From positions 62,001 to 126,000 of the forward strand of contig NCRC01000004.1 of NCBI GenBank assembly GCA_002894685.1: DNA of 64,000 bases, written 5' to 3'. Made by a program: the position numbers and the translations under genes. The stretch is from Salinivenus lutea. GTDB lineage: Bacteria; Bacteroidota; Rhodothermia; Rhodothermales; Salinibacteraceae. Shown here one piece after another: positions 1 to 64,000 of the stretch (its first letter is position 1; every line of letters begins with the position of its first letter). A model generated the notes under the pieces. It searched no databases, was not told where the DNA came from, and saw nothing but the letters and a program-made list of their open reading frames with translations.

Positions 1-2
1 GG

Positions 3-605
3 GGCGGGGTGGTCGACCTCCGCCAAAACCCCGACTACAAGGTGCGCGCCCCAACCGACGCGGACCGTCACCTCCAGCGCCTCGTCGCCCTCACCCAGAT
101 GACCCTCTCGGGCATGCCCATGATCTACTACGGAACCGCGGCCGGCATGTGGGGCGCCGACGACCCGGACGACCGCAAGCCGATGGTGTGGCCCGATCGC
201 TCCTACGCAGTCGAGGACCGCCATCCCTACGGCCACGACCGACCGGCCGACTCCGTCCAGTTCCGGCGCCCGCTCTTCAACACGTACCAGTCCCTCGTCT
301 CCCTCCGCACCGAGCATGACGCCCTGCGGCGCGGCGCCACCACGGTGCTCGCGGCTGACGACGAGCGGGACCTGCTCTCGTATGCCCGCTCGCACGAAGA
401 CGCCCCCGCGCTCGTCACCGTACTCAACCGAAGCGACGAGGCGCACTCCGCGCGCATCCCCCTGCCCGACTCCCTGGAGGCCGCCTACGAACCGGTCTTT
501 GAAACCCCGAGCGGCGGCGCCTTCCGCGTACAACAGGACGGCACGGCCCTGCTCCTGGAGCTGCCCCCGCACGCCGGCCTCCTCCTCCGCGAGACTGCCC
601 CGTAG
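3..605 (+). CDS. GH13 alpha-amylase family glycosidase, C-terminal part
   Basis: This is the 3' end of a glycosidase gene that begins before the window; the frame is open to the left edge, so the GTG at 9 is not a real start. The visible part holds the last beta-strands of a GH13 barrel (motif LSGMPMIYYG, then WGADDPDDRKPMVWPD) followed by an all-beta C-terminal domain. That combination is typical of neopullulanase, cyclomaltodextrinase or maltogenic amylase enzymes, which cleave alpha-1,4 glucans. The catalytic Asp and Glu lie upstream, so subfamily and substrate cannot be fixed here. The stop codon sits inside a 16-bp tandem duplication. Confidence 0.85.
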   Translation, partial: GGVVDLRQNPDYKVRAPTDADRHLQRLVALTQMTLSGMPMIYYGTAAGMWGADDPDDRKPMVWPDRSYAVEDRHPYGHDRPADSVQFRRPLFNTYQSLVSLRTEHDALRRGATTVLAADDERDLLSYARSHEDAPALVTVLNRSDEAHSARIPLPDSLEAAYEPVFETPSGGAFRVQQDGTALLLELPPHAGLLLRETAP

Positions 606-629
606 CCCCAATTCCCCGTAGCCCCAATT
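598..629 (+). repeat. 16-bp perfect tandem duplication over a stop codon
   Basis: CCCCGTAGCCCCAATT occurs twice in direct succession (598-613 and 614-629). The first copy contains the TAG stop of the glycosidase gene. Sixteen is not a multiple of three, so the second TAG lies in another frame. It looks like a recent replication-slippage product. Confidence 0.85.
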
Positions 630-678
630 CTCGGAGGGCCGGGACATCGGACGTGCCGACGGGCCGCCCAATCCGGGG

Positions 679-969
679 CTATCGGTCGTTCCGGTCCCCC
701 ATGTCCCCGCCCCCGAACAGACGGCCGAGGCCCGCCCGGAGTCGCGTCCAGGCCGACGCACAGGCACCGGTGAGGGACGCGCGGAGGGCCGCCCCCGTCA
801 TCATCATGCGCTCGCGGCGCCACACGAAGGTGCCGTACAGCTCCTCGGCGACCTCTTCTTCCGACATGGACGGCGACAGATGAAGCGCTCGGCGGACCCG
901 TCGGGCGACCTGTCGCTCCCGCTCGGACAGCGAATGGGAGGGATCGAAGTGCGGCGTGGGCGTCGGCAT
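679..969 (-). CDS. small hypothetical protein, weakly HTH-like
   Basis: A 96-residue frame of unrecognised function. Its N-terminal half (LSERERQVARRVR, then SEEEVAEELYG) vaguely recalls the first helices of a LuxR/GerE helix-turn-helix (L-x-x-R-E-x-x-V then I-A-x-x-L), but the recognition helix does not follow and the match may be chance. The C-terminal half is Arg- and Gly-rich. It is preferred over overlapping frames because its codon use and residue mix look coding and it fills a gap of about 580 bases between two better-supported plus-strand genes. There is no operon partner on its strand nearby. Confidence 0.4.
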   Translation of the reverse strand: MPTPTPHFDPSHSLSERERQVARRVRRALHLSPSMSEEEVAEELYGTFVWRRERMMMTGAALRASLTGACASAWTRLRAGLGRLFGGGDMGDRNDR

Positions 970-1184
970 CGGGATCGGTTGGCAGTGAGCATGGGAGTGC
1001 GTACGCTGTCAGCGTCCGCATTGCTTCCGGACGGGGTCGGGGTGCCGTTCGGATTCCCGAAGCGTTCGGTCCGTGGCGGGGCAGATATTGGCGCTTGGTT
1101 ACGGTTTGCCCGGGACACGAAGGTGCCGCGGGTGTTCTGTAAGAGAGAACTGCCTCCCTCTCAACCGCCCCCCCGACACGCCCG

Positions 1185-1484
1185 ATGGCCGCCGAACGCA
1201 AAGCCCTTCTCGCCCGCCTCCACGCCAAGCCCGACACGGTCGACGAGGTCCGCTCCTTTCTCGAAGATGCCCTTCCGCGTGCCGAGGACGAGGAGAAGAC
1301 CATCGCCTGGTACGCCCTTCAGATCGACGACACCACGTTCGGCATCTTCGACACGTTTGCGGGCGAGGAGGGGCGACAGGCCCACCTCGACGGCGAGATT
1401 GCCACGGAACTGCTGGCACGGGCCGACGAGTTGCTACAGGAGCCGCCCCAGATTGAGGAGGTCGAGGTGCTGGCCGCGAAATAG
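1185..1484 (+). CDS. antibiotic biosynthesis monooxygenase (ABM) domain protein
   Basis: A 99-residue protein matching a single ABM/YgiN-type ferredoxin-like fold: an N-terminal strand with 'ALLARLHAKP', a helix 'VDEVRSFLEDAL', then 'WYALQIDDTTFGIFDTF' and 'EGRQAHLDGEIA'. The W-Y-x-x-x and F-G-I-F-D-x-F strands and the R-x-x-H-L helix are the family hallmarks. Family members are small cofactor-free quinol or heme-type oxygenases, or act as stress proteins; the substrate is unknown here. The ATG follows a C-rich tract, as at most starts in this window. The next plus-strand gene begins 24 bases downstream, suggesting a two-gene unit. Confidence 0.8.
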   Translation: MAAERKALLARLHAKPDTVDEVRSFLEDALPRAEDEEKTIAWYALQIDDTTFGIFDTFAGEEGRQAHLDGEIATELLARADELLQEPPQIEEVEVLAAK

Positions 1485-1508
1485 TCGCAACGATCCCCCC
1501 GACGCCCC

Positions 1509-1853
1509 ATGTCCGTCCCCTTGGCCGTGATCGGCCGGAAGTTCTCGGAGCCGGTGACCGGCCCGAATGGACGCCCGATCGACCTTTCGGACCGCGTCCT
1601 TCCCCGCTCCCTCGACGAGCCCTCGGCCGAACGCCTCCTCGACGCCGTGGAGCGGGCCGTCCGTGAAATGCGGATTCGACAGCGGAGTGCCCCGATGAGC
1701 ACGACCGCGCCCCTCCGGCTCGGCCTCGTCTTGCCCCGCAGCGTGGACACCGCCGACCTTGATCTGCAGTCGGTTGACTTTGACTCGGCGGACGACCGGT
1801 CGGAGGTGCTCGACGCCCTCCGCTCGCTGGAGAGCGGCTTCCTGTCAGGGTGA
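1509..1853 (+). CDS. hypothetical protein
   Basis: A 114-residue acidic protein with no family recognised. It contains an amphipathic helical stretch around residues 35-60 (SAERLLDAVERAVREMR) and an Asp-rich C-terminal half ending in a likely helix. There is no signal peptide or membrane segment. It starts 24 bases after the ABM-domain gene on the same strand and its stop nearly touches the convergent aroA end, so it is probably co-transcribed with the ABM gene. Coding status is supported by position and acidic composition rather than homology. Confidence 0.6.
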   Translation: MSVPLAVIGRKFSEPVTGPNGRPIDLSDRVLPRSLDEPSAERLLDAVERAVREMRIRQRSAPMSTTAPLRLGLVLPRSVDTADLDLQSVDFDSADDRSEVLDALRSLESGFLSG

Positions 1854-1867
1854 CCCAACGATCGGCC

Positions 1868-3157
1868 TCAGACGGATGCGAGGCGGTGAAGCTCCGTCCA
1901 GAAGTCTGGAAACGACACGCGGGCGCACTCGGCGTCGGTGATGGTCGTCGCCCCGTGTGCCACGAGGCCCGCGACCCCCATCGACATGGCGATCCGGTGG
2001 TCGTCGAAGCTCTTGACGGATCCGCCCAGCAGGTTGGGCCCGTTGCCCTCGATGGTGAGGCCATCCTCGCGCTCCTGCACCTCAACGCCGAGCGCCCGCA
2101 GGTTTTGCGCCATGGCGTGCAGGCGATCGGTCTCCTTCACCCGAAGCTCTTCGGCGTCGCGGATTTCGGTGCGCCCCTCCGCGCAGGCGGCGGCCACGGA
2201 CAGCACCGGAATCTCGTCGATGAGGTTCGGGATGAGGCGTCCCCCCACATCTACGCCCGAGAGGGCCGCCGTGCGCACCGTGATGTCGCCCACCGGCTCC
2301 GCCCCCAGCACCCGCTCGTTCTCGATGGTGATGTCGGCCCCCATCCCGTCCAGGACGTCCAGGAGCGCCGTGCGCGAGGGGTTGAGGCCCACGTCCTTGA
2401 GCTGAAGCTCGCTGTTGGGCACGATCGAGCCCGCCACGAGGAAGAAGGACGCCCCGGAGAAGTCGCCCGGAACGGTCCAGGTGGTCGCGGGCACGGTATG
2501 CCCGGAGTCGACGATCAGATGCCGCTCCCCGCCCAGCTCTTCTACCTTCAGCCCCAGCATGCGCTCGGTGTGGTCGCGGCAGGGCGTCGGCTCAATCACC
2601 ACCGTGCGCCCCGTCGCGTAGAGCCCGGCGAGAAGGACGCAGGATTTGACCTGGGCCGAGGCCATCGGCAGCCGGTACTCAATGGGCTTGAGGCCCGACT
2701 GTGTGCCGCGGATGCGGATGGGCGCGCAGCCCTCTCGCAGCTCTACGCGGGCCCCCATGGCCTGCAGGGGATCGGCGATGCGCTCCATGGGACGCTGGCG
2801 CAACGACGCATCGCCCGTGAGTACGCTTCCGAACCGCTGCCCCGCCATGATGCCCGCAAGCAGGCGCATCGTGGTGCCCGAGTTGCCGCAATCCAGTGGC
2901 TCGTCCGGCGGGCGGAGTCCGTCAAGGCCCTGTCCTTCGACCTCGAGCACCCCCTCGTCGGTTCGCTCCGCCGATATCCCGAGGGCCCGAACGCATTCGA
3001 GGGTGGACTGGGGATCGGCCGAGGTCGGGAAATTGTGAATCCGAGAGGTCCCTTCTCCCAGGGCCGAGAGCAGGGCCGACCGGTGCGAAATGGACTTGTC
3101 GGCGGGCAGCGACACGGTGCCGGTCAGGGACGAGGCCTGACGAATCGTCTGCATCAT
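1868..3157 (-). CDS. aroA: 3-phosphoshikimate 1-carboxyvinyltransferase (EPSP synthase)
   Basis: Sixth step of the shikimate pathway: transfers enolpyruvyl from PEP to shikimate-3-phosphate in the cytosol. The 429-residue length is normal. Recognisable motifs in order are LPADKSISHR (substrate-binding Lys, Ser, Arg) near residue 20, the PEP loop GNSGTTMR, LRQRPM, ASAQVKS, the catalytic Asp in NLIDEIPVL, VKETDRL and the C-terminal DDHRIAMS. The PEP loop reads GNSGTT rather than the E. coli GNAGTA, a variant seen in Gram-positive-like enzymes. The first Met is followed by a second one codon later; either could be used. It is convergent with the small gene ending at 1853. Confidence 0.97.
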   Translation of the reverse strand: MMQTIRQASSLTGTVSLPADKSISHRSALLSALGEGTSRIHNFPTSADPQSTLECVRALGISAERTDEGVLEVEGQGLDGLRPPDEPLDCGNSGTTMRLLAGIMAGQRFGSVLTGDASLRQRPMERIADPLQAMGARVELREGCAPIRIRGTQSGLKPIEYRLPMASAQVKSCVLLAGLYATGRTVVIEPTPCRDHTERMLGLKVEELGGERHLIVDSGHTVPATTWTVPGDFSGASFFLVAGSIVPNSELQLKDVGLNPSRTALLDVLDGMGADITIENERVLGAEPVGDITVRTAALSGVDVGGRLIPNLIDEIPVLSVAAACAEGRTEIRDAEELRVKETDRLHAMAQNLRALGVEVQEREDGLTIEGNGPNLLGGSVKSFDDHRIAMSMGVAGLVAHGATTITDAECARVSFPDFWTELHRLASV

Positions 3158-3299
3158 AGGAACGGCGGTACGAGAAAACGACGGGTGCGCGGACCTTCAT
3201 GGTAAGAATCAGCGCCCCGAGGATCGAACACCGCATAGCTCCTTTAAGGGGCAGGCGCACCCGCATGCACGGCTCCGCTCCCCAGTGGGCGTCGCCCCG

Positions 3300-4373
3300 T
3301 TACCACAGCGGCGTCTCTTCCGTCGAGGACATCGGGAAGGTGTCGGTCATCGATCGGAGGAGCGACTGCTTCTGATCGTAGGGGAGGAAGGCGTAGCGGA
3401 AGCCGTTGAGCGCAATCTCTCGCATGTGGCTCGGCCCCAGGTTGCAGTGCTGGTACACGCGCCACAGCTCCTCGGTAACCGAAGTGCGGCTGAAGAGCCG
3501 ATTGTCCGTGTTGACCGTCACCGGGATATTGGACTTCACGTACGTCTCGATGGGGTGGGCCTCCAGGCTGGGCACCGCCTGCGTGTGGACGTTGCTCGAC
3601 GGGCAGATTTCGAGCGGGATGCGGTGGTTGGCAAAGTACCGCATGAGTTCCGGGTCCTTGCGCAGCGAGATGCCGTGCCCGATGCGGTGGGCCCCACAGT
3701 AAAAGAGCGCCTGCCGAATGGAGTCGGGGCCCCACGCCTCCCCGGCGTGGATGGTGAGGTTGAGCAGGTTGTTGCGGGCGTGGTAGAAGGCGTGGAGGTG
3801 CCCCTTCGGCGGGTTGCCCGCTTCTCCGCCTGCCAGATCGAACGCCACGATCCCCTCGTGCTTGTACTCCACCGCCAGCTCGGCCAGCCGCATCGACGCA
3901 CTCTCGAACCGATCGCGCAGGCCGCACACAATCAGGGAGGTGGTGATGTCGAAGTCCCGCTCGGCCTGGGTCAGCCCATCGAGGACGGCATCGTTGGCCT
4001 CCTCCAGCGAGAGCCCGTCCTCCACGTGCAGGATCGGCGAGTAGCGCACCTCCAGGTACCGCACATTCTCCGCCGCATTGTCCTCGGCCAGCTCGTAGGC
4101 GGCGCGGCGCAGGGCGTCAGTCGTTTGGAGGAGCGGAATCGTGTACTGGAACCACGCCAGGTACGCCTCCAGGGTGTCGGAGCGCTCCACCTCGCGAAGC
4201 TCCTCGCGCAGGCCCTCTACGCTATCGGCCGGAAGCACGTCGCGCTTCCCCTCCTGGCGCGCCAGGTCCAGCATGGTCTCCAGGCGCATCGAGCCGTCGA
4301 GGTGACAGTGCAGTTCGGCCTTCGGCCACGACGCGATGTCGTCGCGGGTGAGGGCGGGCGAGTCGGAGGGCAT
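3300..4373 (-). CDS. add: adenosine deaminase
   Basis: Zinc-dependent hydrolytic deamination of adenosine (or deoxyadenosine) to inosine; purine salvage, cytosolic. The protein is 357 residues from the ATG at 4373; longer upstream frames start inside non-coding sequence and add no domain. Metal and catalytic motifs are H-x-H at residues 22-24 (LHCHLDGS), DLAGGE, HAGE, RIGHG, EICPSSN and NTDN. The last motif carries Asn after the metal-binding Asp instead of the second Asp of the mammalian enzyme; I recall the same arrangement in other bacterial Add proteins, so it is not treated as a defect. Adenine or other amidohydrolase specificity is a minor alternative. Confidence 0.92.
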   Translation of the reverse strand: MPSDSPALTRDDIASWPKAELHCHLDGSMRLETMLDLARQEGKRDVLPADSVEGLREELREVERSDTLEAYLAWFQYTIPLLQTTDALRRAAYELAEDNAAENVRYLEVRYSPILHVEDGLSLEEANDAVLDGLTQAERDFDITTSLIVCGLRDRFESASMRLAELAVEYKHEGIVAFDLAGGEAGNPPKGHLHAFYHARNNLLNLTIHAGEAWGPDSIRQALFYCGAHRIGHGISLRKDPELMRYFANHRIPLEICPSSNVHTQAVPSLEAHPIETYVKSNIPVTVNTDNRLFSRTSVTEELWRVYQHCNLGPSHMREIALNGFRYAFLPYDQKQSLLRSMTDTFPMSSTEETPLW

Positions 4374-4669
4374 GGGCGGATACGGGGTCGGTGCGACAAC
4401 GTGCGCAGCGGGGGCGACCCGGCCGCTACGACCGGAGATCGCCTCAATCTCGCTTAGATTTTTCACCCCAACATTTCCACCCGTCGGGCTGTTTCGGACG
4501 ACGTGTGCGCTCTCGATGAGACGCCGACGGTGCACGACCGAACGGAACCCCCGTCCGCTCCGCATCGTTTGGATTTTTCCTGAGGTTCCGCCCGTCGTGC
4601 CGCGGATCCCCGCGGCCCGTCGATGCGGGTGAGGCCTCCACGCGTTTTCCTCATTGTCCCCTCCCGGCC
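4374..4669. other. divergent intergenic region between add and tatA
   Basis: This 296-base spacer separates two divergent genes, so it should hold two promoters. Two T-tracts stand out in an otherwise GC-rich stretch, TTAGATTTTTC near 4453 and TTGGATTTTTC near 4570. A similar TTGGATTTTTG lies upstream of the S9 peptidase gene near 31566. No confident -35/-10 pair or riboswitch was seen. Confidence 0.4.
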
Positions 4670-4993
4670 ATGGGTACGCCCGGTCCCCTTGAACTTCTTC
4701 TTCTGTTTGCGGTCGTGCTGCTGATCTTCGGCGCCAAGCGCATCCCCGAAATTGCCCGCGGCATCGGCAAGGGCATTCGCGAGTTCAAGGATGCCACGAG
4801 CGAGATTTCGCGCGAGCTGGAGGCCGAAGGGCAGAACCGCCAGATCAACCAGCCGCAGGCCCCGCAGCAGGGCGCTCCCCAGGCGCGCCAGCCGCAGCAG
4901 GAGCCGGCGCCGCAGTCGTCCCCACCTGAGGGAGCGGAAGACGCCCAAGAGCAGCCGTCCAGAGGCCACGGCGACCGCGGCAGCACCGAGTAG
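4670..4993 (+). CDS. tatA: Sec-independent translocase protein TatA/E
   Basis: Pore-forming subunit of the twin-arginine system, which exports folded proteins across the inner membrane. The 107-residue protein has one N-terminal membrane helix (about residues 6-20), the FG-A-K-R-I-P hinge and the amphipathic helix EIARGIGKGIREFKDA, then an acidic helix and a disordered Gln/Pro/Ala-rich tail. That tail makes it somewhat longer than E. coli TatA. The hydrophilic, acidic tail fits a halophile. The start follows CCCCTCCCGGCC, with no purine-rich ribosome site. No tatB or tatC is nearby. Confidence 0.92.
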   Translation: MGTPGPLELLLLFAVVLLIFGAKRIPEIARGIGKGIREFKDATSEISRELEAEGQNRQINQPQAPQQGAPQARQPQQEPAPQSSPPEGAEDAQEQPSRGHGDRGSTE

Positions 4994-5078
4994 CCTCCCG
5001 CCCCCGGGTCCGGGCACAGGCGGGGAGCGGCCGGACCTCTTCCTTACAGTTGCTCGTCCCACCACATCTGTGTAGCAC

Positions 5079-6644
5079 GTGTCCGTCAGCACCGACTCTC
5101 CCACGTTCGCCGAGGCCCATCAGGCTCTTCAATCCGGAGACACCAGTTGCGAAGAGCTGGTTTCGTCCTTTTTGGCCCGGATTGACGAGCACGACGACAC
5201 GCTCAACGCCTTCACGACCGTCGACCGCGACGGGGCCCTGAACCACGCCCGCTACCTCGACAGCCAGCGGGAACGGGGCAACCCGCGCCCCCTCTCGGGC
5301 CTCGTCCTCGGCATCAAGGACAACATCTGCATCCGCGGGTACCCCGTGAGCTGCGGCTCGAAGATGCTGAAGGACTTCTCGTCGCTCTACGACGCGACGG
5401 TGATTGAGCGCCTGCGCGAGGCCGGGGCCATCTTTATCGGCAAAACGAACTGCGACGAGTTCGGCATGGGGTCGTCGAACGAGACCTCGCACTTCGGCCC
5501 CGTGCGCAACCCGCACGATCCGGAGCGCGTGCCGGGGGGCAGCTCCGGGGGCTCGGCCGCCGCGGTGGCCGCGGGCCTGTGCCACGCCGCCCTGGGCAGC
5601 GATACGGGCGGCTCGGTGCGCCAGCCGTCGGCCTTCTGCGGCACCGTCGGGCTCAAACCCACCTACGGGCGCGTCAGCCGCTCCGGACTGGTGGCGTTCG
5701 CCTCGTCGCTCGACGTGATCGGCCCCATGACCAACAGCGTGGAGGACGCCGCCACGCTCCTGAACGTCATCGCCGGCGAGGACCCGAACGACTCCACCAG
5801 CGCGTCGGTCGACGTGCCGGACTACACGGACGCCCTCACCGGCACCGTGGAGGGGCTGAAGGTGGGCCTTCCCACAGAATACTTCGCCTCGGATGGCCTC
5901 GACCCCGACATCCGCGAGGTGGTCGAAGCGCAGGTCGACCGCCTGGCCGATGAGGGCGCCGAGATCACCGAGGTCTCCCTGCCCCACACCGAATACGGCA
6001 TCGCGACGTACTACCTCCTCGCCACGGCGGAGGCCTCCAGCAACCTTGCCCGCTACGACGGCATTCGTTACGGCTACCGCGCCGACCTGGAGGATGCAAA
6101 GGCTGAGCTTCGAGAACGCCGAACCGAACTGAAAGACGAGCTGGCCGCCGCCCGCACGCAGGGCAACGACGAGCGGGTCGCGGAACTCGAGGCCGAGCTC
6201 GACGACGAACAGAGCGCCCTCGACGCCCTCTACACCCGCACCCGCACCGAGGGCTTCGGCGACGAGGTGAAGCGCCGCATCATGCTGGGCACCTACGTCC
6301 TCTCCGCCGGCTACTACGATAAGTACTACGAAAAAGCCCAGCGCGCCCGCACCCTCATCCGGCACGACTTCGACCGCGCCTTCGAGACGGTCGACGTGCT
6401 CGTGACCCCCACCACGCCGACGCCCCCCTTCCGCCTCGGGGAAAAGACGGACGATCCCCTGGAGATGTACCTGAACGACATCTACACGGTCACGGCCAAC
6501 CTGGCCGGCATCCCGGCCCTCTCGGTGCCCGTGGGGCCGCACCCGCAGACCCCCGACCTGCCCGTCGGCCTCCAGCTGCTGGGCCCGCACTTCGACGAGG
6601 CCACGCTGCTGCAGGTGGGCGACGTACTGACGAGCGAGGAATAG
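5079..6644 (+). CDS. gatA: Asp-tRNA(Asn)/Glu-tRNA(Gln) amidotransferase subunit A
   Basis: Amidase subunit of GatCAB; it hydrolyses glutamine and passes ammonia to GatB to convert misacylated Glu-tRNA(Gln) or Asp-tRNA(Asn). The amidase-signature triad is visible: Lys80 (GIKDNI), Ser155 (GGSSGGS) and Ser179 (TGGSVRQP). At 521 residues it is longer than the usual 480-490. The excess is a charged helical insertion at about residues 335-383, between the YGYR segment and TRTEGFGDEVKRRIMLGTY. The start is a GTG; the N-terminal 'TFAEAHQAL' region matches the family. No gatB or gatC is adjacent. The AspRS at 22,712 looks non-discriminating, consistent with use of this pathway. Confidence 0.95.
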   Translation: MSVSTDSPTFAEAHQALQSGDTSCEELVSSFLARIDEHDDTLNAFTTVDRDGALNHARYLDSQRERGNPRPLSGLVLGIKDNICIRGYPVSCGSKMLKDFSSLYDATVIERLREAGAIFIGKTNCDEFGMGSSNETSHFGPVRNPHDPERVPGGSSGGSAAAVAAGLCHAALGSDTGGSVRQPSAFCGTVGLKPTYGRVSRSGLVAFASSLDVIGPMTNSVEDAATLLNVIAGEDPNDSTSASVDVPDYTDALTGTVEGLKVGLPTEYFASDGLDPDIREVVEAQVDRLADEGAEITEVSLPHTEYGIATYYLLATAEASSNLARYDGIRYGYRADLEDAKAELRERRTELKDELAAARTQGNDERVAELEAELDDEQSALDALYTRTRTEGFGDEVKRRIMLGTYVLSAGYYDKYYEKAQRARTLIRHDFDRAFETVDVLVTPTTPTPPFRLGEKTDDPLEMYLNDIYTVTANLAGIPALSVPVGPHPQTPDLPVGLQLLGPHFDEATLLQVGDVLTSEE

Positions 6645-6764
6645 GCAAAGATCTTGCGCTTGCGGGCGCTGGACGATACCATCATTTTGCTGTGGCCGCC
6701 GGGCCTTCTGCCCGCCCCGGCCCGCTCCCGCTCCGCACGTGCTCACCCAACTCCCCTCGAACGC

Positions 6765-7634
6765 ATGAGTATTCTCGTCGACGACGACACCCGCCTGGTG
6801 GTCCAGGGCTTCACCGGCTCGGAAGGATCGTTTCACGCCGAACAGATGATTGAGTACGGCACGAACGTGGTGGCCGGCGTCACCCCCGGCAAGGGCGGGC
6901 AGACCCACCTCGACCGGCCCGTCTACAACACCGTGGCCGAGGCGGTGGAGAAGGAAAACGCCAACACGTCCATCATCTTCGTCCCCCCGCCCTTCGCCGC
7001 GGACGCCATCCAGGAGGCCGCCGACGCCGGGATTGAGGTCATCATGTGCATCACGGAGGGCATCCCGCAGGCCGATATGAAGCCGACGTACCACTACGTG
7101 CGCAAGCAGGGGACGCACCTGATTGGCCCCAACTGCCCCGGGGCCATTACGCCGGGCGAGGCCAAGGTCGGCATCATGCCCGCCATGATCTTTGAACCCG
7201 GCCCGATCGGGCTCATTTCTCGCTCCGGCACGCTCACCTACGAGGCTGTCGACCAGCTCACGCGCGCCGGATACGGCCAGAGCACAGCTGTCGGCATTGG
7301 TGGCGACCCGGTCATCGGCACGCGCTTCATCGACGCGCTGGAGATGTTCGAGGACGACCCCGACACCGAAGGCGTCGTGCTCATCGGCGAGATTGGCGGC
7401 TCGGACGAGCAGGAGGCCGCGAAGTACATCCGCGACCACATGGAGACGCCGGTCTTCGGCTTCATCGCCGGGCGCACGGCCCCTCCGGGACGCCGCATGG
7501 GCCACGCCGGCGCCATCGTGTCCGGCGGGTCCGGCACCGCCGAGGCCAAGTTCGAGGCGCTGGAGGCCGCCGGCGCAACGGTCGTGAAAAACCCGGCCCT
7601 CATCGGCGACACGGTGAAGGAGGTGATGGGGTAG
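6765..7634 (+). CDS. sucD: succinate-CoA ligase (ADP/GDP-forming) subunit alpha
   Basis: TCA-cycle enzyme making succinyl-CoA reversibly with substrate-level phosphorylation. From the ATG at 6765 it is 289 residues, the same length as E. coli SucD. The N-terminal CoA-binding Rossmann fold begins '[14 protein letters not shown]', then GVTPGKGG and [12 protein letters not shown]. The phosphorylated active-site His is His247 in [10 protein letters not shown]. In-frame upstream codons back to 6654 were rejected because they add no conserved sequence. The partner subunit sucC is not in the window, so the two subunits are probably not in one operon here. Confidence 0.96.
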
Positions 7635-7819
7635 CTCCCCGTCGCGACCGCTTGTCCCGCCCGGCGGAGGCTCTGGGCCCGTCTCCGGCGGTGTGCGCCA
7701 TGAGCACGTGAGTATGAGGTATGGGAGTGGGGGGCGTGGGACTCTGCACCTCTTCCGCTTCCGTTCCCCACGCCCCCACACGCCTCCCCTCTCCCCTCCT
7801 TCTTTCCCCACTGCCCCCG

Positions 7820-8407
7820 ATGTTCGACGAGGCCTCTTTTGTCATTGGAGCAGCACAGTGGGAGCAGTTGCCCGCCGACGGGCGGCCCGAGGTGGCGATG
7901 ATCGGGCGGTCCAACGTGGGCAAGAGCTCGCTCCTGAATGCGCTGCTGCACCGCAAAAACCTGGCGTACACCAGCAAAACGCCGGGCAAGACGCAGCAGC
8001 TCAACTACTTCCTCATCGACAACCGCTTCTACCTCGTCGACTTGCCGGGCTACGGCTACGCCAAGGCCCCGTCCTCGGCCCGTGCCAAGTGGGCCCAGCT
8101 CCAGGAGCGCTACATCGCCGAGCGGACTCCCCTCCGCGGCGTCGTCCAGCTCGTCGACAGCCGCCACCCGCCGCAGGACAACGACATTGCGCTGATGAAG
8201 GAGCTGCACCGAATCGGTCACCCGCACCTCATTGCCCTCACCAAGGCCGATAAGCTCTCGGGCAACGGGCGGGCCCGGGCACAGCGACGCATCGACGAGT
8301 GCCTGTCCGACCTGGGCCTGGAGCGTCCCACCATCCTCACGTCCGCCAACAGTGGGCGTGGAATTGGGGACGTGCGCCGCTGGATCGGCACCACGTGCCT
8401 CGGGTAA
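7820..8407 (+). CDS. engB: ribosome biogenesis GTP-binding protein EngB/YsxC/YihA
   Basis: TRAFAC-class GTPase needed for large ribosomal subunit assembly. The 195-residue protein starts at ATG 7820. It shows G1 GRSNVGKSS, G2 TSKTPGKT, G3 DLPGYG, G4 TKAD and G5 TSAN in the right order and spacing for the family. The upstream in-frame extension from 7721 encodes a Ser/Pro-rich stretch without homology and lies in a T/C-rich leader (about 7735-7818), so it is left out. The flanking genes sucD and the serA-like gene are on the same strand but separated by 130-190 bases. Confidence 0.95.
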   Translation: MFDEASFVIGAAQWEQLPADGRPEVAMIGRSNVGKSSLLNALLHRKNLAYTSKTPGKTQQLNYFLIDNRFYLVDLPGYGYAKAPSSARAKWAQLQERYIAERTPLRGVVQLVDSRHPPQDNDIALMKELHRIGHPHLIALTKADKLSGNGRARAQRRIDECLSDLGLERPTILTSANSGRGIGDVRRWIGTTCLG

Positions 8408-8537
8408 AAGCGGTGGAAGCGCTCCCGCCAAAAGACTTGGCTCGTTCTTTACCTTCGCCTGCTGCATTTGGCGGCCGTCCCGGCCTTAGTTGCATCGTAG
8501 CACCGCAGGCTCCCGTTCTGACTCTCTTCGCAAACGC

Positions 8538-9878
8538 ATGGCGTATCCCCAGACCCGGTTCCTCAACGACCAGTTCGAGAAGGCCCTCATCCTGGAGGAG
8601 CCCGACCCGAGCCTCGACGACCTTCTGCGCGACCAGGGCATTGAGCCCGACCGGGTGCCGAAGCCCGACTGCTACGATCAGGAGGCGATGGTCGACCGCC
8701 TCCGCGAGGGCCAGCACGACCTTCTCTTCAAGCGCAGCAAGTTCGTGGTGGACGAGGCCGTGGTGCAGGCCTCCGACAATCTGGCCGCCGTCATGCTCTG
8801 CTGCATTGGTGACGACACGGTGGACAAGGCGGCCTGCGCCGAGGAGGGCGTCCTGGTCCTCAACGATCCGGTGAGCAACGGCCGCTCGGTGGTGGAGATG
8901 GTCATCGGGGACATGATTGTGCTGGCCCGACGCCTCTTTACCGCCAACGAGTCGGGCCGGCGCCACCACTGGACGAAAGACAGCACGCGCCGGTACGAGT
9001 TGATGGGGAAGACGCTGTCCATCATCGGCCTCGGCAACATTGGCAAGCAGCTGGCCCGCCTGGCCGACTCGCTGGGCATGAACGTGTGCTTCTACGACAC
9101 GTCGGACGTGGCCCGAGAGGTCGGATCGACGCTGGGCTGGACCTCCTGCGCAAGCCTCGACGAGGCCTTCCGCAAGGGCGACTTTGTGACCGTTCACGTG
9201 TCGGCCGAAGACCCTCAGGGGCGCTCGAACGAGGGGCTGCTGACCTACGACCACTTCCGACAACTGGGCGCGGACCGGCCGGAGAACAGTCCGCGGGCCT
9301 TCATCAATGCCGCTCGGGGCTTTCTGTACGACCCGGTCGACCTGCGGCGCGCCATCGACGAGGGACACGTGCAGGCGGCGGCCGTCGACGTGTACCCCGA
9401 AGAGCCGGGCAGTGCCGACGAGGACTGGACCAACCCGTACGCCGAGGAAGACCGGGTGCTCACGACGCCCCACATCGGGGCCGCCACGCAGGAGGCCCAG
9501 CCCCGCATTGCCTCGCGCATGGCGACCTCCACCCGGCTGTTGAACGAACAGGGCACGGTGCGCGACACGGTGTTCGGACAGGGGCACACGATCGGGGTCA
9601 GTGCCGAGCCGCCGTACTGGATGCTTGCCACGGTCCACAGCGACGTCCGCGGCACCAAAAAGGCCATCGACGACAGCATCTACGAGGCCGGCGCCAGCAA
9701 CCTCCAGTCGAACCACCGCGACTTTCCGGCGCTCGGCATCGCCTACGACGTGAACGCGATCGACCAGCCGCTGAGCGACGAGCAGCTTGACGACCTCGTG
9801 GAGACGGCCCAGTCGCTCTCCGGCGACGACCACGCCATTCGGGCCCTCCGCCAGTTCCGGGTGACCGATACGGTGTAG
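8538..9878 (+). CDS. serA: D-3-phosphoglycerate dehydrogenase-like D-2-hydroxyacid dehydrogenase
   Basis: NAD-dependent oxidation of 3-phosphoglycerate, the first step of serine synthesis, is the most likely role. From ATG 8538 it has 446 residues: an N-terminal substrate domain, an NAD-binding Rossmann fold with GLGNIG, the catalytic Arg region NAARG, a Glu in the VDVYPEEPGS segment and the catalytic His in TTPHIGAATQEAQ. A C-terminal regulatory segment of about 110 residues resembles an ACT domain (YWMLATVHSDVRGT). The first domain is more divergent than in E. coli SerA, so another 2-hydroxyacid substrate is possible. It is convergent with the flavoprotein gene, 39 bases apart. Confidence 0.82.
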   Translation: MAYPQTRFLNDQFEKALILEEPDPSLDDLLRDQGIEPDRVPKPDCYDQEAMVDRLREGQHDLLFKRSKFVVDEAVVQASDNLAAVMLCCIGDDTVDKAACAEEGVLVLNDPVSNGRSVVEMVIGDMIVLARRLFTANESGRRHHWTKDSTRRYELMGKTLSIIGLGNIGKQLARLADSLGMNVCFYDTSDVAREVGSTLGWTSCASLDEAFRKGDFVTVHVSAEDPQGRSNEGLLTYDHFRQLGADRPENSPRAFINAARGFLYDPVDLRRAIDEGHVQAAAVDVYPEEPGSADEDWTNPYAEEDRVLTTPHIGAATQEAQPRIASRMATSTRLLNEQGTVRDTVFGQGHTIGVSAEPPYWMLATVHSDVRGTKKAIDDSIYEAGASNLQSNHRDFPALGIAYDVNAIDQPLSDEQLDDLVETAQSLSGDDHAIRALRQFRVTDTV

Positions 9879-9917
9879 TTGGAATCGGGGCAAGCCCCCG
9901 TGCCCGAGCCCGTTCGG

Positions 9918-10901
9918 CTACGCGGCCGCGGGCGCGCGTCTGAGGTCGGCCGCTATGTCGTCCATGACCTTCTCCGCGTGGAAGCGGCCGTTTTCGATAA
10001 ACCAGCGGCTCGTGTCGCACCCGCCGCAGATGGTGCCGGCCAGGTACAGGCCCTCGCGGTTTGTCTCAAAGGTCTCCCCCTCGTCGTGCACCGGCGTGCG
10101 GGCCGCGTCGTCGCGAACGGCAATCCCAAATCGCTCCAGCAACTCGTAGTTCGGGCGGTAGCCGGTCATCGCCAGCACGAAGTCGTTGTCGATCTGCGCG
10201 GGGCCGTCCGGCGTGTCGAGGTGAAGCGCGTTCGGCTCGATCGCCTCCACCGTTGTGTGGAAGTGGGCGTCGATTGCCCCCTCTTCGATTCGGTTCTGAA
10301 GGTCGGGCTTGATCCAGTACTTCACCCCGTCGTCCAGGGCCCCGTCCCGCACGATCATCGTCACGTTTGCGTCGTGGCGGTAGCAGGCCAGGGCCGCCTT
10401 GGCCGCCGAGTTCCCGCCCCCCACGATGGCGACCTCCGTGAAGGCGTAGGGATAGGGCTCCTTGAAGTAGTGCCGCACCTTATCGAGGTCCTCTCCCGGC
10501 ACGTCCATGCGGTTGGGGATGTCGTAAAAGCCTGTGGACACCACCACCTTGCGGGCCGCGTAGGTGTTCTGATCGGTGGTCACCGTAAAGTTGCCGTCCG
10601 CCCCCTCCAGATCCACGACGGGCTCATAAAGCCGAATGTCGAGCTCCTCGGCGGCGGCCACGCGGCGGTAGTAGTCAAGCGCATCCTCGCGGCTGGGCTT
10701 ATAGTCGCGCGTCGAAAACGGGTAGCCCCCAATTTCCAGTTTTTCGGGGGTGGAGAAGAACTCCATCCGCGTGGGGTACCCGATAAACGAGTTACAGAGC
10801 GCCCCTTTTTCGATGAGGAGCGGCTGAAGCCCGCGTCGCTTTGCCTCGATGCCGGCGGCCAGGCCCACAGGCCCTGCGCCAATAATTGCCACGTCGTGCA
10901 T
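9918..10901 (-). CDS. ypdA: YpdA-family FAD-dependent thiol-disulfide oxidoreductase
   Basis: A 327-residue flavoprotein with an N-terminal FAD motif (AIIGAGPVGLAAG), a STGFYDIPNRM segment, a second nucleotide-binding motif AIVGGGNSAAK and a C-terminal FAD segment ending in FIENGRFHAE. This matches YpdA/Bdr, proposed bacillithiol-disulfide reductases using NADPH. Two differences stand out. The Cys known to be essential in staphylococcal YpdA (in GGGPCGL) is Val12 here. A CGGC motif occurs at residues 292-295, just before the final helix. Bacillithiol use in this organism is therefore inferred, not shown. It lies downstream of ispE on the same strand, 128 bases away. Confidence 0.85.
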   Translation of the reverse strand: MHDVAIIGAGPVGLAAGIEAKRRGLQPLLIEKGALCNSFIGYPTRMEFFSTPEKLEIGGYPFSTRDYKPSREDALDYYRRVAAAEELDIRLYEPVVDLEGADGNFTVTTDQNTYAARKVVVSTGFYDIPNRMDVPGEDLDKVRHYFKEPYPYAFTEVAIVGGGNSAAKAALACYRHDANVTMIVRDGALDDGVKYWIKPDLQNRIEEGAIDAHFHTTVEAIEPNALHLDTPDGPAQIDNDFVLAMTGYRPNYELLERFGIAVRDDAARTPVHDEGETFETNREGLYLAGTICGGCDTSRWFIENGRFHAEKVMDDIAADLRRAPAAA

Positions 10902-11029
10902 AAGGACTCGGAAGCATTGTGCCGAAGAAGAAGGACCGGACCATACGAACCTGTCGATGCAGACGGCGGTTTCGACAGGCGACGGCTCGTACACGGCCCC
11001 CAGTTGAATTCCGGGTCACAATCCGCACG

Positions 11030-11899
11030 TCAGCCGTCTGCGTCCGGGGTCCGCGGCCGGGTGAGGTGCATCTGCTCCGGCCGGTCGGTGCCACGGGCGT
11101 GTACGGCCTCGGCCTGGGCCGCCTCGGGAAAGACACCGTACACGGCCCCGCCCGACCCGGACAGCGACACGTACGCGGCCCCTGCTTCTCGAAGCCATTC
11201 GCGGGCCGCCTGAATTTCCGCGTGCTGCTCGGCGATCGGGGCCTCGAAGTCGTTGCCAAGGGCCGAGCGCCAGCGGGACAGGTCGTTCGTCCGGAGAAGC
11301 AAGGGCAGACGCGGCCGATCGACATCGTCCGGCGTCACACAGGCGTAGGCTTCGGGCGTGGCCACTTCGACCGACGGCACCACGACGAGCACCGGGTACG
11401 GCAGCCGGTAGGGGCCTCCCTCGTCCCGCAGGGGCGTCAGGTCGTCGCCCCGGCCGGTGGCGTAGGCCGCCGGGGCGTCCTCGAGAAAGAACGGCACGTC
11501 GGCGCCGATTTGTCGGGCAACATCCTGGAGGGCGCTGGTTGGGAGCCCGAGTCCCCAGAGGCGATTGAGCAGGCGGAGCGTCGCCGCGGCGTCGCTGGAC
11601 CCCCCTCCGAGCCCGGCCCCGTACGGCACCCGCTTCTCCAGGTGAAGCGCCGCGCCCGCCGTCCCCTCACAGGCTTCCGCCAGCGCGCGTGCCGCCTGCA
11701 TACAGAGGTTGGCCTCGTCCGTGGGCAGGGCCGGGTCCGAACACGTCATCGAGAGCGCATCTGCCGGCTGGGCAGTGATCGTGTCCGCCCAGTCGATGCG
11801 GTGGAGCACCGTCTCCACGTCGTGGTAGCCGTCCGGCCGCCTGCGGAGGACGTGGAGGCCCAGGTTGATCTTGGCCGGGGCGCGTTCGGTGAGGGGCAT
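11030..11899 (-). CDS. ispE: 4-(cytidine 5'-diphospho)-2-C-methyl-D-erythritol kinase
   Basis: GHMP kinase of the non-mevalonate (MEP) isoprenoid pathway that phosphorylates CDP-methylerythritol. The 289-residue length is normal. The N-terminal motif APAKINLGLHVLRRRPDGYH carries the catalytic Lys. The ATP-binding GHMP loop is PYGAGLGGGSSDAAA, followed by the LGADVPFF-type motif (IGADVPFFL) and a C-terminal SGSGGAVYGVF glycine-rich segment. It starts 42 bases below the stop of the TPR kinase and could be part of that minus-strand transcript, though the functions are unrelated. Confidence 0.96.
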   Translation of the reverse strand: MPLTERAPAKINLGLHVLRRRPDGYHDVETVLHRIDWADTITAQPADALSMTCSDPALPTDEANLCMQAARALAEACEGTAGAALHLEKRVPYGAGLGGGSSDAAATLRLLNRLWGLGLPTSALQDVARQIGADVPFFLEDAPAAYATGRGDDLTPLRDEGGPYRLPYPVLVVVPSVEVATPEAYACVTPDDVDRPRLPLLLRTNDLSRWRSALGNDFEAPIAEQHAEIQAAREWLREAGAAYVSLSGSGGAVYGVFPEAAQAEAVHARGTDRPEQMHLTRPRTPDADG

Positions 11900-11941
11900 C
11901 GGGCAAACGGGTGATCACAAAGGGCGTACGGGGACACGGAC

Positions 11942-14488
11942 TCAGTCCGTGGACGTTGCGTACCGGTCCGCCAGGCGAGGCTTCTCCCAGGCCTCGTACA
12001 GCCCTCGCAGGTCGGCGTGCAGGTCTTCGATCTTGGGATGATCCGCTCCGTGGATCGACTCTTGAATCGAAAGGGCCTTCTTGTAGGCCGCCTCCGCACG
12101 GGCGTGCTGCCCCCGTTCCCGAAACAAATTCCCATGTTTCTCCAGCGCAAAGGCCATGGTTTGACTCTGCGCCTGATCAAGCTCGCGGAGCATCGACCGG
12201 GCCGCGCGAAAGGCCGAATCCGCAGCGACATACTTGTCCGCCCCCAGGAGGATGCCCCCCAGGTTGTGCAGCCCGACGGCGATGTTTGGGTGCGGCCCGT
12301 CGTGGAGCGCCCGTCGCATGCGGAGGGCCGCCCGCATTTTCGTCTCGGCCTCTCTGTACTGTTCACGCTTCTGCTTCAGCTTCGCAAGATCATTGAGGTC
12401 ATTCGCGACGGACGGGTGGGGCGTGCCGTACAGCGACCGGTTCATCGAGAGCGCCTCCTGATACAGGTCTTCCGCCGCTCCGAGCTCGCCCTGCTGTCTC
12501 AGTAGGGAGCCGAGCTCAACGAGGTTGACCGCCGTGCCGGGATGGGGCCCCTCCGTATGCCGCCGACAGAGCGCCAGTGAGCGTCGGTGCACCTGCTCGG
12601 CACGGGCGTACTCCCCTCGATCCTCTAAAATCGCCCCCAGGTTGAACAGGCTCTCGGCCACAGCCATGCTGTCGACCTCTGGCTGATTCCGCTGAATGGA
12701 GAGCGCCGCCTCCACCGACTCCGTCGCCGCCTCCAGCTTGCCCTGTTGCCGCTGCACATACACGAGGTTCTTCAGCTCTTCCGCCACGGTCGGATGATTC
12801 GGCCCGTGGACGGCCCGGTAGATCGAGACCGCCTCGTGCATGAGCGACTCGGCCTCGGCATAATTTCCTTCGTGGTCGCGCGCCAGGAGGGCGAGTTCAC
12901 CGAGGGCATCGGCCACGCCCGCATGCTGCCGGCCGTGCACCTGTTTCCGAAGGGCGAGCGACTGCTCCAGCAGGGCCCGCGTCGAGTCGTAGAGGCCGAG
13001 CCGGCGCCGCGTTTTGCCGAGGACATAGGCCAGTTCGGCCTGCACCGCGGGCTGATCGTTCAGGGTTTCGATCTGATCCATTCCTTCACGAATCAGGTCC
13101 CGAGCCGTGACCGTGGCGCCCTGCGCCTGCTCCGGATCGGCCTCCTCAAAGAGATCAGTAAGATACTGTGACACCTGCTCGGCCTTCTGCGCGGCCCGCC
13201 GGGCCTGGTCCCGCTCTGTGGAGAGGCGCTGGAGGTGATACGTCACCACGCCCGCAATCAGAAAGATGACGAGAACGGTAGCGGCAAGGCTCGTCCGGTT
13301 GCGCCGGACGAACTTCCGGACGCGGTACCCCCAGTGCTCGTGGTGGGCCTGGACCGGCCGGTCGTCGCGGTACCGATCGAGATCGTCCAGGAGCGCCTCA
13401 ACGGTGTCGTACCGGTCGTCGGGCCGCTTGCGAAGGGCCTTCATCACGATGGCGTCGAGATCCCCCTGAAGGGACCCTCCCCGCCCGTCGCTCACGACAG
13501 TGCTCGGCGGGTCGGCCTCGTCCTCACACACGGCCCGCGCCACGGCGTACGGATCGGTCTGCCCCTCGCCAAACGGGCGGCGGTCCGTGAGCAGTTCGTA
13601 AAGCAACACCCCCAAGGCGTAGGTGTCCGTCGCCAACCGAATCGCCTCGCCCTTCACCTGCTCCGGGGCCGCGTAGGCCGGCGTCATGGGGTGCCGGCCC
13701 GTCTGCGTGACCGTCGCGGACAGCCCCGGAAGCTCCCCCAAAATCTTGGCAATGCCGAAGTCGACCAGCCTGACGGTCCCCGTCGTGCGGTCGACAAGCA
13801 CGTTCGCCGGTTTCAGGTCGCGGTGCACAATCATTTGCTCGTGGGCCGCCTGTACGGCCTCGGCGGCTTGACGGAACAGGGCAACCCGCGACTCGATCGA
13901 CAGGCCCTCTGCCTGGCAGTGCTCGGTCATCGGCCGCCCCTCCACGTACTCCATCACCAGGTAGGGATGGCCGCCGGGCCCAACGCCCCCGTCGTACACC
14001 GCTGCGAGGTTGGGGTGCGAGACCGACGCCAGAATCTGTCGCTCGGCCCGGAAGCGCGCCGCGGCGTCTCCTTCCTCATCGAGGGTGTGACGAAGCACCT
14101 TGAGGGCCACCACCCGCTGAAACTGCTCGTCCACACGACGGGCCCGGTAGACAACGCTGGCGCCTCCTTCCCCCACTCGCTCCAGGATGCGGTACGGCCC
14201 GATCCGGTCCCCTGCCCCCACCGGCACCGGATCGGTTCCCCCGTCCGCCGGGGCATCCTCCGCCGTCCCGGTCGCAAACAAGGGGCGGGCCACCTGCTCG
14301 GCCCCTTCGTCGAACAACTGATCGTAGGTCGCGGCCGCGTCGAGGAGCTCCTTCACCTCGCGACGCAGGGTCGGATCGTCGCCGCAGGCCGCGTCCAGGG
14401 CCGCCTCCCGTTCGTCCGGGGGATGCTCCAGCACCTGCGTCAGAATCGTGTTGATCTCGTGCCAGCGGTCGGGGCCGGGAAGCTCCAT
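11942..14488 (-). CDS. membrane-anchored Ser/Thr protein kinase with C-terminal TPR repeats
   Basis: An 848-residue Hanks-type kinase. After an N-terminal helical region (1-90), the kinase domain has the Gly loop VGEGGASVVYRA (105-116), Lys130 (VALKVL), the catalytic loop VHRDLKPANV with Asp224, DFG at 243-245 and the APE motif (YAAPEQV). All key residues are intact. A single membrane helix at about 399-417 places the kinase in the cytoplasm. About ten tetratricopeptide units follow to the end, with repeated A-x-x-x-Y/H-x-x-A-L patterns and 'G-P-H-P-x-x-A' turns, in the envelope space. The stop of the ECF sigma gene is only 4 bases upstream, so the two are co-transcribed and probably form one signalling unit. 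Confidence 0.95.
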   Translation of the reverse strand: MELPGPDRWHEINTILTQVLEHPPDEREAALDAACGDDPTLRREVKELLDAAATYDQLFDEGAEQVARPLFATGTAEDAPADGGTDPVPVGAGDRIGPYRILERVGEGGASVVYRARRVDEQFQRVVALKVLRHTLDEEGDAAARFRAERQILASVSHPNLAAVYDGGVGPGGHPYLVMEYVEGRPMTEHCQAEGLSIESRVALFRQAAEAVQAAHEQMIVHRDLKPANVLVDRTTGTVRLVDFGIAKILGELPGLSATVTQTGRHPMTPAYAAPEQVKGEAIRLATDTYALGVLLYELLTDRRPFGEGQTDPYAVARAVCEDEADPPSTVVSDGRGGSLQGDLDAIVMKALRKRPDDRYDTVEALLDDLDRYRDDRPVQAHHEHWGYRVRKFVRRNRTSLAATVLVIFLIAGVVTYHLQRLSTERDQARRAAQKAEQVSQYLTDLFEEADPEQAQGATVTARDLIREGMDQIETLNDQPAVQAELAYVLGKTRRRLGLYDSTRALLEQSLALRKQVHGRQHAGVADALGELALLARDHEGNYAEAESLMHEAVSIYRAVHGPNHPTVAEELKNLVYVQRQQGKLEAATESVEAALSIQRNQPEVDSMAVAESLFNLGAILEDRGEYARAEQVHRRSLALCRRHTEGPHPGTAVNLVELGSLLRQQGELGAAEDLYQEALSMNRSLYGTPHPSVANDLNDLAKLKQKREQYREAETKMRAALRMRRALHDGPHPNIAVGLHNLGGILLGADKYVAADSAFRAARSMLRELDQAQSQTMAFALEKHGNLFRERGQHARAEAAYKKALSIQESIHGADHPKIEDLHADLRGLYEAWEKPRLADRYATSTD

Positions 14489-14492
14489 GGGA

Positions 14493-15092
14493 CTACGCGG
14501 ACGAGGAAGAAGAGGACGAGCCGTTCGAGGACGAGTCGGAAAGGACCTTCGACAGCCACGCCTTCGCGGCCCGCCAGTCGCGGCGCACCGTGCGCGTCGA
14601 CACGTCCAGCACCTCGGCGCTCTCTTTCTGCGTCATGCCCCCAAAAAAGCGCAGCTCGACGACACGGGCCATCCGTTCGTCCCGCTCGGCGAGCCGGTCC
14701 AGCGCCCGGTCGACAGCCACCAGCGTGTCGGCACACTCCTGCGGCGCCATAAACTGCTCGTCGAACGACACGTGGGCGGCCTCTCCCCCACGCTTCTCGG
14801 CGGACTGCTTGCGGGCATAATTGATAATAATGTGTCGCATGGCCTTCGCCGCCACCGAGAAGAAGTGCGCACGATCCTCCCAATCGGCCTCCGACTGGTT
14901 GACCAGCTTCAGATAGGCCTCGTGGACGAGGGCCGTCGTGTTGAGCGTCTGTCCCGGCCGGAGACGCGAGAGCTGCCGGTGCGCCACCTCGTACAGCTCG
15001 TCGTAGACGCGATCGAACAGCACGTCTACGACCTCCTCCTCGCCCGCCCGGAAGGCATGCAGAAGACGTGTTACGTCACTCGTGTCGCCCAT
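14493..15092 (-). CDS. ECF-family RNA polymerase sigma factor
   Basis: A 199-residue sigma factor with region 2 (YDELYEVAHRQLSRLRPGQTL, then TALVHEAYLKL and HFFSVAAKAMRHIIINYAR) and region 4 (ERMARVVELRFFGGMTQKESAEVLDVSTRTVRRDW). The T-T-A-L-V-H-E-A-Y-L-K-L block and R-R-H/M-R-x-I-I-I-N-Y are typical of the ECF group found next to Ser/Thr kinases in Planctomycetes and Bacteroidota relatives. The tail is a run of Ser residues after position 187. No anti-sigma factor is adjacent; instead the downstream gene is a membrane kinase, so control by phosphorylation is an attractive inference. Confidence 0.93.
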   Translation of the reverse strand: MGDTSDVTRLLHAFRAGEEEVVDVLFDRVYDELYEVAHRQLSRLRPGQTLNTTALVHEAYLKLVNQSEADWEDRAHFFSVAAKAMRHIIINYARKQSAEKRGGEAAHVSFDEQFMAPQECADTLVAVDRALDRLAERDERMARVVELRFFGGMTQKESAEVLDVSTRTVRRDWRAAKAWLSKVLSDSSSNGSSSSSSSA

Positions 15093-15406
15093 GAGACGAA
15101 CCTGGGAAAGCGTGAGGAAAGAGCCACTTGGGTCCGGATTCAGACGCCCGTCATCCGTCTACTCATCTGATTTCTGAGGGCCAAATCCATGCCATCCCGT
15201 CCCTCTCCACATCATATGTCCGGTTCACTTCCCATCTCGTGTTCACATATGTGAGAGTCCCCCAACAGTCCCTTCACACGGGACACTTCCACTCGGGGGA
15301 ATGTGCGGAGCGGACGAAAGAGCGCGTGATTCACTTCGGAGACCATCCGCTTCCACCGCAGATGGTTCATTTTGTTACTTTTCGAAAAGAAATCTTTACA
15401 TTCCTT
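15093..15406. promoter_or_regulatory. divergent control region between sigma-factor and beta-helix genes
   Basis: A 314-base spacer between divergent genes. It contains a perfect 10-bp palindrome CACATATGTG at 15244-15253, another CATATG at 15213-15218, and four copies of TTCAC on the plus strand (15224, 15242, 15273, 15330). Base composition becomes AT-rich after 15362. No E. coli-like -35/-10 pair is convincing. These elements could be operator sites, possibly for the neighbouring ECF regulon; this is inference. Confidence 0.4.
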
Positions 15407-18388
15407 ATGCATTTACCGATACCCCTCTCTCTTCATTCGTGGACTCACATCTGGCCCCGAATTGTTGCCGCGGTGCTCTTAACCGTGGGACTCGGCTTCG
15501 TCGCTTTCGCCCCGGCCCCCGCGCAGGCCCAAAACACCTACGTCGTTGACTCAAACGGCGACGCCGATGATGCAAATCTTGGCGACGGCGTCTGTGAAAC
15601 CGCTGGGGGGAATTGTACGCTTCGGGCCGCAATCCAGGAGGCGAACGAGACCCCCAACAACGACGATATCGAGTTTAGCATTCCCACGACGGGAAGTTTT
15701 GCGACAATTACTCCGTCCGAGGAATTCGTCGTGCAAGAGCCGGTGACCATCGACGGCACCACCTCTCCTGAGTATCCGAGTAGCATAGACGGCCCGGCGA
15801 TCGTGCTCGACGGTAGCAGTCTGTCAAGCGCGGCGGAGGACGGTATTGAAATTGGCGCTTCCAACGTGACCGTCAATGCCCTTGGCGTGAATAACTTTCC
15901 CGACGAAGGGATTCAAGTCTTTGGCGGGAATCCCGGGGTGACGATCGAGAATTGCTTCGTAGGCATTGCCATCGACGACGGCGAAACGGATCAGGGAAAC
16001 CTGACCAATTCCGACGGCCTCGATGATGCTGGCGTCAGTCTCTCTGGAGATAACTTTTCTCTTGTCGGAAATGTCATTTCGCATAATGGAGGAGACGGCG
16101 TATACATCGACGCCAGTGCAACGAGCGGAGGAATTGCTGCAGCACAGGAGAATCACATTGGACTGGACCACGACGGGGACGCCGCAGCGGGAAATGACGG
16201 GGCTGGTGTCCGACTCGCTGGTGGGTCAGACGTCACTCTCGGTTTTTTTGCCGCAAACTACATTAGTGCCAATGCCGAAAGCGGAGTGGTCGTTGAGAGT
16301 GGTGGACATGATGTACTGAACAACTTTGTGGGCACGAACGCAAGCGGCAATTCGGAACTCGGCAATGGGGGGAGTGGCATTCAGGTACTCGCAAACAACA
16401 CCACAATCAACAACAATCTTATTTCGGGCAATGACGACAACGGTATTACCGTCGGAAACAGCGATACTTCTTCCGATGGACTAACAATCAATAACAACAT
16501 TATTGGTCTGAACGATGCCCAAGACGCACCCCTCCCAAATGGTAACAACTCGTCCACTTCCGGTGGGCTTGTTTGCAACCAAAGTTCCGCAACCGATGGC
16601 GACAACGAGACATCTGTATCCGGAAATACCATTTCGGGAAATGCCGGACAGGGCATATGGATTACGGAAAACTGCTTCGACTGGGACATACTAGACAACT
16701 ACGTGGGCACGAATTCGAACTATGCAAACAACCTCGGTAACGACTTCGACGGGATACAGGTAAAATCAAATCCTTCTGTTAACCCTGAAGAGGTGGAGGT
16801 GGCCGAAAATATTATCGGTTCTAATCTTGGCGATGGCATTGATATTCGAGGAAGCATCCATGACGTAGTAAATAATTATATTGGCGTCGCTCCCGACGAC
16901 TCAGAAATCACCAACCTTGGCCACGGAATCGTTATTGATGGCTCGTCCACGAGTCTAACTAGAGTATTTATCGGCGGAACAGATAACATTCCTGGAGACG
17001 GAGACGCCATTGGAAATCCGACCCCGAACGGGAGTGGAAATGTTATTGGGTTTAACGGCGATACCTTCGTTGGCACAGGTGTCGGAATCCTCATTCAAGG
17101 AGAAACCTCCCTCTTTGTAATTGCCGAGAATTACGTCGGGACGAATCCAGACGGGTCCGACTTCGGAAATGTTGGCTCAGGAATCCGAGTGACAGGCAAC
17201 GGCTCCCCATCCACCGATCACCGAATCGGTTACAACCAAAACACCTCCTTCTCCTCGCCAGATCCCGCGGACGGGGGAGATGGAAATGTCGTTGCAAATA
17301 ACGGAACGAAGGGGATCGTTATCGGCACCGATGCGTCGGCGACGGACGTGAGTGATACGAGTGTCCGTGGCAATATCGTCTATCAGAATGGCAATAGCGA
17401 CAACCAAGACCTCGGCATCGACCTTGGCGATGACGGAGTGACGCCCAATGACAACAGCGGAGACGACAGCGACACGGGGCCGAACAACCTCCAAAACTTC
17501 CCCATCGTTGAGGATGTCACCTACGATGAGTCCAACGACAACGTCTCGATCACCTACCGTGTCCAAACGGACACCGACAATGCGGCGTACCCGTTGCAGG
17601 TCGACTTCTACGCAGCGGACAGCGAGGCCAGCGGCGAGGGGAAGACGTACATCGGTACTCAGGAATACACGTCCGGGGACGCTCGAAGTAGTGTCACGAA
17701 CGTGATCGATCTGAGCAATTATCCGGATGTGACGTCGAATGACCACTTCGTCGCGACGGCCACCGACGACAACGGCAACACCTCGGAGTTCGTCTCCACC
17801 GCCGAGCAGCTTCCGGTGGAGCTCGCGACGTTCGAGGGCACTCAGACCGGCGAATCGGGGGTTGAGCTCCGCTGGACCACCGCCTCCGAGCAGAACAACG
17901 CCGGATTCCGCGTCCAGCACAAAGCCGACGCGGATGCCGGCTGGGAGAAGCTCGGTTTCGTCGAAAGCAAGGCGGACGGCGGCACCACCTCTGACAGCCG
18001 CACCTATCGATTCGCCGCCGAAGATCTTGCGGCCGGGACCCATCAGTTCCGGCTGAAGCAGGTCGACCTCGACGGCACGCCGCACACCCACGAGGCGATT
18101 CCCGTAGAGGTGCAGATGCAGCAGCCCCTCCGGCTGGGCGCCCCGGCGCCGCACCCGGTGCAGTCACAGGCCACCCTCTCGTTCGCCGTGAAGGAGAAGC
18201 AGGAAACCACCCTGCGGCTCTACAACACGCTCGGCCAGCGGGTCGCCACGCTGTACCGCGGCACGCCGACCGCCGGCGAGACGCAAACCGTCCAGCTCTC
18301 GGCCACGGATCTGACGAGCGGGACGTACTTCGTGCGCCTGCAAACCGGGGAGCGCACGCGAACCCAGCGCGTGACCGTGGTCCGCTGA
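15407..18388 (+). CDS. secreted parallel beta-helix protein with C-terminal Por/T9SS-like sorting domain
   Basis: A 993-residue protein from ATG 15407; an in-frame ATG at 15362 is the alternative. A signal peptide with a hydrophobic core (IVAAVLLTVGLGFVAF) ends near APAQAQN. Next comes a CSLREA-type domain (VVDSNGDADDANLGDGVC, then CTLRAAIQEAN). A long region follows with repeats of the N-x-I-G/S-G-N-x-x-x-G-I type (about 130-780), a right-handed beta-helix as in adhesins and pectate-lyase-like folds. The end has a fibronectin-like beta domain and a typical export domain (LRLYNTLGQRVATLY ... LTSGTYFVRLQ). The beta-helix part is visibly lower in GC than its neighbours. Surface adhesion or glycan binding is likely; no catalytic residues were identified. 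Confidence 0.88.
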   Translation: MHLPIPLSLHSWTHIWPRIVAAVLLTVGLGFVAFAPAPAQAQNTYVVDSNGDADDANLGDGVCETAGGNCTLRAAIQEANETPNNDDIEFSIPTTGSFATITPSEEFVVQEPVTIDGTTSPEYPSSIDGPAIVLDGSSLSSAAEDGIEIGASNVTVNALGVNNFPDEGIQVFGGNPGVTIENCFVGIAIDDGETDQGNLTNSDGLDDAGVSLSGDNFSLVGNVISHNGGDGVYIDASATSGGIAAAQENHIGLDHDGDAAAGNDGAGVRLAGGSDVTLGFFAANYISANAESGVVVESGGHDVLNNFVGTNASGNSELGNGGSGIQVLANNTTINNNLISGNDDNGITVGNSDTSSDGLTINNNIIGLNDAQDAPLPNGNNSSTSGGLVCNQSSATDGDNETSVSGNTISGNAGQGIWITENCFDWDILDNYVGTNSNYANNLGNDFDGIQVKSNPSVNPEEVEVAENIIGSNLGDGIDIRGSIHDVVNNYIGVAPDDSEITNLGHGIVIDGSSTSLTRVFIGGTDNIPGDGDAIGNPTPNGSGNVIGFNGDTFVGTGVGILIQGETSLFVIAENYVGTNPDGSDFGNVGSGIRVTGNGSPSTDHRIGYNQNTSFSSPDPADGGDGNVVANNGTKGIVIGTDASATDVSDTSVRGNIVYQNGNSDNQDLGIDLGDDGVTPNDNSGDDSDTGPNNLQNFPIVEDVTYDESNDNVSITYRVQTDTDNAAYPLQVDFYAADSEASGEGKTYIGTQEYTSGDARSSVTNVIDLSNYPDVTSNDHFVATATDDNGNTSEFVSTAEQLPVELATFEGTQTGESGVELRWTTASEQNNAGFRVQHKADADAGWEKLGFVESKADGGTTSDSRTYRFAAEDLAAGTHQFRLKQVDLDGTPHTHEAIPVEVQMQQPLRLGAPAPHPVQSQATLSFAVKEKQETTLRLYNTLGQRVATLYRGTPTAGETQTVQLSATDLTSGTYFVRLQTGERTRTQRVTVVR

Positions 18389-18428
18389 CGATTTCTGTCT
18401 GCCGAGCCCAGCCTCATCGGTCCTCCCT

Positions 18429-18460
18429 GTGCCCCTCCGCCCCGTCGGGTGGAGGGGCAC
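18429..18460 (+). terminator. hairpin terminator of the beta-helix gene
   Basis: A perfect 10-bp stem, GTGCCCCTCC (18429-18438) with GGAGGGGCAC (18451-18460), encloses a 12-base loop 40 bases after the stop. It is followed by AACTATTTCC, only weakly T-rich. The strong GC stem and position support termination of the upstream plus-strand gene. Confidence 0.6.
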
Positions 18461-18670
18461 AACTATTTCCACGGGGCTGTCCCCGTCCCTAGAAAGGCCC
18501 GACGCCCATCCGATCACGAGTCCCCCAACAAATATGCACGCAGCTGTAACGAAGCGCCGGTGCGCCTCGTGCTTCTTTGTGCGGGTGGCGCGTGACCCGT
18601 TTGACGGCGACATCCGCTGGTGCAGGCCGTCTCCTTCCAGTCGACCCTCCGTCGTAGCCCTCTTTTCACC

Positions 18671-19960
18671 ATGTTGCGCACTGGCCTCTCCATCCTCCTT
18701 CTCCTTACGATTGGACACACGTCCGCTACGGGACAGTCTTCCCCCGCGCCGTCTCCGCCCGACAGCACCCTGGAGGCCGCACCGTCCCCTGTAGAGCAGG
18801 ACGCCCGGTGGCACGCCCCCGGCTGGACCGACGTTCGGGACGCGGTGTCCAGTCACGCAGACGACTACGTAGGGGCCCGGGACCCTTACGACTCGCCGTA
18901 CCGTCGGGAGTCAGCAGCCCACCGGGCGGCGCCCCCACTCCGCTACAACCGCGTGGAGGGGCTCGTTCTGGGCCTCCAGCGCAGCCCCCTCGCGTACGCG
19001 TCCGACGACCGCACCCGCGTGTTCGGCCAACTGGCCTACGCCTTTGGGCTCGACGACATCCGCTATACAATCGGGGCCGAATCGCGGCTCTACAAAACAG
19101 ATCCGACCAGCCTGACCGTCGGCGTACAGTACCACGAGCAAACCCTGTCGCCGGACCGATGGAAAACCTCGTACGCGGAAAACTCCCTCACCAGCATCGG
19201 CGTCGCGGACGACTTCTTCGACTACTACGAAGCGGAGGGCCTCTCGGTGTACGCCACGCAGACGCTGCCCCACACCGTGCAGGTGACGGCGGGATTTCGA
19301 GCCGAGTCGCACCGCCCACTCCAGCGCCAAACGGACTGGTCGATCTTTGGGAGCGGCCACTTCCGGGCGAACCCGGCCGCCGAGAGCGGGGATCTGCGGG
19401 CCCTGTTCGGCGAACTGACGGCCGGTGAGATCTCGGACCCGGGCGGCCTCCCCACCGGTGCCGCCGCGCGCGCATCCGCCACGATGGCCGATGGGTTTGG
19501 GGGCGACGTCTCTTTCTACCGATACGAAATGGACGCCCGCGGCTTCCTTCCTCTTACGCCCGACACGCGCCTCGGCCTCCGCCTCCGCGGCGGCTACGCC
19601 ACGAGCGACGTGCCCGTGCAGTCGCAGTTCACGCTCGGCGGGGTCGGGTCGATGCGCGGCTACGGCCAAAACCAGTTCCGGGGCACGCGCATGCTCCTTG
19701 CCAATGCTGAGTACCTGATCGACGGCGCCACCGTTTTTGACGGCCTCCTCGACGACCTGTACGTCGGCGGCCTGTTCGATGCCGGATGGGTCGGCGGGCC
19801 CGGTACGCCGTTCCGCCTGGACGCGGTGCTGCCGTCCGCTGGATTTAGCATTGGGCTCGACGACCGGAGCACCCGACTCGACGTCGTGTGGCCCCTCCGC
19901 AACGACCCCACCCTGCGCTCCGCCCCGTCCATCCGACTGCGCATCAGCCCCTCTTTTTAG
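18671..19960 (+). CDS. Omp85/BamA-type outer-membrane beta-barrel protein (surface antigen family)
   Basis: A 429-residue protein with an N-terminal signal peptide (LRTGLSILLLLTIG ... ATGQ). A short Pro/Ser-rich linker is followed by a beta-barrel of about 16 alternating strands. The diagnostic Omp85 segment is QFTLGGVGSMRGYGQNQF, which holds the VRG-Y/F-type motif, followed by ANAEYLI. The protein ends in the outer-membrane signature RLRISPSF with terminal Phe. There is no POTRA domain, so it belongs with barrel-only members of the superfamily, not BamA itself. It follows the beta-helix gene after a terminator; a role in that protein's export or anchoring is possible but unproven. Confidence 0.82.
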   Translation: MLRTGLSILLLLTIGHTSATGQSSPAPSPPDSTLEAAPSPVEQDARWHAPGWTDVRDAVSSHADDYVGARDPYDSPYRRESAAHRAAPPLRYNRVEGLVLGLQRSPLAYASDDRTRVFGQLAYAFGLDDIRYTIGAESRLYKTDPTSLTVGVQYHEQTLSPDRWKTSYAENSLTSIGVADDFFDYYEAEGLSVYATQTLPHTVQVTAGFRAESHRPLQRQTDWSIFGSGHFRANPAAESGDLRALFGELTAGEISDPGGLPTGAAARASATMADGFGGDVSFYRYEMDARGFLPLTPDTRLGLRLRGGYATSDVPVQSQFTLGGVGSMRGYGQNQFRGTRMLLANAEYLIDGATVFDGLLDDLYVGGLFDAGWVGGPGTPFRLDAVLPSAGFSIGLDDRSTRLDVVWPLRNDPTLRSAPSIRLRISPSF

Positions 19961-19981
19961 GCCCTGAGCGCCGCGACAAGG

Positions 19982-20434
19982 CTACGCCGTCCCCGTCGAC
20001 CCAAAGCCGCCCGGCCCGCGCACCGTCTCTTCCAGGGCCTCGCGCTCGACCCAGTCCACCCGCGCATGCGCGGCCACCACGAGCTGGGCCATCCGCATGC
20101 CGCGCTCCACCGTAAACGGCTCCGCGCCGTGGTTCACGAGGAGCACCTTCACCTCGCCCCGGTAGTCGGCGTCGATGGTGCCCGGGCTGTTGAGCACCGT
20201 AACGCCGTGGCGATGGGCAAGGCCGCTGCGGGGACGGATCTGTCCCTCGTAGCCCTTCGGCAGGGCAATCTGGAGCCCCGTCGGCAACAGGTCGCGCGCC
20301 CCCGGGGCGAGCACGACCGGCTCCTCCGACGGGACGGCGGCCCGCAGATCCATTCCGGCACTCGCCGCCGTTTCGTAGGCGGGCAGATCCAGGCCGTCGG
20401 CGTGAGAAAGGCGCGAGATGGCAACGTCAAGCAT
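19982..20434 (-). CDS. dut: dUTP diphosphatase
   Basis: Hydrolyses dUTP to dUMP, keeping uracil out of DNA and feeding thymidylate synthesis. The trimeric dUTPase motifs are all present: motif 1 SAGMDLRAA, motif 2 RSGLA, motif 3 [13 protein letters not shown] (catalytic Asp), motif 4 RMAQLVV and motif 5 [10 protein letters not shown] at the C-terminal end. The protein is 150 residues from ATG 20434. An upstream in-frame Met at 20467 would add only 11 unconserved residues. It is convergent with the barrel-protein gene, 21 bases apart. Confidence 0.97.
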
Positions 20435-20567
20435 AACAACGGGTGGGGGGTGAGCGGATAACGACAAAGGTGTGCACTCAGCGGACCGGGGACAGGTTCG
20501 TGCATGCCGGGAGTGTTCACGGAGAGTATCCGATCATGGCCCGGCCGCACGCCGCTCGCCGGCTCCT

Positions 20568-22475
20568 TCACTGAACGTCGCCCATCAGGCGCTTCACCGG
20601 CGGTGCCGACAGGAGGGCCAGCACGCCGCCTCCGCCCACGATGATTGCGACGACAAAGAAGAGGCCCGACGGATTCAGCCCCTCCAGCTGTCCCGCAATG
20701 AGGCCGGCGATGAGGTTGCCGAGCGCGGTGGACACGAACCAGACGCCCATCATCTGCCCCACCCGGTTCTCCGGCGCCAGCTTGGTCATCGACGAGAGGC
20801 CGACCGGCGACAGGCACAGCTCCCCGCAGGTGTGCAGGAAGTACGTCACGACGAGCCAGTGCGCCCCCACCGGGTTCTCCGCGGTGGCCTGCATGGCCCC
20901 CCACGCGATCACCAGAAAGCCCGCCCCGAGCCCAAAGAGGCCCAGCGCAAACTTCACCGGAATCGAGGGATTGGCATCGCGGCTGGCCAGCCACGTCCAG
21001 AGGCTCCCAAATACAGGGGCCAGAAGGACAATAAACGTCGGGTTGATGTTTTGCAGCATACTGGCCGGCATCGTCCACCCCGCCGCCATCTGGTAGGCCA
21101 CGTATCCGAGGAAGCCCACGACCAGCGCGCCGAGCAGGCTCACGCCCGCCTTGCCGACCCACCACAGGTGCTCGCGCTTAAACATGCGGTACCCGATGTA
21201 CGCCGCGGGCAGGCCCACGACGAGCACCGTAAGCCCCAGGGCCATCGACTGCGATAGCGCAAAGGGACCGAAGCTGCGGGCCGTCAGGTCGCGGGCAAAC
21301 AGGTTGAGCGAGGACCCTGCCTGCTCGAACCCCGACCAGAAGAGGGCCGAGAGCAGGAACAGCCAGAAGATGACGAGAAGCCGCTTTTTCTTGAGCGAGA
21401 TGTCGACCTGCGGTGCCGCGACGCGGCCCAGGCTCACGACGATGAAGGCCACCACGGTTGCGCCGACGGCAATCTGGGCGGCAAACGCCGCGCCGTACCC
21501 AAACTGCGCAATCACGATGGACGCGGCCCCGAAGAAGGCGGCCAGGCCCGTCGCCCCGGTCCCCCCCAGCGTGAGGTAGGCAAAAAAGAGCACCGTCACG
21601 ATGATAATGCCCACGCCCACCGCCTCGGCCACCTGCGTGAGCGTAACACTGATGACGCCCGAGGTCGCCAGGAACCCAAACGTCACGATGGCCGCCGCCA
21701 CCGCGGCCGACGCGAGGTAAAAGTTGCGACTCTTGCGCTGCACGGCTGCCTCGTCGTCCGCGTCGAGCCGTCCCGCCTCCCCAAGGTTGTCCGCGCCCAC
21801 CTTGTAGGAGATCAACCCGACCAGCATGCCGAAGCCGGCGAGCGAAAAGCCCCAGTGCCAACTGTAGCCCTCCCCAAGAAACCCGCAGAGCGTGGGCCCG
21901 AGGATGGCGCCGAAGTTGATGCCCATGTAGAAGAGGGAGAACCCTGCATCCCGACGCGCGCCCCCCTCCGGGTACAGGTCCCCCACCATCGTGCTAATGT
22001 TGGGCTTCAGCAGGCCGGTGCCGATCACAATGAGCACCAGGCCGAGGTAGAAAAACGCCACGTCGGGCAGCCCCAGCGCGGGCAAGGCCATCGCGAAGTG
22101 GCCCGCAGCAATTACGCACCCGCCCACGAACACCGAGCGGCGCTGGCCCCAGATGTTGTCCGCCACCCAGCCGCCGGGCAGCGCCAGCAGGTAGACAAAG
22201 GCCGTGTAGAGGCCGTAGATGGCCGTTGCCTTCTCCGTCCCGAAGCCCAGGCCCGGGTTCGTGGCGGCCGCCCCCGCCGGGGCCGTCATAAACAGCACCA
22301 GCAACGCCCGCAGTCCGTAGTAGCTAAATCGCTCCCACAGCTCCGTAAAAAAGAGCGTGGCGAGCCCCCGCGGGTGACCGAAAAAGTCTTGCTGATCGGG
22401 GACTGCGGTCGCAGAACCGGCAGAGGTCCCGCTGGGAGAAGAGCCGACATCGGACGAGGCATCGGAAGCAGCCAT
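20568..22475 (-). CDS. POT/PTR family proton-dependent peptide transporter
   Basis: A 635-residue major-facilitator protein that couples proton entry to uptake of di- or tripeptides. The family signatures are FFTELWERFSYYGLRALLVLFM (the E-x-x-E-R-F/Y motif in helix 1), GGWVADNIWGQR and FSLFYMGINFGAILGPTLCG (PTR2 signature). At least 12, probably 14, membrane segments are visible. The cytoplasmic N-terminus is Ser/Ala/Asp-rich. The size fits the longer bacterial POT proteins with two extra helices. It is divergent from aspS with a 236-base spacer. Substrate specificity is inferred from the family. Confidence 0.92.
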   Translation of the reverse strand: MAASDASSDVGSSPSGTSAGSATAVPDQQDFFGHPRGLATLFFTELWERFSYYGLRALLVLFMTAPAGAAATNPGLGFGTEKATAIYGLYTAFVYLLALPGGWVADNIWGQRRSVFVGGCVIAAGHFAMALPALGLPDVAFFYLGLVLIVIGTGLLKPNISTMVGDLYPEGGARRDAGFSLFYMGINFGAILGPTLCGFLGEGYSWHWGFSLAGFGMLVGLISYKVGADNLGEAGRLDADDEAAVQRKSRNFYLASAAVAAAIVTFGFLATSGVISVTLTQVAEAVGVGIIIVTVLFFAYLTLGGTGATGLAAFFGAASIVIAQFGYGAAFAAQIAVGATVVAFIVVSLGRVAAPQVDISLKKKRLLVIFWLFLLSALFWSGFEQAGSSLNLFARDLTARSFGPFALSQSMALGLTVLVVGLPAAYIGYRMFKREHLWWVGKAGVSLLGALVVGFLGYVAYQMAAGWTMPASMLQNINPTFIVLLAPVFGSLWTWLASRDANPSIPVKFALGLFGLGAGFLVIAWGAMQATAENPVGAHWLVVTYFLHTCGELCLSPVGLSSMTKLAPENRVGQMMGVWFVSTALGNLIAGLIAGQLEGLNPSGLFFVVAIIVGGGGVLALLSAPPVKRLMGDVQ

Positions 22476-22619
22476 AGAGGGAAGTCAGCAGTGCAGAAGT
22501 GTGTCGACGAGCCACAGTGAACATCTCTGCAACAGACGCGACGAAGATAGGAGACGAACCTCGCTCTGTCTAATTCTGCGCCTAATTTCAATGAATAGAT
22601 GAATCGGCCCTCGATTTTT

Positions 22620-22658
22620 CCCGTTCGCACAGTCGTCTTGTTCGACTGTGGAGACGGG
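22620..22658 (+). promoter_or_regulatory. strong hairpin in the aspS leader region
   Basis: CACAGTCG (22628-22635) pairs perfectly with CGACTGTG (22643-22650) around a 7-base loop. An outer CCCGT/ACGGG stem (22620-22624 and 22654-22658) extends it. No T-tract follows on either strand, so it is not a plain terminator. It lies 54 bases before the aspS start and may be a 5' UTR structure or an inverted-repeat operator. Confidence 0.5.
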
Positions 22659-22711
22659 ACGATCCTCCCTCTCCTGCCGTCTCTCCCCCAAACCCACTCA
22701 TTTTTGTCTCC

Positions 22712-24601
22712 ATGGCTGAGCAACCTCGCGCCGACCTTCTTTCGCCGGACACGCACGGCGCCCGTACCCACACGTGCGGCGCCCTCCGACACGACGACAC
22801 CGGGGAGGACGTGACCCTCAAAGGATGGGTCGACACCCGGCGCGACCACGGCGGGCTCGTCTTCATCGACCTGCGCGACCGCTACGGCCTCACGCAGGTC
22901 GTCTTTTCGCCCCAGGACAACCAGGACGCCTACGAGGCCGCCGGGCGGCTCCGCCGCGAGGACGTGATTAGCGTGCGGGGCACGGTGCGCCCCCGCGGCG
23001 ACGAGGCCGTCAACCCAAACCTGGACACCGGCACCATCGAGGTGAAAGCCGACAGCCTCGCGGTCCTCAATACGGCCGAAACCCCGCCCTTCGTGGTGAG
23101 TGCGCACGAGGAGCGGCAGATGGACACCGGCGAGGCCCTGCGCCTCAAGCACCGGTACCTCGACCTCCGGCGCCCGGCCCTGCAGGACAACCTGACCCTG
23201 CGCCACCGCCTCTATCAGACCACCCGCCGCTACTTCGACGACCACGACTTCCTGGAGGTCGAAACGCCGGTGCTTATGAAGTCGACGCCGGAGGGCGCGC
23301 GCGACTTCCTCGTCCCGAGCCGCCTGCACCCCGGCCGCTTCTACGCGCTGCCGCAGTCGCCGCAGACCTACAAGCAGCTCCTCATGGTGGGCGGGCTCGA
23401 CCGCTACGTCCAGATCGTGAAGTGCTTCCGCGACGAGGACCTGCGCGCCGACCGCCAGCCCGAGTTCACGCAGATCGACGTGGAGATGACCTTCGCCACG
23501 GAGGAGCAGGTCTACGACCTGACCGAGGGCCTCATGGCCGACCTCTGGGCCGACCTGGAGGACACCACGCTGGAGACGCCCTTCCCGCGCATGACCTACG
23601 TCGAGGCCCTGCGGACCTACGGCACCGACAAGCCGGACACGCGCTTCGGCATGGAGCTGCACGACGTGAGCGACTGCTTCGCGGGCAGCGGCTTCCGCGT
23701 CTTCGAGTCGATTGTCGACGGCGGGGGCGACATCGTGGCCCTTCGCGTGCCGGGCGAGGGCGACCGCAACCGCGCCCAGATGGACCGCCTGGAGGACTAT
23801 GTAACCGACGAGATTGGAGCGGCGGGGCTCATCTACTTTCAGCTGCCGTCCGACGGGTCGGAGATGACGCAGAACCTAAGCACCGACGCGCTCCCCAAGG
23901 AGTACGGGCGTGCCGCCGCCGAGCAGGTGGGCGCCACGGCGGGCGATCTCGTCCTTACGCTCGCCGGCGACCCGCCAACGGTTTACGAGCAGGCGGGCGA
24001 CCTCCGGCTCTACATGGGCGAAGAGACCGGCGCGCGCCCCGATCCCCGCTCCGGCGAGGATCAGTTCCTGTGGGTCACCGACTTCCCCCTCCTGGAGTAC
24101 GACGAGGACGAGGGCCGCTACGTCTCCATGCACCACCCCTTCACCGCCCCGCAGGCCGACGACCTCGACGCCCTGGAGGAGACCCCCGGCGACGTGCAGG
24201 CCCGCGCCTACGACCTCGTCCTCAACGGCAACGAGATCGGGGGCGGCTCCATCCGCATCCACACCCGCGAGACCCAGCAGCGCGTCTTCGACGTGCTGGG
24301 CATCGACGCGGACGAGGCACAGGAGCGCTTCGGCTTTCTCCTCGACGCCTTCCGCTACGGCGCCCCCCCGCACGGCGGCATCGCCCTCGGCCTCGACCGC
24401 CTCGTGATGCTCCTGGCCGGGGCCGACTCGCTCCGCGACGTGATCGCGTTTCCCAAGAACCAGAGCGGCCAGGAACCGATGGTGCAGTCGCCCGACTGGG
24501 TGGACCCGGAGCAGCTGGAGACGCTCGCCCTGCGCCTCGACCTGCCGCCCGACGTGGAGCCGCCCGCCCACGTGGCCCGTCGGTCCCGCCTGGCCTCGTA
24601 G
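22712..24601 (+). CDS. aspS: aspartate-tRNA ligase, bacterial type, probably non-discriminating
   Basis: Charges tRNA(Asp), and likely tRNA(Asn), with aspartate. The 629-residue protein has the bacterial order: N-terminal OB-fold anticodon domain (GWVDTRRDHGGLVFIDLRD), hinge, class II core with motif 2 (FRDEDLRADRQPEFTQ), the bacteria-specific GAD insertion (about 290-430) and motif 3 (GGIALGLDRLVML). In the anticodon domain, His46 in RRDHGG occupies the position that is His in non-discriminating enzymes such as that of Pseudomonas and Leu in the discriminating E. coli enzyme. With gatA present in this window, a tRNA-dependent asparagine route is likely. The start is preceded by CATTTTTGTCTCC, not a Shine-Dalgarno site. 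Confidence 0.97.
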   Translation: MAEQPRADLLSPDTHGARTHTCGALRHDDTGEDVTLKGWVDTRRDHGGLVFIDLRDRYGLTQVVFSPQDNQDAYEAAGRLRREDVISVRGTVRPRGDEAVNPNLDTGTIEVKADSLAVLNTAETPPFVVSAHEERQMDTGEALRLKHRYLDLRRPALQDNLTLRHRLYQTTRRYFDDHDFLEVETPVLMKSTPEGARDFLVPSRLHPGRFYALPQSPQTYKQLLMVGGLDRYVQIVKCFRDEDLRADRQPEFTQIDVEMTFATEEQVYDLTEGLMADLWADLEDTTLETPFPRMTYVEALRTYGTDKPDTRFGMELHDVSDCFAGSGFRVFESIVDGGGDIVALRVPGEGDRNRAQMDRLEDYVTDEIGAAGLIYFQLPSDGSEMTQNLSTDALPKEYGRAAAEQVGATAGDLVLTLAGDPPTVYEQAGDLRLYMGEETGARPDPRSGEDQFLWVTDFPLLEYDEDEGRYVSMHHPFTAPQADDLDALEETPGDVQARAYDLVLNGNEIGGGSIRIHTRETQQRVFDVLGIDADEAQERFGFLLDAFRYGAPPHGGIALGLDRLVMLLAGADSLRDVIAFPKNQSGQEPMVQSPDWVDPEQLETLALRLDLPPDVEPPAHVARRSRLAS

Positions 24602-24735
24602 TCTCCGCCCCGGGGGCGTCGATGGGCCCCGCCCGATCGTGCGTTCCGCCCTTCGGGCGTCTTTCGCGCAACCTCCCGAGAGCAGTTCAGTAGCAGAAGC
24701 CCCCACTGCTTCTGTCCGCAACTCGCTCTTCGTCT

Positions 24736-26469
24736 ATGCGAAAGGCACTTGGTTCCACGGTCCTTCTCGCCGCCCTGCTCCTGGCAGGGTGCTCCTCCAC
24801 GCAACAAGCCACCACGACGACGTCGGACGGCGCGTCGTCCGCCGACACCCTCCAGACGACCGCGGAGGCCTCCTCAGACACCACCCGTGTCCCCTCCGAC
24901 GCGGCGCGCACGGCATCCGGCACCGCCCCCGAAACGGACCTCACCTCGGCCCCGCAGGACTGGTTTCATAGCAGCCGCACCGACCGCAGCCTGCCCGGCC
25001 TCGGCACCAACACGGCCTACGAAACGGTCCTCAACAACCGAGCGCCCCGTGACACCGTCACCGTCGCCATCATCGACTCGGGCGTCGACATCGACCACGA
25101 GGACCTTCGGGCCGAGCGGTGGACCAACGCCGACGAGATCCCCGGCAACAACAAAGACGACGACAACAACGGGTACGTCGACGACGTCCACGGCTGGAAC
25201 TTTATCGGCGGGCCGGACGGCGAAAATGTGAGCGCCGACACCTATGAGCTGACCCGGCTCTACGTTGACCTGCGGGACCGCTTTGCCGGCGTGGATTCGG
25301 CCTCGGTGCCGGCCGAGGACCGCGACGCGTATCGGCGGTTCCAGAAAATCGAACGCAAGTTCCAGCAAAAGCGGCAGCAGGCACAGAAGCAGTTCCAGAA
25401 CGTCCAGAAGGCCTACGACGCCGTGCAGTTCGCCACGAAGGTGCTCGAAAAGCACCTCGGCACCGACAGCCTCTCCCGGGACACGGTCGAGTCAATCGCC
25501 TCCTCAACGGCCGACGTGCAGCGTGCGCGGGACATTCTGATGTACTTCTACCGGCAGGACCTCGGCCCGTCCGACGTGCTTGAGTACCACGACTATCTGG
25601 AGCGCAAGGTCGAGCACAACTACAATCCGGACTTCAACCCGCGTCCCATTGTCGGAGACGACTACAGCGACAAGTCCGAACGGATCTACGGCAACAACGA
25701 CGTGACCGGCCCCGACGCCGACCACGGCACGCACGTGGCTGGCATTGTGGGCGCCACACGCGACAACGACCTCGGCATTCGGGGCGTCGCACGAGGGGTG
25801 CGCATCATGTCGGTGCGGGCCGTGCCCAACGGCGACGAGCGCGACAAGGACGTGGCCAATGCCATCCGCTACGCCGTCGACAACGGGGCCGACGTCATCA
25901 ACATGAGCTTTGGCAAGGGATACTCGCCCCATAAGGAGGTCGTGGATGCGGCCGTGCAGTATGCGGATTCGCTGGGGGTTCTCATGGTGCACGCGGCCGG
26001 CAACGACGGCGCCAACGTCGACACGACGGACAATTTTCCCACGCCCCACTACGCGGACGGCGGCAAGGCGTCGCTCTGGATTGAGGTCGGCGCCTCGTCG
26101 TGGAAGGGCGGCTCGAACCTAGCTGCCCCCTTCAGCAATTACGGCGACGAGACGGTCGATGTCTTTGCGCCGGGGCAGTCGATTTACTCCACCACGCCCG
26201 GAGACGCGTACGGACGCAACGACGGCACGAGCATGGCCGCGCCCATGGTGTCCGGGCTGTCGGCGCTCCTCATGGCCTACTACCCCGACCTCACAGCCCG
26301 TCAGGTGCGCGACATCGTCCTGGAAACGGCAATTCCCTACCGCGATGTGCAGGTGACGCGTCCTGGAAACTCCGACCAGACGGTCGCCTTTGGGGAGCTT
26401 TCCCGCACCGGCGCCATCGTCAACGCCCCCGCCGCCCTCCAGCGTGCAGCCGCCCTCTCCCAGGAGTGA
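24736..26469 (+). CDS. S8-family subtilisin-like serine protease, lipoprotein
   Basis: A 577-residue secreted protease. The signal peptide ends in a lipobox LLLAGC with lipidated Cys19, then a Thr/Ser/Asp-rich linker. The catalytic triad is complete: Asp114 (IIDSGVD), His330 (DHGTHVAG) and Ser499 (GTSMAAPM). The Asp-to-His distance of about 215 residues is far larger than the 30-40 of classical subtilisins. The insertion at about 165-310 is rich in Gln, Lys and Glu and reads as a coiled coil (FQQKRQQAQKQFQNVQKA). An acidic D/N-rich loop (NNKDDDNNGYVDD) may bind calcium. It probably degrades peptides at the cell envelope. Confidence 0.93.
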   Translation: MRKALGSTVLLAALLLAGCSSTQQATTTTSDGASSADTLQTTAEASSDTTRVPSDAARTASGTAPETDLTSAPQDWFHSSRTDRSLPGLGTNTAYETVLNNRAPRDTVTVAIIDSGVDIDHEDLRAERWTNADEIPGNNKDDDNNGYVDDVHGWNFIGGPDGENVSADTYELTRLYVDLRDRFAGVDSASVPAEDRDAYRRFQKIERKFQQKRQQAQKQFQNVQKAYDAVQFATKVLEKHLGTDSLSRDTVESIASSTADVQRARDILMYFYRQDLGPSDVLEYHDYLERKVEHNYNPDFNPRPIVGDDYSDKSERIYGNNDVTGPDADHGTHVAGIVGATRDNDLGIRGVARGVRIMSVRAVPNGDERDKDVANAIRYAVDNGADVINMSFGKGYSPHKEVVDAAVQYADSLGVLMVHAAGNDGANVDTTDNFPTPHYADGGKASLWIEVGASSWKGGSNLAAPFSNYGDETVDVFAPGQSIYSTTPGDAYGRNDGTSMAAPMVSGLSALLMAYYPDLTARQVRDIVLETAIPYRDVQVTRPGNSDQTVAFGELSRTGAIVNAPAALQRAAALSQE

Positions 26470-26601
26470 CCTCTCTATTCTTGGGTTCTGAAAGGGACGG
26501 CCAACACATCAGCCGCGGCCACACGCCCTGAGCCGTCCGCCTTCCCCCCAGACCGGAGGCCCGGCGCTCCAAATGCGTCGGGCACCCAGGGGCTCAACCA
26601 C

Positions 26602-26637
26602 AGACGCCCTCCCCGGGGCGGGCCGGAGAGGGCGTCT
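26602..26637. terminator. inverted repeat between convergent subtilase and SusD genes
   Basis: AGACGCCCTC (26602-26611) pairs perfectly with GAGGGCGTCT (26628-26637) around a 16-base GC-rich loop. It sits between the ends of two convergent genes, where a shared terminator would be expected. No T-tract follows on either strand, so a factor-independent function is uncertain. Confidence 0.4.
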
Positions 26638-26679
26638 AAAACGGCGCACGAAAGGGCGCCAAGGCGGAAAAAGACCGAC

Positions 26680-28068
26680 CTAGCTTCCGTATCCCGGGTT
26701 CTGCTGAATTTCCGGGTTCGCGTCAATCTCACGCTGTGGGATCGGGTATACGAGCTGATCGGCATCGTACGGAATGGAGCCGATTGAGCGCTCCGTGCGC
26801 TTCAGGTCGTGCAAGAGGTTGCCCTCAAACACAAGCTCCAGACGGCGCTGGCGCAGCACATCCTGAACTGTGACACTGTTCAGGGCCGGAAGGTTGGCCC
26901 GCTCCCGAATCTCGTTCACGTCGTCCACCGGATCGGCCCCGATGGACGTGCCCGCGCGAAGGTTGGCCTCGGCCCGCGTCAGATACATTTCGGCCAGCCG
27001 GATGATCGGAATGTTTGCGCCGTCGGCCTCGTCGTCCTGCCACTTCTGCGTTCGGATGTCTCCCGTGCCGGAATCCTCGTAGAAGAAGTCGCCACGCGCA
27101 TCGTCCGCGGCGTACCGATTGAGGTGTTGCTCCTGAATGTTGATGTCTCCCCGTCCCCCATCCGCCTCCGCGGCGTAGAAGAGGTTCAGGTCGTTCACCC
27201 CATCCTGGGGCGTCACCTGAATAGCAAAGATGTACTCCGGGATGTCCTCGCTGTTGTTGAACGCCCCGGCAAAGGTTTCCGCGAGGGCGTACTCCCCGGA
27301 CTGAAGGACCCGGTTGGCCGCCGTCGCGGCCTCCTCGTAGCGTCCCTGCATTAGGTACACCCGCGAGAGGAGCGCACTGGCCGCGTAGGTATCGGCAAAC
27401 TCCTCATTTGTGGCCGGGAGACTGTCTCGGGCCGTCGTGAGGTCGTCTTCGACCTGGTCGTACACCGCCTGCACGTTGTCGCGCGTGACATTGTCCTCTT
27501 CGTCAATCTCTCGCGTGGGCTCCAGCACGAGCGGGACGCCCGGGTTGGACGACGGATCCCCCGCGTTCCAGGGCTGGGCAAAAAGTCGGACCAGCTCGAA
27601 GTACAGGGCGCCCCGAATGAAGAGCGCCTCGCCCTTCACGCGCTCCCGTTCCTGCTGGTTTTCGAGCTGCCCCAGCGCACTCAGAACGTTGTTGGACGTG
27701 TTGATTGCCTCGTAGGCGTCCGTCCACTGCGTCTCGACGAAGCCGTTGTTCGAGAACATATTCTTGTTGATGATTTCGGCCGGGTCGGCAAAGGTGCCGT
27801 CCCACTGCACGTCGCCGTTGTCCGCCAGCAGATCGGGCGACATCATATACTGCCCGCCGTACAGGTTGGAACTGCTGAGGTCATCATACGCGCCCACAAG
27901 GGCTGCTCGCACGTTCTGGGGCGTACTCAGCGCCTGGCTTTCATCGATGGACTGCTTGGGGTCTACGCTCAGAAAGCTGTCACACCCCACCAGCAGGAGC
28001 ATTCCCAGTCCCCCGAGAAGAAGCCCTCTCAGAACAGAAGTAAGATCAGTCGGATAGCGGTTGATCAT
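26680..28068 (-). CDS. RagB/SusD-family outer-membrane nutrient-binding lipoprotein
   Basis: A 462-residue surface lipoprotein that caps a SusC-type transporter and delivers bound substrate. The N-terminus has a hydrophobic core with lipobox LLLVGC, then SFLSVDPKQSIDESQALST, the standard SusD start. TPR-like helices (for example RGALYFELVRLFAQPW and TYAASALLSRVYLMQGRYEEA) and the C-terminal RQRRLELVFEGNLLHDLKR and QNPGY motifs are classic. Its start lies 63 bases after the stop of the SusC-type gene, so both are one transcript. The substrate may be a glycan or, given the nearby peptidases, peptides. Confidence 0.95.
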   Translation of the reverse strand: MINRYPTDLTSVLRGLLLGGLGMLLLVGCDSFLSVDPKQSIDESQALSTPQNVRAALVGAYDDLSSSNLYGGQYMMSPDLLADNGDVQWDGTFADPAEIINKNMFSNNGFVETQWTDAYEAINTSNNVLSALGQLENQQERERVKGEALFIRGALYFELVRLFAQPWNAGDPSSNPGVPLVLEPTREIDEEDNVTRDNVQAVYDQVEDDLTTARDSLPATNEEFADTYAASALLSRVYLMQGRYEEAATAANRVLQSGEYALAETFAGAFNNSEDIPEYIFAIQVTPQDGVNDLNLFYAAEADGGRGDINIQEQHLNRYAADDARGDFFYEDSGTGDIRTQKWQDDEADGANIPIIRLAEMYLTRAEANLRAGTSIGADPVDDVNEIRERANLPALNSVTVQDVLRQRRLELVFEGNLLHDLKRTERSIGSIPYDADQLVYPIPQREIDANPEIQQNPGYGS

Positions 28069-28131
28069 GAATCGTAGAGATCAAACATCAAGTATCGTCG
28101 AAAGGCCCTGGTCCTCACACTCGGTTCGGGC

Positions 28132-31100
28132 TTAGAAGGAGACTTCAATGCCGCCGGTGACTTTTCGAGCCTGCGGCGCCGTGTAGAACTCGTTTCCGAA
28201 GCCCACGCTGCCGGCCGCAAAGTCGGCGTTCACCTCCGGGTCCCACCACCGGTAGTCCGTGAACGTGAGCAGGTTCGTGCCCGTCACGTAGATGCGCGCG
28301 TTGGACACCGAGAGGCCCTGCAGGAGAGGCGCCGGCAGCTCGTAGGAGAGCGTCACGTTCTTCAGGCGCAGGTAGGAGCCGTCGTACACGTAGCGGCTCG
28401 ACTCCTGCCCGCCGTTGTTCTCAAAAAGGCGCGGCTCCGGCACATCCGTCTGGTCGCCCGGCTCCTCCCACGCGTCCAGCTGGCTGATGTGCTGGTTGTC
28501 CAGGAAGCGGCCGTTGGCGGCCTTAAACTCGTCGCCGCCCCCGAAAATCTCGCTTCCGTAATCGAAGTTGAACAGCGTACGGAGCTGAAAGCCTTTGTAC
28601 TCGAAGGTATTTCCGAGGCCGCCCACAAAATCGGGGTTTGGGTTGCCGATCACGACACGATTGGCCTCGCCGGGGGCATCGGTCGTCGTTTCCGAATCGA
28701 TGACCTCGCCCGCCTCGTTCTTCTCGTTCACATAGAAGAGCGCGTCGCCGTCCTGCGGGTCCACGCCTGCGTACTCCAGGCCGTAAAAAACGCCGAGGGG
28801 TTCTCCTTCGCGGGCCTGGTTGATGAAGCCGCCCGTAATGACCTGGTCGTTCAGGTCCAGCGCCTCGTTGCGGTTGAACGAGATGTTGAAGCTCGAGGAC
28901 CAGTTGAAGTCGCCGGTCAGGTTGCGCGTCTCGACCAGAAACTCCATGCCCCAGTTGCGCACCCGCCCCACGTTCCGAGTTTGCTCGAGGAAGCCCGTCG
29001 TGCTCGGCACATTTACGTCCAGGAGCAGGTCCTCGGTTGTCTTCCGGTAGTACTCCACCGACCCGCTAATCCGCCGATCGAAGAGATCGTAGTCGAGTCC
29101 CACGTTCACCTCTTCCGTCTGCTCCCACTGCAGGAGCGGGTTCGGGGTCTGCGACGGGTTGATGCCCGAGCGGCCCGCGTAGCTGGACGCGTTGAAGAGC
29201 CCGCGGGGGGCAAAGTTGCTAATGCTGGCATTGCCGGTAATTCCATAGCTGGTCCGCAGCTTGAGGTAGCTGAGCACATCCGTTGACGGGATGAACGACT
29301 CCTCCGTCAACACCCAGCCGGCCGACACCGACGGGAAAAATCCGTACTGGCTGTCGGCCCCGAAGCGGGACGATCCCTCGTAGCGGGTGCTCAGCTCGAG
29401 CAGATACCGGTCGTCGTACTGGTAATTGGCCCGCCCGAAGAAGGCGAGGAAGCGGTAGCCGGTCTCGAACCCGCCCGCGTCGCTAAACTCCGCCGCACTG
29501 TTCAGCTGCGTGAAGTCATCGTTGGGAAAGACCTCGCCCGTCACGTCCGCCCCGTTCGTCGTGGACGACTGCAGCTGAAACCCGGCCGTGCCAGACAGGC
29601 TGTGCACGTCCTGAAACGTGTCGCTGTACTCCAGATAGGTGTCGGAATTGTAGTTGACGATCCGGTCCCAGGTTTGCACGCCAAGCCCCTGACTCGTACC
29701 GATATTCTGGAAGACCTTGCTGTTGAAATACTGGTCGGAGTTCTGGGTGCGGAGGTCCAAGCCAAACTCACTGCGGAGCGTCAGGCTCGACAGGAGGTCG
29801 TATTCCAGGAAGGCGCTGCCGACGGTCCGGTAGGTAATCTCGTTCCACCGGACGTTGTCGTTGTACAGAAGGTTGTTGAAGTACAACGTCTGGTTGTTCA
29901 GCTCCTCGGTCGGCTGGTACTCCGTGAAGAACCCCGCCTGATTCGTTTCCACGTCCGTGTTGGGGACGTATGCGGGCGAGATGGGGGCCTGGGCCACCAG
30001 TTGAATCGGCGTAGCGAACGAGTTGTCGTCCGAGACGCGCGTGTTGAGCACGCGGTTGATGTTCAGGCGCGTCCCCACCCGAAACTGGTCGGTGAAGGAG
30101 TGATCCACGTTGACCCGTCCCGAGATCTTGTCGTACGTGTCGTTGTTCAGAAGCCCCTCCTGCTGGCTATACAGCCCGGAGATGTAAAACGTCGTGTTCT
30201 CGTCTCCTCCCCGTGCGCTCAGATTCACCTCTAGGCTGGTCGGGTCGTCCTGAAAGGCACGGTCCTGCCAGTTTTCGTCGATGAGGGGGTTGCCGTCGGC
30301 CGCCGGGCGCCAGTCCACCCCGCGCGAGAGGGATTCGAACTGCCCCCGCACGAAGCCTTCTCCCACGATGGAGCTATTCCGGGCCGCTTCGAGGTAGTAG
30401 TTAACGTACTCCTCCGCGTCCAAAAACTCGGGCTTGTTGGTCGGGCCGCTCCAGCTCCGTTCCATGCTGAAGGAAAACTGCGAGCCCCCGGAGGCACCGG
30501 TTTTCGTGGAGATGAGGACCACCCCGTTCGAGCCCCGGGCCCCGTAGATAGAAGTGGCCGAGGCATCCTTCAGCACCTCGATCGACTCGATGTCGCCGGC
30601 ATTCAGTTGCGCCAGCGGGTTCGTCGCCCCGTCGTTTGTCGACAGGTTCTGGTTGTCGAGGGGCACCCCGTCGATCACATAGAGCGGCTGGTTGTCGCCG
30701 GTCACCGACGAGTTTCCGCGAATGCGCACCCGAATGCCCTGGCCCAGCTTTCCGCTGGAGTTGGTAATCTGCACGCCCGGCAGTCGGCCCTGCAACGCCT
30801 CCTCAAAGCTATTGACCGGGGCCGAGTCGAGGTCGTCGGCCGACACCTGCGAGATGCTGCCGGTCACGTCCTGTTGTCGCTGCTCCCCAAACCCGACGAC
30901 CACTACCTCGTCGAGTGCCTGCTGGGCCGGCGAGAGGGCCACGTCAATGACGCTCCGGCCGTCAATTGGAATCTCCTGGGGGGCGTAGCCCACAAACGAG
31001 AAGAGGAGTGTCTCTGCGTCGTCCGGGACACTTAGCTCGTACGTGCCGTCCGAACCGGTGGCGGTTCCCTGCTGCATGTTTTCCACCTGAACGGTCGCTC

Positions 31101-31230
31101 CGGGGAGCGGCTCTCCCGTGGCGGCATCCGTAACTGTGCCTCGAATGGTCTGCTCTTGCGCCCACGCAAGGCTCGGGAGCAGAAGTCCCAACAGGAATCC
31201 CCACGCGAGTTTTTGTAGCGGTGCTCTCAT
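28132..31230 (-). CDS. SusC/RagA-family TonB-dependent outer-membrane receptor
   Basis: Energy-dependent importer of oligomers across the outer membrane. From ATG 31230 it is 1032 residues. A signal peptide (WGFLLGLLLPSLAWA) is followed by a carboxypeptidase-like regulatory domain (IRGTVTDAATGEPLPGATV), the SusC signature DEVVVVGFGEQ, a plug domain (LQGRLPGVQI, PLYVIDGVPLD, IEVLKDASATSIYGARGSNGV) and a 22-strand barrel. The open frame runs upstream to 34185, but that 980-codon extension is antisense to the peptidase gene and is an artefact of high GC. It is transcribed together with the SusD-type gene. Confidence 0.96.
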   Translation of the reverse strand: MRAPLQKLAWGFLLGLLLPSLAWAQEQTIRGTVTDAATGEPLPGATVQVENMQQGTATGSDGTYELSVPDDAETLLFSFVGYAPQEIPIDGRSVIDVALSPAQQALDEVVVVGFGEQRQQDVTGSISQVSADDLDSAPVNSFEEALQGRLPGVQITNSSGKLGQGIRVRIRGNSSVTGDNQPLYVIDGVPLDNQNLSTNDGATNPLAQLNAGDIESIEVLKDASATSIYGARGSNGVVLISTKTGASGGSQFSFSMERSWSGPTNKPEFLDAEEYVNYYLEAARNSSIVGEGFVRGQFESLSRGVDWRPAADGNPLIDENWQDRAFQDDPTSLEVNLSARGGDENTTFYISGLYSQQEGLLNNDTYDKISGRVNVDHSFTDQFRVGTRLNINRVLNTRVSDDNSFATPIQLVAQAPISPAYVPNTDVETNQAGFFTEYQPTEELNNQTLYFNNLLYNDNVRWNEITYRTVGSAFLEYDLLSSLTLRSEFGLDLRTQNSDQYFNSKVFQNIGTSQGLGVQTWDRIVNYNSDTYLEYSDTFQDVHSLSGTAGFQLQSSTTNGADVTGEVFPNDDFTQLNSAAEFSDAGGFETGYRFLAFFGRANYQYDDRYLLELSTRYEGSSRFGADSQYGFFPSVSAGWVLTEESFIPSTDVLSYLKLRTSYGITGNASISNFAPRGLFNASSYAGRSGINPSQTPNPLLQWEQTEEVNVGLDYDLFDRRISGSVEYYRKTTEDLLLDVNVPSTTGFLEQTRNVGRVRNWGMEFLVETRNLTGDFNWSSSFNISFNRNEALDLNDQVITGGFINQAREGEPLGVFYGLEYAGVDPQDGDALFYVNEKNEAGEVIDSETTTDAPGEANRVVIGNPNPDFVGGLGNTFEYKGFQLRTLFNFDYGSEIFGGGDEFKAANGRFLDNQHISQLDAWEEPGDQTDVPEPRLFENNGGQESSRYVYDGSYLRLKNVTLSYELPAPLLQGLSVSNARIYVTGTNLLTFTDYRWWDPEVNADFAAGSVGFGNEFYTAPQARKVTGGIEVSF

Positions 31231-31635
31231 GGTCGGTCCGATCAATCGGAAAAAACATTGTGGCGAGCCGTCGTCGCTTCCCGTGGTGGCTGGGAAGAGG
31301 GTCTTAGGCCCGGCGCCCTCCCGGCCATCGACCTCCAGCGCGATTTCGTCTGTTATGACGTTTTTAGATAACCCCACGGTAGCCTCCTCAGAAATAAGAT
31401 GCAAATTTTTTCCCGGCCTGTGGTGCCGGAACCGTTTCCATTCATATAGGAAGCGGTTCCACAGATGACGTCCCCTGCGGACGGAGCAAAACCCGAGCGG
31501 GGAGACGCATTCGAGCGAGGTCTGGTAACGCCTCAATGCTTGCCTTCCCCCGGCTTTTAGAGGTTGGATTTTTGACTTCGTCGGCCCCACACCGTTTCGT
31601 GAGGGTCCGCCTGTTCCCCACCGCGTTCCCCGCCC
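31231..31635. promoter_or_regulatory. divergent control region between SusC-type and S9 peptidase genes
   Basis: A 405-base spacer between divergent genes, with a conspicuously AT-rich centre (about 31355-31415). It contains a near-perfect inverted repeat, GGAACCGTTTCC (31428-31439) and GGAAGCGGTTCC (31449-31460), with a 9-base AT spacer and one mismatch. This is a good candidate operator for both genes. A T-rich TTGGATTTTTG near 31566 may be a promoter element of the peptidase gene. No gene was found in it. Confidence 0.5.
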
Positions 31636-34368
31636 ATGCGTCCTTCCGTTTCCCCCTTCCTTCTCTTCGGCCTCCTCTTCGCCCTCCCCCTCCAGGCCCA
31701 ACCGGCGGACGATGCGCCCTGGTCGATCGATCACGTGCTGGAGCAGGAATCGCTCTCGGACGTCGCCATTGGCCCGGACGGTGCGCGCGTGCTCTGGGTG
31801 AAGAACACGCCCGACGCGGAGGCCGACCGCACGCAGTCCGACCTCTACCTCACCTACCGCGACGACCCGCACCGCGGCGACAGCACGGCGACGCTCCGGC
31901 TCACCCGCACCGGCAACAACAGCACCCCACGCTGGAACCCCGACGGCACCCAGATCGCCTTCCTGTCCCGTCGAGACGGAGACGACGCGGACGCCGCGGG
32001 CCGCCAGATCTGGCGGCTGGACCCCCGAGGCGGCGCCCCGGCCTCGGTCACCTCCACCGAGCAGAGCGTGCGGGCGATGCGGTGGCTCGACGACGATCGC
32101 ATTCTCTTCTCGGCCGAAGAGGACGAGACCCGGTACGAGCAACACCTCGCCGAAACCGACGACGACGCGGACGTCATCGAGGATACGACCCTCTTCCGCC
32201 CCGTCCGCCTCTTCACGGTGGACGTGGAAACGGGCGACGTGACGCGCGTGACGGACAATGACCACCAGATCACCGAGTTTGCCCCCTCCCCGAACGGCCG
32301 CTACGTCGTCTATAGCCTCTCCGACTCGCCGATCAGCGCCGACGCGCGCAACCAGCCGCACCAGTTCCTCCTCGACCTGGAGACGGGCGAGACCACCGAG
32401 ATCTTCGACGAGCAGTACTTCGATCCCTCCAACTTCGAGTGGACCGCCGACGGCGCCGGCTTCTACGCCACGGACAGCTACAGCTCCGACCCTGAGCACG
32501 AGGGCGCGGGCATCACCAAGCTCTACCACTACAGCCTCTCCGACCGCAGCTATCAGGAGGTGCCCCTCGACTGGGGCGACAAGGGCGTCGGCTACGGCGG
32601 CTACAGCGTGGTGGACGGCGGCGTGCACGTGCAGCTCGCCAACGGCCCCACCTTCACCCCCCGCTTCTACCGAAAGACCGACGATGGCTGGACCCACGAG
32701 GCCGTGGCCGACGAGCGCCTGGAGCACGCCTCGGCCTTCACCGCCGGGCCGGATGGGGAAACCGTCGTCTTTAGCCACTCCACCGCCGACACGCCGCCCG
32801 CCTACCGGGTGGGCACCTACCGCGAGGGCACCCTCCAGAGCGACGAGACCCTCACGACGCTCAATGAGACCCTTGAGGATCTGCCCATTCCCCGCGCCGA
32901 GGTCGTTGAGTGGGAGGGCGCCAACGGCGAGACCGTGAACGGCATCCTGCACTACCCGCTCGACTACGACCCGGACCGGTCCTACCCCATGATGACCGTC
33001 ATCCACGGCGGGCCCAGCGGGGTGGACCTGGACGCCTGGTCGCTCGGGTGGACCGTCTACGCCCCCCTCCTCGCCCAGCGGGGCGCGTTCGTCTTTCGTC
33101 CCAACTACCACGGCTCGGGCCACCACGGCCTCGACTTCGTGGAGTCGATTAAGGGCAAGTACTACGAACTGGAAATCCCGGACATCGTGAACGGCATCGA
33201 CTCCCTCGCCACCGAGGGCCTCGTGGACCGCGACTCTCTGGGCGTGATGGGCTGGTCGAACGGCGCCATCCTCACCACGCAGCTCACCATCGAGCATCCC
33301 GAGCTCTTCCAGGTGGCGGCCCCCGGGGCCGGCGACGTCAACTGGACCTCCGACTACGGCAACTGCGCCTTCGGCGTCCGCTTCGACAACTCCTATTTCA
33401 AGGGCGCCCCGTGGGAGTACACGGAGCACTACATCGAGAAGAGCCCCCTCTTTGAGATGGAGAAGGTCCAGACGCCCACCCTCATCCACCACGGCACCGA
33501 AGACCGCGCCGTCCCCTACGAGCAGGGGTGGCAGTACTACCGGTCTCTGCAACAGATCGGCAACGCACCGGTCCGCTTCCTCAGCTACCCCGGCGAGCCG
33601 CACGGCCTGGGCGAACTCTCTCACCAGCGGCGGAAGATGGAGGAGGACCTGAAGTGGATCGACACGTATCTCTTTGGCGATACCTCGATGGATGAGCGCG
33701 TGGCCGACCGCCTGATGGCGGAGGACGCCCCGCTCGCTCTCCTCGAAACGACGGCCCGCCCCGCGACCACCGACGGCCGGTACGGCGAGATGGTGAACGG
33801 CACCCTCGTCCCCGAAACCGTTCCCCTCAACGACACGCTCGCCGTGGGCCGCTTCGAGGTGACGCAGGCCCAGTTCCGCGCCTTCGCGTCGGACTACGAG
33901 GGGATTTCTGGGGCGCCCGACCATCCCGCCCACGACGTCTCCGCCGAGCAGGCCGAGGCCTACGTGGACTGGCTCCGCGAAGAGACGGGCCGCTCCTATC
34001 GCCTCCCCACCGCGCACGAGCTCGAGCAGCTGGCCGAGGCGCGGAGCGGGCCCTCGGAAAACACCCCGGCGTACTGGGCCGGCTTCGCCCCAAACCCGGA
34101 CGAGTACGAGCGCCTCCGCACCCGACTCGATCGGCAGCCGCTCGACGCCCTCCTGATGCGGGTGGGCCGTCGCCCGGCCGGCCACGGCGCGGAGGGCGAC
34201 GGCCCGCTCGTGTATGACGTGGGCGGCAATGTGGCGGAGTGGGCCACCACCGACGACGGCCCTGCGGCCCAGAACGGATCGGCCCTCACGCTCACGGACC
34301 CGAAGGCCGAGACCGCCCCCACGCCGCCTCAGCGCGTCACCGGCCTGCGCGTCGTCCTCGACCGCTAA
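31636..34368 (+). CDS. S9 prolyl-oligopeptidase-family peptidase fused to a SUMF1/FGE-like domain
   Basis: A 910-residue exported protein. The signal peptide (FLLFGLLFALPLQAQ) precedes a seven-bladed beta-propeller of WD40-like Asp-box repeats (about 30-400). The alpha/beta-hydrolase domain (about 410-690) has a complete triad: Ser541 (GWSNGA), Asp623 (GTEDRAV) and His656 (GEPHGLG). After residue 700 comes a formylglycine-generating-enzyme-like domain with VGRFEVTQAQFRAF, EAYVDWLREETGRSYRLPTAHE and YDVGGNVAEW. That domain is shorter than a full FGE and is more likely a binding module than an active oxidase. It is divergent from the SusC/SusD-type pair and could process the imported substrate. 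It meets the DUF3047 gene convergently, 10 bases apart. Confidence 0.9.
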   Translation: MRPSVSPFLLFGLLFALPLQAQPADDAPWSIDHVLEQESLSDVAIGPDGARVLWVKNTPDAEADRTQSDLYLTYRDDPHRGDSTATLRLTRTGNNSTPRWNPDGTQIAFLSRRDGDDADAAGRQIWRLDPRGGAPASVTSTEQSVRAMRWLDDDRILFSAEEDETRYEQHLAETDDDADVIEDTTLFRPVRLFTVDVETGDVTRVTDNDHQITEFAPSPNGRYVVYSLSDSPISADARNQPHQFLLDLETGETTEIFDEQYFDPSNFEWTADGAGFYATDSYSSDPEHEGAGITKLYHYSLSDRSYQEVPLDWGDKGVGYGGYSVVDGGVHVQLANGPTFTPRFYRKTDDGWTHEAVADERLEHASAFTAGPDGETVVFSHSTADTPPAYRVGTYREGTLQSDETLTTLNETLEDLPIPRAEVVEWEGANGETVNGILHYPLDYDPDRSYPMMTVIHGGPSGVDLDAWSLGWTVYAPLLAQRGAFVFRPNYHGSGHHGLDFVESIKGKYYELEIPDIVNGIDSLATEGLVDRDSLGVMGWSNGAILTTQLTIEHPELFQVAAPGAGDVNWTSDYGNCAFGVRFDNSYFKGAPWEYTEHYIEKSPLFEMEKVQTPTLIHHGTEDRAVPYEQGWQYYRSLQQIGNAPVRFLSYPGEPHGLGELSHQRRKMEEDLKWIDTYLFGDTSMDERVADRLMAEDAPLALLETTARPATTDGRYGEMVNGTLVPETVPLNDTLAVGRFEVTQAQFRAFASDYEGISGAPDHPAHDVSAEQAEAYVDWLREETGRSYRLPTAHELEQLAEARSGPSENTPAYWAGFAPNPDEYERLRTRLDRQPLDALLMRVGRRPAGHGAEGDGPLVYDVGGNVAEWATTDDGPAAQNGSALTLTDPKAETAPTPPQRVTGLRVVLDR

Positions 34369-34378
34369 ACGCGTTGGG

Positions 34379-35128
34379 CTACTCGGCCTCCTCGGACCGC
34401 TTCCGAAAGACGATGTCCCCGTAGTACGCGGTGGCCTCGCCGTCCGTGTTATCGGTGTCCGTCATGATCGCCACACCGTTCACGGGCGGCGGGTCTTCGC
34501 CGAAGGCCTCGCGGTAGTCCGCCAGCACGTTGCGCCGCTCCGTGTGCCACGTGCCGGCGTCGCCGGGCCCGCTGCGCACGGCCACCATCGTCACCCAGTC
34601 GGTAAACGGGTTGTCGAGCATGGTCCCCCGCTTGATCCGGTTGGCCCAGATGTAGTTAAGCGCACGCGTCGGAATCTCGTCGTACCCCAGCGCCCGGAGG
34701 GCCGTGAGCTTGATCCGATCGCCGAGGCCCAGGTCGTCGTAGTCGAACGTGATGTAGAGGCGGGCCGGATAGTCGTCGCCGTCCTTGGTCCGGGCGTTGC
34801 CGTCGTCAAGGACGCCGTCCACCTTCCATCGCCACTCCAGGATGGGATGCTCCGTAAGGTCGATGCGGCGCTCCGTAGCGAGGCCCGCCGCGGCATCGTC
34901 GCTCCGGGCCCGCACGACGGTGGTGCTATCGGCTCGTACCAGGTCGTACTGCGTCCGCCGGTCCACCTTGGCGAGAGAGATCGGCGCCCAGTCGTCCGGG
35001 GCGGCCTGGGAGGTGTCTGCCGCCGAAAAAGCCCCGACGCGCAGCGCGTCGGGCGCGGTCCAGCCCAGAAGCCCAAGGGCCACCGCCAGGAGGCCAACGA
35101 GCATCCCAAAGGGCCGGTGTTGGATCAT
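34379..35128 (-). CDS. DUF3047-family exported protein
   Basis: A 249-residue protein with a hydrophobic N-terminal signal or anchor (GMLVGLLAVALGLLGW) and a beta-sandwich-like body. Typical DUF3047 segments are ILEWRWKVDGVL, DDYPARLYITFDYD, LNYIWANR, FTDWVTMVAVRSG and the C-terminal VNGVAIMTDTDNTDGEATAYYGDI. The last segment looks like a carbohydrate-binding-module sandwich edge. The molecular function of this family is not established. It lies downstream of the PKD-SPOR gene on the same strand, 87 bases away, at the end of the pilus-cluster side. Confidence 0.85.
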   Translation of the reverse strand: MIQHRPFGMLVGLLAVALGLLGWTAPDALRVGAFSAADTSQAAPDDWAPISLAKVDRRTQYDLVRADSTTVVRARSDDAAAGLATERRIDLTEHPILEWRWKVDGVLDDGNARTKDGDDYPARLYITFDYDDLGLGDRIKLTALRALGYDEIPTRALNYIWANRIKRGTMLDNPFTDWVTMVAVRSGPGDAGTWHTERRNVLADYREAFGEDPPPVNGVAIMTDTDNTDGEATAYYGDIVFRKRSEEAE

Positions 35129-35215
35129 CGCGCGGCGCGATCGTGAGTGCGGGGCAGGAACAGCATCCTTTCAGTCCGCCAACACCTACGAGCGAGAGGG
35201 GAGTTCCGTTGGCCG

Positions 35216-35986
35216 TTACGGCCGGGCCGTGCGGGACGTCGGCTCCAGTTTCAACAGCCATGCGTGGTCGGTCTCGTCCGGGAGCCACGCCCGGGCCGCA
35301 AGGGCCTCGTCCTCGGAGGCAAACTGGCCCACCACCACCCGGTAGGCCGGACTGCCCCGTCCGGTCGTGTCGACCACCACATCGGCCCGCAGGCCGCGCA
35401 GCCGGTGGTACAGCATCCGGTCGCGGGCCCGTTCTGCCCAGAGATCCGACGCAAGCACCCAGGTCACCCCGCCCGTCTCGTGCGTTACGCCGCCCCCACC
35501 GAAGAGCGCGGTGCGCGAGAACGTGACCCGACGTGCGGGGGCCGCCGTATCGTCCGGTCCGCGCTCATCAGAGGGCGCGGCGGCCTCCTCGGGGGCGGAC
35601 GCCGGAGCAGCAGACGTCGGCGACTCTACCCCTGCGTCTTCTCTCGGCACTTCCACCGTCACCTGGGCGGTGAGTGTATCGCGTCCCCGCTCATTTCGGG
35701 CCGTCACCATGAGGGTGTACGTGCCCGGACTCGTGTAGGCGTGCGACACGAGCGTCCCTACGGACAACGTGCCGTCACCAAAATCCCAGAGGTAGTTCAC
35801 GGGCCGCATCGACTCCGGGGCCACCTGTGCCCGGAAGTGCCCGACGCCCCCAGCATCGAGTGTCCGGGGGGCGGCAATGTCGACCAGGCGAACAGGACGA
35901 TCGGCCGAGGGCGCCGCCGTCTGCCCCACCGCGGACACGCCTGGGAGCAGACTCGCCAGAAACAGAAACAAGAATCGAAGGATCAT
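35216..35986 (-). CDS. secreted PKD-domain protein with C-terminal SPOR-like domain
   Basis: A 256-residue protein from ATG 35986. After a signal peptide (FLFLFLASLLPGVSA) a PKD domain is clear (NYLWDFGDGTLS, then VSHAYTSPGTYTLMVTARN). An Ala/Pro/Glu-rich linker (about 125-165) follows. The C-terminal 75 residues have the SPOR pattern (WVLASD ... VVVGQFASEDEALAARAWL), which in known proteins binds denuded peptidoglycan. Upstream Met codons to 36079 were rejected because the signal peptide would be internal. It lies 112 bases below the secretin gene on the same strand and might tether the secretin complex to the wall; this is inference. Confidence 0.78.
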   Translation of the reverse strand: MILRFLFLFLASLLPGVSAVGQTAAPSADRPVRLVDIAAPRTLDAGGVGHFRAQVAPESMRPVNYLWDFGDGTLSVGTLVSHAYTSPGTYTLMVTARNERGRDTLTAQVTVEVPREDAGVESPTSAAPASAPEEAAAPSDERGPDDTAAPARRVTFSRTALFGGGGVTHETGGVTWVLASDLWAERARDRMLYHRLRGLRADVVVDTTGRGSPAYRVVVGQFASEDEALAARAWLPDETDHAWLLKLEPTSRTARP

Positions 35987-36098
35987 GGGGACAGAGATCG
36001 GAGAATGAAAGACCCACGATGCTCTCATGTGTCTGCCTCGGGCCCGCCCCGCCGACGGGCCCCGAGTCAGAATCAGCACATGAGGAGCAGGGCCGCAG

Positions 36099-37484
36099 TT
36101 AGTTCTTGTCGTCGACCTTCGACGGCAGGACGTTCTCCGGGCCGAGGGTCTCGCTCGCCTCCGGGCTGAAGGTGCGCACGCGCTGCTCCACCTCGCGGCG
36201 ACGCTGCTCCAGCAGGTCCGTCGGGAGGTTGCGGCCCGCCCGCACAGAGACCGGATCGATCACTTCCGCCTGCAGCACGATGATGAGCTCGCGACGGGCA
36301 ATCGTCTTCGTTTCCCGACCGAACACGTAGCGAAGGCCGAAGAACCAGGGGGGCAGATCTTTAAGAATTGGGAGGCCGCGACGGCTCGTGGTGAAGTCGG
36401 TCGAGTACAGCCCGCCAATTGCGGTCTGCTCGCGGTTGAGAAGGAGGACCTGCGTTTCGGCCGTGTTGCGGTCCACCGCCACGCTGCTGCCAAACGGTCG
36501 GCCGCTGGAACGCTCCACCTTCACGTCGAGGTGAACGAAGTCGAGCGGCGTGCCGGCCGAGTCGGGCAGCGACTCCGTGATGAGGGTCGGCACGACGTCG
36601 ACAATAATGCCGGTCGAGATGAACTGGGTGATCGTGTTTCCGGCAAAGTCGCGCACCTGGATTGGAATGTCGGAGCCGATCTGGATGCGGCCCTGCTCCT
36701 CACTCTGTACCGAGACGCTGGGCTGGGCGAGGGTTTTGCCGATGCCGTCGTCTTCCAGGGCACGGAAGAACCGGGCCAGGTCGCCAAAGTCAATCTCCTC
36801 GGGCGCGGTGATCTCGTCGTTGTTGAAGAAGTCGCCGAGCGGCCCGCCCAGCTCACGCGGATTGAGCTTAAAGCGCGGCCGGTTCCCCGAATCGCCCGTG
36901 CCGCCCCCTCCGCCTCCCTGCTGTCCCTGGCCGTCCGGCGCAAGGAAGACACTCCAGTTGAGCCCCAGTTCGCGCACCCGCGACAGGTTCACCTCAAAGA
37001 GGAGCGCACTAATCTTGATTTCGGAGGTCCCCAGCGACGCCGGCATGATCTTCGTCGCCGTCGTCGCCGGCGCGGCCCGCTCGTCCCGATCCCTGCGGTC
37101 CGACTGGGACTCCTCTTCCTGCACAATAAAGTACCGCTCGGTCTCGCGGTAGGTGAGGCCCTGCGCCTGCAGCACGAGCTCGAACGCGTCGAAGAACTGC
37201 ATGCGCGTAACGGACACGCCAATGGCATCGCTGCGCGACTCGGGATCGATTACCTGCTTGCCCGTGACACTGGAAAAGATGGGGTTGATGAAGTCAATGA
37301 ACTGGTCGAACGGGGTCGTCGGGAGGAACGAGACGATCTGGTCCGGGGGAATGTAGGTGCGGAGCTGGCGCTGCGTCGGTTCCTGGGCCTGGGCCGGAAG
37401 GACCACGGCCCCGCCGAGCAGAACCACGCCGGCGAGAAGGCCGAGGGCAGCACGTAGACAAAGGAGAGCGTTGCGTGTGAACAT
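36099..37484 (-). CDS. pilQ: secretin of the type IV pilus / type II secretion family (PilQ/GspD-like)
   Basis: Outer-membrane ring through which the pilus or cargo passes. From ATG 37484 it is 461 residues. A signal peptide ends near VLPAQAQ. An STN/N0-like domain follows (FLPTTPFDQFIDFINPIFS ... FELVLQAQGLTYRETERYFIV). The secretin domain runs from about residue 195, with LAQPSVSVQSEEQGRIQIG, the VDVVPTLI strand and the conserved exit motif RGLPILKDLPPWFFGLRYVF and RRELIIVLQAEVI. It is short because most N1-type domains are missing. The last gene of the pilus block before the PKD-SPOR gene; the PilO-PilP-like gene ends 79 bases upstream. Confidence 0.9.
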   Translation of the reverse strand: MFTRNALLCLRAALGLLAGVVLLGGAVVLPAQAQEPTQRQLRTYIPPDQIVSFLPTTPFDQFIDFINPIFSSVTGKQVIDPESRSDAIGVSVTRMQFFDAFELVLQAQGLTYRETERYFIVQEEESQSDRRDRDERAAPATTATKIMPASLGTSEIKISALLFEVNLSRVRELGLNWSVFLAPDGQGQQGGGGGGTGDSGNRPRFKLNPRELGGPLGDFFNNDEITAPEEIDFGDLARFFRALEDDGIGKTLAQPSVSVQSEEQGRIQIGSDIPIQVRDFAGNTITQFISTGIIVDVVPTLITESLPDSAGTPLDFVHLDVKVERSSGRPFGSSVAVDRNTAETQVLLLNREQTAIGGLYSTDFTTSRRGLPILKDLPPWFFGLRYVFGRETKTIARRELIIVLQAEVIDPVSVRAGRNLPTDLLEQRRREVEQRVRTFSPEASETLGPENVLPSKVDDKN

Positions 37485-37563
37485 TGTAGAGAGGGAGAGG
37501 GGGTGCGGGGAGAAAGGACCGGCGCGCCCCTGATCGGCGCGCCGGGGAACAGCGATGGAGGGG

Positions 37564-38505
37564 TTAGTTCGTATCAATCGGCACGAGTTCAGAGTTGCCC
37601 TCGGCCTGCCGGTACGACGGCCGGGCGGCCTCCATCTGGATGTCGACCGTTTCGGTGCGCCCATCCTTCGTGAGGCTGGCGCGCACGACGACGTTGATGG
37701 GGTCGATGCGCTCGATGGTGCCGTACCGGACCGTAGACCCTTCGTAGACGATGTACTGCGTGGTGCCGTCCTGGAAGATGGCGCGGTTGCCGGCAATCGA
37801 CAACAGCGTGCCCCGCTCTACGTCGAGCCGATCGTCGTCGGCCGACCGTGGCGCCTGCACCCGCACGTGCGGGTAGAAGGAGTTGTCGGCCAGGGTGCGG
37901 GCGGGCAGATAGGCCTCGGGCACGCGGGCGAGTTCATCTCGCTCTGTGCTGAGGCCCTCGAGGCCCATAAAGTACGCGTCGAGCGTCATCGTGAAGCGGA
38001 CCATGTCGCGCCGGCTGCCGGTGCGGACGTCCTGCACCTCGGTGCGGCTCATGTTGAGGTCGCGGATTCGGTAGAACTCGGGGTTGTTCTCCATCGCCCA
38101 GATGAAGTCGTAGAGGTTCTGGTAGTAGCCAGTCCCGTCGACGCTGAACGTGTATCGGCTAACATCGGGCGCGGTCGTGACGCCCTGAAGGCGCATGTTG
38201 AAGGCCTCGAAGCCGGTGGCCGTGTGCCCTTCGAGGTACTCCACGATGTCGGGGGTTTCGAGGGCGGCGGGCACGTACCGGTAGCGGGCGTTCCATTTGC
38301 GGACGGTTTCCTCGGCCCGGTCGGCCGACATGTCGGCCTCCGCCAGCAGCTGGGCCACCTCGCCCTGTTGGCTCCGTGCGACCCGGCTCATGTCGTCGAG
38401 CCGCTGGCGAGCGGAGGGCTGGTACACTTCGGTGACGTAATAGCCGGCACCGGCGACGAGCACGAGAAGGCCGAGAAGAAGGAGGGTGTTACGGGTTGCG
38501 TTCAT
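37564..38505 (-). CDS. PilO-PilP-like fusion, type IV pilus alignment protein
   Basis: A 313-residue inner-membrane protein with one N-terminal helix (NTLLLLGLLVLVAGAGYYV), a coiled-coil segment (about 30-70) and a ferredoxin-like PilO-type domain (YYQNLYDFIWAMENNPEFYRI, RDLNM). The last about 110 residues resemble PilP/GspC homology domains: YIVYEGSTVRYGTIERIDPINVVVRASLT, the strand pattern that contacts the secretin. In proteobacteria these are two genes. Membership is based on these patterns, order between PilMN and secretin, and size. Fused PilO-PilP is an inference that structure prediction could settle. Confidence 0.72.
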   Translation of the reverse strand: MNATRNTLLLLGLLVLVAGAGYYVTEVYQPSARQRLDDMSRVARSQQGEVAQLLAEADMSADRAEETVRKWNARYRYVPAALETPDIVEYLEGHTATGFEAFNMRLQGVTTAPDVSRYTFSVDGTGYYQNLYDFIWAMENNPEFYRIRDLNMSRTEVQDVRTGSRRDMVRFTMTLDAYFMGLEGLSTERDELARVPEAYLPARTLADNSFYPHVRVQAPRSADDDRLDVERGTLLSIAGNRAIFQDGTTQYIVYEGSTVRYGTIERIDPINVVVRASLTKDGRTETVDIQMEAARPSYRQAEGNSELVPIDTN

Positions 38506-38554
38506 CTGAGGCGACGGGGCGGAAGGGGGCGAAAGGAAGCGGACGGGTGAACTC

Positions 38555-40285
38555 CTACGGCGTCGAGACGGTCTGCACGGGCGGCGGGGTGAGCGCCTCC
38601 TCCCGCAGCTTTTTGGTCACGTCCGGCAGTTCAATCTGGCGCGGCACGGTAATGACGAAGGGGTACGCGCGTGCCCCCTGGATGTCGGTAAACTTGAGCT
38701 CCTGTACCGTGCCGTCGAGGGCCCGGGTGAGGGCCGCCAGGTTGCTGCGCTTGAGCGCGTGGCCCTGCAGTTTGATGGTAGACGCGTCGATGCTCCAGTT
38801 GTCGAACCAGATGCCATCAATTTCGCCCGTCAGCTGGGACGTGCGCTCGATGGCCCGGCTCCACTCGTCGCTCCCCACGAGGAGCGAGTCGAGCACGTGG
38901 AGGGCGCGGGTGTACGTGCGGTGGACGGCGTTCAGGCTGTCGACGCGGACCTTCAGGGCCTCGGGCGTCAGCTTGGGCATCTCCACCGGGGTGAGGGCGT
39001 GGCGCTGCTGCACCTGGGCGATTTCCTGCTCGCGCTCCATGTAGCGCCACCCGAAGAAGAGGGCCACCGCAAAGAGAAGGGCGAGGACCGCCACGGTGTG
39101 CCAGGCGATGGCCGAGGGGGCTCGGCGCCGGGTGTGCGCGACGGCGCCGAAGAGGTTGACCGTGGGCGCGTGCACCATTCGCTGCGCGACCGCAAGGGCC
39201 AGCACCGCGTCCGGCGTGAGCGACACGTCGGTCCCGAGCGATACGTCCGCGTCCAGAAGGCCGTCGTGGAGGACGTGCACGGTGGCGTCGTCGTAAAAGG
39301 CCTCGAAGCGCTCGGCCAGGCGTCCGTCGCGGGGCCCGCCGGCCAGCAGGACGTGGTGGATGTCTTTGATTCGGTACTCGTCCTGGTGAAGGAGCACCCG
39401 GCTGCAAATCGTCTCCGCCGGATCGAAGGCCGTGAGCGAGCGGAGACGCTCAACGTGACGGAGCTCGGTGCCGGTTAGGAAGAGCAGCAGGGTGTCCTCG
39501 CTGCCCACCCGGACCACGGCGGTCGTCTCGTCCGACGCCGGGGAAATGCGCGTGGCCGCGAGGTGGGTGAGCAGGGAGGCCTCTGTGTCGAGCAGGCGGC
39601 CGGCAGTGTCGACCGTCTCGTCCGTTGCGGCCAGCGCCCGAAGCGTCGGGGTCACCGACTCCTGACGCGTAGGCACGAGCGCGAGGACCCGCCGATCCGA
39701 CCCGTCGGACGCCATGGGGACGAACGCCACGCGATCGGCGTCGAAGGGGGCGTCGTAGGCAGCGCGGAGGGCGTCGAGGAGGGCGCGCTGCTCGTTGCTT
39801 GTTCGGGAGGCGAGGGCGGCGGCCTGCTCCCAGAAGGTTTGGGGTTCCACCGCCGCGGCCGATACGGTCAGTTCGACGTACGCCACGTCGGGCGTGTCTA
39901 CACAGAACGCAAGGTCCGGCCGGTCGCCCGTCTTTCGCTGGCACTCTGCAAGGATCTCGCGGAGCTGGGCGGTAAACAAGGTGGCGGTGCCCCCGGACGC
40001 ATCGTCTTTTTGGAGCGACCGGAGCAACGGGTCGTCCAGGTCGAGGTCGTTGTCTCCAGTGCCCACCTCCAGCGTGAAGTCCGCCTCGTCGCTCGTTTTC
40101 ATGCCGGGGAGCACGTCCGAAAAATCATCGGACGTGGTGGCGCCGCCCGAGCGGAGGCGCGGGCGCACCATGCGGTGGAGCACCTTGTCGCCCGTGTCGG
40201 ACGTGCGGAGGAGCACCGCTTCGATGGTGTCGGGCGTGAGGGACACGCCCAGGACCGTGCGGGGGGAAGAGTCGGAAGAGGCCAT
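38555..40285 (-). CDS. PilM-PilN-like fusion, type IV pilus assembly
   Basis: A 576-residue protein. Residues about 8-370 form an actin-like ATPase fold as in PilM (start TVLGVSLTPDTIEAVLL, central FCVDTPDVAYVEL, LLDTEASLLTHL, then HHVLLAGGPRDG). A membrane helix at about 393-412 (WHTVAVLALLFAVALFFGW), a coiled coil and a PilN-like C-terminal domain (GIWFDNWSIDASTIKLQGHA) follow. In other T4P systems cytoplasmic PilM binds the N-terminal tail of PilN, so a fusion would hard-wire that contact. It lies 35 bases below pilT and 49 bases above the PilO-PilP-like gene. Confidence 0.78.
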   Translation of the reverse strand: MASSDSSPRTVLGVSLTPDTIEAVLLRTSDTGDKVLHRMVRPRLRSGGATTSDDFSDVLPGMKTSDEADFTLEVGTGDNDLDLDDPLLRSLQKDDASGGTATLFTAQLREILAECQRKTGDRPDLAFCVDTPDVAYVELTVSAAAVEPQTFWEQAAALASRTSNEQRALLDALRAAYDAPFDADRVAFVPMASDGSDRRVLALVPTRQESVTPTLRALAATDETVDTAGRLLDTEASLLTHLAATRISPASDETTAVVRVGSEDTLLLFLTGTELRHVERLRSLTAFDPAETICSRVLLHQDEYRIKDIHHVLLAGGPRDGRLAERFEAFYDDATVHVLHDGLLDADVSLGTDVSLTPDAVLALAVAQRMVHAPTVNLFGAVAHTRRRAPSAIAWHTVAVLALLFAVALFFGWRYMEREQEIAQVQQRHALTPVEMPKLTPEALKVRVDSLNAVHRTYTRALHVLDSLLVGSDEWSRAIERTSQLTGEIDGIWFDNWSIDASTIKLQGHALKRSNLAALTRALDGTVQELKFTDIQGARAYPFVITVPRQIELPDVTKKLREEALTPPPVQTVSTP

Positions 40286-40320
40286 GGAAGGGAACAGTCG
40301 AAGGGGGAACGGAACGGGGG

Positions 40321-41580
40321 CTATTTCAGGAGTTGCAGTAGGCGCCGCTTGTTGTTGGCGTAGCTCATCGCCACGTCGAGCGTGATGTCGCCGTTGCGCA
40401 CGAGGCGGGTCAGGTCCTGCTCCAGCGTGGTCATGCCCTGGTCGGTGCCCTGCCAGATCATCTGGTAGATCTCGCCTACGTTGCCGTTTTTGATGGCGGC
40501 GCGGGCGGACGGAATCATCCAGAGCACTTCCTTGGCGAGCACGCGCCCGCCGCCCACGGCGGGGAGCAGCTTCTGCGAGACCACGCAGCGGAGCACGTCG
40601 GCGAGGCGGTGGCGCACCCGGTCCTGCTCTTCGGTCGGGTACTCGGCCACAATGCGGTCGATGGTTTCGATGGCGCTTCCGGTGTGGAGGGTAGAGAACA
40701 CCTTGTGGCCGGTGTCGGCCATCTCCATCGCCGTCGAGATCGTCTCCGGGTCACGCATCTCTCCGACCACGACGACGTCGGGGTCCTGGCGCAGGCCCTG
40801 CACCATGCCATCGACAAAGCTGTCGACATCGGTCCCCACCTCGCGGTGGCGCACGATGCACTTTTTGGAGGTGTGAATGTACTCGAGCGGCTGGGCGACA
40901 ATCAGGACGTGGCCCTCAATGTCCTGGTTGTTGGCGTCGACGATGGCGTCGAGCGTGGTGCTTTTTCCCGAGCCGGTCACTCCCGTAAAGAGCGTCAGGC
41001 CGTCGCGCACGTAGCGGAACATGAAGCCGCGCTCGATGAGGGGGTGAAAGCCGAGGGAGCGCAGGGGGCGCGGGGTCCACGCCAGCATGCGCATTGAGAG
41101 CGCGAGGTGCCCCTGATCGAAGTAGACGGTGGTGCGGAAGCGGCGGTCGGCCTCGTCCTCGTCGACGGCCAGCGAATAGCCGAAGTCAACGGCGAAGTGG
41201 TCCAGGAGCTGCTCCAGTTGGTGCGGAGCGAGGAGAACAACGAGGAGTACGTCGGCCTCATCCATCGAGAGGCGCCCGCAGTCGGGGTACACTTCTTTGC
41301 GGCCGTCGACCCGGTACCAGATCTGCTCGTTGGCCGCGGGGCCGCCGAGGTCGAGGTCCGAGGCGTTCAGGTCCATCATCCGGCGGGCCAGCTCCGCAAA
41401 CTGGGCGCGGCCCGCCTCGCGGTCGGCCTCGCCAAGGGCCTGAACCTGCTCGGCGTACCAGCGGACCCGGCGGGGGCCGTCGAGGTCCTCGGGGGCGCGC
41501 TGCGCGAGGGCGCGAAGGGCAACCGGAAGATCGATCGGGGCGGCGGACGCGACGTCAGAAGTGGAGGGAGAGAGCGTCAT
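40321..41580 (-). CDS. pilT: PilT-like twitching-motility ATPase
   Basis: Hexameric ATPase that powers pilus retraction. The 419-residue protein shows the Walker A GVTGSGKSTT (about residue 203), an Asp box, the Walker B segment DPDVVVVGEMRDPETI, the His box FSTLHTGSAIETIDRI and, further on, SARAAIKNGNVGEIYQMI, the counterpart of the PilT AIRNLIRE motif. It has no tetracysteine zinc site, unlike the PilB-type gene. The N-terminal 110 residues are more divergent than usual. Gene order inside the pilus block supports a retraction motor. PilU is a possible alternative assignment. Confidence 0.9.
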   Translation of the reverse strand: MTLSPSTSDVASAAPIDLPVALRALAQRAPEDLDGPRRVRWYAEQVQALGEADREAGRAQFAELARRMMDLNASDLDLGGPAANEQIWYRVDGRKEVYPDCGRLSMDEADVLLVVLLAPHQLEQLLDHFAVDFGYSLAVDEDEADRRFRTTVYFDQGHLALSMRMLAWTPRPLRSLGFHPLIERGFMFRYVRDGLTLFTGVTGSGKSTTLDAIVDANNQDIEGHVLIVAQPLEYIHTSKKCIVRHREVGTDVDSFVDGMVQGLRQDPDVVVVGEMRDPETISTAMEMADTGHKVFSTLHTGSAIETIDRIVAEYPTEEQDRVRHRLADVLRCVVSQKLLPAVGGGRVLAKEVLWMIPSARAAIKNGNVGEIYQMIWQGTDQGMTTLEQDLTRLVRNGDITLDVAMSYANNKRRLLQLLK

Positions 41581-41639
41581 CTATGGGCGTGATAGGGGTG
41601 AAGGGGCTGACCCAATATCGTCGGCCCGGGTCGCGTGCC

Positions 41640-41703
41640 CCCTATCCAGTGGCCCGAGTGGAGTGCGCCGCATTTTCTTCCCGGATAGGGAGGTTTGGCG
41701 CAC
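41640..41703. promoter_or_regulatory. interleaved inverted repeats upstream of pilT
   Basis: Two inverted repeats interlock in the 135-base gap before pilT: CCCTATCC (41640-41647) with GGATAGGG (41683-41690), and GTGCGCC (41663-41669) with GGCGCAC (41697-41703). The sequence GAGGTTTGGCGCAC (41690-41703) recurs exactly at 48721-48734 upstream of the pilin. Either a regulator site or an intra-operon RNA structure is possible. Confidence 0.45.
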
Positions 41704-41715
41704 CGGTGGGCCTCG

Positions 41716-43080
41716 TTATGACGTTGTGACCGGCCGCTCCGGCCACTCCAAATAATCGAGCAGGAAGACGCCGGTGGGGACATTGTAATCGTATCCCGGA
41801 TCTTTCACCGTCTCGGACGCCTCAGTGTACCACAGCTTGTTGTTGCCGTTAAACGTCATCGACTGCTTCGAGACCACGCTTCCGATGACGTTGACTTTAT
41901 TCCCCCCTCCATTAAAGGTGACCGCGCCGTTGGCGTGGATGAGGGCCGCGACGGAGACGTTGCCGTTAAAGTTGACATTTCCTGCCACGTAGACGGCCAT
42001 GGACGACCCTTCCGGCAGGTGCTGAGCAATCCAGTTCTGGATGACCGTGTCGGGCTGCTTACTGTTAGGGGCATCAGCGTATGTGGGAGTCATCGTTCCG
42101 TCGCCCTGAAAGGTGAGGTTGCCGTCCACGTAGAGCTTGATGTGTCCCTGAGGGGCGCCCGTCCCGATCGCGCGGGGCAGACGAAGGTCCCCGCTCATTA
42201 CCATGTTGCCCCCAACATACCAGATAAAGGGATCCTCGGGCGTTCCCTTCCCCGACAGTGAGTTCGGCGCAAGAGTCGCATCGAGCCCGTCCGTCAGGTT
42301 GTCCCACAGGCTTGCCCCCATCGTGAAGGTTCCGGACGGGGGACTCGTAATTGCGTGCGCCGTAGCGGCGGCCGCCGATACATTCACTGTCGGGACGTAC
42401 ATTGGGTCGTACTGGTACGTCGTGCCCGACGCAGAGGGGTCGGGCTGATTCGGCTGAAAGAACGCGGTATTTTTGCCGGTGTACTCCTCACTGTAGGTGC
42501 CGTAGCCTTCAACCACGAAGTTGACGGGCGAGCCCTGCGCATCGAGGTCCTGATTCGCGTGCACGTCCGCATTCGTCGTGGAAGACGACGAGCGGATCTT
42601 GGGCGACCCGTTGAACCGGAGGGTCTGATCGGAAACGAGGGCCGTACGGAGCGCCGGGGGCACGCCGATATTGGTGATGCCCTTCGTGTAGGTCGCCTGA
42701 ATCGTGTAGTCGCGGTCCTGATAGGTGCCGACCGCCCGCACGTCGAGCGTGTCGTCCACGATGGGCAGGCCAGGGACAACCGCGGCCGCTCCCGGACGAT
42801 AATTGCGGAGGTTCACCTGATAGGTTGCCTGCGTGCCGTACCCGGCGTAGCTCGTAGCGGGAATGTTGAAGGTGCTGGTCTGGGCCCACTCATCTGGACG
42901 GTCCACCAGGTCCCGGATGACGCGGTCGAGGCCCACGAGCGCAGTTTCCCGCGCGAAGGCCTCCTGCTGTTTCACCGTGAGGGCGGAGTCGCTCTGATTG
43001 GTGGTCGTCTGCGAGTTGAAGAGAAGAACGCCCACCGTAAGGGTCGCCATGAGGACGAGAATGAGAGAACTTTGTCCCAT
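41716..43080 (-). CDS. large pseudopilin-like protein (PilX-like), beta-rich
   Basis: A 454-residue protein from ATG 43080. It begins MGQSSLILVLMATLTVGVLL, a hydrophobic helix almost at the first residue, then a Gln/Thr/Ser linker and an amphipathic helix (QEAFARETALVGLDRVIRDL) as in minor pilins. The C-terminal 250 residues are beta-rich, with repeated N-x-x-F-N-G-x-x-x patterns (VYVAGNVNFNGNVSVAALIHANGAV...) resembling a small beta-helix. Its first codons and 5' leader (ACTCCTCC-A-ATGGGACAA) closely match those of the pilin gene at 48495. It may be a tip adhesin or minor pilin; upstream in-frame codons to 43494 overlap the next gene and were rejected. Confidence 0.75.
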   Translation of the reverse strand: MGQSSLILVLMATLTVGVLLFNSQTTTNQSDSALTVKQQEAFARETALVGLDRVIRDLVDRPDEWAQTSTFNIPATSYAGYGTQATYQVNLRNYRPGAAAVVPGLPIVDDTLDVRAVGTYQDRDYTIQATYTKGITNIGVPPALRTALVSDQTLRFNGSPKIRSSSSTTNADVHANQDLDAQGSPVNFVVEGYGTYSEEYTGKNTAFFQPNQPDPSASGTTYQYDPMYVPTVNVSAAAATAHAITSPPSGTFTMGASLWDNLTDGLDATLAPNSLSGKGTPEDPFIWYVGGNMVMSGDLRLPRAIGTGAPQGHIKLYVDGNLTFQGDGTMTPTYADAPNSKQPDTVIQNWIAQHLPEGSSMAVYVAGNVNFNGNVSVAALIHANGAVTFNGGGNKVNVIGSVVSKQSMTFNGNNKLWYTEASETVKDPGYDYNVPTGVFLLDYLEWPERPVTTS

Positions 43081-43124
43081 TGGAGGAGTCGGTCTAAGAA
43101 GTGAATGGGGGCATCCCCCGCGAA

Positions 43125-43814
43125 CTATGGCGCGTAGCGCGTAAGATTGGGCGGCCGGACGATGCCGTTGAAGCGCGTCTCGTCGACGTGTTGCTTCATC
43201 CCTCCAAGGTGCTCGGTCTCTCCCCCACCCAGGGGCGACACGCCGCGCACATGCACCCCAAGCTGGCGCACCTCCGCGTAATTGGGCGTGGTGCTCCCAT
43301 TGTCCCGCCGGAGGTCGATGTGAAACTCCGTAAGGGAGGCCATGCTGGCACTGGTCTCCGTGCCGCCCGTGCAGTCGGCAGGCGACGTGGGGTTCACCCG
43401 GCGCACAATACGAAAGGTCGGCTTCTCCTCGTACCCCCCGGCGGCGGGATCGCGAACGTACGCTGTCTCCCCCGTCAGCTCTCGCCGATAACACACGACG
43501 TCGGGCCCCGGCTTGGGAGCGAAGGACAGGGAATCCGCGTAGGTCCGAAAGGCAAATGCCTCCGTTGTATCGCCCGTCGTCGCGTACGTAACGATCGCTT
43601 CCCCCGTCTCAATGTCCGCATTCGGCACCCCGGCCCCCACGTTGTGGAGGTCGACTTGAAGCTGACGAACAAAGTCCACCATCTGGGACTTGGCAGCGTA
43701 GTACTGCACGCCGTCGATGGCGGCCTCTTGGCCCCGGAACTGCGTAAAGGCGATGATGAGAAGCACCGTGCTTCCGATTACGACCGCCGCAAGATTGTCA
43801 AGGAGGACCTGCAT
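43125..43814 (-). CDS. pseudopilin-like protein (PilW-like)
   Basis: A 229-residue protein with a hydrophobic helix at residues 9-25 (AAVVIGSTVLLIIAFTQF) preceded by only eight residues. An amphipathic extension follows (YYAAKSQMVDFVRQLQVDLHNVG) and then a beta-rich globular part with two Cys (about 107 and 149). The VRQLQVDLHNVG pattern and size fit PilW-type minor pilins or GspJ-like pseudopilins. No prepilin-peptidase motif (G before F/M-T-L-x-E) is present. It is placed between two other pilin-like genes with gaps of 20-45 bases, so it belongs to the pilus operon. Exact subclass is uncertain. Confidence 0.68.
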   Translation of the reverse strand: MQVLLDNLAAVVIGSTVLLIIAFTQFRGQEAAIDGVQYYAAKSQMVDFVRQLQVDLHNVGAGVPNADIETGEAIVTYATTGDTTEAFAFRTYADSLSFAPKPGPDVVCYRRELTGETAYVRDPAAGGYEEKPTFRIVRRVNPTSPADCTGGTETSASMASLTEFHIDLRRDNGSTTPNYAEVRQLGVHVRGVSPLGGGETEHLGGMKQHVDETRFNGIVRPPNLTRYAP

Positions 43815-43834
43815 GTCGTTCCAGAAAGGAGAGG

Positions 43835-44413
43835 TTAGAGCGCGGGGCAGAGCCCGTTGCCCGAGTAGGGGATATATGCCGCCTTGGTCACGGTGTCGTA
43901 CTCAAACACCCGCTGCATTCGCACCTCGACCGGCGTGTCCGGCGTCTTGATGAACAGAAACGGACTCGAAATCGTGAGGGTGACCTCTTTCGCAAAAGTG
44001 GGCACCGCACTCGGCGCGAGGGTCACAGGGTCTACGTAGGTCACCGCAATGTCGACGAGGAACGGAATGTCGTCTCGGTCGATCGGAACGTCGGTCATGC
44101 CGTCAAACCCTTCGATGTACGCGCTGCCCGCATAGCTTCCGGCGGGCACAAATGACGCTTCGGGCGTAAACACATCCGCACTCGTCGTGCGACCGCACGT
44201 GGGGAACGTCGTTTGCGTGTCTACGACGAATTTGTCGAAGGCGACGCCGGCCCGACCGATGTGATCAAAGACCTCAACGCCCACTCCAGTTACCTGCGTG
44301 GTTACCTCATTGAGAATGTGACGCTGCTGGGTACTGGTCGTCCCCTGGTGCATGCTAAGGGCCAGCATGGAGACCAGAGCGAGGGCGACAAGTCCATATA
44401 TGGTTTGAGCCAT
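43835..44413 (-). CDS. pseudopilin-like protein (PilV/minor pilin-like)
   Basis: A 192-residue protein starting MAQTIYGLVALALVSMLALS, again with a hydrophobic helix almost at the N-terminus. It continues with a Thr/Gln-rich polar helix (RHILNEVTTQVTGVGVEVF) and a beta-rich domain. Three Cys are not visible as a conserved loop, but one lies near the end (GNGLCPAL), suggesting a terminal disulfide with Cys at TFPTCGR. No family motif is recognised with certainty. It sits 33 bases below the PilB-like gene and 20 bases above the PilW-like gene in the operon, which is the main argument for a minor-pilin role. Confidence 0.62.
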   Translation of the reverse strand: MAQTIYGLVALALVSMLALSMHQGTTSTQQRHILNEVTTQVTGVGVEVFDHIGRAGVAFDKFVVDTQTTFPTCGRTTSADVFTPEASFVPAGSYAGSAYIEGFDGMTDVPIDRDDIPFLVDIAVTYVDPVTLAPSAVPTFAKEVTLTISSPFLFIKTPDTPVEVRMQRVFEYDTVTKAAYIPYSGNGLCPAL

Positions 44414-44446
44414 GGATGTGAAGGATGCGGCTCCGTGGAGCTGGGC

Positions 44447-46420
44447 TTAGTCGGTGGAGACGACCCGGAGGAGTTCGTCGATGCTGGTGTCGCCGCGCTT
44501 CACCACCTCGCGGGCGGAGGCGAGAAGCGTGAGCATCCCCTCCGCAATCGCAGTATCGCGAATGGCGTCCTCATCGATTGACTCTTCTGACTCAACAATG
44601 AGGTGTCGAATGGCGCGGGAGAAGTATAGGGCCTCGGCGATGGCCTGCCGGCCGCGGTAGCCGCTTCCGGCGCACTTGCGGCACGAGCGGTTCTCCCCGG
44701 CGCGGTAGAAGTCAGTCTCGCGCATCTCGGCATCCGAGAATCCCAGTTCACGGAGCAGCACGGGGTCGGGCGATGGGTCGACCTGGCGGCAGGCCGGGCA
44801 CAGGGTGCGCACGAGGCGCTGGGCCACGATCAGGTTGATGGCGTACGCGATGAGGAAGGGCTCCACGCCCATCTTGTAGAGGCGGCTCACGGCGCTGGGG
44901 GCGTCGTTGGTGTGGAGCGTGGAGAACGTGAGGTGGCCGGTGTTTGCCAGCTTGATGGCCAGCTCGGCGGTCGGGCGGTCGCGCATCTCTCCCACCATCA
45001 CGATGTCGGGGTCGTGGCGCAGGATGGAGCGCAGGGCGTCCTCCAGGTGGAGGCGCGGGCCGAGCTTAATCTGCCGGGCCCCCGGAAGGATGTATTCCAC
45101 CGGGTCCTCGACCGTCAGCACGTTGCGCTGCGGATCGATGACCGAGTGGAGGGCGGCGGCGAGCGTGGTGCTCTTGCCCGAGCCGGTGGGGCCGGTCATG
45201 ATGACCATGCCGTGCGGCTGCGTGATCGCCTTCTCGAAGCGCGCGAGGGCCTCCGATTGCAGGTTAATCTGGCGCAGGTCGGTAAAGACGCGGCGGTCGT
45301 CGAGCACACGAATCACGATGCTTTCGGCCTTGACCTCTCGGCTGGTGTCGGCCAGCGGGAGCACCGACACGCGGTAGCGGATGAGGCTGCCGTCGACCGT
45401 ACGCTGAATGTAGCCGTCCTGGGCAATTTCGCGGTCGAAGCGGTCGACGTTCAGGCAGCGGTCTTTCACCACGGCCAGCATGGCCTCGGGGTGCACCTTG
45501 TCCTGGGTGTGCCAGAGCTGCAGCATCCCATCGACGCGCATGTGGATTTCGGTCTCGCGGGCCGGGCTGGGAAACACGTGGATGTCACTCGCCCCCATCC
45601 GCACGGCCTCCACGAGGGCGGCCTCGAACAGGTTGATGAGCGAGGAGCGGTTGATTTCGGCCTCCAGTTGCTCCTCGTCCACGAGGCCCCGGTCGCGCTC
45701 CTCGTAGGAGGCGCCCAGGTCGAACGAGCTGGCCTGCTCGTCGGCCTCAATGCGCTCGAGGTACTCGTTGCGGCGGGGGTAGAGCTCGTCGAGCAGGGGC
45801 GCCACAATGGCCTCCGGCGCGTACCGCAGCTCAAAGTGGGCGAGGCCCACGTCGTGGGCAATCTGGTAGAGCTCGGGGCGGGTGGGATCGTACGTGGCAA
45901 AGACGAGGCGGGAGATGCCGCGCTGCTCGTCCCGCTCCTCGCGGAGCGGCAGCAGGCGCATGGCCAGCAGCTTGTCCTGGTCCGGCCGGTCGAACTGCTC
46001 GATGACGCGGCGCACGAAGTCGGCGTTGATCTGGTCGGGGTCGACCACCTCCTCGCGGAAGGCGTAGATGCGGGCCGCCTCGGCAAAGACGAGGGTGCGG
46101 TCCACGGTCGGGTGCTTGGCCAACACGCGCCAGAGGGCCGTCCGCTCGCCGGTGCGGGTCCATTCGGCGTGCGTCTCGCGGGCCTCCTGCGGCGTAATCG
46201 ACTGGGCGCGGAGGAGCGCCGTTACCACACGGTCGCGCTGCAGGGCTGCGGGGAGCTCGTCCGTCGCGGCGGCCTTCCCATTACGTGACAGCGCGCCGAC
46301 GGGCGAATCGACCGACAGATCGTCGGTGTCGCCCGGGCGGCCGTCGCCCCCCGTCGCCCCGGTCTCAAGAAAGACGAATCCCTCCTCGTCCCGGTACGTG
46401 TTCACGTCTTTGTCGCTCAT
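44447..46420 (-). CDS. pilB: PilB/GspE-type assembly ATPase
   Basis: Hexameric ATPase that drives pilus extension or secretion. The 657-residue protein has an N-terminal MshE/GspE-N-like region (ITPQEARETHAEW), then the core with FPSPARETEIHMRVDG, Walker A GPTGSGKSTT (near residue 410), Asp box, Walker B DPDIVMVGEMRDRPTA and the His box FSTLHTNDAPSAVSRL. A tetracysteine zinc site, absent from PilT, is present: CPAC and, after 37 residues, CRKC. This marks it as the assembly rather than retraction motor. The PilC gene stops 22 bases upstream. Confidence 0.95.
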   Translation of the reverse strand: MSDKDVNTYRDEEGFVFLETGATGGDGRPGDTDDLSVDSPVGALSRNGKAAATDELPAALQRDRVVTALLRAQSITPQEARETHAEWTRTGERTALWRVLAKHPTVDRTLVFAEAARIYAFREEVVDPDQINADFVRRVIEQFDRPDQDKLLAMRLLPLREERDEQRGISRLVFATYDPTRPELYQIAHDVGLAHFELRYAPEAIVAPLLDELYPRRNEYLERIEADEQASSFDLGASYEERDRGLVDEEQLEAEINRSSLINLFEAALVEAVRMGASDIHVFPSPARETEIHMRVDGMLQLWHTQDKVHPEAMLAVVKDRCLNVDRFDREIAQDGYIQRTVDGSLIRYRVSVLPLADTSREVKAESIVIRVLDDRRVFTDLRQINLQSEALARFEKAITQPHGMVIMTGPTGSGKSTTLAAALHSVIDPQRNVLTVEDPVEYILPGARQIKLGPRLHLEDALRSILRHDPDIVMVGEMRDRPTAELAIKLANTGHLTFSTLHTNDAPSAVSRLYKMGVEPFLIAYAINLIVAQRLVRTLCPACRQVDPSPDPVLLRELGFSDAEMRETDFYRAGENRSCRKCAGSGYRGRQAIAEALYFSRAIRHLIVESEESIDEDAIRDTAIAEGMLTLLASAREVVKRGDTSIDELLRVVSTD

Positions 46421-46442
46421 GGAGATGGGGGAGAGAGAAGGG

Positions 46443-47801
46443 TTAGTTTTTGAACATGATGTCCGAGGTCGTGGGCTGAATCAGCGCCGACTCGGCGGAC
46501 ACAATCGTGAGGATCGCCACCATGATGGAGATGACCACGGCGGTGGCCGTCTTGATGCCCTCCACCGTGGTTTCCAGTTTCAGGGTGGTTTCCTTCTCGT
46601 AGAACTCGCCCATCTCGTTGGCGCTCTCGCGCACGGAGCCGGTCTCGGCGCCGGTGCGGAAGCGGGCCAGCACCATAGGCGTGAACACTTCGGCGGCCTC
46701 CATCGCCGCAATGAGGTCGGTGCCGCGCGCCATCATGAGGGGCACGGTCACCGTCTTCACCTGGTGCTCGATGTAGGTGTTGCCCGTGGCCTCGGCGGCG
46801 ATTTTCATGACCTCCTGGTTCTCGCCCGCGCCGGTGTAGAGCACACCGAACACGCGACAGAACACCTCCAGGTTGAGCTTGTGCAGCAGCGGCCCAATGA
46901 AGGGCAGCCGGATCATGTATTTGTGGATGAGAAACTTGCCCTTCGTGGTCTGCGACCAGGCAATGAACGCGCCAGTGGCCACCACGAAGACGCCGACCAC
47001 CCACATCCAGTACTGGTCCATCCACCCGGCAAACGCCAGCGAGGCGGAGGTCAGCGGGGGCAATTCGATGTTGTAGTTGACGAAGAGCCCCGCGTAGGAG
47101 GGAATAATGTACCAGATGTACCACACGAACGCCGCGATCGTCGCGAGAAGCGTGATCGCCGGCGTGATGAGGGCGCTGCGGACGTTCTTTTTGAATTCGT
47201 CCTTGCGCTCCAGGTACTTGGCGGTCGCCTCGAACATCCCGGCCATGTTGCCGCTGGAGGCCGCGAGGCCCAGCATGTAGGCGGTAAACTTGCCCAGCAC
47301 GTGCTGGTGCTTCATGAACGCGTTCTGGGCGTTCATGCCGCTCTTGAGGTCGGCCTGCAGGTCGCGCATCATCTGGCGGAGCGGCGCACTCGTGGCGTCG
47401 GCGATGAGGAGCGTGAGCACCTCGTCGAACGGCAGCTGTCGCTTGAGCATGTTGGCCGCCAGGCGTACGAAGAGCACGATGTCGGTGCTCGACGGCTTCA
47501 TCTGGAAGTCCAGCAGCTTCTTGTCCACCTTCAGGACTTCGAGCCCCATCCGCTCCAGGGCGGCGTGCACTTCCTGCGGGGTGTAGGCCTTCTGCTCGCC
47601 CTTTACGACGGCGCCGGCCGCGGTGCGCACCTTGTACCGGTAGGTGCGGCGCTGCTCAACGAGGTCGGGGCGAAACTTGTGCTTCTCGGAGAGGTCGGCG
47701 ATGCGGCGATTTGCGGCGCGCTTGCTGGGGGCGAAGACGGTGCCGCGGACCGGATCGCCGATGGTGTTGACCCCGCTGAATCGATATTCTCGGACGGGCA
47801 T
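46443..47801 (-). CDS. pilC: PilC/GspF-type inner-membrane platform protein
   Basis: Polytopic platform around which the pilus is assembled. The 452-residue protein has the N-terminal YRFSGVNTIGDPVRGTV domain, then two GspF domains. The first starts VLFVRLAANMLKRQLPFDEVL, the second FCRVFGVLYTGAGENQEVMKI. Three membrane segments are seen, at about 224-245, 270-293 and near the C-terminal end. The first GspF repeat carries the ML-x-x-x-LPF motif and the second the G-x-x-x-x-E-V pattern. Length is slightly above the usual 400. The pilin gene and its terminator lie 256 bases upstream. Confidence 0.94.
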   Translation of the reverse strand: MPVREYRFSGVNTIGDPVRGTVFAPSKRAANRRIADLSEKHKFRPDLVEQRRTYRYKVRTAAGAVVKGEQKAYTPQEVHAALERMGLEVLKVDKKLLDFQMKPSSTDIVLFVRLAANMLKRQLPFDEVLTLLIADATSAPLRQMMRDLQADLKSGMNAQNAFMKHQHVLGKFTAYMLGLAASSGNMAGMFEATAKYLERKDEFKKNVRSALITPAITLLATIAAFVWYIWYIIPSYAGLFVNYNIELPPLTSASLAFAGWMDQYWMWVVGVFVVATGAFIAWSQTTKGKFLIHKYMIRLPFIGPLLHKLNLEVFCRVFGVLYTGAGENQEVMKIAAEATGNTYIEHQVKTVTVPLMMARGTDLIAAMEAAEVFTPMVLARFRTGAETGSVRESANEMGEFYEKETTLKLETTVEGIKTATAVVISIMVAILTIVSAESALIQPTTSDIMFKN

Positions 47802-47993
47802 GGACGGGGGCGAGGGAAGCGAGTGAAGGGGGATGTGGGGGCTGATTCTCGCGGGGCGGCGCGAGTCCTTCGGCTTCAGGTGGACCGCCCGGCGGGAAGC
47901 ACCCTCCCGGAAAACCCAAGTGCACTCTGGTCAAGGTGCCGACCGGCTCAGGTCGAAGAGTTTCGCAGTAAGGATCGCTTTATTTCTAACAAG

Positions 47994-48032
47994 AAGCGGT
48001 CCCCTTGCGGGTTACTACCGCGGGGACCGCTT
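47994..48032 (-). terminator. hairpin terminator of the pilin gene
   Basis: AAGCGGTCCCC (47994-48004) and GGGGACCGCTT (48022-48032) form a perfect 11-bp stem, with a small GCGG/CCGC stem nested in the loop. It begins 26 bases after the pilin stop. On the minus strand a moderately T-rich stretch (CTTGTTAGAAA) follows. It would separate abundant pilin mRNA from the downstream assembly genes. Confidence 0.7.
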
Positions 48033-48057
48033 CGATTGTCAGATCAGTCTGGTAGGA

Positions 48058-48495
48058 CTACTCCGTGTAAGTGCCGAGTTCCACGATGGCGCCATCAATA
48101 TCTGCGTCAGTCAAACCGGTCACTGTCGCCGTAACCTCGTTGAGAAGCACATCGTTTATGCAAGTGACTGTCAGGCCTGCAGCGGTGACACTGCCGATAG
48201 AGCACTCTCCGTTGAGCGTCTCATATTTGCCATCAGTATTGACTGTGTAGCCGAGGTTGGCGAGGGTGACGGCGGTTGTCCCGTCGGTGAACTGACCATA
48301 GGTAGCTGGACCACCGAACGGTTGCGCCTTCTGGGCCCATGCCTGGGCGTCAGAAGCGATGCGGACCGCGTCGTTCAACATGGCGTCCGCGTTGGACTTG
48401 ACGTTATTTTGCGAGAAGGCCTGGATGCCGACGACCGTGGCGATGCCGACGATGACCGTAGCGAGGACGAGAAGGAGAAGTTGTTGTTGTCCCAT
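48058..48495 (-). CDS. type IV pilin-like major subunit with minimal leader
   Basis: A 145-residue protein starting MGQQQLLLLVLATVIVGIAT: a two-to-five residue polar start, then a hydrophobic helix (5-25), a helical extension (NADAMLNDAVRIASDAQAWAQ) and a small beta domain. Cys98 and Cys112 could form a D-region disulfide loop as in type IV pilins. A canonical leader with Gly-Phe cleavage and Glu5 is missing. It is the only gene of the block with its own strong terminator and has a long upstream region with phased repeats, both expected for a highly expressed major pilin. The assignment rests on architecture and context. Confidence 0.75.
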   Translation of the reverse strand: MGQQQLLLLVLATVIVGIATVVGIQAFSQNNVKSNADAMLNDAVRIASDAQAWAQKAQPFGGPATYGQFTDGTTAVTLANLGYTVNTDGKYETLNGECSIGSVTAAGLTVTCINDVLLNEVTATVTGLTDADIDGAIVELGTYTE

Positions 48496-48828
48496 GGGAG
48501 GAGTTGTTCAGAAAGGGGAAGGACTTTGTTGGAAGTGCTCGGGGGAGCACATTGAGGTACTGCGCCGGGGTAGCCCTCCTTTGGATCGAGCCCGCCGGAG
48601 CACTCCGTTTTTGACGCACACCAAGTGTAGGGGCCTCATCGGGATTGGACCGTGAAGGAGCGGCGCACCCGGGGGGAAGATTTGCCGCGTCACAGGGAGA
48701 CATGTGGCGCACCCCCCCTGGAGGTTTGGCGCACTCCACGGCCGTCCCCTCCCGATTCGGCCCCGGCCTTTACATCTTCGGTCGGCCCCAGGCAACATCG
48801 GGACAGGGCCCCCTTTCCCAGGAAAACA
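48496..48828. promoter_or_regulatory. pilin upstream region with phased GTGCGCC repeats
   Basis: A 333-base gene-free stretch upstream of the pilin and downstream of the MFS gene. On the minus strand GTGCGCC occurs three times at 48728-48734, 48706-48712 and 48662-48668, spaced 22 and 44 bases, that is two and four helical turns. A poly-T/GACGCACACC element lies at about 48608-48622. A Shine-Dalgarno site is absent; the pilin ATG follows ACTCCTCCC. No hidden coding frame is convincing here. Confidence 0.5.
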
Positions 48829-50091
48829 TCACGCCCCAGAGGCTTCCCTGCCCCTTTCTTCCTCTGGGGCCGACGGCCGCAGCGCATACACCGCCCCGCC
48901 GGCCGTGAGCCCCGCCACGCCCGCCGCGACATAGAACACGGCGTCGATGCCGCCCCACACCAGCGCCGCGCCCATCAGCAGCGGCCCCACGGCCTCCCCC
49001 ACCCGCAGCACCATCCCGTTCAGCGACAGGACCACGCCGCGGGAGGCGTCCGAGGTCAGCTCCGTGAGGCGCGTCTGCAATGCGGGCTGGTTGAGCCCCT
49101 GCGCCACGCCAAAGAGGAGCGCCGCCCCTCCTACCCCCCAGGGCCCGGGCACGAGCGGCATACACGCCAGCGCGGCGCCGTCGAGGAGCAGCGAGAATTG
49201 GATGAGGCGGCGCGGAGCAAACCGGGCGGACAGGCGGCCCATCTGCGTCGCCACGCCCCCGCTCGACACCGACGCGGCGGCCAGCACGGCGCCGGCCACC
49301 GTCGAGGCCGCCCCGAAGCGGGCGTCCAGCAGCTCGGGCACGTACGTGACGAACGCCCCGAAGAGCAGGACGAACACCCCCAGGTTCACCGCCAGGAGCC
49401 CCACCACGCGACGGTCCGTGAGCCGGTCGCGCGCCACGGCGCGGTAGTCGGCGAGGGTGTGCGCACGCTGGAGCGGCGGCGGATCGAGCCCCCAGGCCAC
49501 CGCCGCCGCCACGGGCAGCGCCAGGAGCGGAAGCGCAAACGGCCAGAACCAGGCGATGGCGGCGAGCGCCCCGCCGAGTGCCGGGTATAGGGCCGTGCCC
49601 ACGTTGAGGGCCGAGGCGTTGTAGCCCACCGCGGCGGCCCGCGCCACTCCGTCGTACCGGTCGCCGATCATGGTGACGGCGAGTCCTACGAGGGGGGCCG
49701 CGGCGGCCCCCTGCACTGCCCGCAGGGCCAGCAGCAGCGGGAACGACCGCACCAGCGCGCACGCCCCGCCCGCCAGCCCAAACACCACCAGCGTGGGCAC
49801 CAGGACCCGCTTCCGCCCCACCCGGTCGGCCAGCACGCCCGCAATCGGGGCGCTCAGGATGCCCGGCAGGGCGTAGGCCGTCACCACCCACCCGACCGCT
49901 CCCCGCGACACCCCGAGCGCGTCTTCGAGGAGGGGAAACGAGGGGGCCACGCTCGACACGTTGCCCACCGCCACGACCGTCACGCCGAAGAGCAGCCAAA
50001 GGCCCGGGTCGCGGAGCGGGACCGTAGGGGCGGGCGTTCCTTCCGCCTCCCCCGCCCCGGTCTCGTCCGACGCCTCCTCAGGGCCGACCAT
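48829..50091 (-). CDS. major facilitator superfamily drug/metabolite exporter
   Basis: A 420-residue inner-membrane protein with about 12 hydrophobic segments. After an acidic cytoplasmic N-terminus the first helix begins LWLLFGVTVVAVGNVSSVAP. The loop 2-3 motif GVLADRVGRKRVL (MFS motif A, G-x-L-x-D-R-x-G-R-K/R) is clear, and motif C-like GYNASALNVGTALYPALGGAL occurs in helix 5. This is the DHA1-type efflux pattern. Substrate cannot be told. Stop and start codons are 47 bases apart from the amylase gene on the same strand. Confidence 0.88.
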   Translation of the reverse strand: MVGPEEASDETGAGEAEGTPAPTVPLRDPGLWLLFGVTVVAVGNVSSVAPSFPLLEDALGVSRGAVGWVVTAYALPGILSAPIAGVLADRVGRKRVLVPTLVVFGLAGGACALVRSFPLLLALRAVQGAAAAPLVGLAVTMIGDRYDGVARAAAVGYNASALNVGTALYPALGGALAAIAWFWPFALPLLALPVAAAVAWGLDPPPLQRAHTLADYRAVARDRLTDRRVVGLLAVNLGVFVLLFGAFVTYVPELLDARFGAASTVAGAVLAAASVSSGGVATQMGRLSARFAPRRLIQFSLLLDGAALACMPLVPGPWGVGGAALLFGVAQGLNQPALQTRLTELTSDASRGVVLSLNGMVLRVGEAVGPLLMGAALVWGGIDAVFYVAAGVAGLTAGGAVYALRPSAPEEERGREASGA

Positions 50092-50138
50092 GTCCGTCCT
50101 GCCTCATCCCAGGAACCAGTGCCAGAGAGCCGCCCCCC

Positions 50139-51545
50139 CTACTCGACAGAGAGGATGCGGTAGCCGTACGGCCCGAGCTCCATCGCATCGCCCGAGATAT
50201 CTTCCCCAGTCGTCGCGTCCACGAGCGTCGCGTCAGTGTACTCGGCCGGCACGTCCACCGTCGCCGCCTCGCCGCGCACATTCACGGCCAGCAGCATCTC
50301 TTCCTCCTCAGCGCTGCGGGTGTACACGAGCACGTCCTCCGCGTCCGGCGTGAGCACGTTCAGTTCTCCGTGTTGCAGGGCGGGGCTATCACGATAGAGC
50401 GAGAGCTGGGAACGGAAGAAATCCGTAAGCGCCGCGTCCTGCTCCCAGTCGTAGGGCGTGCGGGCGAAGAACGAAACCGTGTCCTGCACCCCTAGCTCCT
50501 GTCCGTTGTAGACGAGCGGCACGCCCGGCAGGGTGGACGCCAGAACGAACGCTGCCTTCGAGCCCTCGACCCCGTCGAAGAGTTCGGGCGGCGGGGCGTC
50601 CCACATCGTCTCGTCGTGGTTCGTGGTAAAGCGCATCCGCCTCCCGTCCCCAGGCAGGGCGTCGAGGGTGGAGTCGACCTGGCTCGCGAGCGTCCCCACC
50701 GGTCGATCCTCGGACCACACGCGCTTCAGCCGGTCGTAGAAGGGCCAGGCATAGGTCAGATCGAAGCCCACCTCGTGCATTTCAGGTTCGGCCGCCTCGG
50801 CCAGCATCATCACCGGCTTCACGGCCTCCACCGAGTCGATGGCCGCGTCCCAGAAGTCCGAAGGCACCGCCCCGGCCACGTCCGCCCGATAGCCGTCGAT
50901 GTTGAACTCGCGCACCCAGTACTGCATGGCATCGATCATCTCCTGCCGGGTGCGCGGGTTGTCGTAGTCGAGGTCGACCACGTCGGTCCAGTCGGTCGTG
51001 TCGCCGTTCATCACAGGCACCGTGAAGCCGTTGATCGGCCCGTCGGTGTACATGTCGGGGTGCTCCTCCAGCCAGGGGTGGTCCCAGGCCGTGTGGTTGG
51101 CCACGAGGTCGATGATGATGTGCATGTCGCGGGCGTGCACCGAGTCGACGAGGGCCTGAAAGTCCGCCTTCGTCCCGTAGTCGGGGTTGACGGCCCGGTA
51201 GTCCTTGATGGAGTACGGCGAGCCGAGCGGCCCAATCTCACTCTTGCGCCGCTCCTCCCCAATCGGATGGATGGGCATGAGCCAGAGCGTGTTGATGCCC
51301 ATTTCTTCGATCTCGTCGAGGCGACCGATGAGCCCCCGAAAGGTGCCCTCCTCCGAGGCATCCGGGATAAACACCTCGTAGATCGTGGCGTCCTGCACCC
51401 AGGCGGGCTCCCCCACTCCCTCAATGGCATCCGACTCGGGAGCCGGGGACTCGGCGGATGGGCCGCAGCCCATCACAAGCCCGAGAGTGAGAGCGGCGGC
51501 GAGCGTGACAGCAAGCAACGAGCGGGACATGGCGAACAAGCGCAT
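50139..51545 (-). CDS. lipoprotein alpha-amylase (GH13)
   Basis: A 468-residue secreted enzyme with a lipobox-ending signal peptide (LTLGLVMGC), so anchored in the envelope. The GH13 barrel is complete: DLVANHTAWDHPWL (region I), GYRADVAG with the nucleophile Asp, MMLAEAAEPEMH with the acid Glu, and FTTNHDE with the third Asp. A short C-terminal beta domain follows (LLAVNVRGEAATV). Starts at 51545 (MRLF) or 51530 (MSRS) are both possible; neither has a clear ribosome site. It probably cleaves alpha-glucans outside the inner membrane and may act with the other GH13 gene at the left edge. Confidence 0.92.
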   Translation of the reverse strand: MRLFAMSRSLLAVTLAAALTLGLVMGCGPSAESPAPESDAIEGVGEPAWVQDATIYEVFIPDASEEGTFRGLIGRLDEIEEMGINTLWLMPIHPIGEERRKSEIGPLGSPYSIKDYRAVNPDYGTKADFQALVDSVHARDMHIIIDLVANHTAWDHPWLEEHPDMYTDGPINGFTVPVMNGDTTDWTDVVDLDYDNPRTRQEMIDAMQYWVREFNIDGYRADVAGAVPSDFWDAAIDSVEAVKPVMMLAEAAEPEMHEVGFDLTYAWPFYDRLKRVWSEDRPVGTLASQVDSTLDALPGDGRRMRFTTNHDETMWDAPPPELFDGVEGSKAAFVLASTLPGVPLVYNGQELGVQDTVSFFARTPYDWEQDAALTDFFRSQLSLYRDSPALQHGELNVLTPDAEDVLVYTRSAEEEEMLLAVNVRGEAATVDVPAEYTDATLVDATTGEDISGDAMELGPYGYRILSVE

Positions 51546-51636
51546 TGGGAACCAGCAAGCGAGAACCGAGGGTCGTCTCGTCCCCCCCAGTATAGGAGAC
51601 CGTGTCCTTTTCGTCCATCCCCCGGGGCTTTTCCCC

Positions 51637-52533
51637 TCACCGCTGGCCCGGGCTCCCTGCCGGACGCGCCACGGCCGCCCGCCGCTTCTGAAGACGCGTA
51701 TACACCGTCGTCCACAAGAGATAGAGGAGCGCGCCCGCCACCAGCCCCGCCCCCGCGTCGATGGCGTAGTGAAAGCGGCCGTAGGGGGTCGACACAGCAA
51801 TGCCCCCCACGAGGCCCCACAGGAGGGCCCGCCACGTCCACCGCCGGGGCGCCAGCAGACACGCAATGCCCACGCTCATGCCGACGTGCGAGCTCGGAAA
51901 GGCGCCCGTCGCGATGCCGTCCATCCGGAACGGCACGTAGATCCAGGCCACCAGTTGCGGAAACCAGCCGGATGTCATCTGCGACACGTCCGGCTGGGGA
52001 AGAGGCCCCGCGACCGGGAACGCGATGAAGACCGCCAGGAAGCTCACAAACATGCCCGTCACAACGAACACGAACCGGGGAAGCCGGTCCGGTGCGGCCC
52101 CCCACACGCCCAGGTAACTACCGATGAGCAGGAGGTAGTACGACACGTACAGCAGATGGAACAGCTCCCGCCACAGCCGCCCCTCCAGCCAGAGCGCCAG
52201 TCCGTCGTGGGGATGGCCGCCGAACAGCGCGGCGTCCCAGGACCGAACGAGGGCGTCGTAACCGGGCGGGGTGTGGAGAACCTGGACCAGGAGATCGACC
52301 TCCAAGTACAGCACCAGGAGGAGGAAGAGGGGGTACGTCTCACGTACGGACTGCCCCAGAGACGAGCGGGGCGGGCGGCGCCACAGCCCCGCGATGCCAA
52401 CAGCAACCACGAGATGGGCCGCGAGCGTCCAGGCGTACACGCCGCCCCTCCCCACTTCCGGAACCAGAATCAGCCCCGACAGCACCAGGTACCCGACGAC
52501 CAGCCCGTCAACGTAGACCAGCGAACGGTGCAT
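51637..52533 (-). CDS. PAP2-superfamily integral membrane phosphatase or phosphotransferase
   Basis: A 298-residue protein with about six or seven membrane helices. The PAP2 active-site motifs are GAFPSSHVGMS (the S-G/S-x-H part) and YGRFHYAIDAGAG (R-x-x-x-x-x-H-x-x-x-D part), spaced by one helix. The family includes lipid-phosphate phosphatases and inositol-phosphorylceramide synthase-type phosphotransferases; the long N-terminal membrane region and the position of motifs near the C-terminus favour the latter group. The ATG at 52533 was chosen because the extension to 52614 is hydrophilic, Cys-containing and unconserved. Substrate unknown. Confidence 0.8.
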   Translation of the reverse strand: MHRSLVYVDGLVVGYLVLSGLILVPEVGRGGVYAWTLAAHLVVAVGIAGLWRRPPRSSLGQSVRETYPLFLLLVLYLEVDLLVQVLHTPPGYDALVRSWDAALFGGHPHDGLALWLEGRLWRELFHLLYVSYYLLLIGSYLGVWGAAPDRLPRFVFVVTGMFVSFLAVFIAFPVAGPLPQPDVSQMTSGWFPQLVAWIYVPFRMDGIATGAFPSSHVGMSVGIACLLAPRRWTWRALLWGLVGGIAVSTPYGRFHYAIDAGAGLVAGALLYLLWTTVYTRLQKRRAAVARPAGSPGQR

Positions 52534-52621
52534 GACCCCCTTCGTGTCGAACAAAACCGAATGCTGGCACGGATATGTTCGCCGATCCTCCTTGTTTTTG
52601 GGACCGCCGGGCACCGGTGAG

Positions 52622-53065
52622 CTACACGGGGGAGCGCCCCGTCACGTAATTCGTCAGGGAGTCGACGGTTGCCTCCGCCTCTCGCAGCAGGGCCTTCACA
52701 CAGTCACCCATCGATACGATTCCGGCTAGGCGGCCCTCCATCATCACAGGAAGGTGACGGCACCGGGCCTCAGACATGAGCGATAGACACGTGTTGAGGG
52801 ACGTGTCGGGGGTCACCGTCAGGAGATCTTTCGTCATCACCTCGTCTACACGCGTCGTCTTCGAGGTGCGCCCCTGCAACGCAATGCGGCGCAGGTAATC
52901 CCGCTCCGTAAAGATGCCCAGTGGCGATCCGTCCCTCATCACGAGAATCGATCCCACCCCGAAGTCGACCATCGTCCCGATGGCCTCGTACACGGTGGTA
53001 TTGGGCGAGGTCGTGACGACCGTCGTGCCTTTCCGACGAAGAAGGTGGCGCACTTGTGTGCCCAT
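52622..53065 (-). CDS. tandem CBS-domain protein
   Basis: A 147-residue protein made of two CBS domains and nothing else. Domain 1 is TTSPNTTVYEAIGTMVDFGVGSILVM...GIFTERDYLRRI. Domain 2 is VTPDTSLNTCLSLMSEARCRHLPVM...GIVSMGDCVKAL. The G-I-F-T-E-R-D and G-I-V-S-x-G-D motifs typically bind adenosine nucleotides at the ribose and phosphate. Such stand-alone proteins act as energy sensors on partner proteins; no partner is evident. The start at ATG 53065 begins the first domain correctly; upstream codons add a Leu/Arg-rich stretch that overlaps the next gene's control region. Confidence 0.9.
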   Translation of the reverse strand: MGTQVRHLLRRKGTTVVTTSPNTTVYEAIGTMVDFGVGSILVMRDGSPLGIFTERDYLRRIALQGRTSKTTRVDEVMTKDLLTVTPDTSLNTCLSLMSEARCRHLPVMMEGRLAGIVSMGDCVKALLREAEATVDSLTNYVTGRSPV

Positions 53066-53156
53066 TGGGGCTCCCCTTCCGGGGTGGTATGTGGGGTCAC
53101 GGTGTTTCCGCGCGACCAGCCGGAGGCTGAGCGCACCTCCTAAAAGATACCACATG

Positions 53157-53768
53157 CTACGACGCCCCCTCCCGGGCGTCGAGGATCAGTCCGTTCTGCG
53201 CCTCTTCTACACTCTGTACGTACGCCGTTGCGACCTCGGCCGCCGGGAGGCCCCCGGACGGATCCTCGCCCATCGCCTCCAATGTCTCGCTCACCCAGGG
53301 CGGACTGACTGCATTTACGCACAGGCCGCGCGGCATCTCCAGGGCCGCCGCCCGGACGAACCCTTCCAGGCCCGCGTTCACCAGGCTAATCGCCGCGCTT
53401 CCTTCCATCGGCTCCTGGCTGAGGATGCCGCTCGTGAGGGTCATCACGCCATCGTCGCGCACCACGTCGAGCCCTTTCCGCACGAGATTGACCTGCCCCA
53501 TCAGCTTGTTGGACAGGCTCTCGTCGAAGTCGTCGTCCCCGAGCTCATCGAGCGCCCCGAAGGCCGCGACCCCGGCGCAGGACACGACCGCATCGACCGG
53601 GCCCACCTCGGCGTAGAGCTGCTCGATCGAGTCCGGACGGGCCAGGTCCACCTGCACGTCGCCCGAGGTGTGCCCGGCCGCAATCACGTGGTGGGTGGCG
53701 CCCAGGGCCTCCACCACTGCGCGCCCAATGGTCCCCGTCCCGCCAACAACAAGAATGTCCATATCCAT
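53157..53768 (-). CDS. short-chain dehydrogenase-like protein lacking catalytic Tyr/Lys
   Basis: A 203-residue Rossmann-fold protein with the SDR NAD(P) motif GGTGTIGRAV, an acidic D-x-x-x-P-x-S segment, VDAVVSCAGVAAFG (the N-A-G equivalent) and a C-terminal VNAVSPPWVSET. The usual Tyr-x-x-x-Lys motif is missing: the segment after TLTSGILSQEP reads GSAAISLVNAG, with Ala and Val where Tyr and Lys should be. It is shorter than most SDRs. Similar proteins lacking the catalytic pair are found in databases from memory, but activity is not known. It may bind NAD(P)H as a regulator or use other residues. Confidence 0.85.
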   Translation of the reverse strand: MDMDILVVGGTGTIGRAVVEALGATHHVIAAGHTSGDVQVDLARPDSIEQLYAEVGPVDAVVSCAGVAAFGALDELGDDDFDESLSNKLMGQVNLVRKGLDVVRDDGVMTLTSGILSQEPMEGSAAISLVNAGLEGFVRAAALEMPRGLCVNAVSPPWVSETLEAMGEDPSGGLPAAEVATAYVQSVEEAQNGLILDAREGAS

Positions 53769-54019
53769 CCAGAAGAAAATGAGAGTGACAGCGCATGAAG
53801 GACTTCGTCCGCCTCCCCCCTAAACACAAAATGCCAGACGGTGGGGCCGCCTGGCCAAAACCCGATTGGGTCCTGCAGTCAAAAGGGCGTCTTCGAGCCG
53901 GGCTCCCCGCTTCAAGCCCCGAAGCACCCACGCCGCCGAAGCGGCCGTGTGGGACAGCACCCCCGACAGGCACTGTACGGCGAGCCCGGCTCTTTGGAAG
54001 AAGACGCCTTCCGTATGTC
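53769..54019. other. gene-free spacer between SDR and cold-shock terminator
   Basis: About 250 bases without a convincing gene. A plus-strand frame of 169 codons crosses this region but runs into the reverse complement of the cold-shock gene and looks like a shadow. The minus-strand promoter of the SDR gene should lie here. Nothing clear was identified. Confidence 0.4.
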
Positions 54020-54054
54020 AAAAGGCCACGCTCCGTCTCGGTCACGGAGCGGCC
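54020..54054 (-). terminator. rho-independent terminator of the cold-shock gene
   Basis: On the minus strand, a stem formed by CGCTCCGT (54029-54036) and ACGGAGCG (54044-54051), extended by a GGCC/GGCC pairing with a bulge, is followed directly by TTTTGACAT. It lies 11 bases after the stop of the cold-shock gene. Stem plus T-tract make this the clearest intrinsic terminator in the window. Confidence 0.8.
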
Positions 54055-54064
54055 ACGCCGTGGA

Positions 54065-54274
54065 TTACCACTGACGCTCGGTCACGCGCTCAACGCCGAT
54101 CGCGCTCAGGCCCTTGTCGGTTTCTTCGATTTCAAATTCAACTCGATCGCCTTCTTCCAGGTCCTCGTCGGGGACCTCACTGTGGTGGAGAAAAACGTCG
54201 TCTTCTCCTTCGTCGGGTTCGGCGAATCCATATCCCTTCGCGGGACTGAACCACTTAACGGTTCCTTGCACCAT
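54065..54274 (-). CDS. cold-shock domain protein (CspA family)
   Basis: A 69-residue single-stranded nucleic-acid-binding protein. The RNP1 motif is KGYGFAEP and RNP2 is VFLHHSE; it starts MVQGTVKWFSPAKG as in CspA. Acidic residues (DEGEDD, DEDLEEG) are more abundant than in mesophile homologues, which fits a salt-in cytoplasm. The ATG at 54274 is chosen because all further upstream residues are unconserved and the 5' leader is about 200 bases, as expected for regulated csp mRNAs. It acts as an RNA chaperone or anti-terminator. Confidence 0.95.
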   Translation of the reverse strand: MVQGTVKWFSPAKGYGFAEPDEGEDDVFLHHSEVPDEDLEEGDRVEFEIEETDKGLSAIGVERVTERQW

Positions 54275-54481
54275 GATTCCGGTTGTGGGTTGATGATCTT
54301 CTGATGTTCGATGTTCTCTCAACGTCCTCGTGCCTGCGGCAGAGGGAGATGAGAGATGATTACAATGGGCCATAACGCAGTGTACAAACACGTGTTCTCC
54401 CCGTGCGCGTCCCTTTCGATTCGAGCACGACAAAATCACAGCCCGCTGGGAGGGTCTTCCTGGGCAGGGCCAGGCCGCAAA
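54275..54481 (-). promoter_or_regulatory. long leader and promoter region of the cold-shock gene
   Basis: This stretch between tRNA terminator and cold-shock start holds the promoter and probably a long 5' untranslated region on the minus strand. Known csp genes use such leaders as temperature-sensitive RNA structures. I see repeated CATC/GAT tracts near the start codon but no fixed motif, so only position supports the call. Confidence 0.35.
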
Positions 54482-54525
54482 CGAAAACCCCACCCGGACC
54501 GCCGATAGCGGCGTCCAAGTGGGGT
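54482..54525 (-). terminator. intrinsic terminator downstream of tRNA-Ala
   Basis: ACCCCAC (54487-54493) pairs with GTGGGGT (54519-54525) and an inner CGGAC/GTCC plus CGCCG/CGGCG stem lengthens the hairpin. Reading on the minus strand, it is followed by TTTTCGTTT. It begins 9 bases beyond the tRNA 3' end. The stem and T-tract are typical of factor-independent termination. Confidence 0.75.
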
Positions 54526-54533
54526 CGGGGCCG

Positions 54534-54606
54534 TGGAGCTACGGGGATTCGAACCCCGGACCTCTGGAGTGCGATTCCAGCGCTCTACCAACTGAGCTAT
54601 AGCCCC
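54534..54606 (-). tRNA. tRNA-Ala (anticodon CGC)
   Basis: A 73-base cloverleaf on the minus strand. The acceptor stem GGGGCTA pairs with TAGCTCC and includes the G3-U70 wobble pair that is the identity element for alanyl-tRNA synthetase. The D arm contains AGCTCAGTTGGTAGAGC, the T arm GGTTCGAATCC. The anticodon loop ATCGCAC gives anticodon CGC, decoding GCG. The discriminator base is A and the 3' CCA is not encoded. A terminator follows. A GCG-decoding alanine tRNA suits a high-GC genome. Confidence 0.97.
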
Positions 54607-54841
54607 GAGTGGCACGCGGCAGCGCCGGACACTGCCGATTGATTGCTATGTCATCCGCTGCTACGGCGCTGTTTTGTACGCTGTTCCGGCGCCCGTGGCT
54701 CAATCGGGCCGCCATCCCGTGAGAACTGGACGAAGCAGTCGTGCTCGTGACAAGTGTGTAAGAAGCTCCGCCGGACGGGCACGACGGCCCCGAGGCCACA
54801 GTACGGCTGTCGTGGATCAATCTCCGCAACGCCTCCCCGGT

Positions 54842-55006
54842 ATGAGTCACCAAAACCTGCCGACAAAGACCTGTCCGGTCTGTAACCGCGAGTTCGAATG
54901 GCGGAAAAAATGGGCCGACGACTGGGAGAACGTAAAATACTGCAGTGAGCGCTGCCGTCGCAACAAGGACCGCGACTCCGTGCCCTGGGCCAAAGAGGAG
55001 TCGTGA
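54842..55006 (+). CDS. DUF2256 zinc-ribbon-like small protein
   Basis: A 54-residue protein with the DUF2256 pattern: [16 protein letters not shown], then [12 protein letters not shown]. The four Cys (C-x-x-C and C-x-x-x-C) probably bind zinc. Members of this family are commonly encoded next to or fused with cryptochrome/photolyase-family genes, which matches the gene 88 bases downstream on the same strand. Upstream in-frame codons back to 54674 overlap the tRNA-side spacer and add no conserved sequence. Its molecular role is not established. Confidence 0.9.
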
Positions 55007-55093
55007 CCGCCGGGGGCGCCGGAATCGTTCGGGCCCCTGTTGCGTCACAGCCGGCACTCATGCTTTCCTTCCCCCGCTGATCCGCTCCCCGCC

Positions 55094-56545
55094 ATGCCAT
55101 CCACCGCCCTCGTCTGGATACGACACGACCTTCGCATCCGCGACCACGAGCCGCTCCGCAGCGCCGCCGAGCGCCACGACCGCGTGGTGCCCGTCTACTG
55201 CTTCGATCCGCGCCACTTCGGCACCACGATGTTCGACCTTCCGAAGATGAGCGCGATCCGGGCCCGATTCCTGCGCGAGAGCGTTGCGGATCTGCGACAG
55301 TCGTACCGGGATCTCGGGGCGGACCTGGTGGTGCGCCGCGGCCGCCCCGAGGAGATCCTGCCCGAGGTGGCCCGCCAGGTGTCGGCCGATGAGGTCCTGA
55401 TGTACCAGGAGATTGGGACGGAGGAGCGCGAGACGGAAGAGGCAGTGAAGCAGGCGCTGGACGACACGGAGGCGACCCCGGGCTTCTTCTGGGGGAAAAC
55501 GCTCTATCACATCCAGGACCTTCCCTTCGACGGCCCCGACGACATTCCGAATGTCTACACGAACTTCCGGAAGGGCGTGGAAAAGCAGAGCCGAATCCGT
55601 GAGACCATCTCCCCGCCTGAGTCGCTGCCCGCTCTCCCGGACAACATGGAGCCGGGCGCACTCCCCACCCTCGACGACCTGGGCTTCGAGGCCGACGGGT
55701 CGGTCGACGAGCGGGCCGTTCTTTCTTTCGAGGGCGGCGAAACCCGGGGACTCGATCGGATCGACGAATACATCTGGCGCGAGGACCGGCTCCGCAGGTA
55801 CAAAGCCACCCGAAACGGCCTTCTCGGGGCCAACTACTCGTCCAAGTTCAGCCCCTGGCTCGCCCACGGCTGCATCTCGCCCCGCCAAATCTACGAGGAG
55901 GTGCAGCACTACGAGGACGAGCGGGTAAGCAACAAGTCGACCTACTGGATGACGTTTGAGCTCATCTGGCGCGACTTCTTCACGTTCGTCGCGTGGAAGG
56001 GCGGCGACCGCCTCTTCCGCCCCGGCGGCCTCCTCGGGAACGACATCGACTGGCGCTACGACGACGCGGCCTTTGACCGATGGGCCACCGGCACCACCGG
56101 CATCCCGTTCGTCGACGCCAACATGCGGGAGCTCAACCAGACCGGCTACATGTCCAACCGCGGCCGGCAGAATGTCGCCAGCATGCTCTCCCAGAGCCTC
56201 AAGCTGGACTGGCGCCTGGGCGCGGCCTACTTCGAAAGCCGCCTCGTCGACTACGACGTGGCCTCGAACTGGGGCAACTGGGCCTACAACTCCCGCGTCG
56301 GCAACGACCCCCGCTCCCGCTACTTCAACATCGTGAAGCAGGCCAAGCGGTACGACGAAAACGGCGACTACGTGCGCACCTGGCTGCCCGAGCTGGAGGA
56401 CGTGCCGGACGAGTTCGTGCACGAGCCGCACCGCATGTCCCCCGAACAACAGAAGCTCTACGGCTGCGTCCTCGGCGACGACTACCCGTCCCCCATCGTG
56501 GACCTCAACGAAACGTACCAGCGGATTCAGCGGGAGCGGGCGTAG
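55094..56545 (+). CDS. cryptochrome, DASH family
   Basis: A 483-residue flavoprotein of the cryptochrome/photolyase family. The N-terminal alpha/beta domain (VWIRHDLRIRDHEPL) is linked to an FAD-binding helical domain with KATRNGLLGANYSSKFSPWLAHG, TYWMTFELIWRDFF, FVDANMRELNQTGYMSNRGRQNVAS and DYDVASNWGNWAYNSRVGND. The SNRGRQNVAS and W-x-N-W-x-Y patterns are typical of cry-DASH. These repair pyrimidine dimers in single-stranded DNA or act in blue-light sensing. It starts at ATG 55094; upstream codons to 55040 are unconserved. Distance to DUF2256 supports one transcript. Confidence 0.94.
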   Translation: MPSTALVWIRHDLRIRDHEPLRSAAERHDRVVPVYCFDPRHFGTTMFDLPKMSAIRARFLRESVADLRQSYRDLGADLVVRRGRPEEILPEVARQVSADEVLMYQEIGTEERETEEAVKQALDDTEATPGFFWGKTLYHIQDLPFDGPDDIPNVYTNFRKGVEKQSRIRETISPPESLPALPDNMEPGALPTLDDLGFEADGSVDERAVLSFEGGETRGLDRIDEYIWREDRLRRYKATRNGLLGANYSSKFSPWLAHGCISPRQIYEEVQHYEDERVSNKSTYWMTFELIWRDFFTFVAWKGGDRLFRPGGLLGNDIDWRYDDAAFDRWATGTTGIPFVDANMRELNQTGYMSNRGRQNVASMLSQSLKLDWRLGAAYFESRLVDYDVASNWGNWAYNSRVGNDPRSRYFNIVKQAKRYDENGDYVRTWLPELEDVPDEFVHEPHRMSPEQQKLYGCVLGDDYPSPIVDLNETYQRIQRERA

Positions 56546-56671
56546 TGGAGAACCGCATGCCGCAATCGACAATGTTACGTTTTCTTCCCCAATTCCTCAT
56601 GCATACCGGTCCGAGTTGACGTTCCTTGGACCCACAGGTTCATGATTCCCTCACCTTCCACCCGACCTCCC

Positions 56672-56896
56672 ATGTCTCGTCTACGGTCCCTCGTGACCAT
56701 TACCGAAGAGGGCGAGGCCATCGGTACGCTCCGGCAGTTTGCCCGGGGCCTGGGCCTCTCGCTCTCCGCTCTTCTCGACGCCCTCGAAACCGACGTGCAG
56801 GACTGCGTCATCTTCCGCGCCGGCCCGGAGCCCGACCGCCTGCTGATCCTTGACACCTGCGGGCTGCCGTCGCTCCTGCGGCACCCGCGCTCGTAG
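56672..56896 (+). CDS. small hypothetical protein
   Basis: A 74-residue protein from ATG 56672. It has an alternating pattern of a strand (LVTITEEGEAIGTL), a helix (RQFARGLGLSLSALLDALETD) and two more strands (DCVIFRAG, RLLILDT), like a small regulatory fold, but no family is recognised. An earlier in-frame Met at 56642 adds ten residues. It follows the cryptochrome gene by 126 bases on the same strand and is convergent with the methyltransferase gene 30 bases away. Coding status is fairly well supported by composition. Confidence 0.55.
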   Translation: MSRLRSLVTITEEGEAIGTLRQFARGLGLSLSALLDALETDVQDCVIFRAGPEPDRLLILDTCGLPSLLRHPRS

Positions 56897-56926
56897 CCCC
56901 TTGCGGACTGCCGCCAACGGGGTCCC

Positions 56927-57556
56927 CTAGGCACTCTTCCGCCCGCCGGCCACGAAGAAGTCGTCCTGGCGCCAGGCACAGTCCACGTCCGTGAAGCCGG
57001 CCCGCTCCATGGCCTTGAGCTGGGAGTAGAGGTCGAGCGTGCCTACATGGTCGCCCACGAAGCAGTGACCGCCGGGGCGGAGCGGCTCGTGGATGCTGCG
57101 GAAAAGCAGCTCGTAGTGCGACTCGGCCGCGGCGGGATCCACGTCGTGCCCCACGATGGCGTGCAGGGCCAGGGATGCCACCACCACGTCGTAGGGCCCG
57201 CCCGGGAGAGGCTCCCCGTCGGTGGGCACCGTCACGCGAAGCGGCTCCACGTCGCGGGTAAACTGGCCGATCTTCTCGTGCGCGATGGAGAGCTGGTCCT
57301 GATCCTCATCGAGCAGCACGACCTGCACCTGCGGGTAGGCGTCGAGAATGGTGGCGGAGGCGTTGCCGGTCCCACAGGCCAGGTCGCCCACCACGGTGCC
57401 GGGCGGCAGGGGCGGCAGCGCCATGGCCAGCTCCTCCAGCATCGGGATGGCCTGGGGCATGCGACGCTCCAGGTGGATGTCGTACCAGCGGCCGTCGTTC
57501 CAGTAGCCGCCCTCGCGGTTCAGGTTCTGCTTCCAGCTTGGAATGTTGTCGTCCAT
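56927..57556 (-). CDS. class I SAM-dependent methyltransferase
   Basis: A 209-residue enzyme with a Rossmann-like SAM fold. Motif I is VVGDLACGTGNAS, motif II is QVVLLDEDQDQL (acidic residue binding the SAM ribose), and the motif IV-like strand is YDVVVASLALHAI. Post-motif SIHEPLRPGGHCFVGDH is typical of small-molecule methyltransferases of the UbiE type. The N-terminal region WKQNLNREGGYWNDGRWYDI has Trp and Tyr residues that may bind substrate. Substrate unknown. The upstream frame from 58204 is antisense to lexA and was rejected. It may share a transcript with lexA, 74 bases upstream. Confidence 0.87.
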   Translation of the reverse strand: MDDNIPSWKQNLNREGGYWNDGRWYDIHLERRMPQAIPMLEELAMALPPLPPGTVVGDLACGTGNASATILDAYPQVQVVLLDEDQDQLSIAHEKIGQFTRDVEPLRVTVPTDGEPLPGGPYDVVVASLALHAIVGHDVDPAAAESHYELLFRSIHEPLRPGGHCFVGDHVGTLDLYSQLKAMERAGFTDVDCAWRQDDFFVAGGRKSA

Positions 57557-57630
57557 GGACGAAGAGAACAGTCGGTGGGAGACACGGTGCGGCGGGGCGA
57601 ACAATCCCCGCACTGCTTGTGCGCCACGGC

Positions 57631-58281
57631 TCAGTTCTTCGGAAGTTCGCCGTGGCTGGTGCGCTTGTGAATGCCCTCGTTGTTCATGTGCCCCACGTAC
57701 CGCCCCAGGATGGTGACCTCCTCGAACACATCCGGCTCGATGTGGATGTCGTCGTACTCCGGATTGCAGGGCTCCAGCCGAAGGCCCTCCGCCTCGTGGT
57801 ACACGCGCTTGAGCGAGGTTTCCCCGTCGTAGAGCACCGCCCCGATGCCGCCCTCCGGAATGTCGTCGTCGATGAGCAGCACGTAGTCCCCGTCGTGGAT
57901 GTCCGCCCCCCTCATCGACTGGCCCGCCACGCGGATCGCGAAGATGCGGTCGAGATTGGGGAAGAGCATGTCGAGCGTAATGGTGCCCAGGTCGGCCTCG
58001 ACCGCCTCCTGCAGCGTGCCGGCCGAGATGATGCCTTCGATGGGGATGCCCGGCTCGGCCTGCTCCTGGTACCGCGAGGCCAGGTGGTACCCCTGTTCGT
58101 CGCGGGTGAGGTGGCCCTTTCGGTGGAGCGCCTTCAGGTTCTGAGTGACGCTGTTGGGCGAGCTGTACCCGAAGTGATCGATGATCTCGCGGTACGTCGG
58201 CCACACCCCCGTCTCGTGGGTGTGGTCGATGAGGAACTGGAGGAACTCGTGCTGCTTGGCGGTGAGCTTTTTGCGGCCCAT
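57631..58281 (-). CDS. lexA: LexA-type SOS repressor
   Basis: Repressor of the DNA-damage response, self-cleaving when stimulated by RecA. The 216-residue protein has an N-terminal winged helix (LTAKQHEFLQFLIDH ... TYREIIDHFGYSSPNSVTQNLKAL). The cleavage site is Ala87-Gly88 in ISAGTLQ. The Ser-Lys dyad is Ser122 (GQSMRG) and Lys158 (ETSLKRV). These are all in place, so the protein should be active. It sits between recO upstream and the methyltransferase gene downstream on the same strand. A probable promoter is described separately. Confidence 0.95.
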   Translation of the reverse strand: MGRKKLTAKQHEFLQFLIDHTHETGVWPTYREIIDHFGYSSPNSVTQNLKALHRKGHLTRDEQGYHLASRYQEQAEPGIPIEGIISAGTLQEAVEADLGTITLDMLFPNLDRIFAIRVAGQSMRGADIHDGDYVLLIDDDIPEGGIGAVLYDGETSLKRVYHEAEGLRLEPCNPEYDDIHIEPDVFEEVTILGRYVGHMNNEGIHKRTSHGELPKN

Positions 58282-58366
58282 GGGCGAGTGGAACGACCAG
58301 TGACAGGCAGCGCGGCGGCGCAGGCTCCGTCCCCTCGGCTGTTCAGGGGGAGGGACATATATTCTG

Positions 58367-58402
58367 CACAGTAAGGGTATCGACCCGGGAGCGGAAGGTC
58401 AA
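58367..58402 (-). promoter_or_regulatory. possible lexA promoter with operator-like sequence
   Basis: On the minus strand TTGACC (58402-58397) and TACCCT (58379-58374) are separated by 17 bases, matching the spacing of a sigma-70-like promoter, with a rather weak -10. Just downstream CTGTGCAGAATATATGT covers the expected start site; CTGT and an AT-rich centre recall LexA-type operators but no fixed consensus is known for this group. It overlaps the stop codon of recO. Confidence 0.35.
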
Positions 58403-59184
58403 GAAGACCCGGCGGGCCGAGGGGGCGACTCGCGGGTCAACTGGGCAATGACGGCCTCGCTTCGGTCGGGGTACGCCTCCTCGACGTGGTAGCGGAGGAA
58501 ATCGCGCACCAGGGCCTCCACCTCCCGCCGGACCTCCGGCGTCAGTTCCATGCGCATGGCCGTGTCGAGGTCGGCCTTGGCGAAGACGGCGTAGGCCCGC
58601 AGGGCCTGCCGGGAGGCCCGGCGCGGAGCCGCGGGGGCCGCATCCGCCGGGTAGACGCCCCCATTCGCCTTCGACAGGAGGCCCTCGTCGCCCACCGCCT
58701 CTACGTTTGCGCGCTCGATGGAGGGGGCGATGCCCAGGAGCCGAGCGAAGCGCAGCTGGGCGTAGGGCCACAGGTTGGCGGCCCGACGCTCGGTGGCATT
58801 GAGTCGGCGCAGCAGCCGCACGAGGAGCGCAAACACCGAAGGCTGAGGGTCTTCTTCCTCCATCAGGGCGTCCACGAGCTCCACAATGCGCAGCCCCACG
58901 GTGATTCGCGCCAGGTTTTCGCGGAGGCGGTGAAAGCTCTCGACGTGGCTGCTCTCACTCAGAATCTGAAGGGTGCGGGTCGGCTTAAAGTAGAACACCA
59001 CCTCCGAGTAGGCCATCGGCTGCAGGGTGGCCCCAAACGGCGTCTTGGCCCGGCGGGCGCCTTTCGCCATCACGCCGATCTTCCCCTTCTCACGGGTAAA
59101 GAGGGTCACGATCTGGCTGGTCTCGCCGTAGTCGAGGCTCCGGAGCACCACCGCCTCGGTCCGAATGATGTCGCGTTGAGCCAT
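58399..59184 (-). CDS. recO: DNA repair protein RecO
   Basis: Mediator of RecF-pathway recombination; helps RecA load on SSB-coated single strands. The 261-residue protein starts IIRTEAVVLRSLDYGETSQIVTLFTREKGKIGVMAKGARR, the RecO OB-fold signature, followed by the helical RecO_C domain (ESFHRLRENLARITVGLRIVELVDAL). The four zinc-binding cysteines present in some RecO proteins are absent; the segment where they would lie (LGIAPSIERANVEAVGD) has none. Length is usual. It precedes lexA by 117 bases on the same strand, an arrangement linking recombination and SOS control. Confidence 0.92.
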   Translation of the reverse strand: MAQRDIIRTEAVVLRSLDYGETSQIVTLFTREKGKIGVMAKGARRAKTPFGATLQPMAYSEVVFYFKPTRTLQILSESSHVESFHRLRENLARITVGLRIVELVDALMEEEDPQPSVFALLVRLLRRLNATERRAANLWPYAQLRFARLLGIAPSIERANVEAVGDEGLLSKANGGVYPADAAPAAPRRASRQALRAYAVFAKADLDTAMRMELTPEVRREVEALVRDFLRYHVEEAYPDRSEAVIAQLTRESPPRPAGSS

Positions 59185-59303
59185 CGGGGGTCCGAGAAAG
59201 ATTAGTCGGCTGATGTCTGCCCGCCTTCCCCGACGTTAGATCGCGCCGGAGCGGTGTGTCTACCGAACACAACGGGACATGCTCCACACGACCGCCGCGT
59301 GGC

Positions 59304-59753
59304 ATGATCTGGCTCTATCGGCTCCAGCAACGTCTGTCCATCACGCGCCACGAGGCGCTCGCCGTCGGCACCCTGACGGTCCTGTTTCTGACCGGCCTCA
59401 CGGTGCGGCACGTAAAGCAACAGCAGGTGCCCCCCGTGTCTCCCGACTCCCTCGTCGCTCAGACGGACTCGGCATCGGCTGCTCAGTCGGCCCCTGCGGC
59501 AGGCGCTGCGCCCCGCCCGAAGGATCCGCTGAACGTAAATGCCGCCTCGGCCTCCGCCCTTGAGACGCTTCCGGGCATTGGACCAACCTACGCCGAGCGG
59601 ATTGTGCAGTACCGCTCCGCGCAGCGCCCCTTCCAGCGCGTGGACGAGCTTCAGCGGATTCGCGGCATCGGCCCCAAGACCCTGGCGGACCTGCGGCCCC
59701 TGGTGCACGTCGGAGCACGCGACTCTACAGAGGCCCCTGCCCGTCAGGACTGA
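59304..59753 (+). CDS. ComEA-like membrane-anchored helix-hairpin-helix protein
   Basis: A 149-residue protein with an N-terminal membrane segment (EALAVGTLTVLFLTGLTV), an Ala/Pro/Ser linker and a tandem helix-hairpin-helix DNA-binding domain: LNVNAASASALETLPGIGPTYAERIVQYR and VDELQRIRGIGPKTLADLRPL. This is the ComEA pattern; ComEA draws incoming DNA through the envelope during transformation. The two G-I-G hairpins are intact. The type IV pilus block elsewhere in the window could supply the uptake pilus. Its 3' end overlaps the convergent small gene by 10 bases. Confidence 0.87.
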   Translation: MIWLYRLQQRLSITRHEALAVGTLTVLFLTGLTVRHVKQQQVPPVSPDSLVAQTDSASAAQSAPAAGAAPRPKDPLNVNAASASALETLPGIGPTYAERIVQYRSAQRPFQRVDELQRIRGIGPKTLADLRPLVHVGARDSTEAPARQD

Positions 59754-60004
59754 ATGGGCGGGCGGCGCTCGCCGTCGTCCCCTTCCCCGTCCGCCCCGGC
59801 CGCCGCCCCGTTGGTCCCGGTGTCTTGCCGCTCCCGCATGCGCTCGGCCAGCGCCTCCGGCGTCCACTGCTCCGCCACCTTCTGCTCCCGCTCCAAAAAC
59901 CGATACACCGGCACGAGAAGCACGGCGGCCAGAAGCCCAAACCCCACCAGCGTTCCCGCGATAATGGGCAGGTACTCCGGGTCGAACAGGAGCGAAAAAT
60001 CCAT
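59744..60004 (-). CDS. small single-span membrane protein
   Basis: An 86-residue protein with an N-terminal membrane helix (LPIIAGTLVGFGLLAAVLLVPVY), a charged amphipathic segment (FLEREQKVAEQWTPEALAERMRE) and a disordered Gly/Asp-rich tail. No family recognised. The start at ATG 60004 puts the helix near the N-terminus, the natural layout; the upstream frame to 60115 is hydrophilic and unconserved. It overlaps the ComEA-like gene tail to tail by 10 bases. Confidence 0.6.
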   Translation of the reverse strand: MDFSLLFDPEYLPIIAGTLVGFGLLAAVLLVPVYRFLEREQKVAEQWTPEALAERMRERQDTGTNGAAAGADGEGDDGERRPPIQS

Positions 60005-60199
60005 TCGGCACGGGGAGGCGGTTGGAAGGTTGGTTCGCTTCGTTAAACCTGCAGAGGCGTGGTCCGTTCGGAGCGTCCCCATTTTGGCAACGGTCCCCGT
60101 GTTGCGAGGCACCACACAGTCGCCTACGTTGCCATTGGGTCCATCCCCCCGAACCTGTGCGCCCCCCTACGCTGCCCCGTAGCCGCCGCTCCGTCTTCC

Positions 60200-60928
60200 A
60201 TGCCTGCTTCCTCTCCCACGTCCGACCTCTCTTCACTTCGCCTCCTGCTCGTGGAGGACGACCCGGACCTGGGCAACACACTGCACGATTTCTTCTCGAC
60301 ACGGGCCCACACCGTGTCCCTCGTTACAGACGGCGCGGCGGCGCTCAAGGAGATGACCTCCCTGCCCCCCTACGACGTGGTGCTGCTCGACGTAATGCTT
60401 CCCGAAAAGGACGGCTTCGAGGTTCTCCGCGAGGCCCGGCGGGCCGGCGTCGACACCCCGGTGATCGTCCTCACGGCAAAGTCCGAAGACCAAAACAAGC
60501 TGCGCGGATTCGACCTCGGAGCGGACGACTACGTGACGAAGCCGTTCGACGCCCAAGAGCTCGCGGCCCGGGTCCAGGCCGTCTACGAACGAAGCGACGA
60601 CCCCGCCCCCGAGGTCGGAGACACCTACACGTTCGGCGAGATCACGGTTGACCTCACGGACCAGTCGGCCACACGCGACGGAGAACAGATCGCGTTCACG
60701 GACCTGGAGTTCGACATCCTGACGTACTTCATCAACCACCGGGGCCGCACCGTGAGCCGGAAGCAGCTCCTGCGCGACGTGTGGGGCATCAGCGGAGACA
60801 TCACCACCCGCACCATCGACCGTCACGTGGCGGCGCTCCGCAAGAAGATTGAGCCCAACCCCAAGGCCCCGACGCACATCCAGACGGTCTACGGCATCGG
60901 GTATAAGTTCGTCGATCCGCAGGGGTGA
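60200..60928 (+). CDS. OmpR/PhoB-family response regulator
   Basis: A 242-residue DNA-binding regulator. The receiver domain has acidic residues EDDPD near the N-terminus, the phosphoacceptor Asp in VVLLDVMLPEKDGF, Thr in VLTAKSED and the conserved Lys in DDYVTKPF. The C-terminal winged helix (LTDLEFDILTYFINHRGRTVSRKQLLRDVW ... TRTIDRHVAALRKKIE ... TVYGIGYKF) is typical of OmpR. No histidine kinase is adjacent, so it is an orphan here. The start at ATG 60200 leaves a short Ser/Pro N-terminus; earlier frame codons to 60059 are unconserved. Confidence 0.95.
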   Translation: MPASSPTSDLSSLRLLLVEDDPDLGNTLHDFFSTRAHTVSLVTDGAAALKEMTSLPPYDVVLLDVMLPEKDGFEVLREARRAGVDTPVIVLTAKSEDQNKLRGFDLGADDYVTKPFDAQELAARVQAVYERSDDPAPEVGDTYTFGEITVDLTDQSATRDGEQIAFTDLEFDILTYFINHRGRTVSRKQLLRDVWGISGDITTRTIDRHVAALRKKIEPNPKAPTHIQTVYGIGYKFVDPQG

Positions 60929-61019
60929 CGAGCACGCTGCGGCCCGCAGAGGCGACCCGCCCCTGTCACTCCCTACGAATCGTGTGGATTGTGCACCCTC
61001 CTCACAAATCAACAACGAC

Positions 61020-62438
61020 ATGGCGACGGTTTCGCGAGGCGACCTCCTGGAGCTGGACATCGAAAAATTTGCCGACAAGGGCAAGTCGCTCGCCCGCGTG
61101 GACGGGTACGTCATCTTCGTGGAGGGGGCCGTCCCCGGCGACCGCATCAAGGCGTACGTCCATCGCACAAAATCAAACTACGCCGAGGCCAAGCTCGATA
61201 CGCTCCTGGAACCGAGCGACCTGCGCACGACTCCCCGCTGTCGCTACGCCGACGCGTGCGGCGGCTGCACGTGGCAGCACGTCGACTACCAGGCCCAGCT
61301 CGACATGAAGCAGCAGAGCGTGCAGGAGGCGTTCGAGCAGCAGAGCCAGTTCGACGACGTGGCGGTACGCCCGACCCTCGGGTCGCCGAAACCATTCTTC
61401 TACCGCAACAAGATGGGCTTCGACTTCAGCGCGGACCGGTGGCTGACCCGCGAGGAGATCGACTCGGGCGAGGACTTCGACACGGACTTTGCCCTTGGCC
61501 TGCACGTGCCCGGCAATTTCCACAAGGTGCTCGACCTCCAGGAGTGCCACCTCCACTCCGAGCTCAGCGTGCGGCTCGTCAATGGCATTCGGGACTTCGT
61601 GAAGGCCCAGGGCTGGGCCCCGTGGGACATCAAAAAGCAGAACGGCTTTCTGCGCCACCTCGTCCTGCGCACCGGCGAGCGCACCGGCGACTGCATGGTG
61701 AACCTCGTCACCTACGGCGCGCCGAGGGAGCGCGTCACGGCCTTCGCCGACTTTCTGCGGAGCGACTTTCCCGAGGTAACGACCTTCGTCCACACGAATC
61801 ACACCGGCAAGTCCCAGAACCCCGAGGGCGAGGAGCACGTCATCTTCGGCCCGGGCGTCATTTACGACGAGATTGGCGACTACCGGTTCGAGATCAGCCC
61901 CAGCGCCTTCTTCCAGACGAACACCCTGCAGGCCGAGCGGCTCTACGAGGTGGCTCGGGACTTTGCCGACCTCGATCCATCGGATCGGCTGTACGATCTG
62001 TACTGTGGCGCGGGCACCATTTCGCTGTTCATGAGCGATTACGTGGACGAGGTGATTGGGGCGGAGCTGGTGGAGGACGCCGTCGCCAACGCCCGTACGA
62101 ACGCCGAGCGGAACGGCGTTGACAACTGCACCTTCGTGAGCGGTGACCTCAAGGAGCTGTTCACCGACGCCTTCGTCGACACGCACGGACGCCCCGACGT
62201 GCTCATCGTCGACCCGCCCCGCGCCGGCCTGCACAAACGTGTGGTGGCCCAGATCGCGGACCTGGCCCCGGAGCGCTTCGTCTACGTCAGCTGCAACCCG
62301 CAGACCCAGGTGCGCGACCTGGAGCGCCTGCGCGACGTGTACCGGATCGACGCCGTACAGCCGGTGGACATGTTTCCGCACACGCCCCACGTGGAAAATG
62401 TGGTTCGACTGACGCGAAGCGACGGGGACGGGGCGTAG
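61020..62438 (+). CDS. rlmD: 23S rRNA (uracil-5)-methyltransferase RlmD/RumA family
   Basis: SAM-dependent RNA m5U methyltransferase. The 472-residue protein has a TRAM domain (LELDIEKFADKGKSLARVDGYVIFVEGAVPGDRI). Iron-sulfur cysteines follow (CRYADACGGC and a later Cys in LQECHLH), and then the catalytic domain with FFQTN, DLYCGAGTIS, DPPRAG and the nucleophilic Cys in YVSCNPQTQ. TRAM plus 4Fe-4S Cys point to RlmD, but related TrmA-like homologues (RlmCD) can have other targets, so the position modified is inferred. Starts at ATG 61020; the upstream frame is unconserved. It lies 91 bases after the response-regulator gene. Confidence 0.93.
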   Translation: MATVSRGDLLELDIEKFADKGKSLARVDGYVIFVEGAVPGDRIKAYVHRTKSNYAEAKLDTLLEPSDLRTTPRCRYADACGGCTWQHVDYQAQLDMKQQSVQEAFEQQSQFDDVAVRPTLGSPKPFFYRNKMGFDFSADRWLTREEIDSGEDFDTDFALGLHVPGNFHKVLDLQECHLHSELSVRLVNGIRDFVKAQGWAPWDIKKQNGFLRHLVLRTGERTGDCMVNLVTYGAPRERVTAFADFLRSDFPEVTTFVHTNHTGKSQNPEGEEHVIFGPGVIYDEIGDYRFEISPSAFFQTNTLQAERLYEVARDFADLDPSDRLYDLYCGAGTISLFMSDYVDEVIGAELVEDAVANARTNAERNGVDNCTFVSGDLKELFTDAFVDTHGRPDVLIVDPPRAGLHKRVVAQIADLAPERFVYVSCNPQTQVRDLERLRDVYRIDAVQPVDMFPHTPHVENVVRLTRSDGDGA

Positions 62439-62450
62439 CCTCGAACAGCA

Positions 62451-62831
62451 TCAATCGGCGTCGCTAAATTGCTCGGCGCGCTGAATCATACGCCGGACCA
62501 TCACACAGACGTGATCCCAAGCGCCATCGAGCTCTTCGTACTTTTTCTCGCCCAGATAGCCACTCATGGATGCGTAGTCAAGCCATGACTGCGTTTCTTT
62601 TGCCTCCGCGAGCGCCTGCGTCAGCTTTTCGACGAATGCGTCCTGGGACCGACGCCGCGCCCACGCTTCGGCAATGAGAGCCCCTACGGCCCGCGATGAC
62701 CGCCGGATCTGGGACGAAAGCCCGTATCGCTCTTCTTTCGGAAGCCCCAGGGACCACTCATAGATTTTCTGCGAGTTGCGAACGGCCCGCCGGTACGCCT
62801 CCAGCTTCCGAAAGGAGTTGATCTGTCCCAT
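62451..62831 (-). CDS. four-helix-bundle protein (23S rRNA intervening-sequence family)
   Basis: A 126-residue all-helical protein of the S23/four-helix-bundle family. The pattern is FRKLEAYRRAVRNSQKIYEW, then LPKEERYGLSSQIRRSSRAVGALIAEA, then FVEKLTQALAEAKETQSWLDYA and a last helix to the end. Such genes were first seen inside 23S rRNA intervening sequences, but many, as here, stand alone. Function is unknown; pentameric bundles that bind nucleic acid are proposed. The gene is convergent with rlmD, 12 bases apart. Its base composition is a little lower in GC than that of its neighbours. Confidence 0.9.
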   Translation of the reverse strand: MGQINSFRKLEAYRRAVRNSQKIYEWSLGLPKEERYGLSSQIRRSSRAVGALIAEAWARRRSQDAFVEKLTQALAEAKETQSWLDYASMSGYLGEKKYEELDGAWDHVCVMVRRMIQRAEQFSDAD

Positions 62832-62980
62832 GATTCCATCCTCCCTTTGATGCAGACCTGCCCCAAAGACACTTCGGTCGCCTGAAAAATAACGTCGGCC
62901 CGCCGCTCCTCGCCGTTCCCTTCTCGTCCCTCGCGTCTCTGGCCCGGCCTCACCCGCACCCTCTCTGAAAAACGCCCGAT

Positions 62981-63985
62981 ATGCACGATCCCCAAACGGC
63001 CTTCGTCACCGGCGGCACCGGATTCGTCGGCAGCCACCTCGTAGAAGAACTGCTTCGGCGCAACGTCGACGAGGTGCGCTGCCTCGTCCGCTCCGACCCC
63101 AAGTGGCTCGCGGACCTCGACGTGACGACGGTGCGCGGCGACCTGTCGGACGTCGAGGCGCTGTGGACGGCCCTGGACGGCGTGACGCACGTCTATCACG
63201 TGGCGGGGCTCACCCGTGCGCCCGATTGGGACCCCTTCTATCAGGTCAACGTGAAGGGGACCCTCAACCTGATGGGCGCCCTCAAACACGCCGCACCGGA
63301 CGTCGAGCGCGTGCTCGTGACCAGCAGCCTGGCCGCGGTGGGCCGCTGCGACGATCCGCCGGCCACCGAAGACGCCCCCCTCCGGCCCGTCAGCCGCTAC
63401 GGCAAGAGCAAGGCCCAGATGGAGACCGAGCTGCGCGACCCGCACGACATGACGACGTCGTACGCGGAGGCCCTCCCGCTTACCATCGTGCGCCCCCCGG
63501 CCGTGTTCGGCCCCCGGGATCGCGACATCCTTGACTTCTTTCAGGCGGTGAAGCAGCACGTGTGCCCCGTGGTCGGGGGCGACTCGTCGGTCAGCCTCGT
63601 CCACGTCCGTGACCTTGTCGAAGGGATGGTCGACGCCAGCCTCACGCCCGAGGCGGAAGGGGAGACCTTTTTCCTTGGGAGCGAGCGCCCCTACACCTGG
63701 CAGGAGATCAAACGCGCCACGACGGACGCCCTCGACACCTGGGCTGTCACCGTCCCCGTGCCCGGCCCGCTCATCGGTGCCGTGGGCGCGGCGGCGGAGG
63801 CCTGGGGGCGCCTCACCGGCACCTACCCGCCCCTCAATCGCGAGAAGGCGCGCGAGATTCGGTACGCCTGCACCACCTGCTCCAGCAACAAGGCGAGGCG
63901 CACCTTCGACTACGCCCCCTCCGTTTCCCTCGACGAGGGCATCGCCGACACCCTCTCGTGGTACGAGACCGAGGGCTGGCTGTAG
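62981..63985 (+). CDS. NAD-dependent epimerase/dehydratase (extended SDR)
   Basis: A 334-residue extended short-chain dehydrogenase. The Rossmann motif TGGTGFVGSHL is N-terminal, VYHVAGLTRAPDWD follows, and the active site has TSSLAAVG with catalytic Ser and SRYGKSK with Tyr and Lys. The C-terminal half (GSERPYTWQEIKRATTDAL) binds the nucleotide or other substrate. Relatives act on sugar nucleotides, dihydroflavonols or sterol-like substrates; the sequence does not decide which. The ATG follows AACGCCCGAT. It ends 15 bases before the edge of the window and looks complete. Confidence 0.9.
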   Translation: MHDPQTAFVTGGTGFVGSHLVEELLRRNVDEVRCLVRSDPKWLADLDVTTVRGDLSDVEALWTALDGVTHVYHVAGLTRAPDWDPFYQVNVKGTLNLMGALKHAAPDVERVLVTSSLAAVGRCDDPPATEDAPLRPVSRYGKSKAQMETELRDPHDMTTSYAEALPLTIVRPPAVFGPRDRDILDFFQAVKQHVCPVVGGDSSVSLVHVRDLVEGMVDASLTPEAEGETFFLGSERPYTWQEIKRATTDALDTWAVTVPVPGPLIGAVGAAAEAWGRLTGTYPPLNREKAREIRYACTTCSSNKARRTFDYAPSVSLDEGIADTLSWYETEGWL

Positions 63986-64000
63986 CGGCGCTACGCCCCG

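Follow-up and report, generated by a model that had tools for sequence, protein, structure and literature searches.

The type IVa pilus, as known from Myxococcus, Pseudomonas and Thermus, is made by the proteins PilABCDTMNOPQ. The prepilin peptidase counts as a key component of type IV filaments (PMC6668835), and peptidase and class III signal peptide together are regarded as core (PMC6668835, PMC4471445). Cleavage of the leader leaves an ordinary pilin without a cytoplasmic domain, and Glu5 mutants of ordinary pilins lose homopolymer assembly (PMC4471445). The MSH pilus locus has no prepilin peptidase of its own; MSH loci occur in genomes whose other filament systems encode one (PMC6668835). 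The putative type II secretion system of Cytophaga hutchinsonii is encoded in a cluster that includes the Peptidase_A24 gene CHU_3197 (PMC5553014). The pil genes of Melioribacter roseus were read as an incomplete set (PMC3534657). The literature searched (preprints and most subscription papers lay outside it) contained no report of leaderless pilins, or of a type IV pilus that works without a prepilin peptidase.

Here, the window is the whole stretch of 64,000 nucleotides of Salinivenus lutea DNA that was analysed. It contains a block of ten genes, all on the minus strand and arranged head to tail, that runs nearly contiguously from 48495 to 36099 (Table 1). We consider it likely that this locus encodes a complete type IVa-like machine, probably a retractable one, whose major and minor pilins are leaderless and need no prepilin peptidase.

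Gene content of the block

An earlier note, made from the letters alone, had described the block as pilin, pilC, pilB, three minor pilins, pilT, PilM-PilN, PilO-PilP and secretin, and all of these genes are present where it placed them. The note had also remarked that the secretin has few N-domains; indeed, Pfam gives only a weak STN match ahead of the secretin core. The secretin likely starts at ATG 37484, from which the translation has a signal peptide, and not at 37796. The Walker A, Asp-box and His-box motifs are intact in both PilB and PilT. When gene order was surveyed across the phylum, as the note had suggested, the same order recurred in more than 20 loci. It is common to Rhodothermia, Ignavibacteria and other Bacteroidota, and the arrangement is therefore not due to chance.

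Table 1. Genes of the pilus block, in order of transcription (positions in the window)
Gene product	Position	Strand	Length and evidence
Major pilin	48058..48495	-	145 aa, MGQQQLLLLVLATVIVGIA..., leaderless; in-frame stop 5 codons 5' of ATG
PilC/GspF inner-membrane platform	46443..47801	-	452 aa; Pfam T2SSF 6.6e-26, NCBIfam PilC/GspF, conserved family
PilB/GspE extension ATPase	44447..46420	-	657 aa; Pfam/NCBIfam; Walker A, Asp box, His box, two CxxC
Minor pilin 1	43835..44413	-	MAQTIYGLVALALVSML..., leaderless; position and homologues with like start
Minor pilin 2	43125..43814	-	MQVLLDNLAAVVIGSTV..., leaderless; homologues with like start
Minor pilin 3	41716..43080	-	454 aa, MGQSSLILVLMATLTVG..., leaderless if start is ATG 43080; weak DUF7305 match
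PilT-family retraction ATPase	40321..41580	-	419 aa; TIGR01420 306 bits against curated cut-off of 319; motifs
PilM-PilN fusion	38555..40285	-	576 aa; actin-like domain, TM helix about 395-431, PilN-like periplasmic domain
PilO-like protein	37564..38505	-	313 aa; conserved C-terminal domain in PilP/GspC-HR position, PilP part putative
Secretin (PilQ/GspD type)	36099..37484	-	about 461 aa; Pfam/NCBIfam; one weak STN domain and secretin core

Two flanking regions deserve mention. A gene for a protein with PKD and SPOR domains (35216-36079, minus strand) begins 20 bp after the secretin gene; its product is a possible envelope-anchoring accessory, and it was not found at the other loci examined. 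Upstream of the block, 48829-52614 (minus strand) encodes an MFS transporter, an alpha-amylase and a PAP2-superfamily protein, none of which has an obvious connection to a pilus.

The note had proposed that two pairs of normally separate proteins are fused here. For the first pair this is borne out. The AlphaFold2 model of the 576-residue protein (mean pLDDT 73.7) is predicted to have the actin-like PilM fold, with Pseudomonas aeruginosa PilM as its best Foldseek match (E=1.4e-13) and GspL cytoplasmic domains also among the matches. A profile of 17 homologues of the same protein matches Myxococcus PilN (E=5e-12). Taken together, the two results show PilM and PilN joined in a single chain. No pilN or pilO gene on its own was seen in the block. 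Homologues of 505-680 aa are likewise fused in 16 further loci. This fusion is not the main novelty, because GspL of type II secretion has the PilM-plus-PilN architecture in one chain as well. In Roseithermus (G179; L043:3504-6342, the same locus as L088), the PilM half and the PilN half are encoded by distinct ORFs with about 840 bp between them; this genome is complete and contains a second locus. The separation may be an insertion, decay or a real split.

The second pair, PilO-PilP, stands in its first half. The family of the 313-residue protein matches Pfam PilO (best 1e-8, in two members), a PilO in the PDB (E=0.0013) and the NCBIfam GspM model (5e-4), which supports a PilO/GspM-like N-terminal part. 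At the C-terminus, about 100 residues make up a conserved domain where PilP, or the HR domain of GspC, would stand. Searches of the PDB and Pfam with this domain gave no PilP, and the Pfam PilP model matched none of the PilOP proteins; that model matched just one of 14 control genomes, so its silence here says little. Since sequence searches gave no confirmation, we infer PilP from position only. The NCBIfam IcmG/DotF model matched 3 of 17 PilOP proteins (best 1e-6).

The GspL-like fusion, the GspM-like match and the PilB profile scores, which are equal as GspE and as PilB (NCBIfam), would all suit a secretion system with a short pseudopilus instead of a surface pilus. This is unlikely, although it is the strongest of the competing explanations. 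A PilT-family ATPase is encoded in most complete loci, and PilT, according to PMC4471445, was known only from type IVa pili. Further, tandem similar pilin genes suggest a major subunit. A pseudopilus would, in any case, leave untouched the claim that the subunits are leaderless.

Leaderless pilins and the absent prepilin peptidase

The ORF of the block's pilin reads stop-T-T-P-P-M-G-Q-Q-Q-L-L-L. With the in-frame stop so close to MGQQQ, there is no room for a leader. A like start is found in 150 pilin ORFs from 121 loci (136 MGQQQ, 8 MGSQQ, 3 MGTQQ and 3 others), in which the median distance between the ATG and the in-frame stop 5' of it is 4 codons. In 145 of the 150, no possible start precedes the methionine of MG or MA. 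Of the 134 distinct pilins, 132 have Gly at residue 2 and the other 2 have Ala; an acidic residue occurs within positions 1-24 in only two, and a basic residue within the first 8 positions in only one. The commonest start is MGQQQLLL, from which the hydrophobic helix begins at once, without Glu5. Thus, the class III signal peptide, with its leader ending in Gly and its Glu5, is absent from the pilins of the block.

In sequence, these proteins are only weakly linked to known pilins. Alignments with mature PDB pilins, themselves weak, place Q4 at mature position 1, L8 at the position of Glu5, and the conserved G17 at Gly14; this register is suggestive only. The AlphaFold2 model of the pilin (pLDDT 93), with a helix at residues 2-54 and four strands, would have the layout expected of a pilin. 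A Foldseek search of the PDB with that model gave no significant match.

The minor pilins between pilB and pilT (for example, MAQSFFALLALVL, MWFIFDNLNALIVGG and MGKAILLAVTAVV) also start at the helix, or a few residues from it, in nearly all of the loci that have them. For minor pilin 3 of the block, the frame is open 5' of ATG 43080, so the choice of start rests on homology. Eleven regular-expression matches to canonical prepilins in the leaderless loci were read as chance or unrelated ORFs.

Such pilins would have no use for a prepilin peptidase, and none is found. The earlier note had seen no prepilin peptidase in the window, and the same is true genome-wide (3.55 Mb, 99.6% complete): neither PF01478 nor PF06847 matched, PF06750 gave no credible match (9.8 bits), and a profile built from 12 divergent peptidases found nothing. 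As a control, the divergent profile was applied to eight genomes from the phylum in which other filament systems are present but PF01478 finds no match. It matched seven of the eight (E<=7e-14), and these genomes were therefore dropped as a counter-example of filaments without PF01478. The same profile gave nothing below 0.001 in 22 genomes that have the leaderless system, 12 of them single-contig. Flavobacterial-type divergent prepilin peptidases of about 150-170 aa (L192, L193, L194, L209-L214) are matched weakly or missed by PF01478; these short proteins are a trap for surveys of presence and absence. We propose that the enzyme is dispensable because neither the major nor the minor pilins are made with a class III leader. 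Leaderless pilins thus explain the missing enzyme, and this is the central point that the earlier note missed.

One might instead suppose an ultra-short leader, such as MG/QQQ, cut by a peptidase that is non-homologous to the known ones or too divergent to be recognised. Here, the near-invariant Gly2 would correspond to the Gly-1 of ordinary prepilins, and leaders can indeed be shortened in some systems (PMC4471445). Known leaders, however, have 6-26 aa (PMC4471445). The minor pilins begin MAQ, MQV, MQQ or MGK, with no common Gly, the operons showed no conserved gene for a multi-TM protein, and the known and divergent peptidase profiles alike match nothing. An ultra-short leader is therefore improbable.

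Still less can be said for true starts at non-standard codons further upstream, with the ORF calls being artefacts and a leader present after all. An earlier in-frame start does exist in five of the 150 ORFs, but these five extensions are mutually unalike, the stop lies 0-7 codons upstream in most cases, and conservation sets in exactly at the Met. Mis-annotation of the start codon is nearly excluded by these observations.

Distribution of the leaderless system

Among 392 genomes of the phylum (completeness of at least 90%), the leaderless pilin is found in 136 (E well below 1e-10) and the PilC in 137, with both in 135. No PF01478 peptidase is found in 121 of the 136 carriers. The carriers span 23 families of the phylum (in an anonymised taxonomy). 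The system also reaches Calditrichota, so the suggestion that the architecture is lineage-specific does not hold. Carrier contigs with names include those of Salinivenus iranica, Salinibacter altiplanensis, Kryptonia, Ignavibacteria and Calditrichota. An identity of 98% in PilC ties the window to Salinivenus. Roseithermus sacchariphilus has two leaderless loci and no PF01478 in a complete genome. MGQQQ pilins occur in three Calditrichota loci; a peptidase is present in two of those three genomes.

Fifteen genomes have both the leaderless system and PF01478, and eight of these were opened. In all eight, a single stretch of 20 kb contains both the peptidase and another, different PilB and/or PilC, and in five there are ordinary prepilins at this second system (MKWIQSIKKEEG/FTLPELLIVLVIIGIL, for example, of the EEG/FTLPELL type). 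In a quick PilB tree, the eight PilBs linked to a peptidase fall separately from those of the leaderless systems, a result that does not extend to a single origin of the latter; the neighbouring paralogues L052 and L075 carried wrong labels in this tree, from the score cut-off. Second systems in the same cells therefore keep leader and peptidase, in contrast to the block's system, which has neither.

Several variants were seen beside these. The genome studied here has a second leaderless copy outside the window (G000 contig C19:38165-48500, or L041:8165-18500), with two MGQQQ pilins, a PilC (54% identical), PilB, three minor pilins and PilT. An extra PilB-like ATPase gene adjoins the leaderless pilin genes at L052:6207 and L075:11782. 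At L056:6759, L057:6857 and L062:7381, the place between pilB and pilT that minor pilins otherwise take is occupied by a conserved gene of about 168 aa (DYIKKFLKEPPLLLRNFHYEDVLEFLQLG). In two genomes without PF01478 (G120 and G004), a divergent PilB/PilC pair forms a second locus together with genes for leaderless proteins like minor pilins (L067:5858-9743, L068:314-3971); no PilA, PilT or secretin was seen near this locus.

The pilin and PilC of the system are absent from one genome of the same genus (G323) and one of the same family (G309); the system is thus lost in places. These two relatives and an interrupted copy of PilMN might suggest a degenerate, non-functional relic that had lost its peptidase, but this is rejected: the operon is full, the ATPase motifs are intact and the pilin N-terminus is near-invariant across 23 families, which argues for purifying selection.

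Proposed assembly without a leader, and comparison with known systems

How, then, might leaderless pilins be assembled? The N-terminal helix would take the pilin into the inner membrane. A protein with Gly or Ala at position 2 is a substrate of methionine aminopeptidase, and the mature N-terminus should therefore be GQQQLLL, once deformylase and the aminopeptidase had taken off the Met. Translation itself would then yield nearly the form that leader cleavage gives elsewhere. PilB and PilC would polymerise the pilin by way of the PilMN/PilOP bridge and the secretin; disassembly of the filament would fall to PilT. Because mutants at Glu5 of ordinary pilins show that the N-terminus matters, leaderless pilins must have another solution; the conserved cluster of Gln probably takes over the role of Phe1 and Glu5, replacing registration between the N-terminal amine and Glu5. 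For the group as a whole, we somewhat favour the view that a broad branch in Bacteroidota and Calditrichota has leaderless pilins matured by methionine aminopeptidase, with Gly-Gln-Gln-Gln registration in place of methylated Phe1 and Glu5. Against the proposal stands the N-in topology, which is unaccounted for where there is no positively charged leader and Lys/Arg follow the helix. ComEC is present in the genome, which makes DNA uptake one possible function; adhesion or twitching are others.

If a large natural group works with neither leader nor peptidase, then neither leader cleavage nor N-methylation would be inherently necessary for assembly, and what Glu5 and the N-terminus do could be tested directly. 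Pilin finders based on the prepilin leader would miss these pilins. The existence of such a group would also explain why its pilus gene sets have been called incomplete, and the present result suggests that pilA of Melioribacter roseus may be present but leaderless.

Compared with the type IVa pilus, the block has homologues of PilB, PilT, PilC, the secretin and PilM/N/O, together with pilin-like subunits and several minor pilins. Thus, both ATPases, the platform and secretin, and the alignment complex of PilM, PilN and PilO are all present. In contrast to the type IVa pilus, it has no class III leader, no Glu5 and no prepilin peptidase encoded in the genome; it joins PilM and PilN in a single chain, its PilO has a fused C-terminal domain, and its secretin is small. 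By its gene content, the block would function as a type IVa pilus does, yet it lacks two of the features by which that pilus is defined, the prepilin leader and the peptidase. With type II secretion, it shares the fused cytoplasmic actin-like and periplasmic domains of GspL, a GspM-like part in its PilO and homologues of GspE, GspF and GspD, but it differs in having PilT, no GspO and leaderless pilins. The Cytophaga system, from the same phylum in the wide sense, likewise has divergent PilM/N/O/P-like genes in one cluster (PMC5553014), but peptidases of the flavobacterial type, which the divergent profile recovers, are absent here. The MSH locus resembles the block in lacking its own peptidase (PMC6668835), whereas most genomes with the leaderless system have no peptidase at all. 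Judged by its sequences, the system would best be placed in the type IV filament superfamily, as a variant that is new and widespread.
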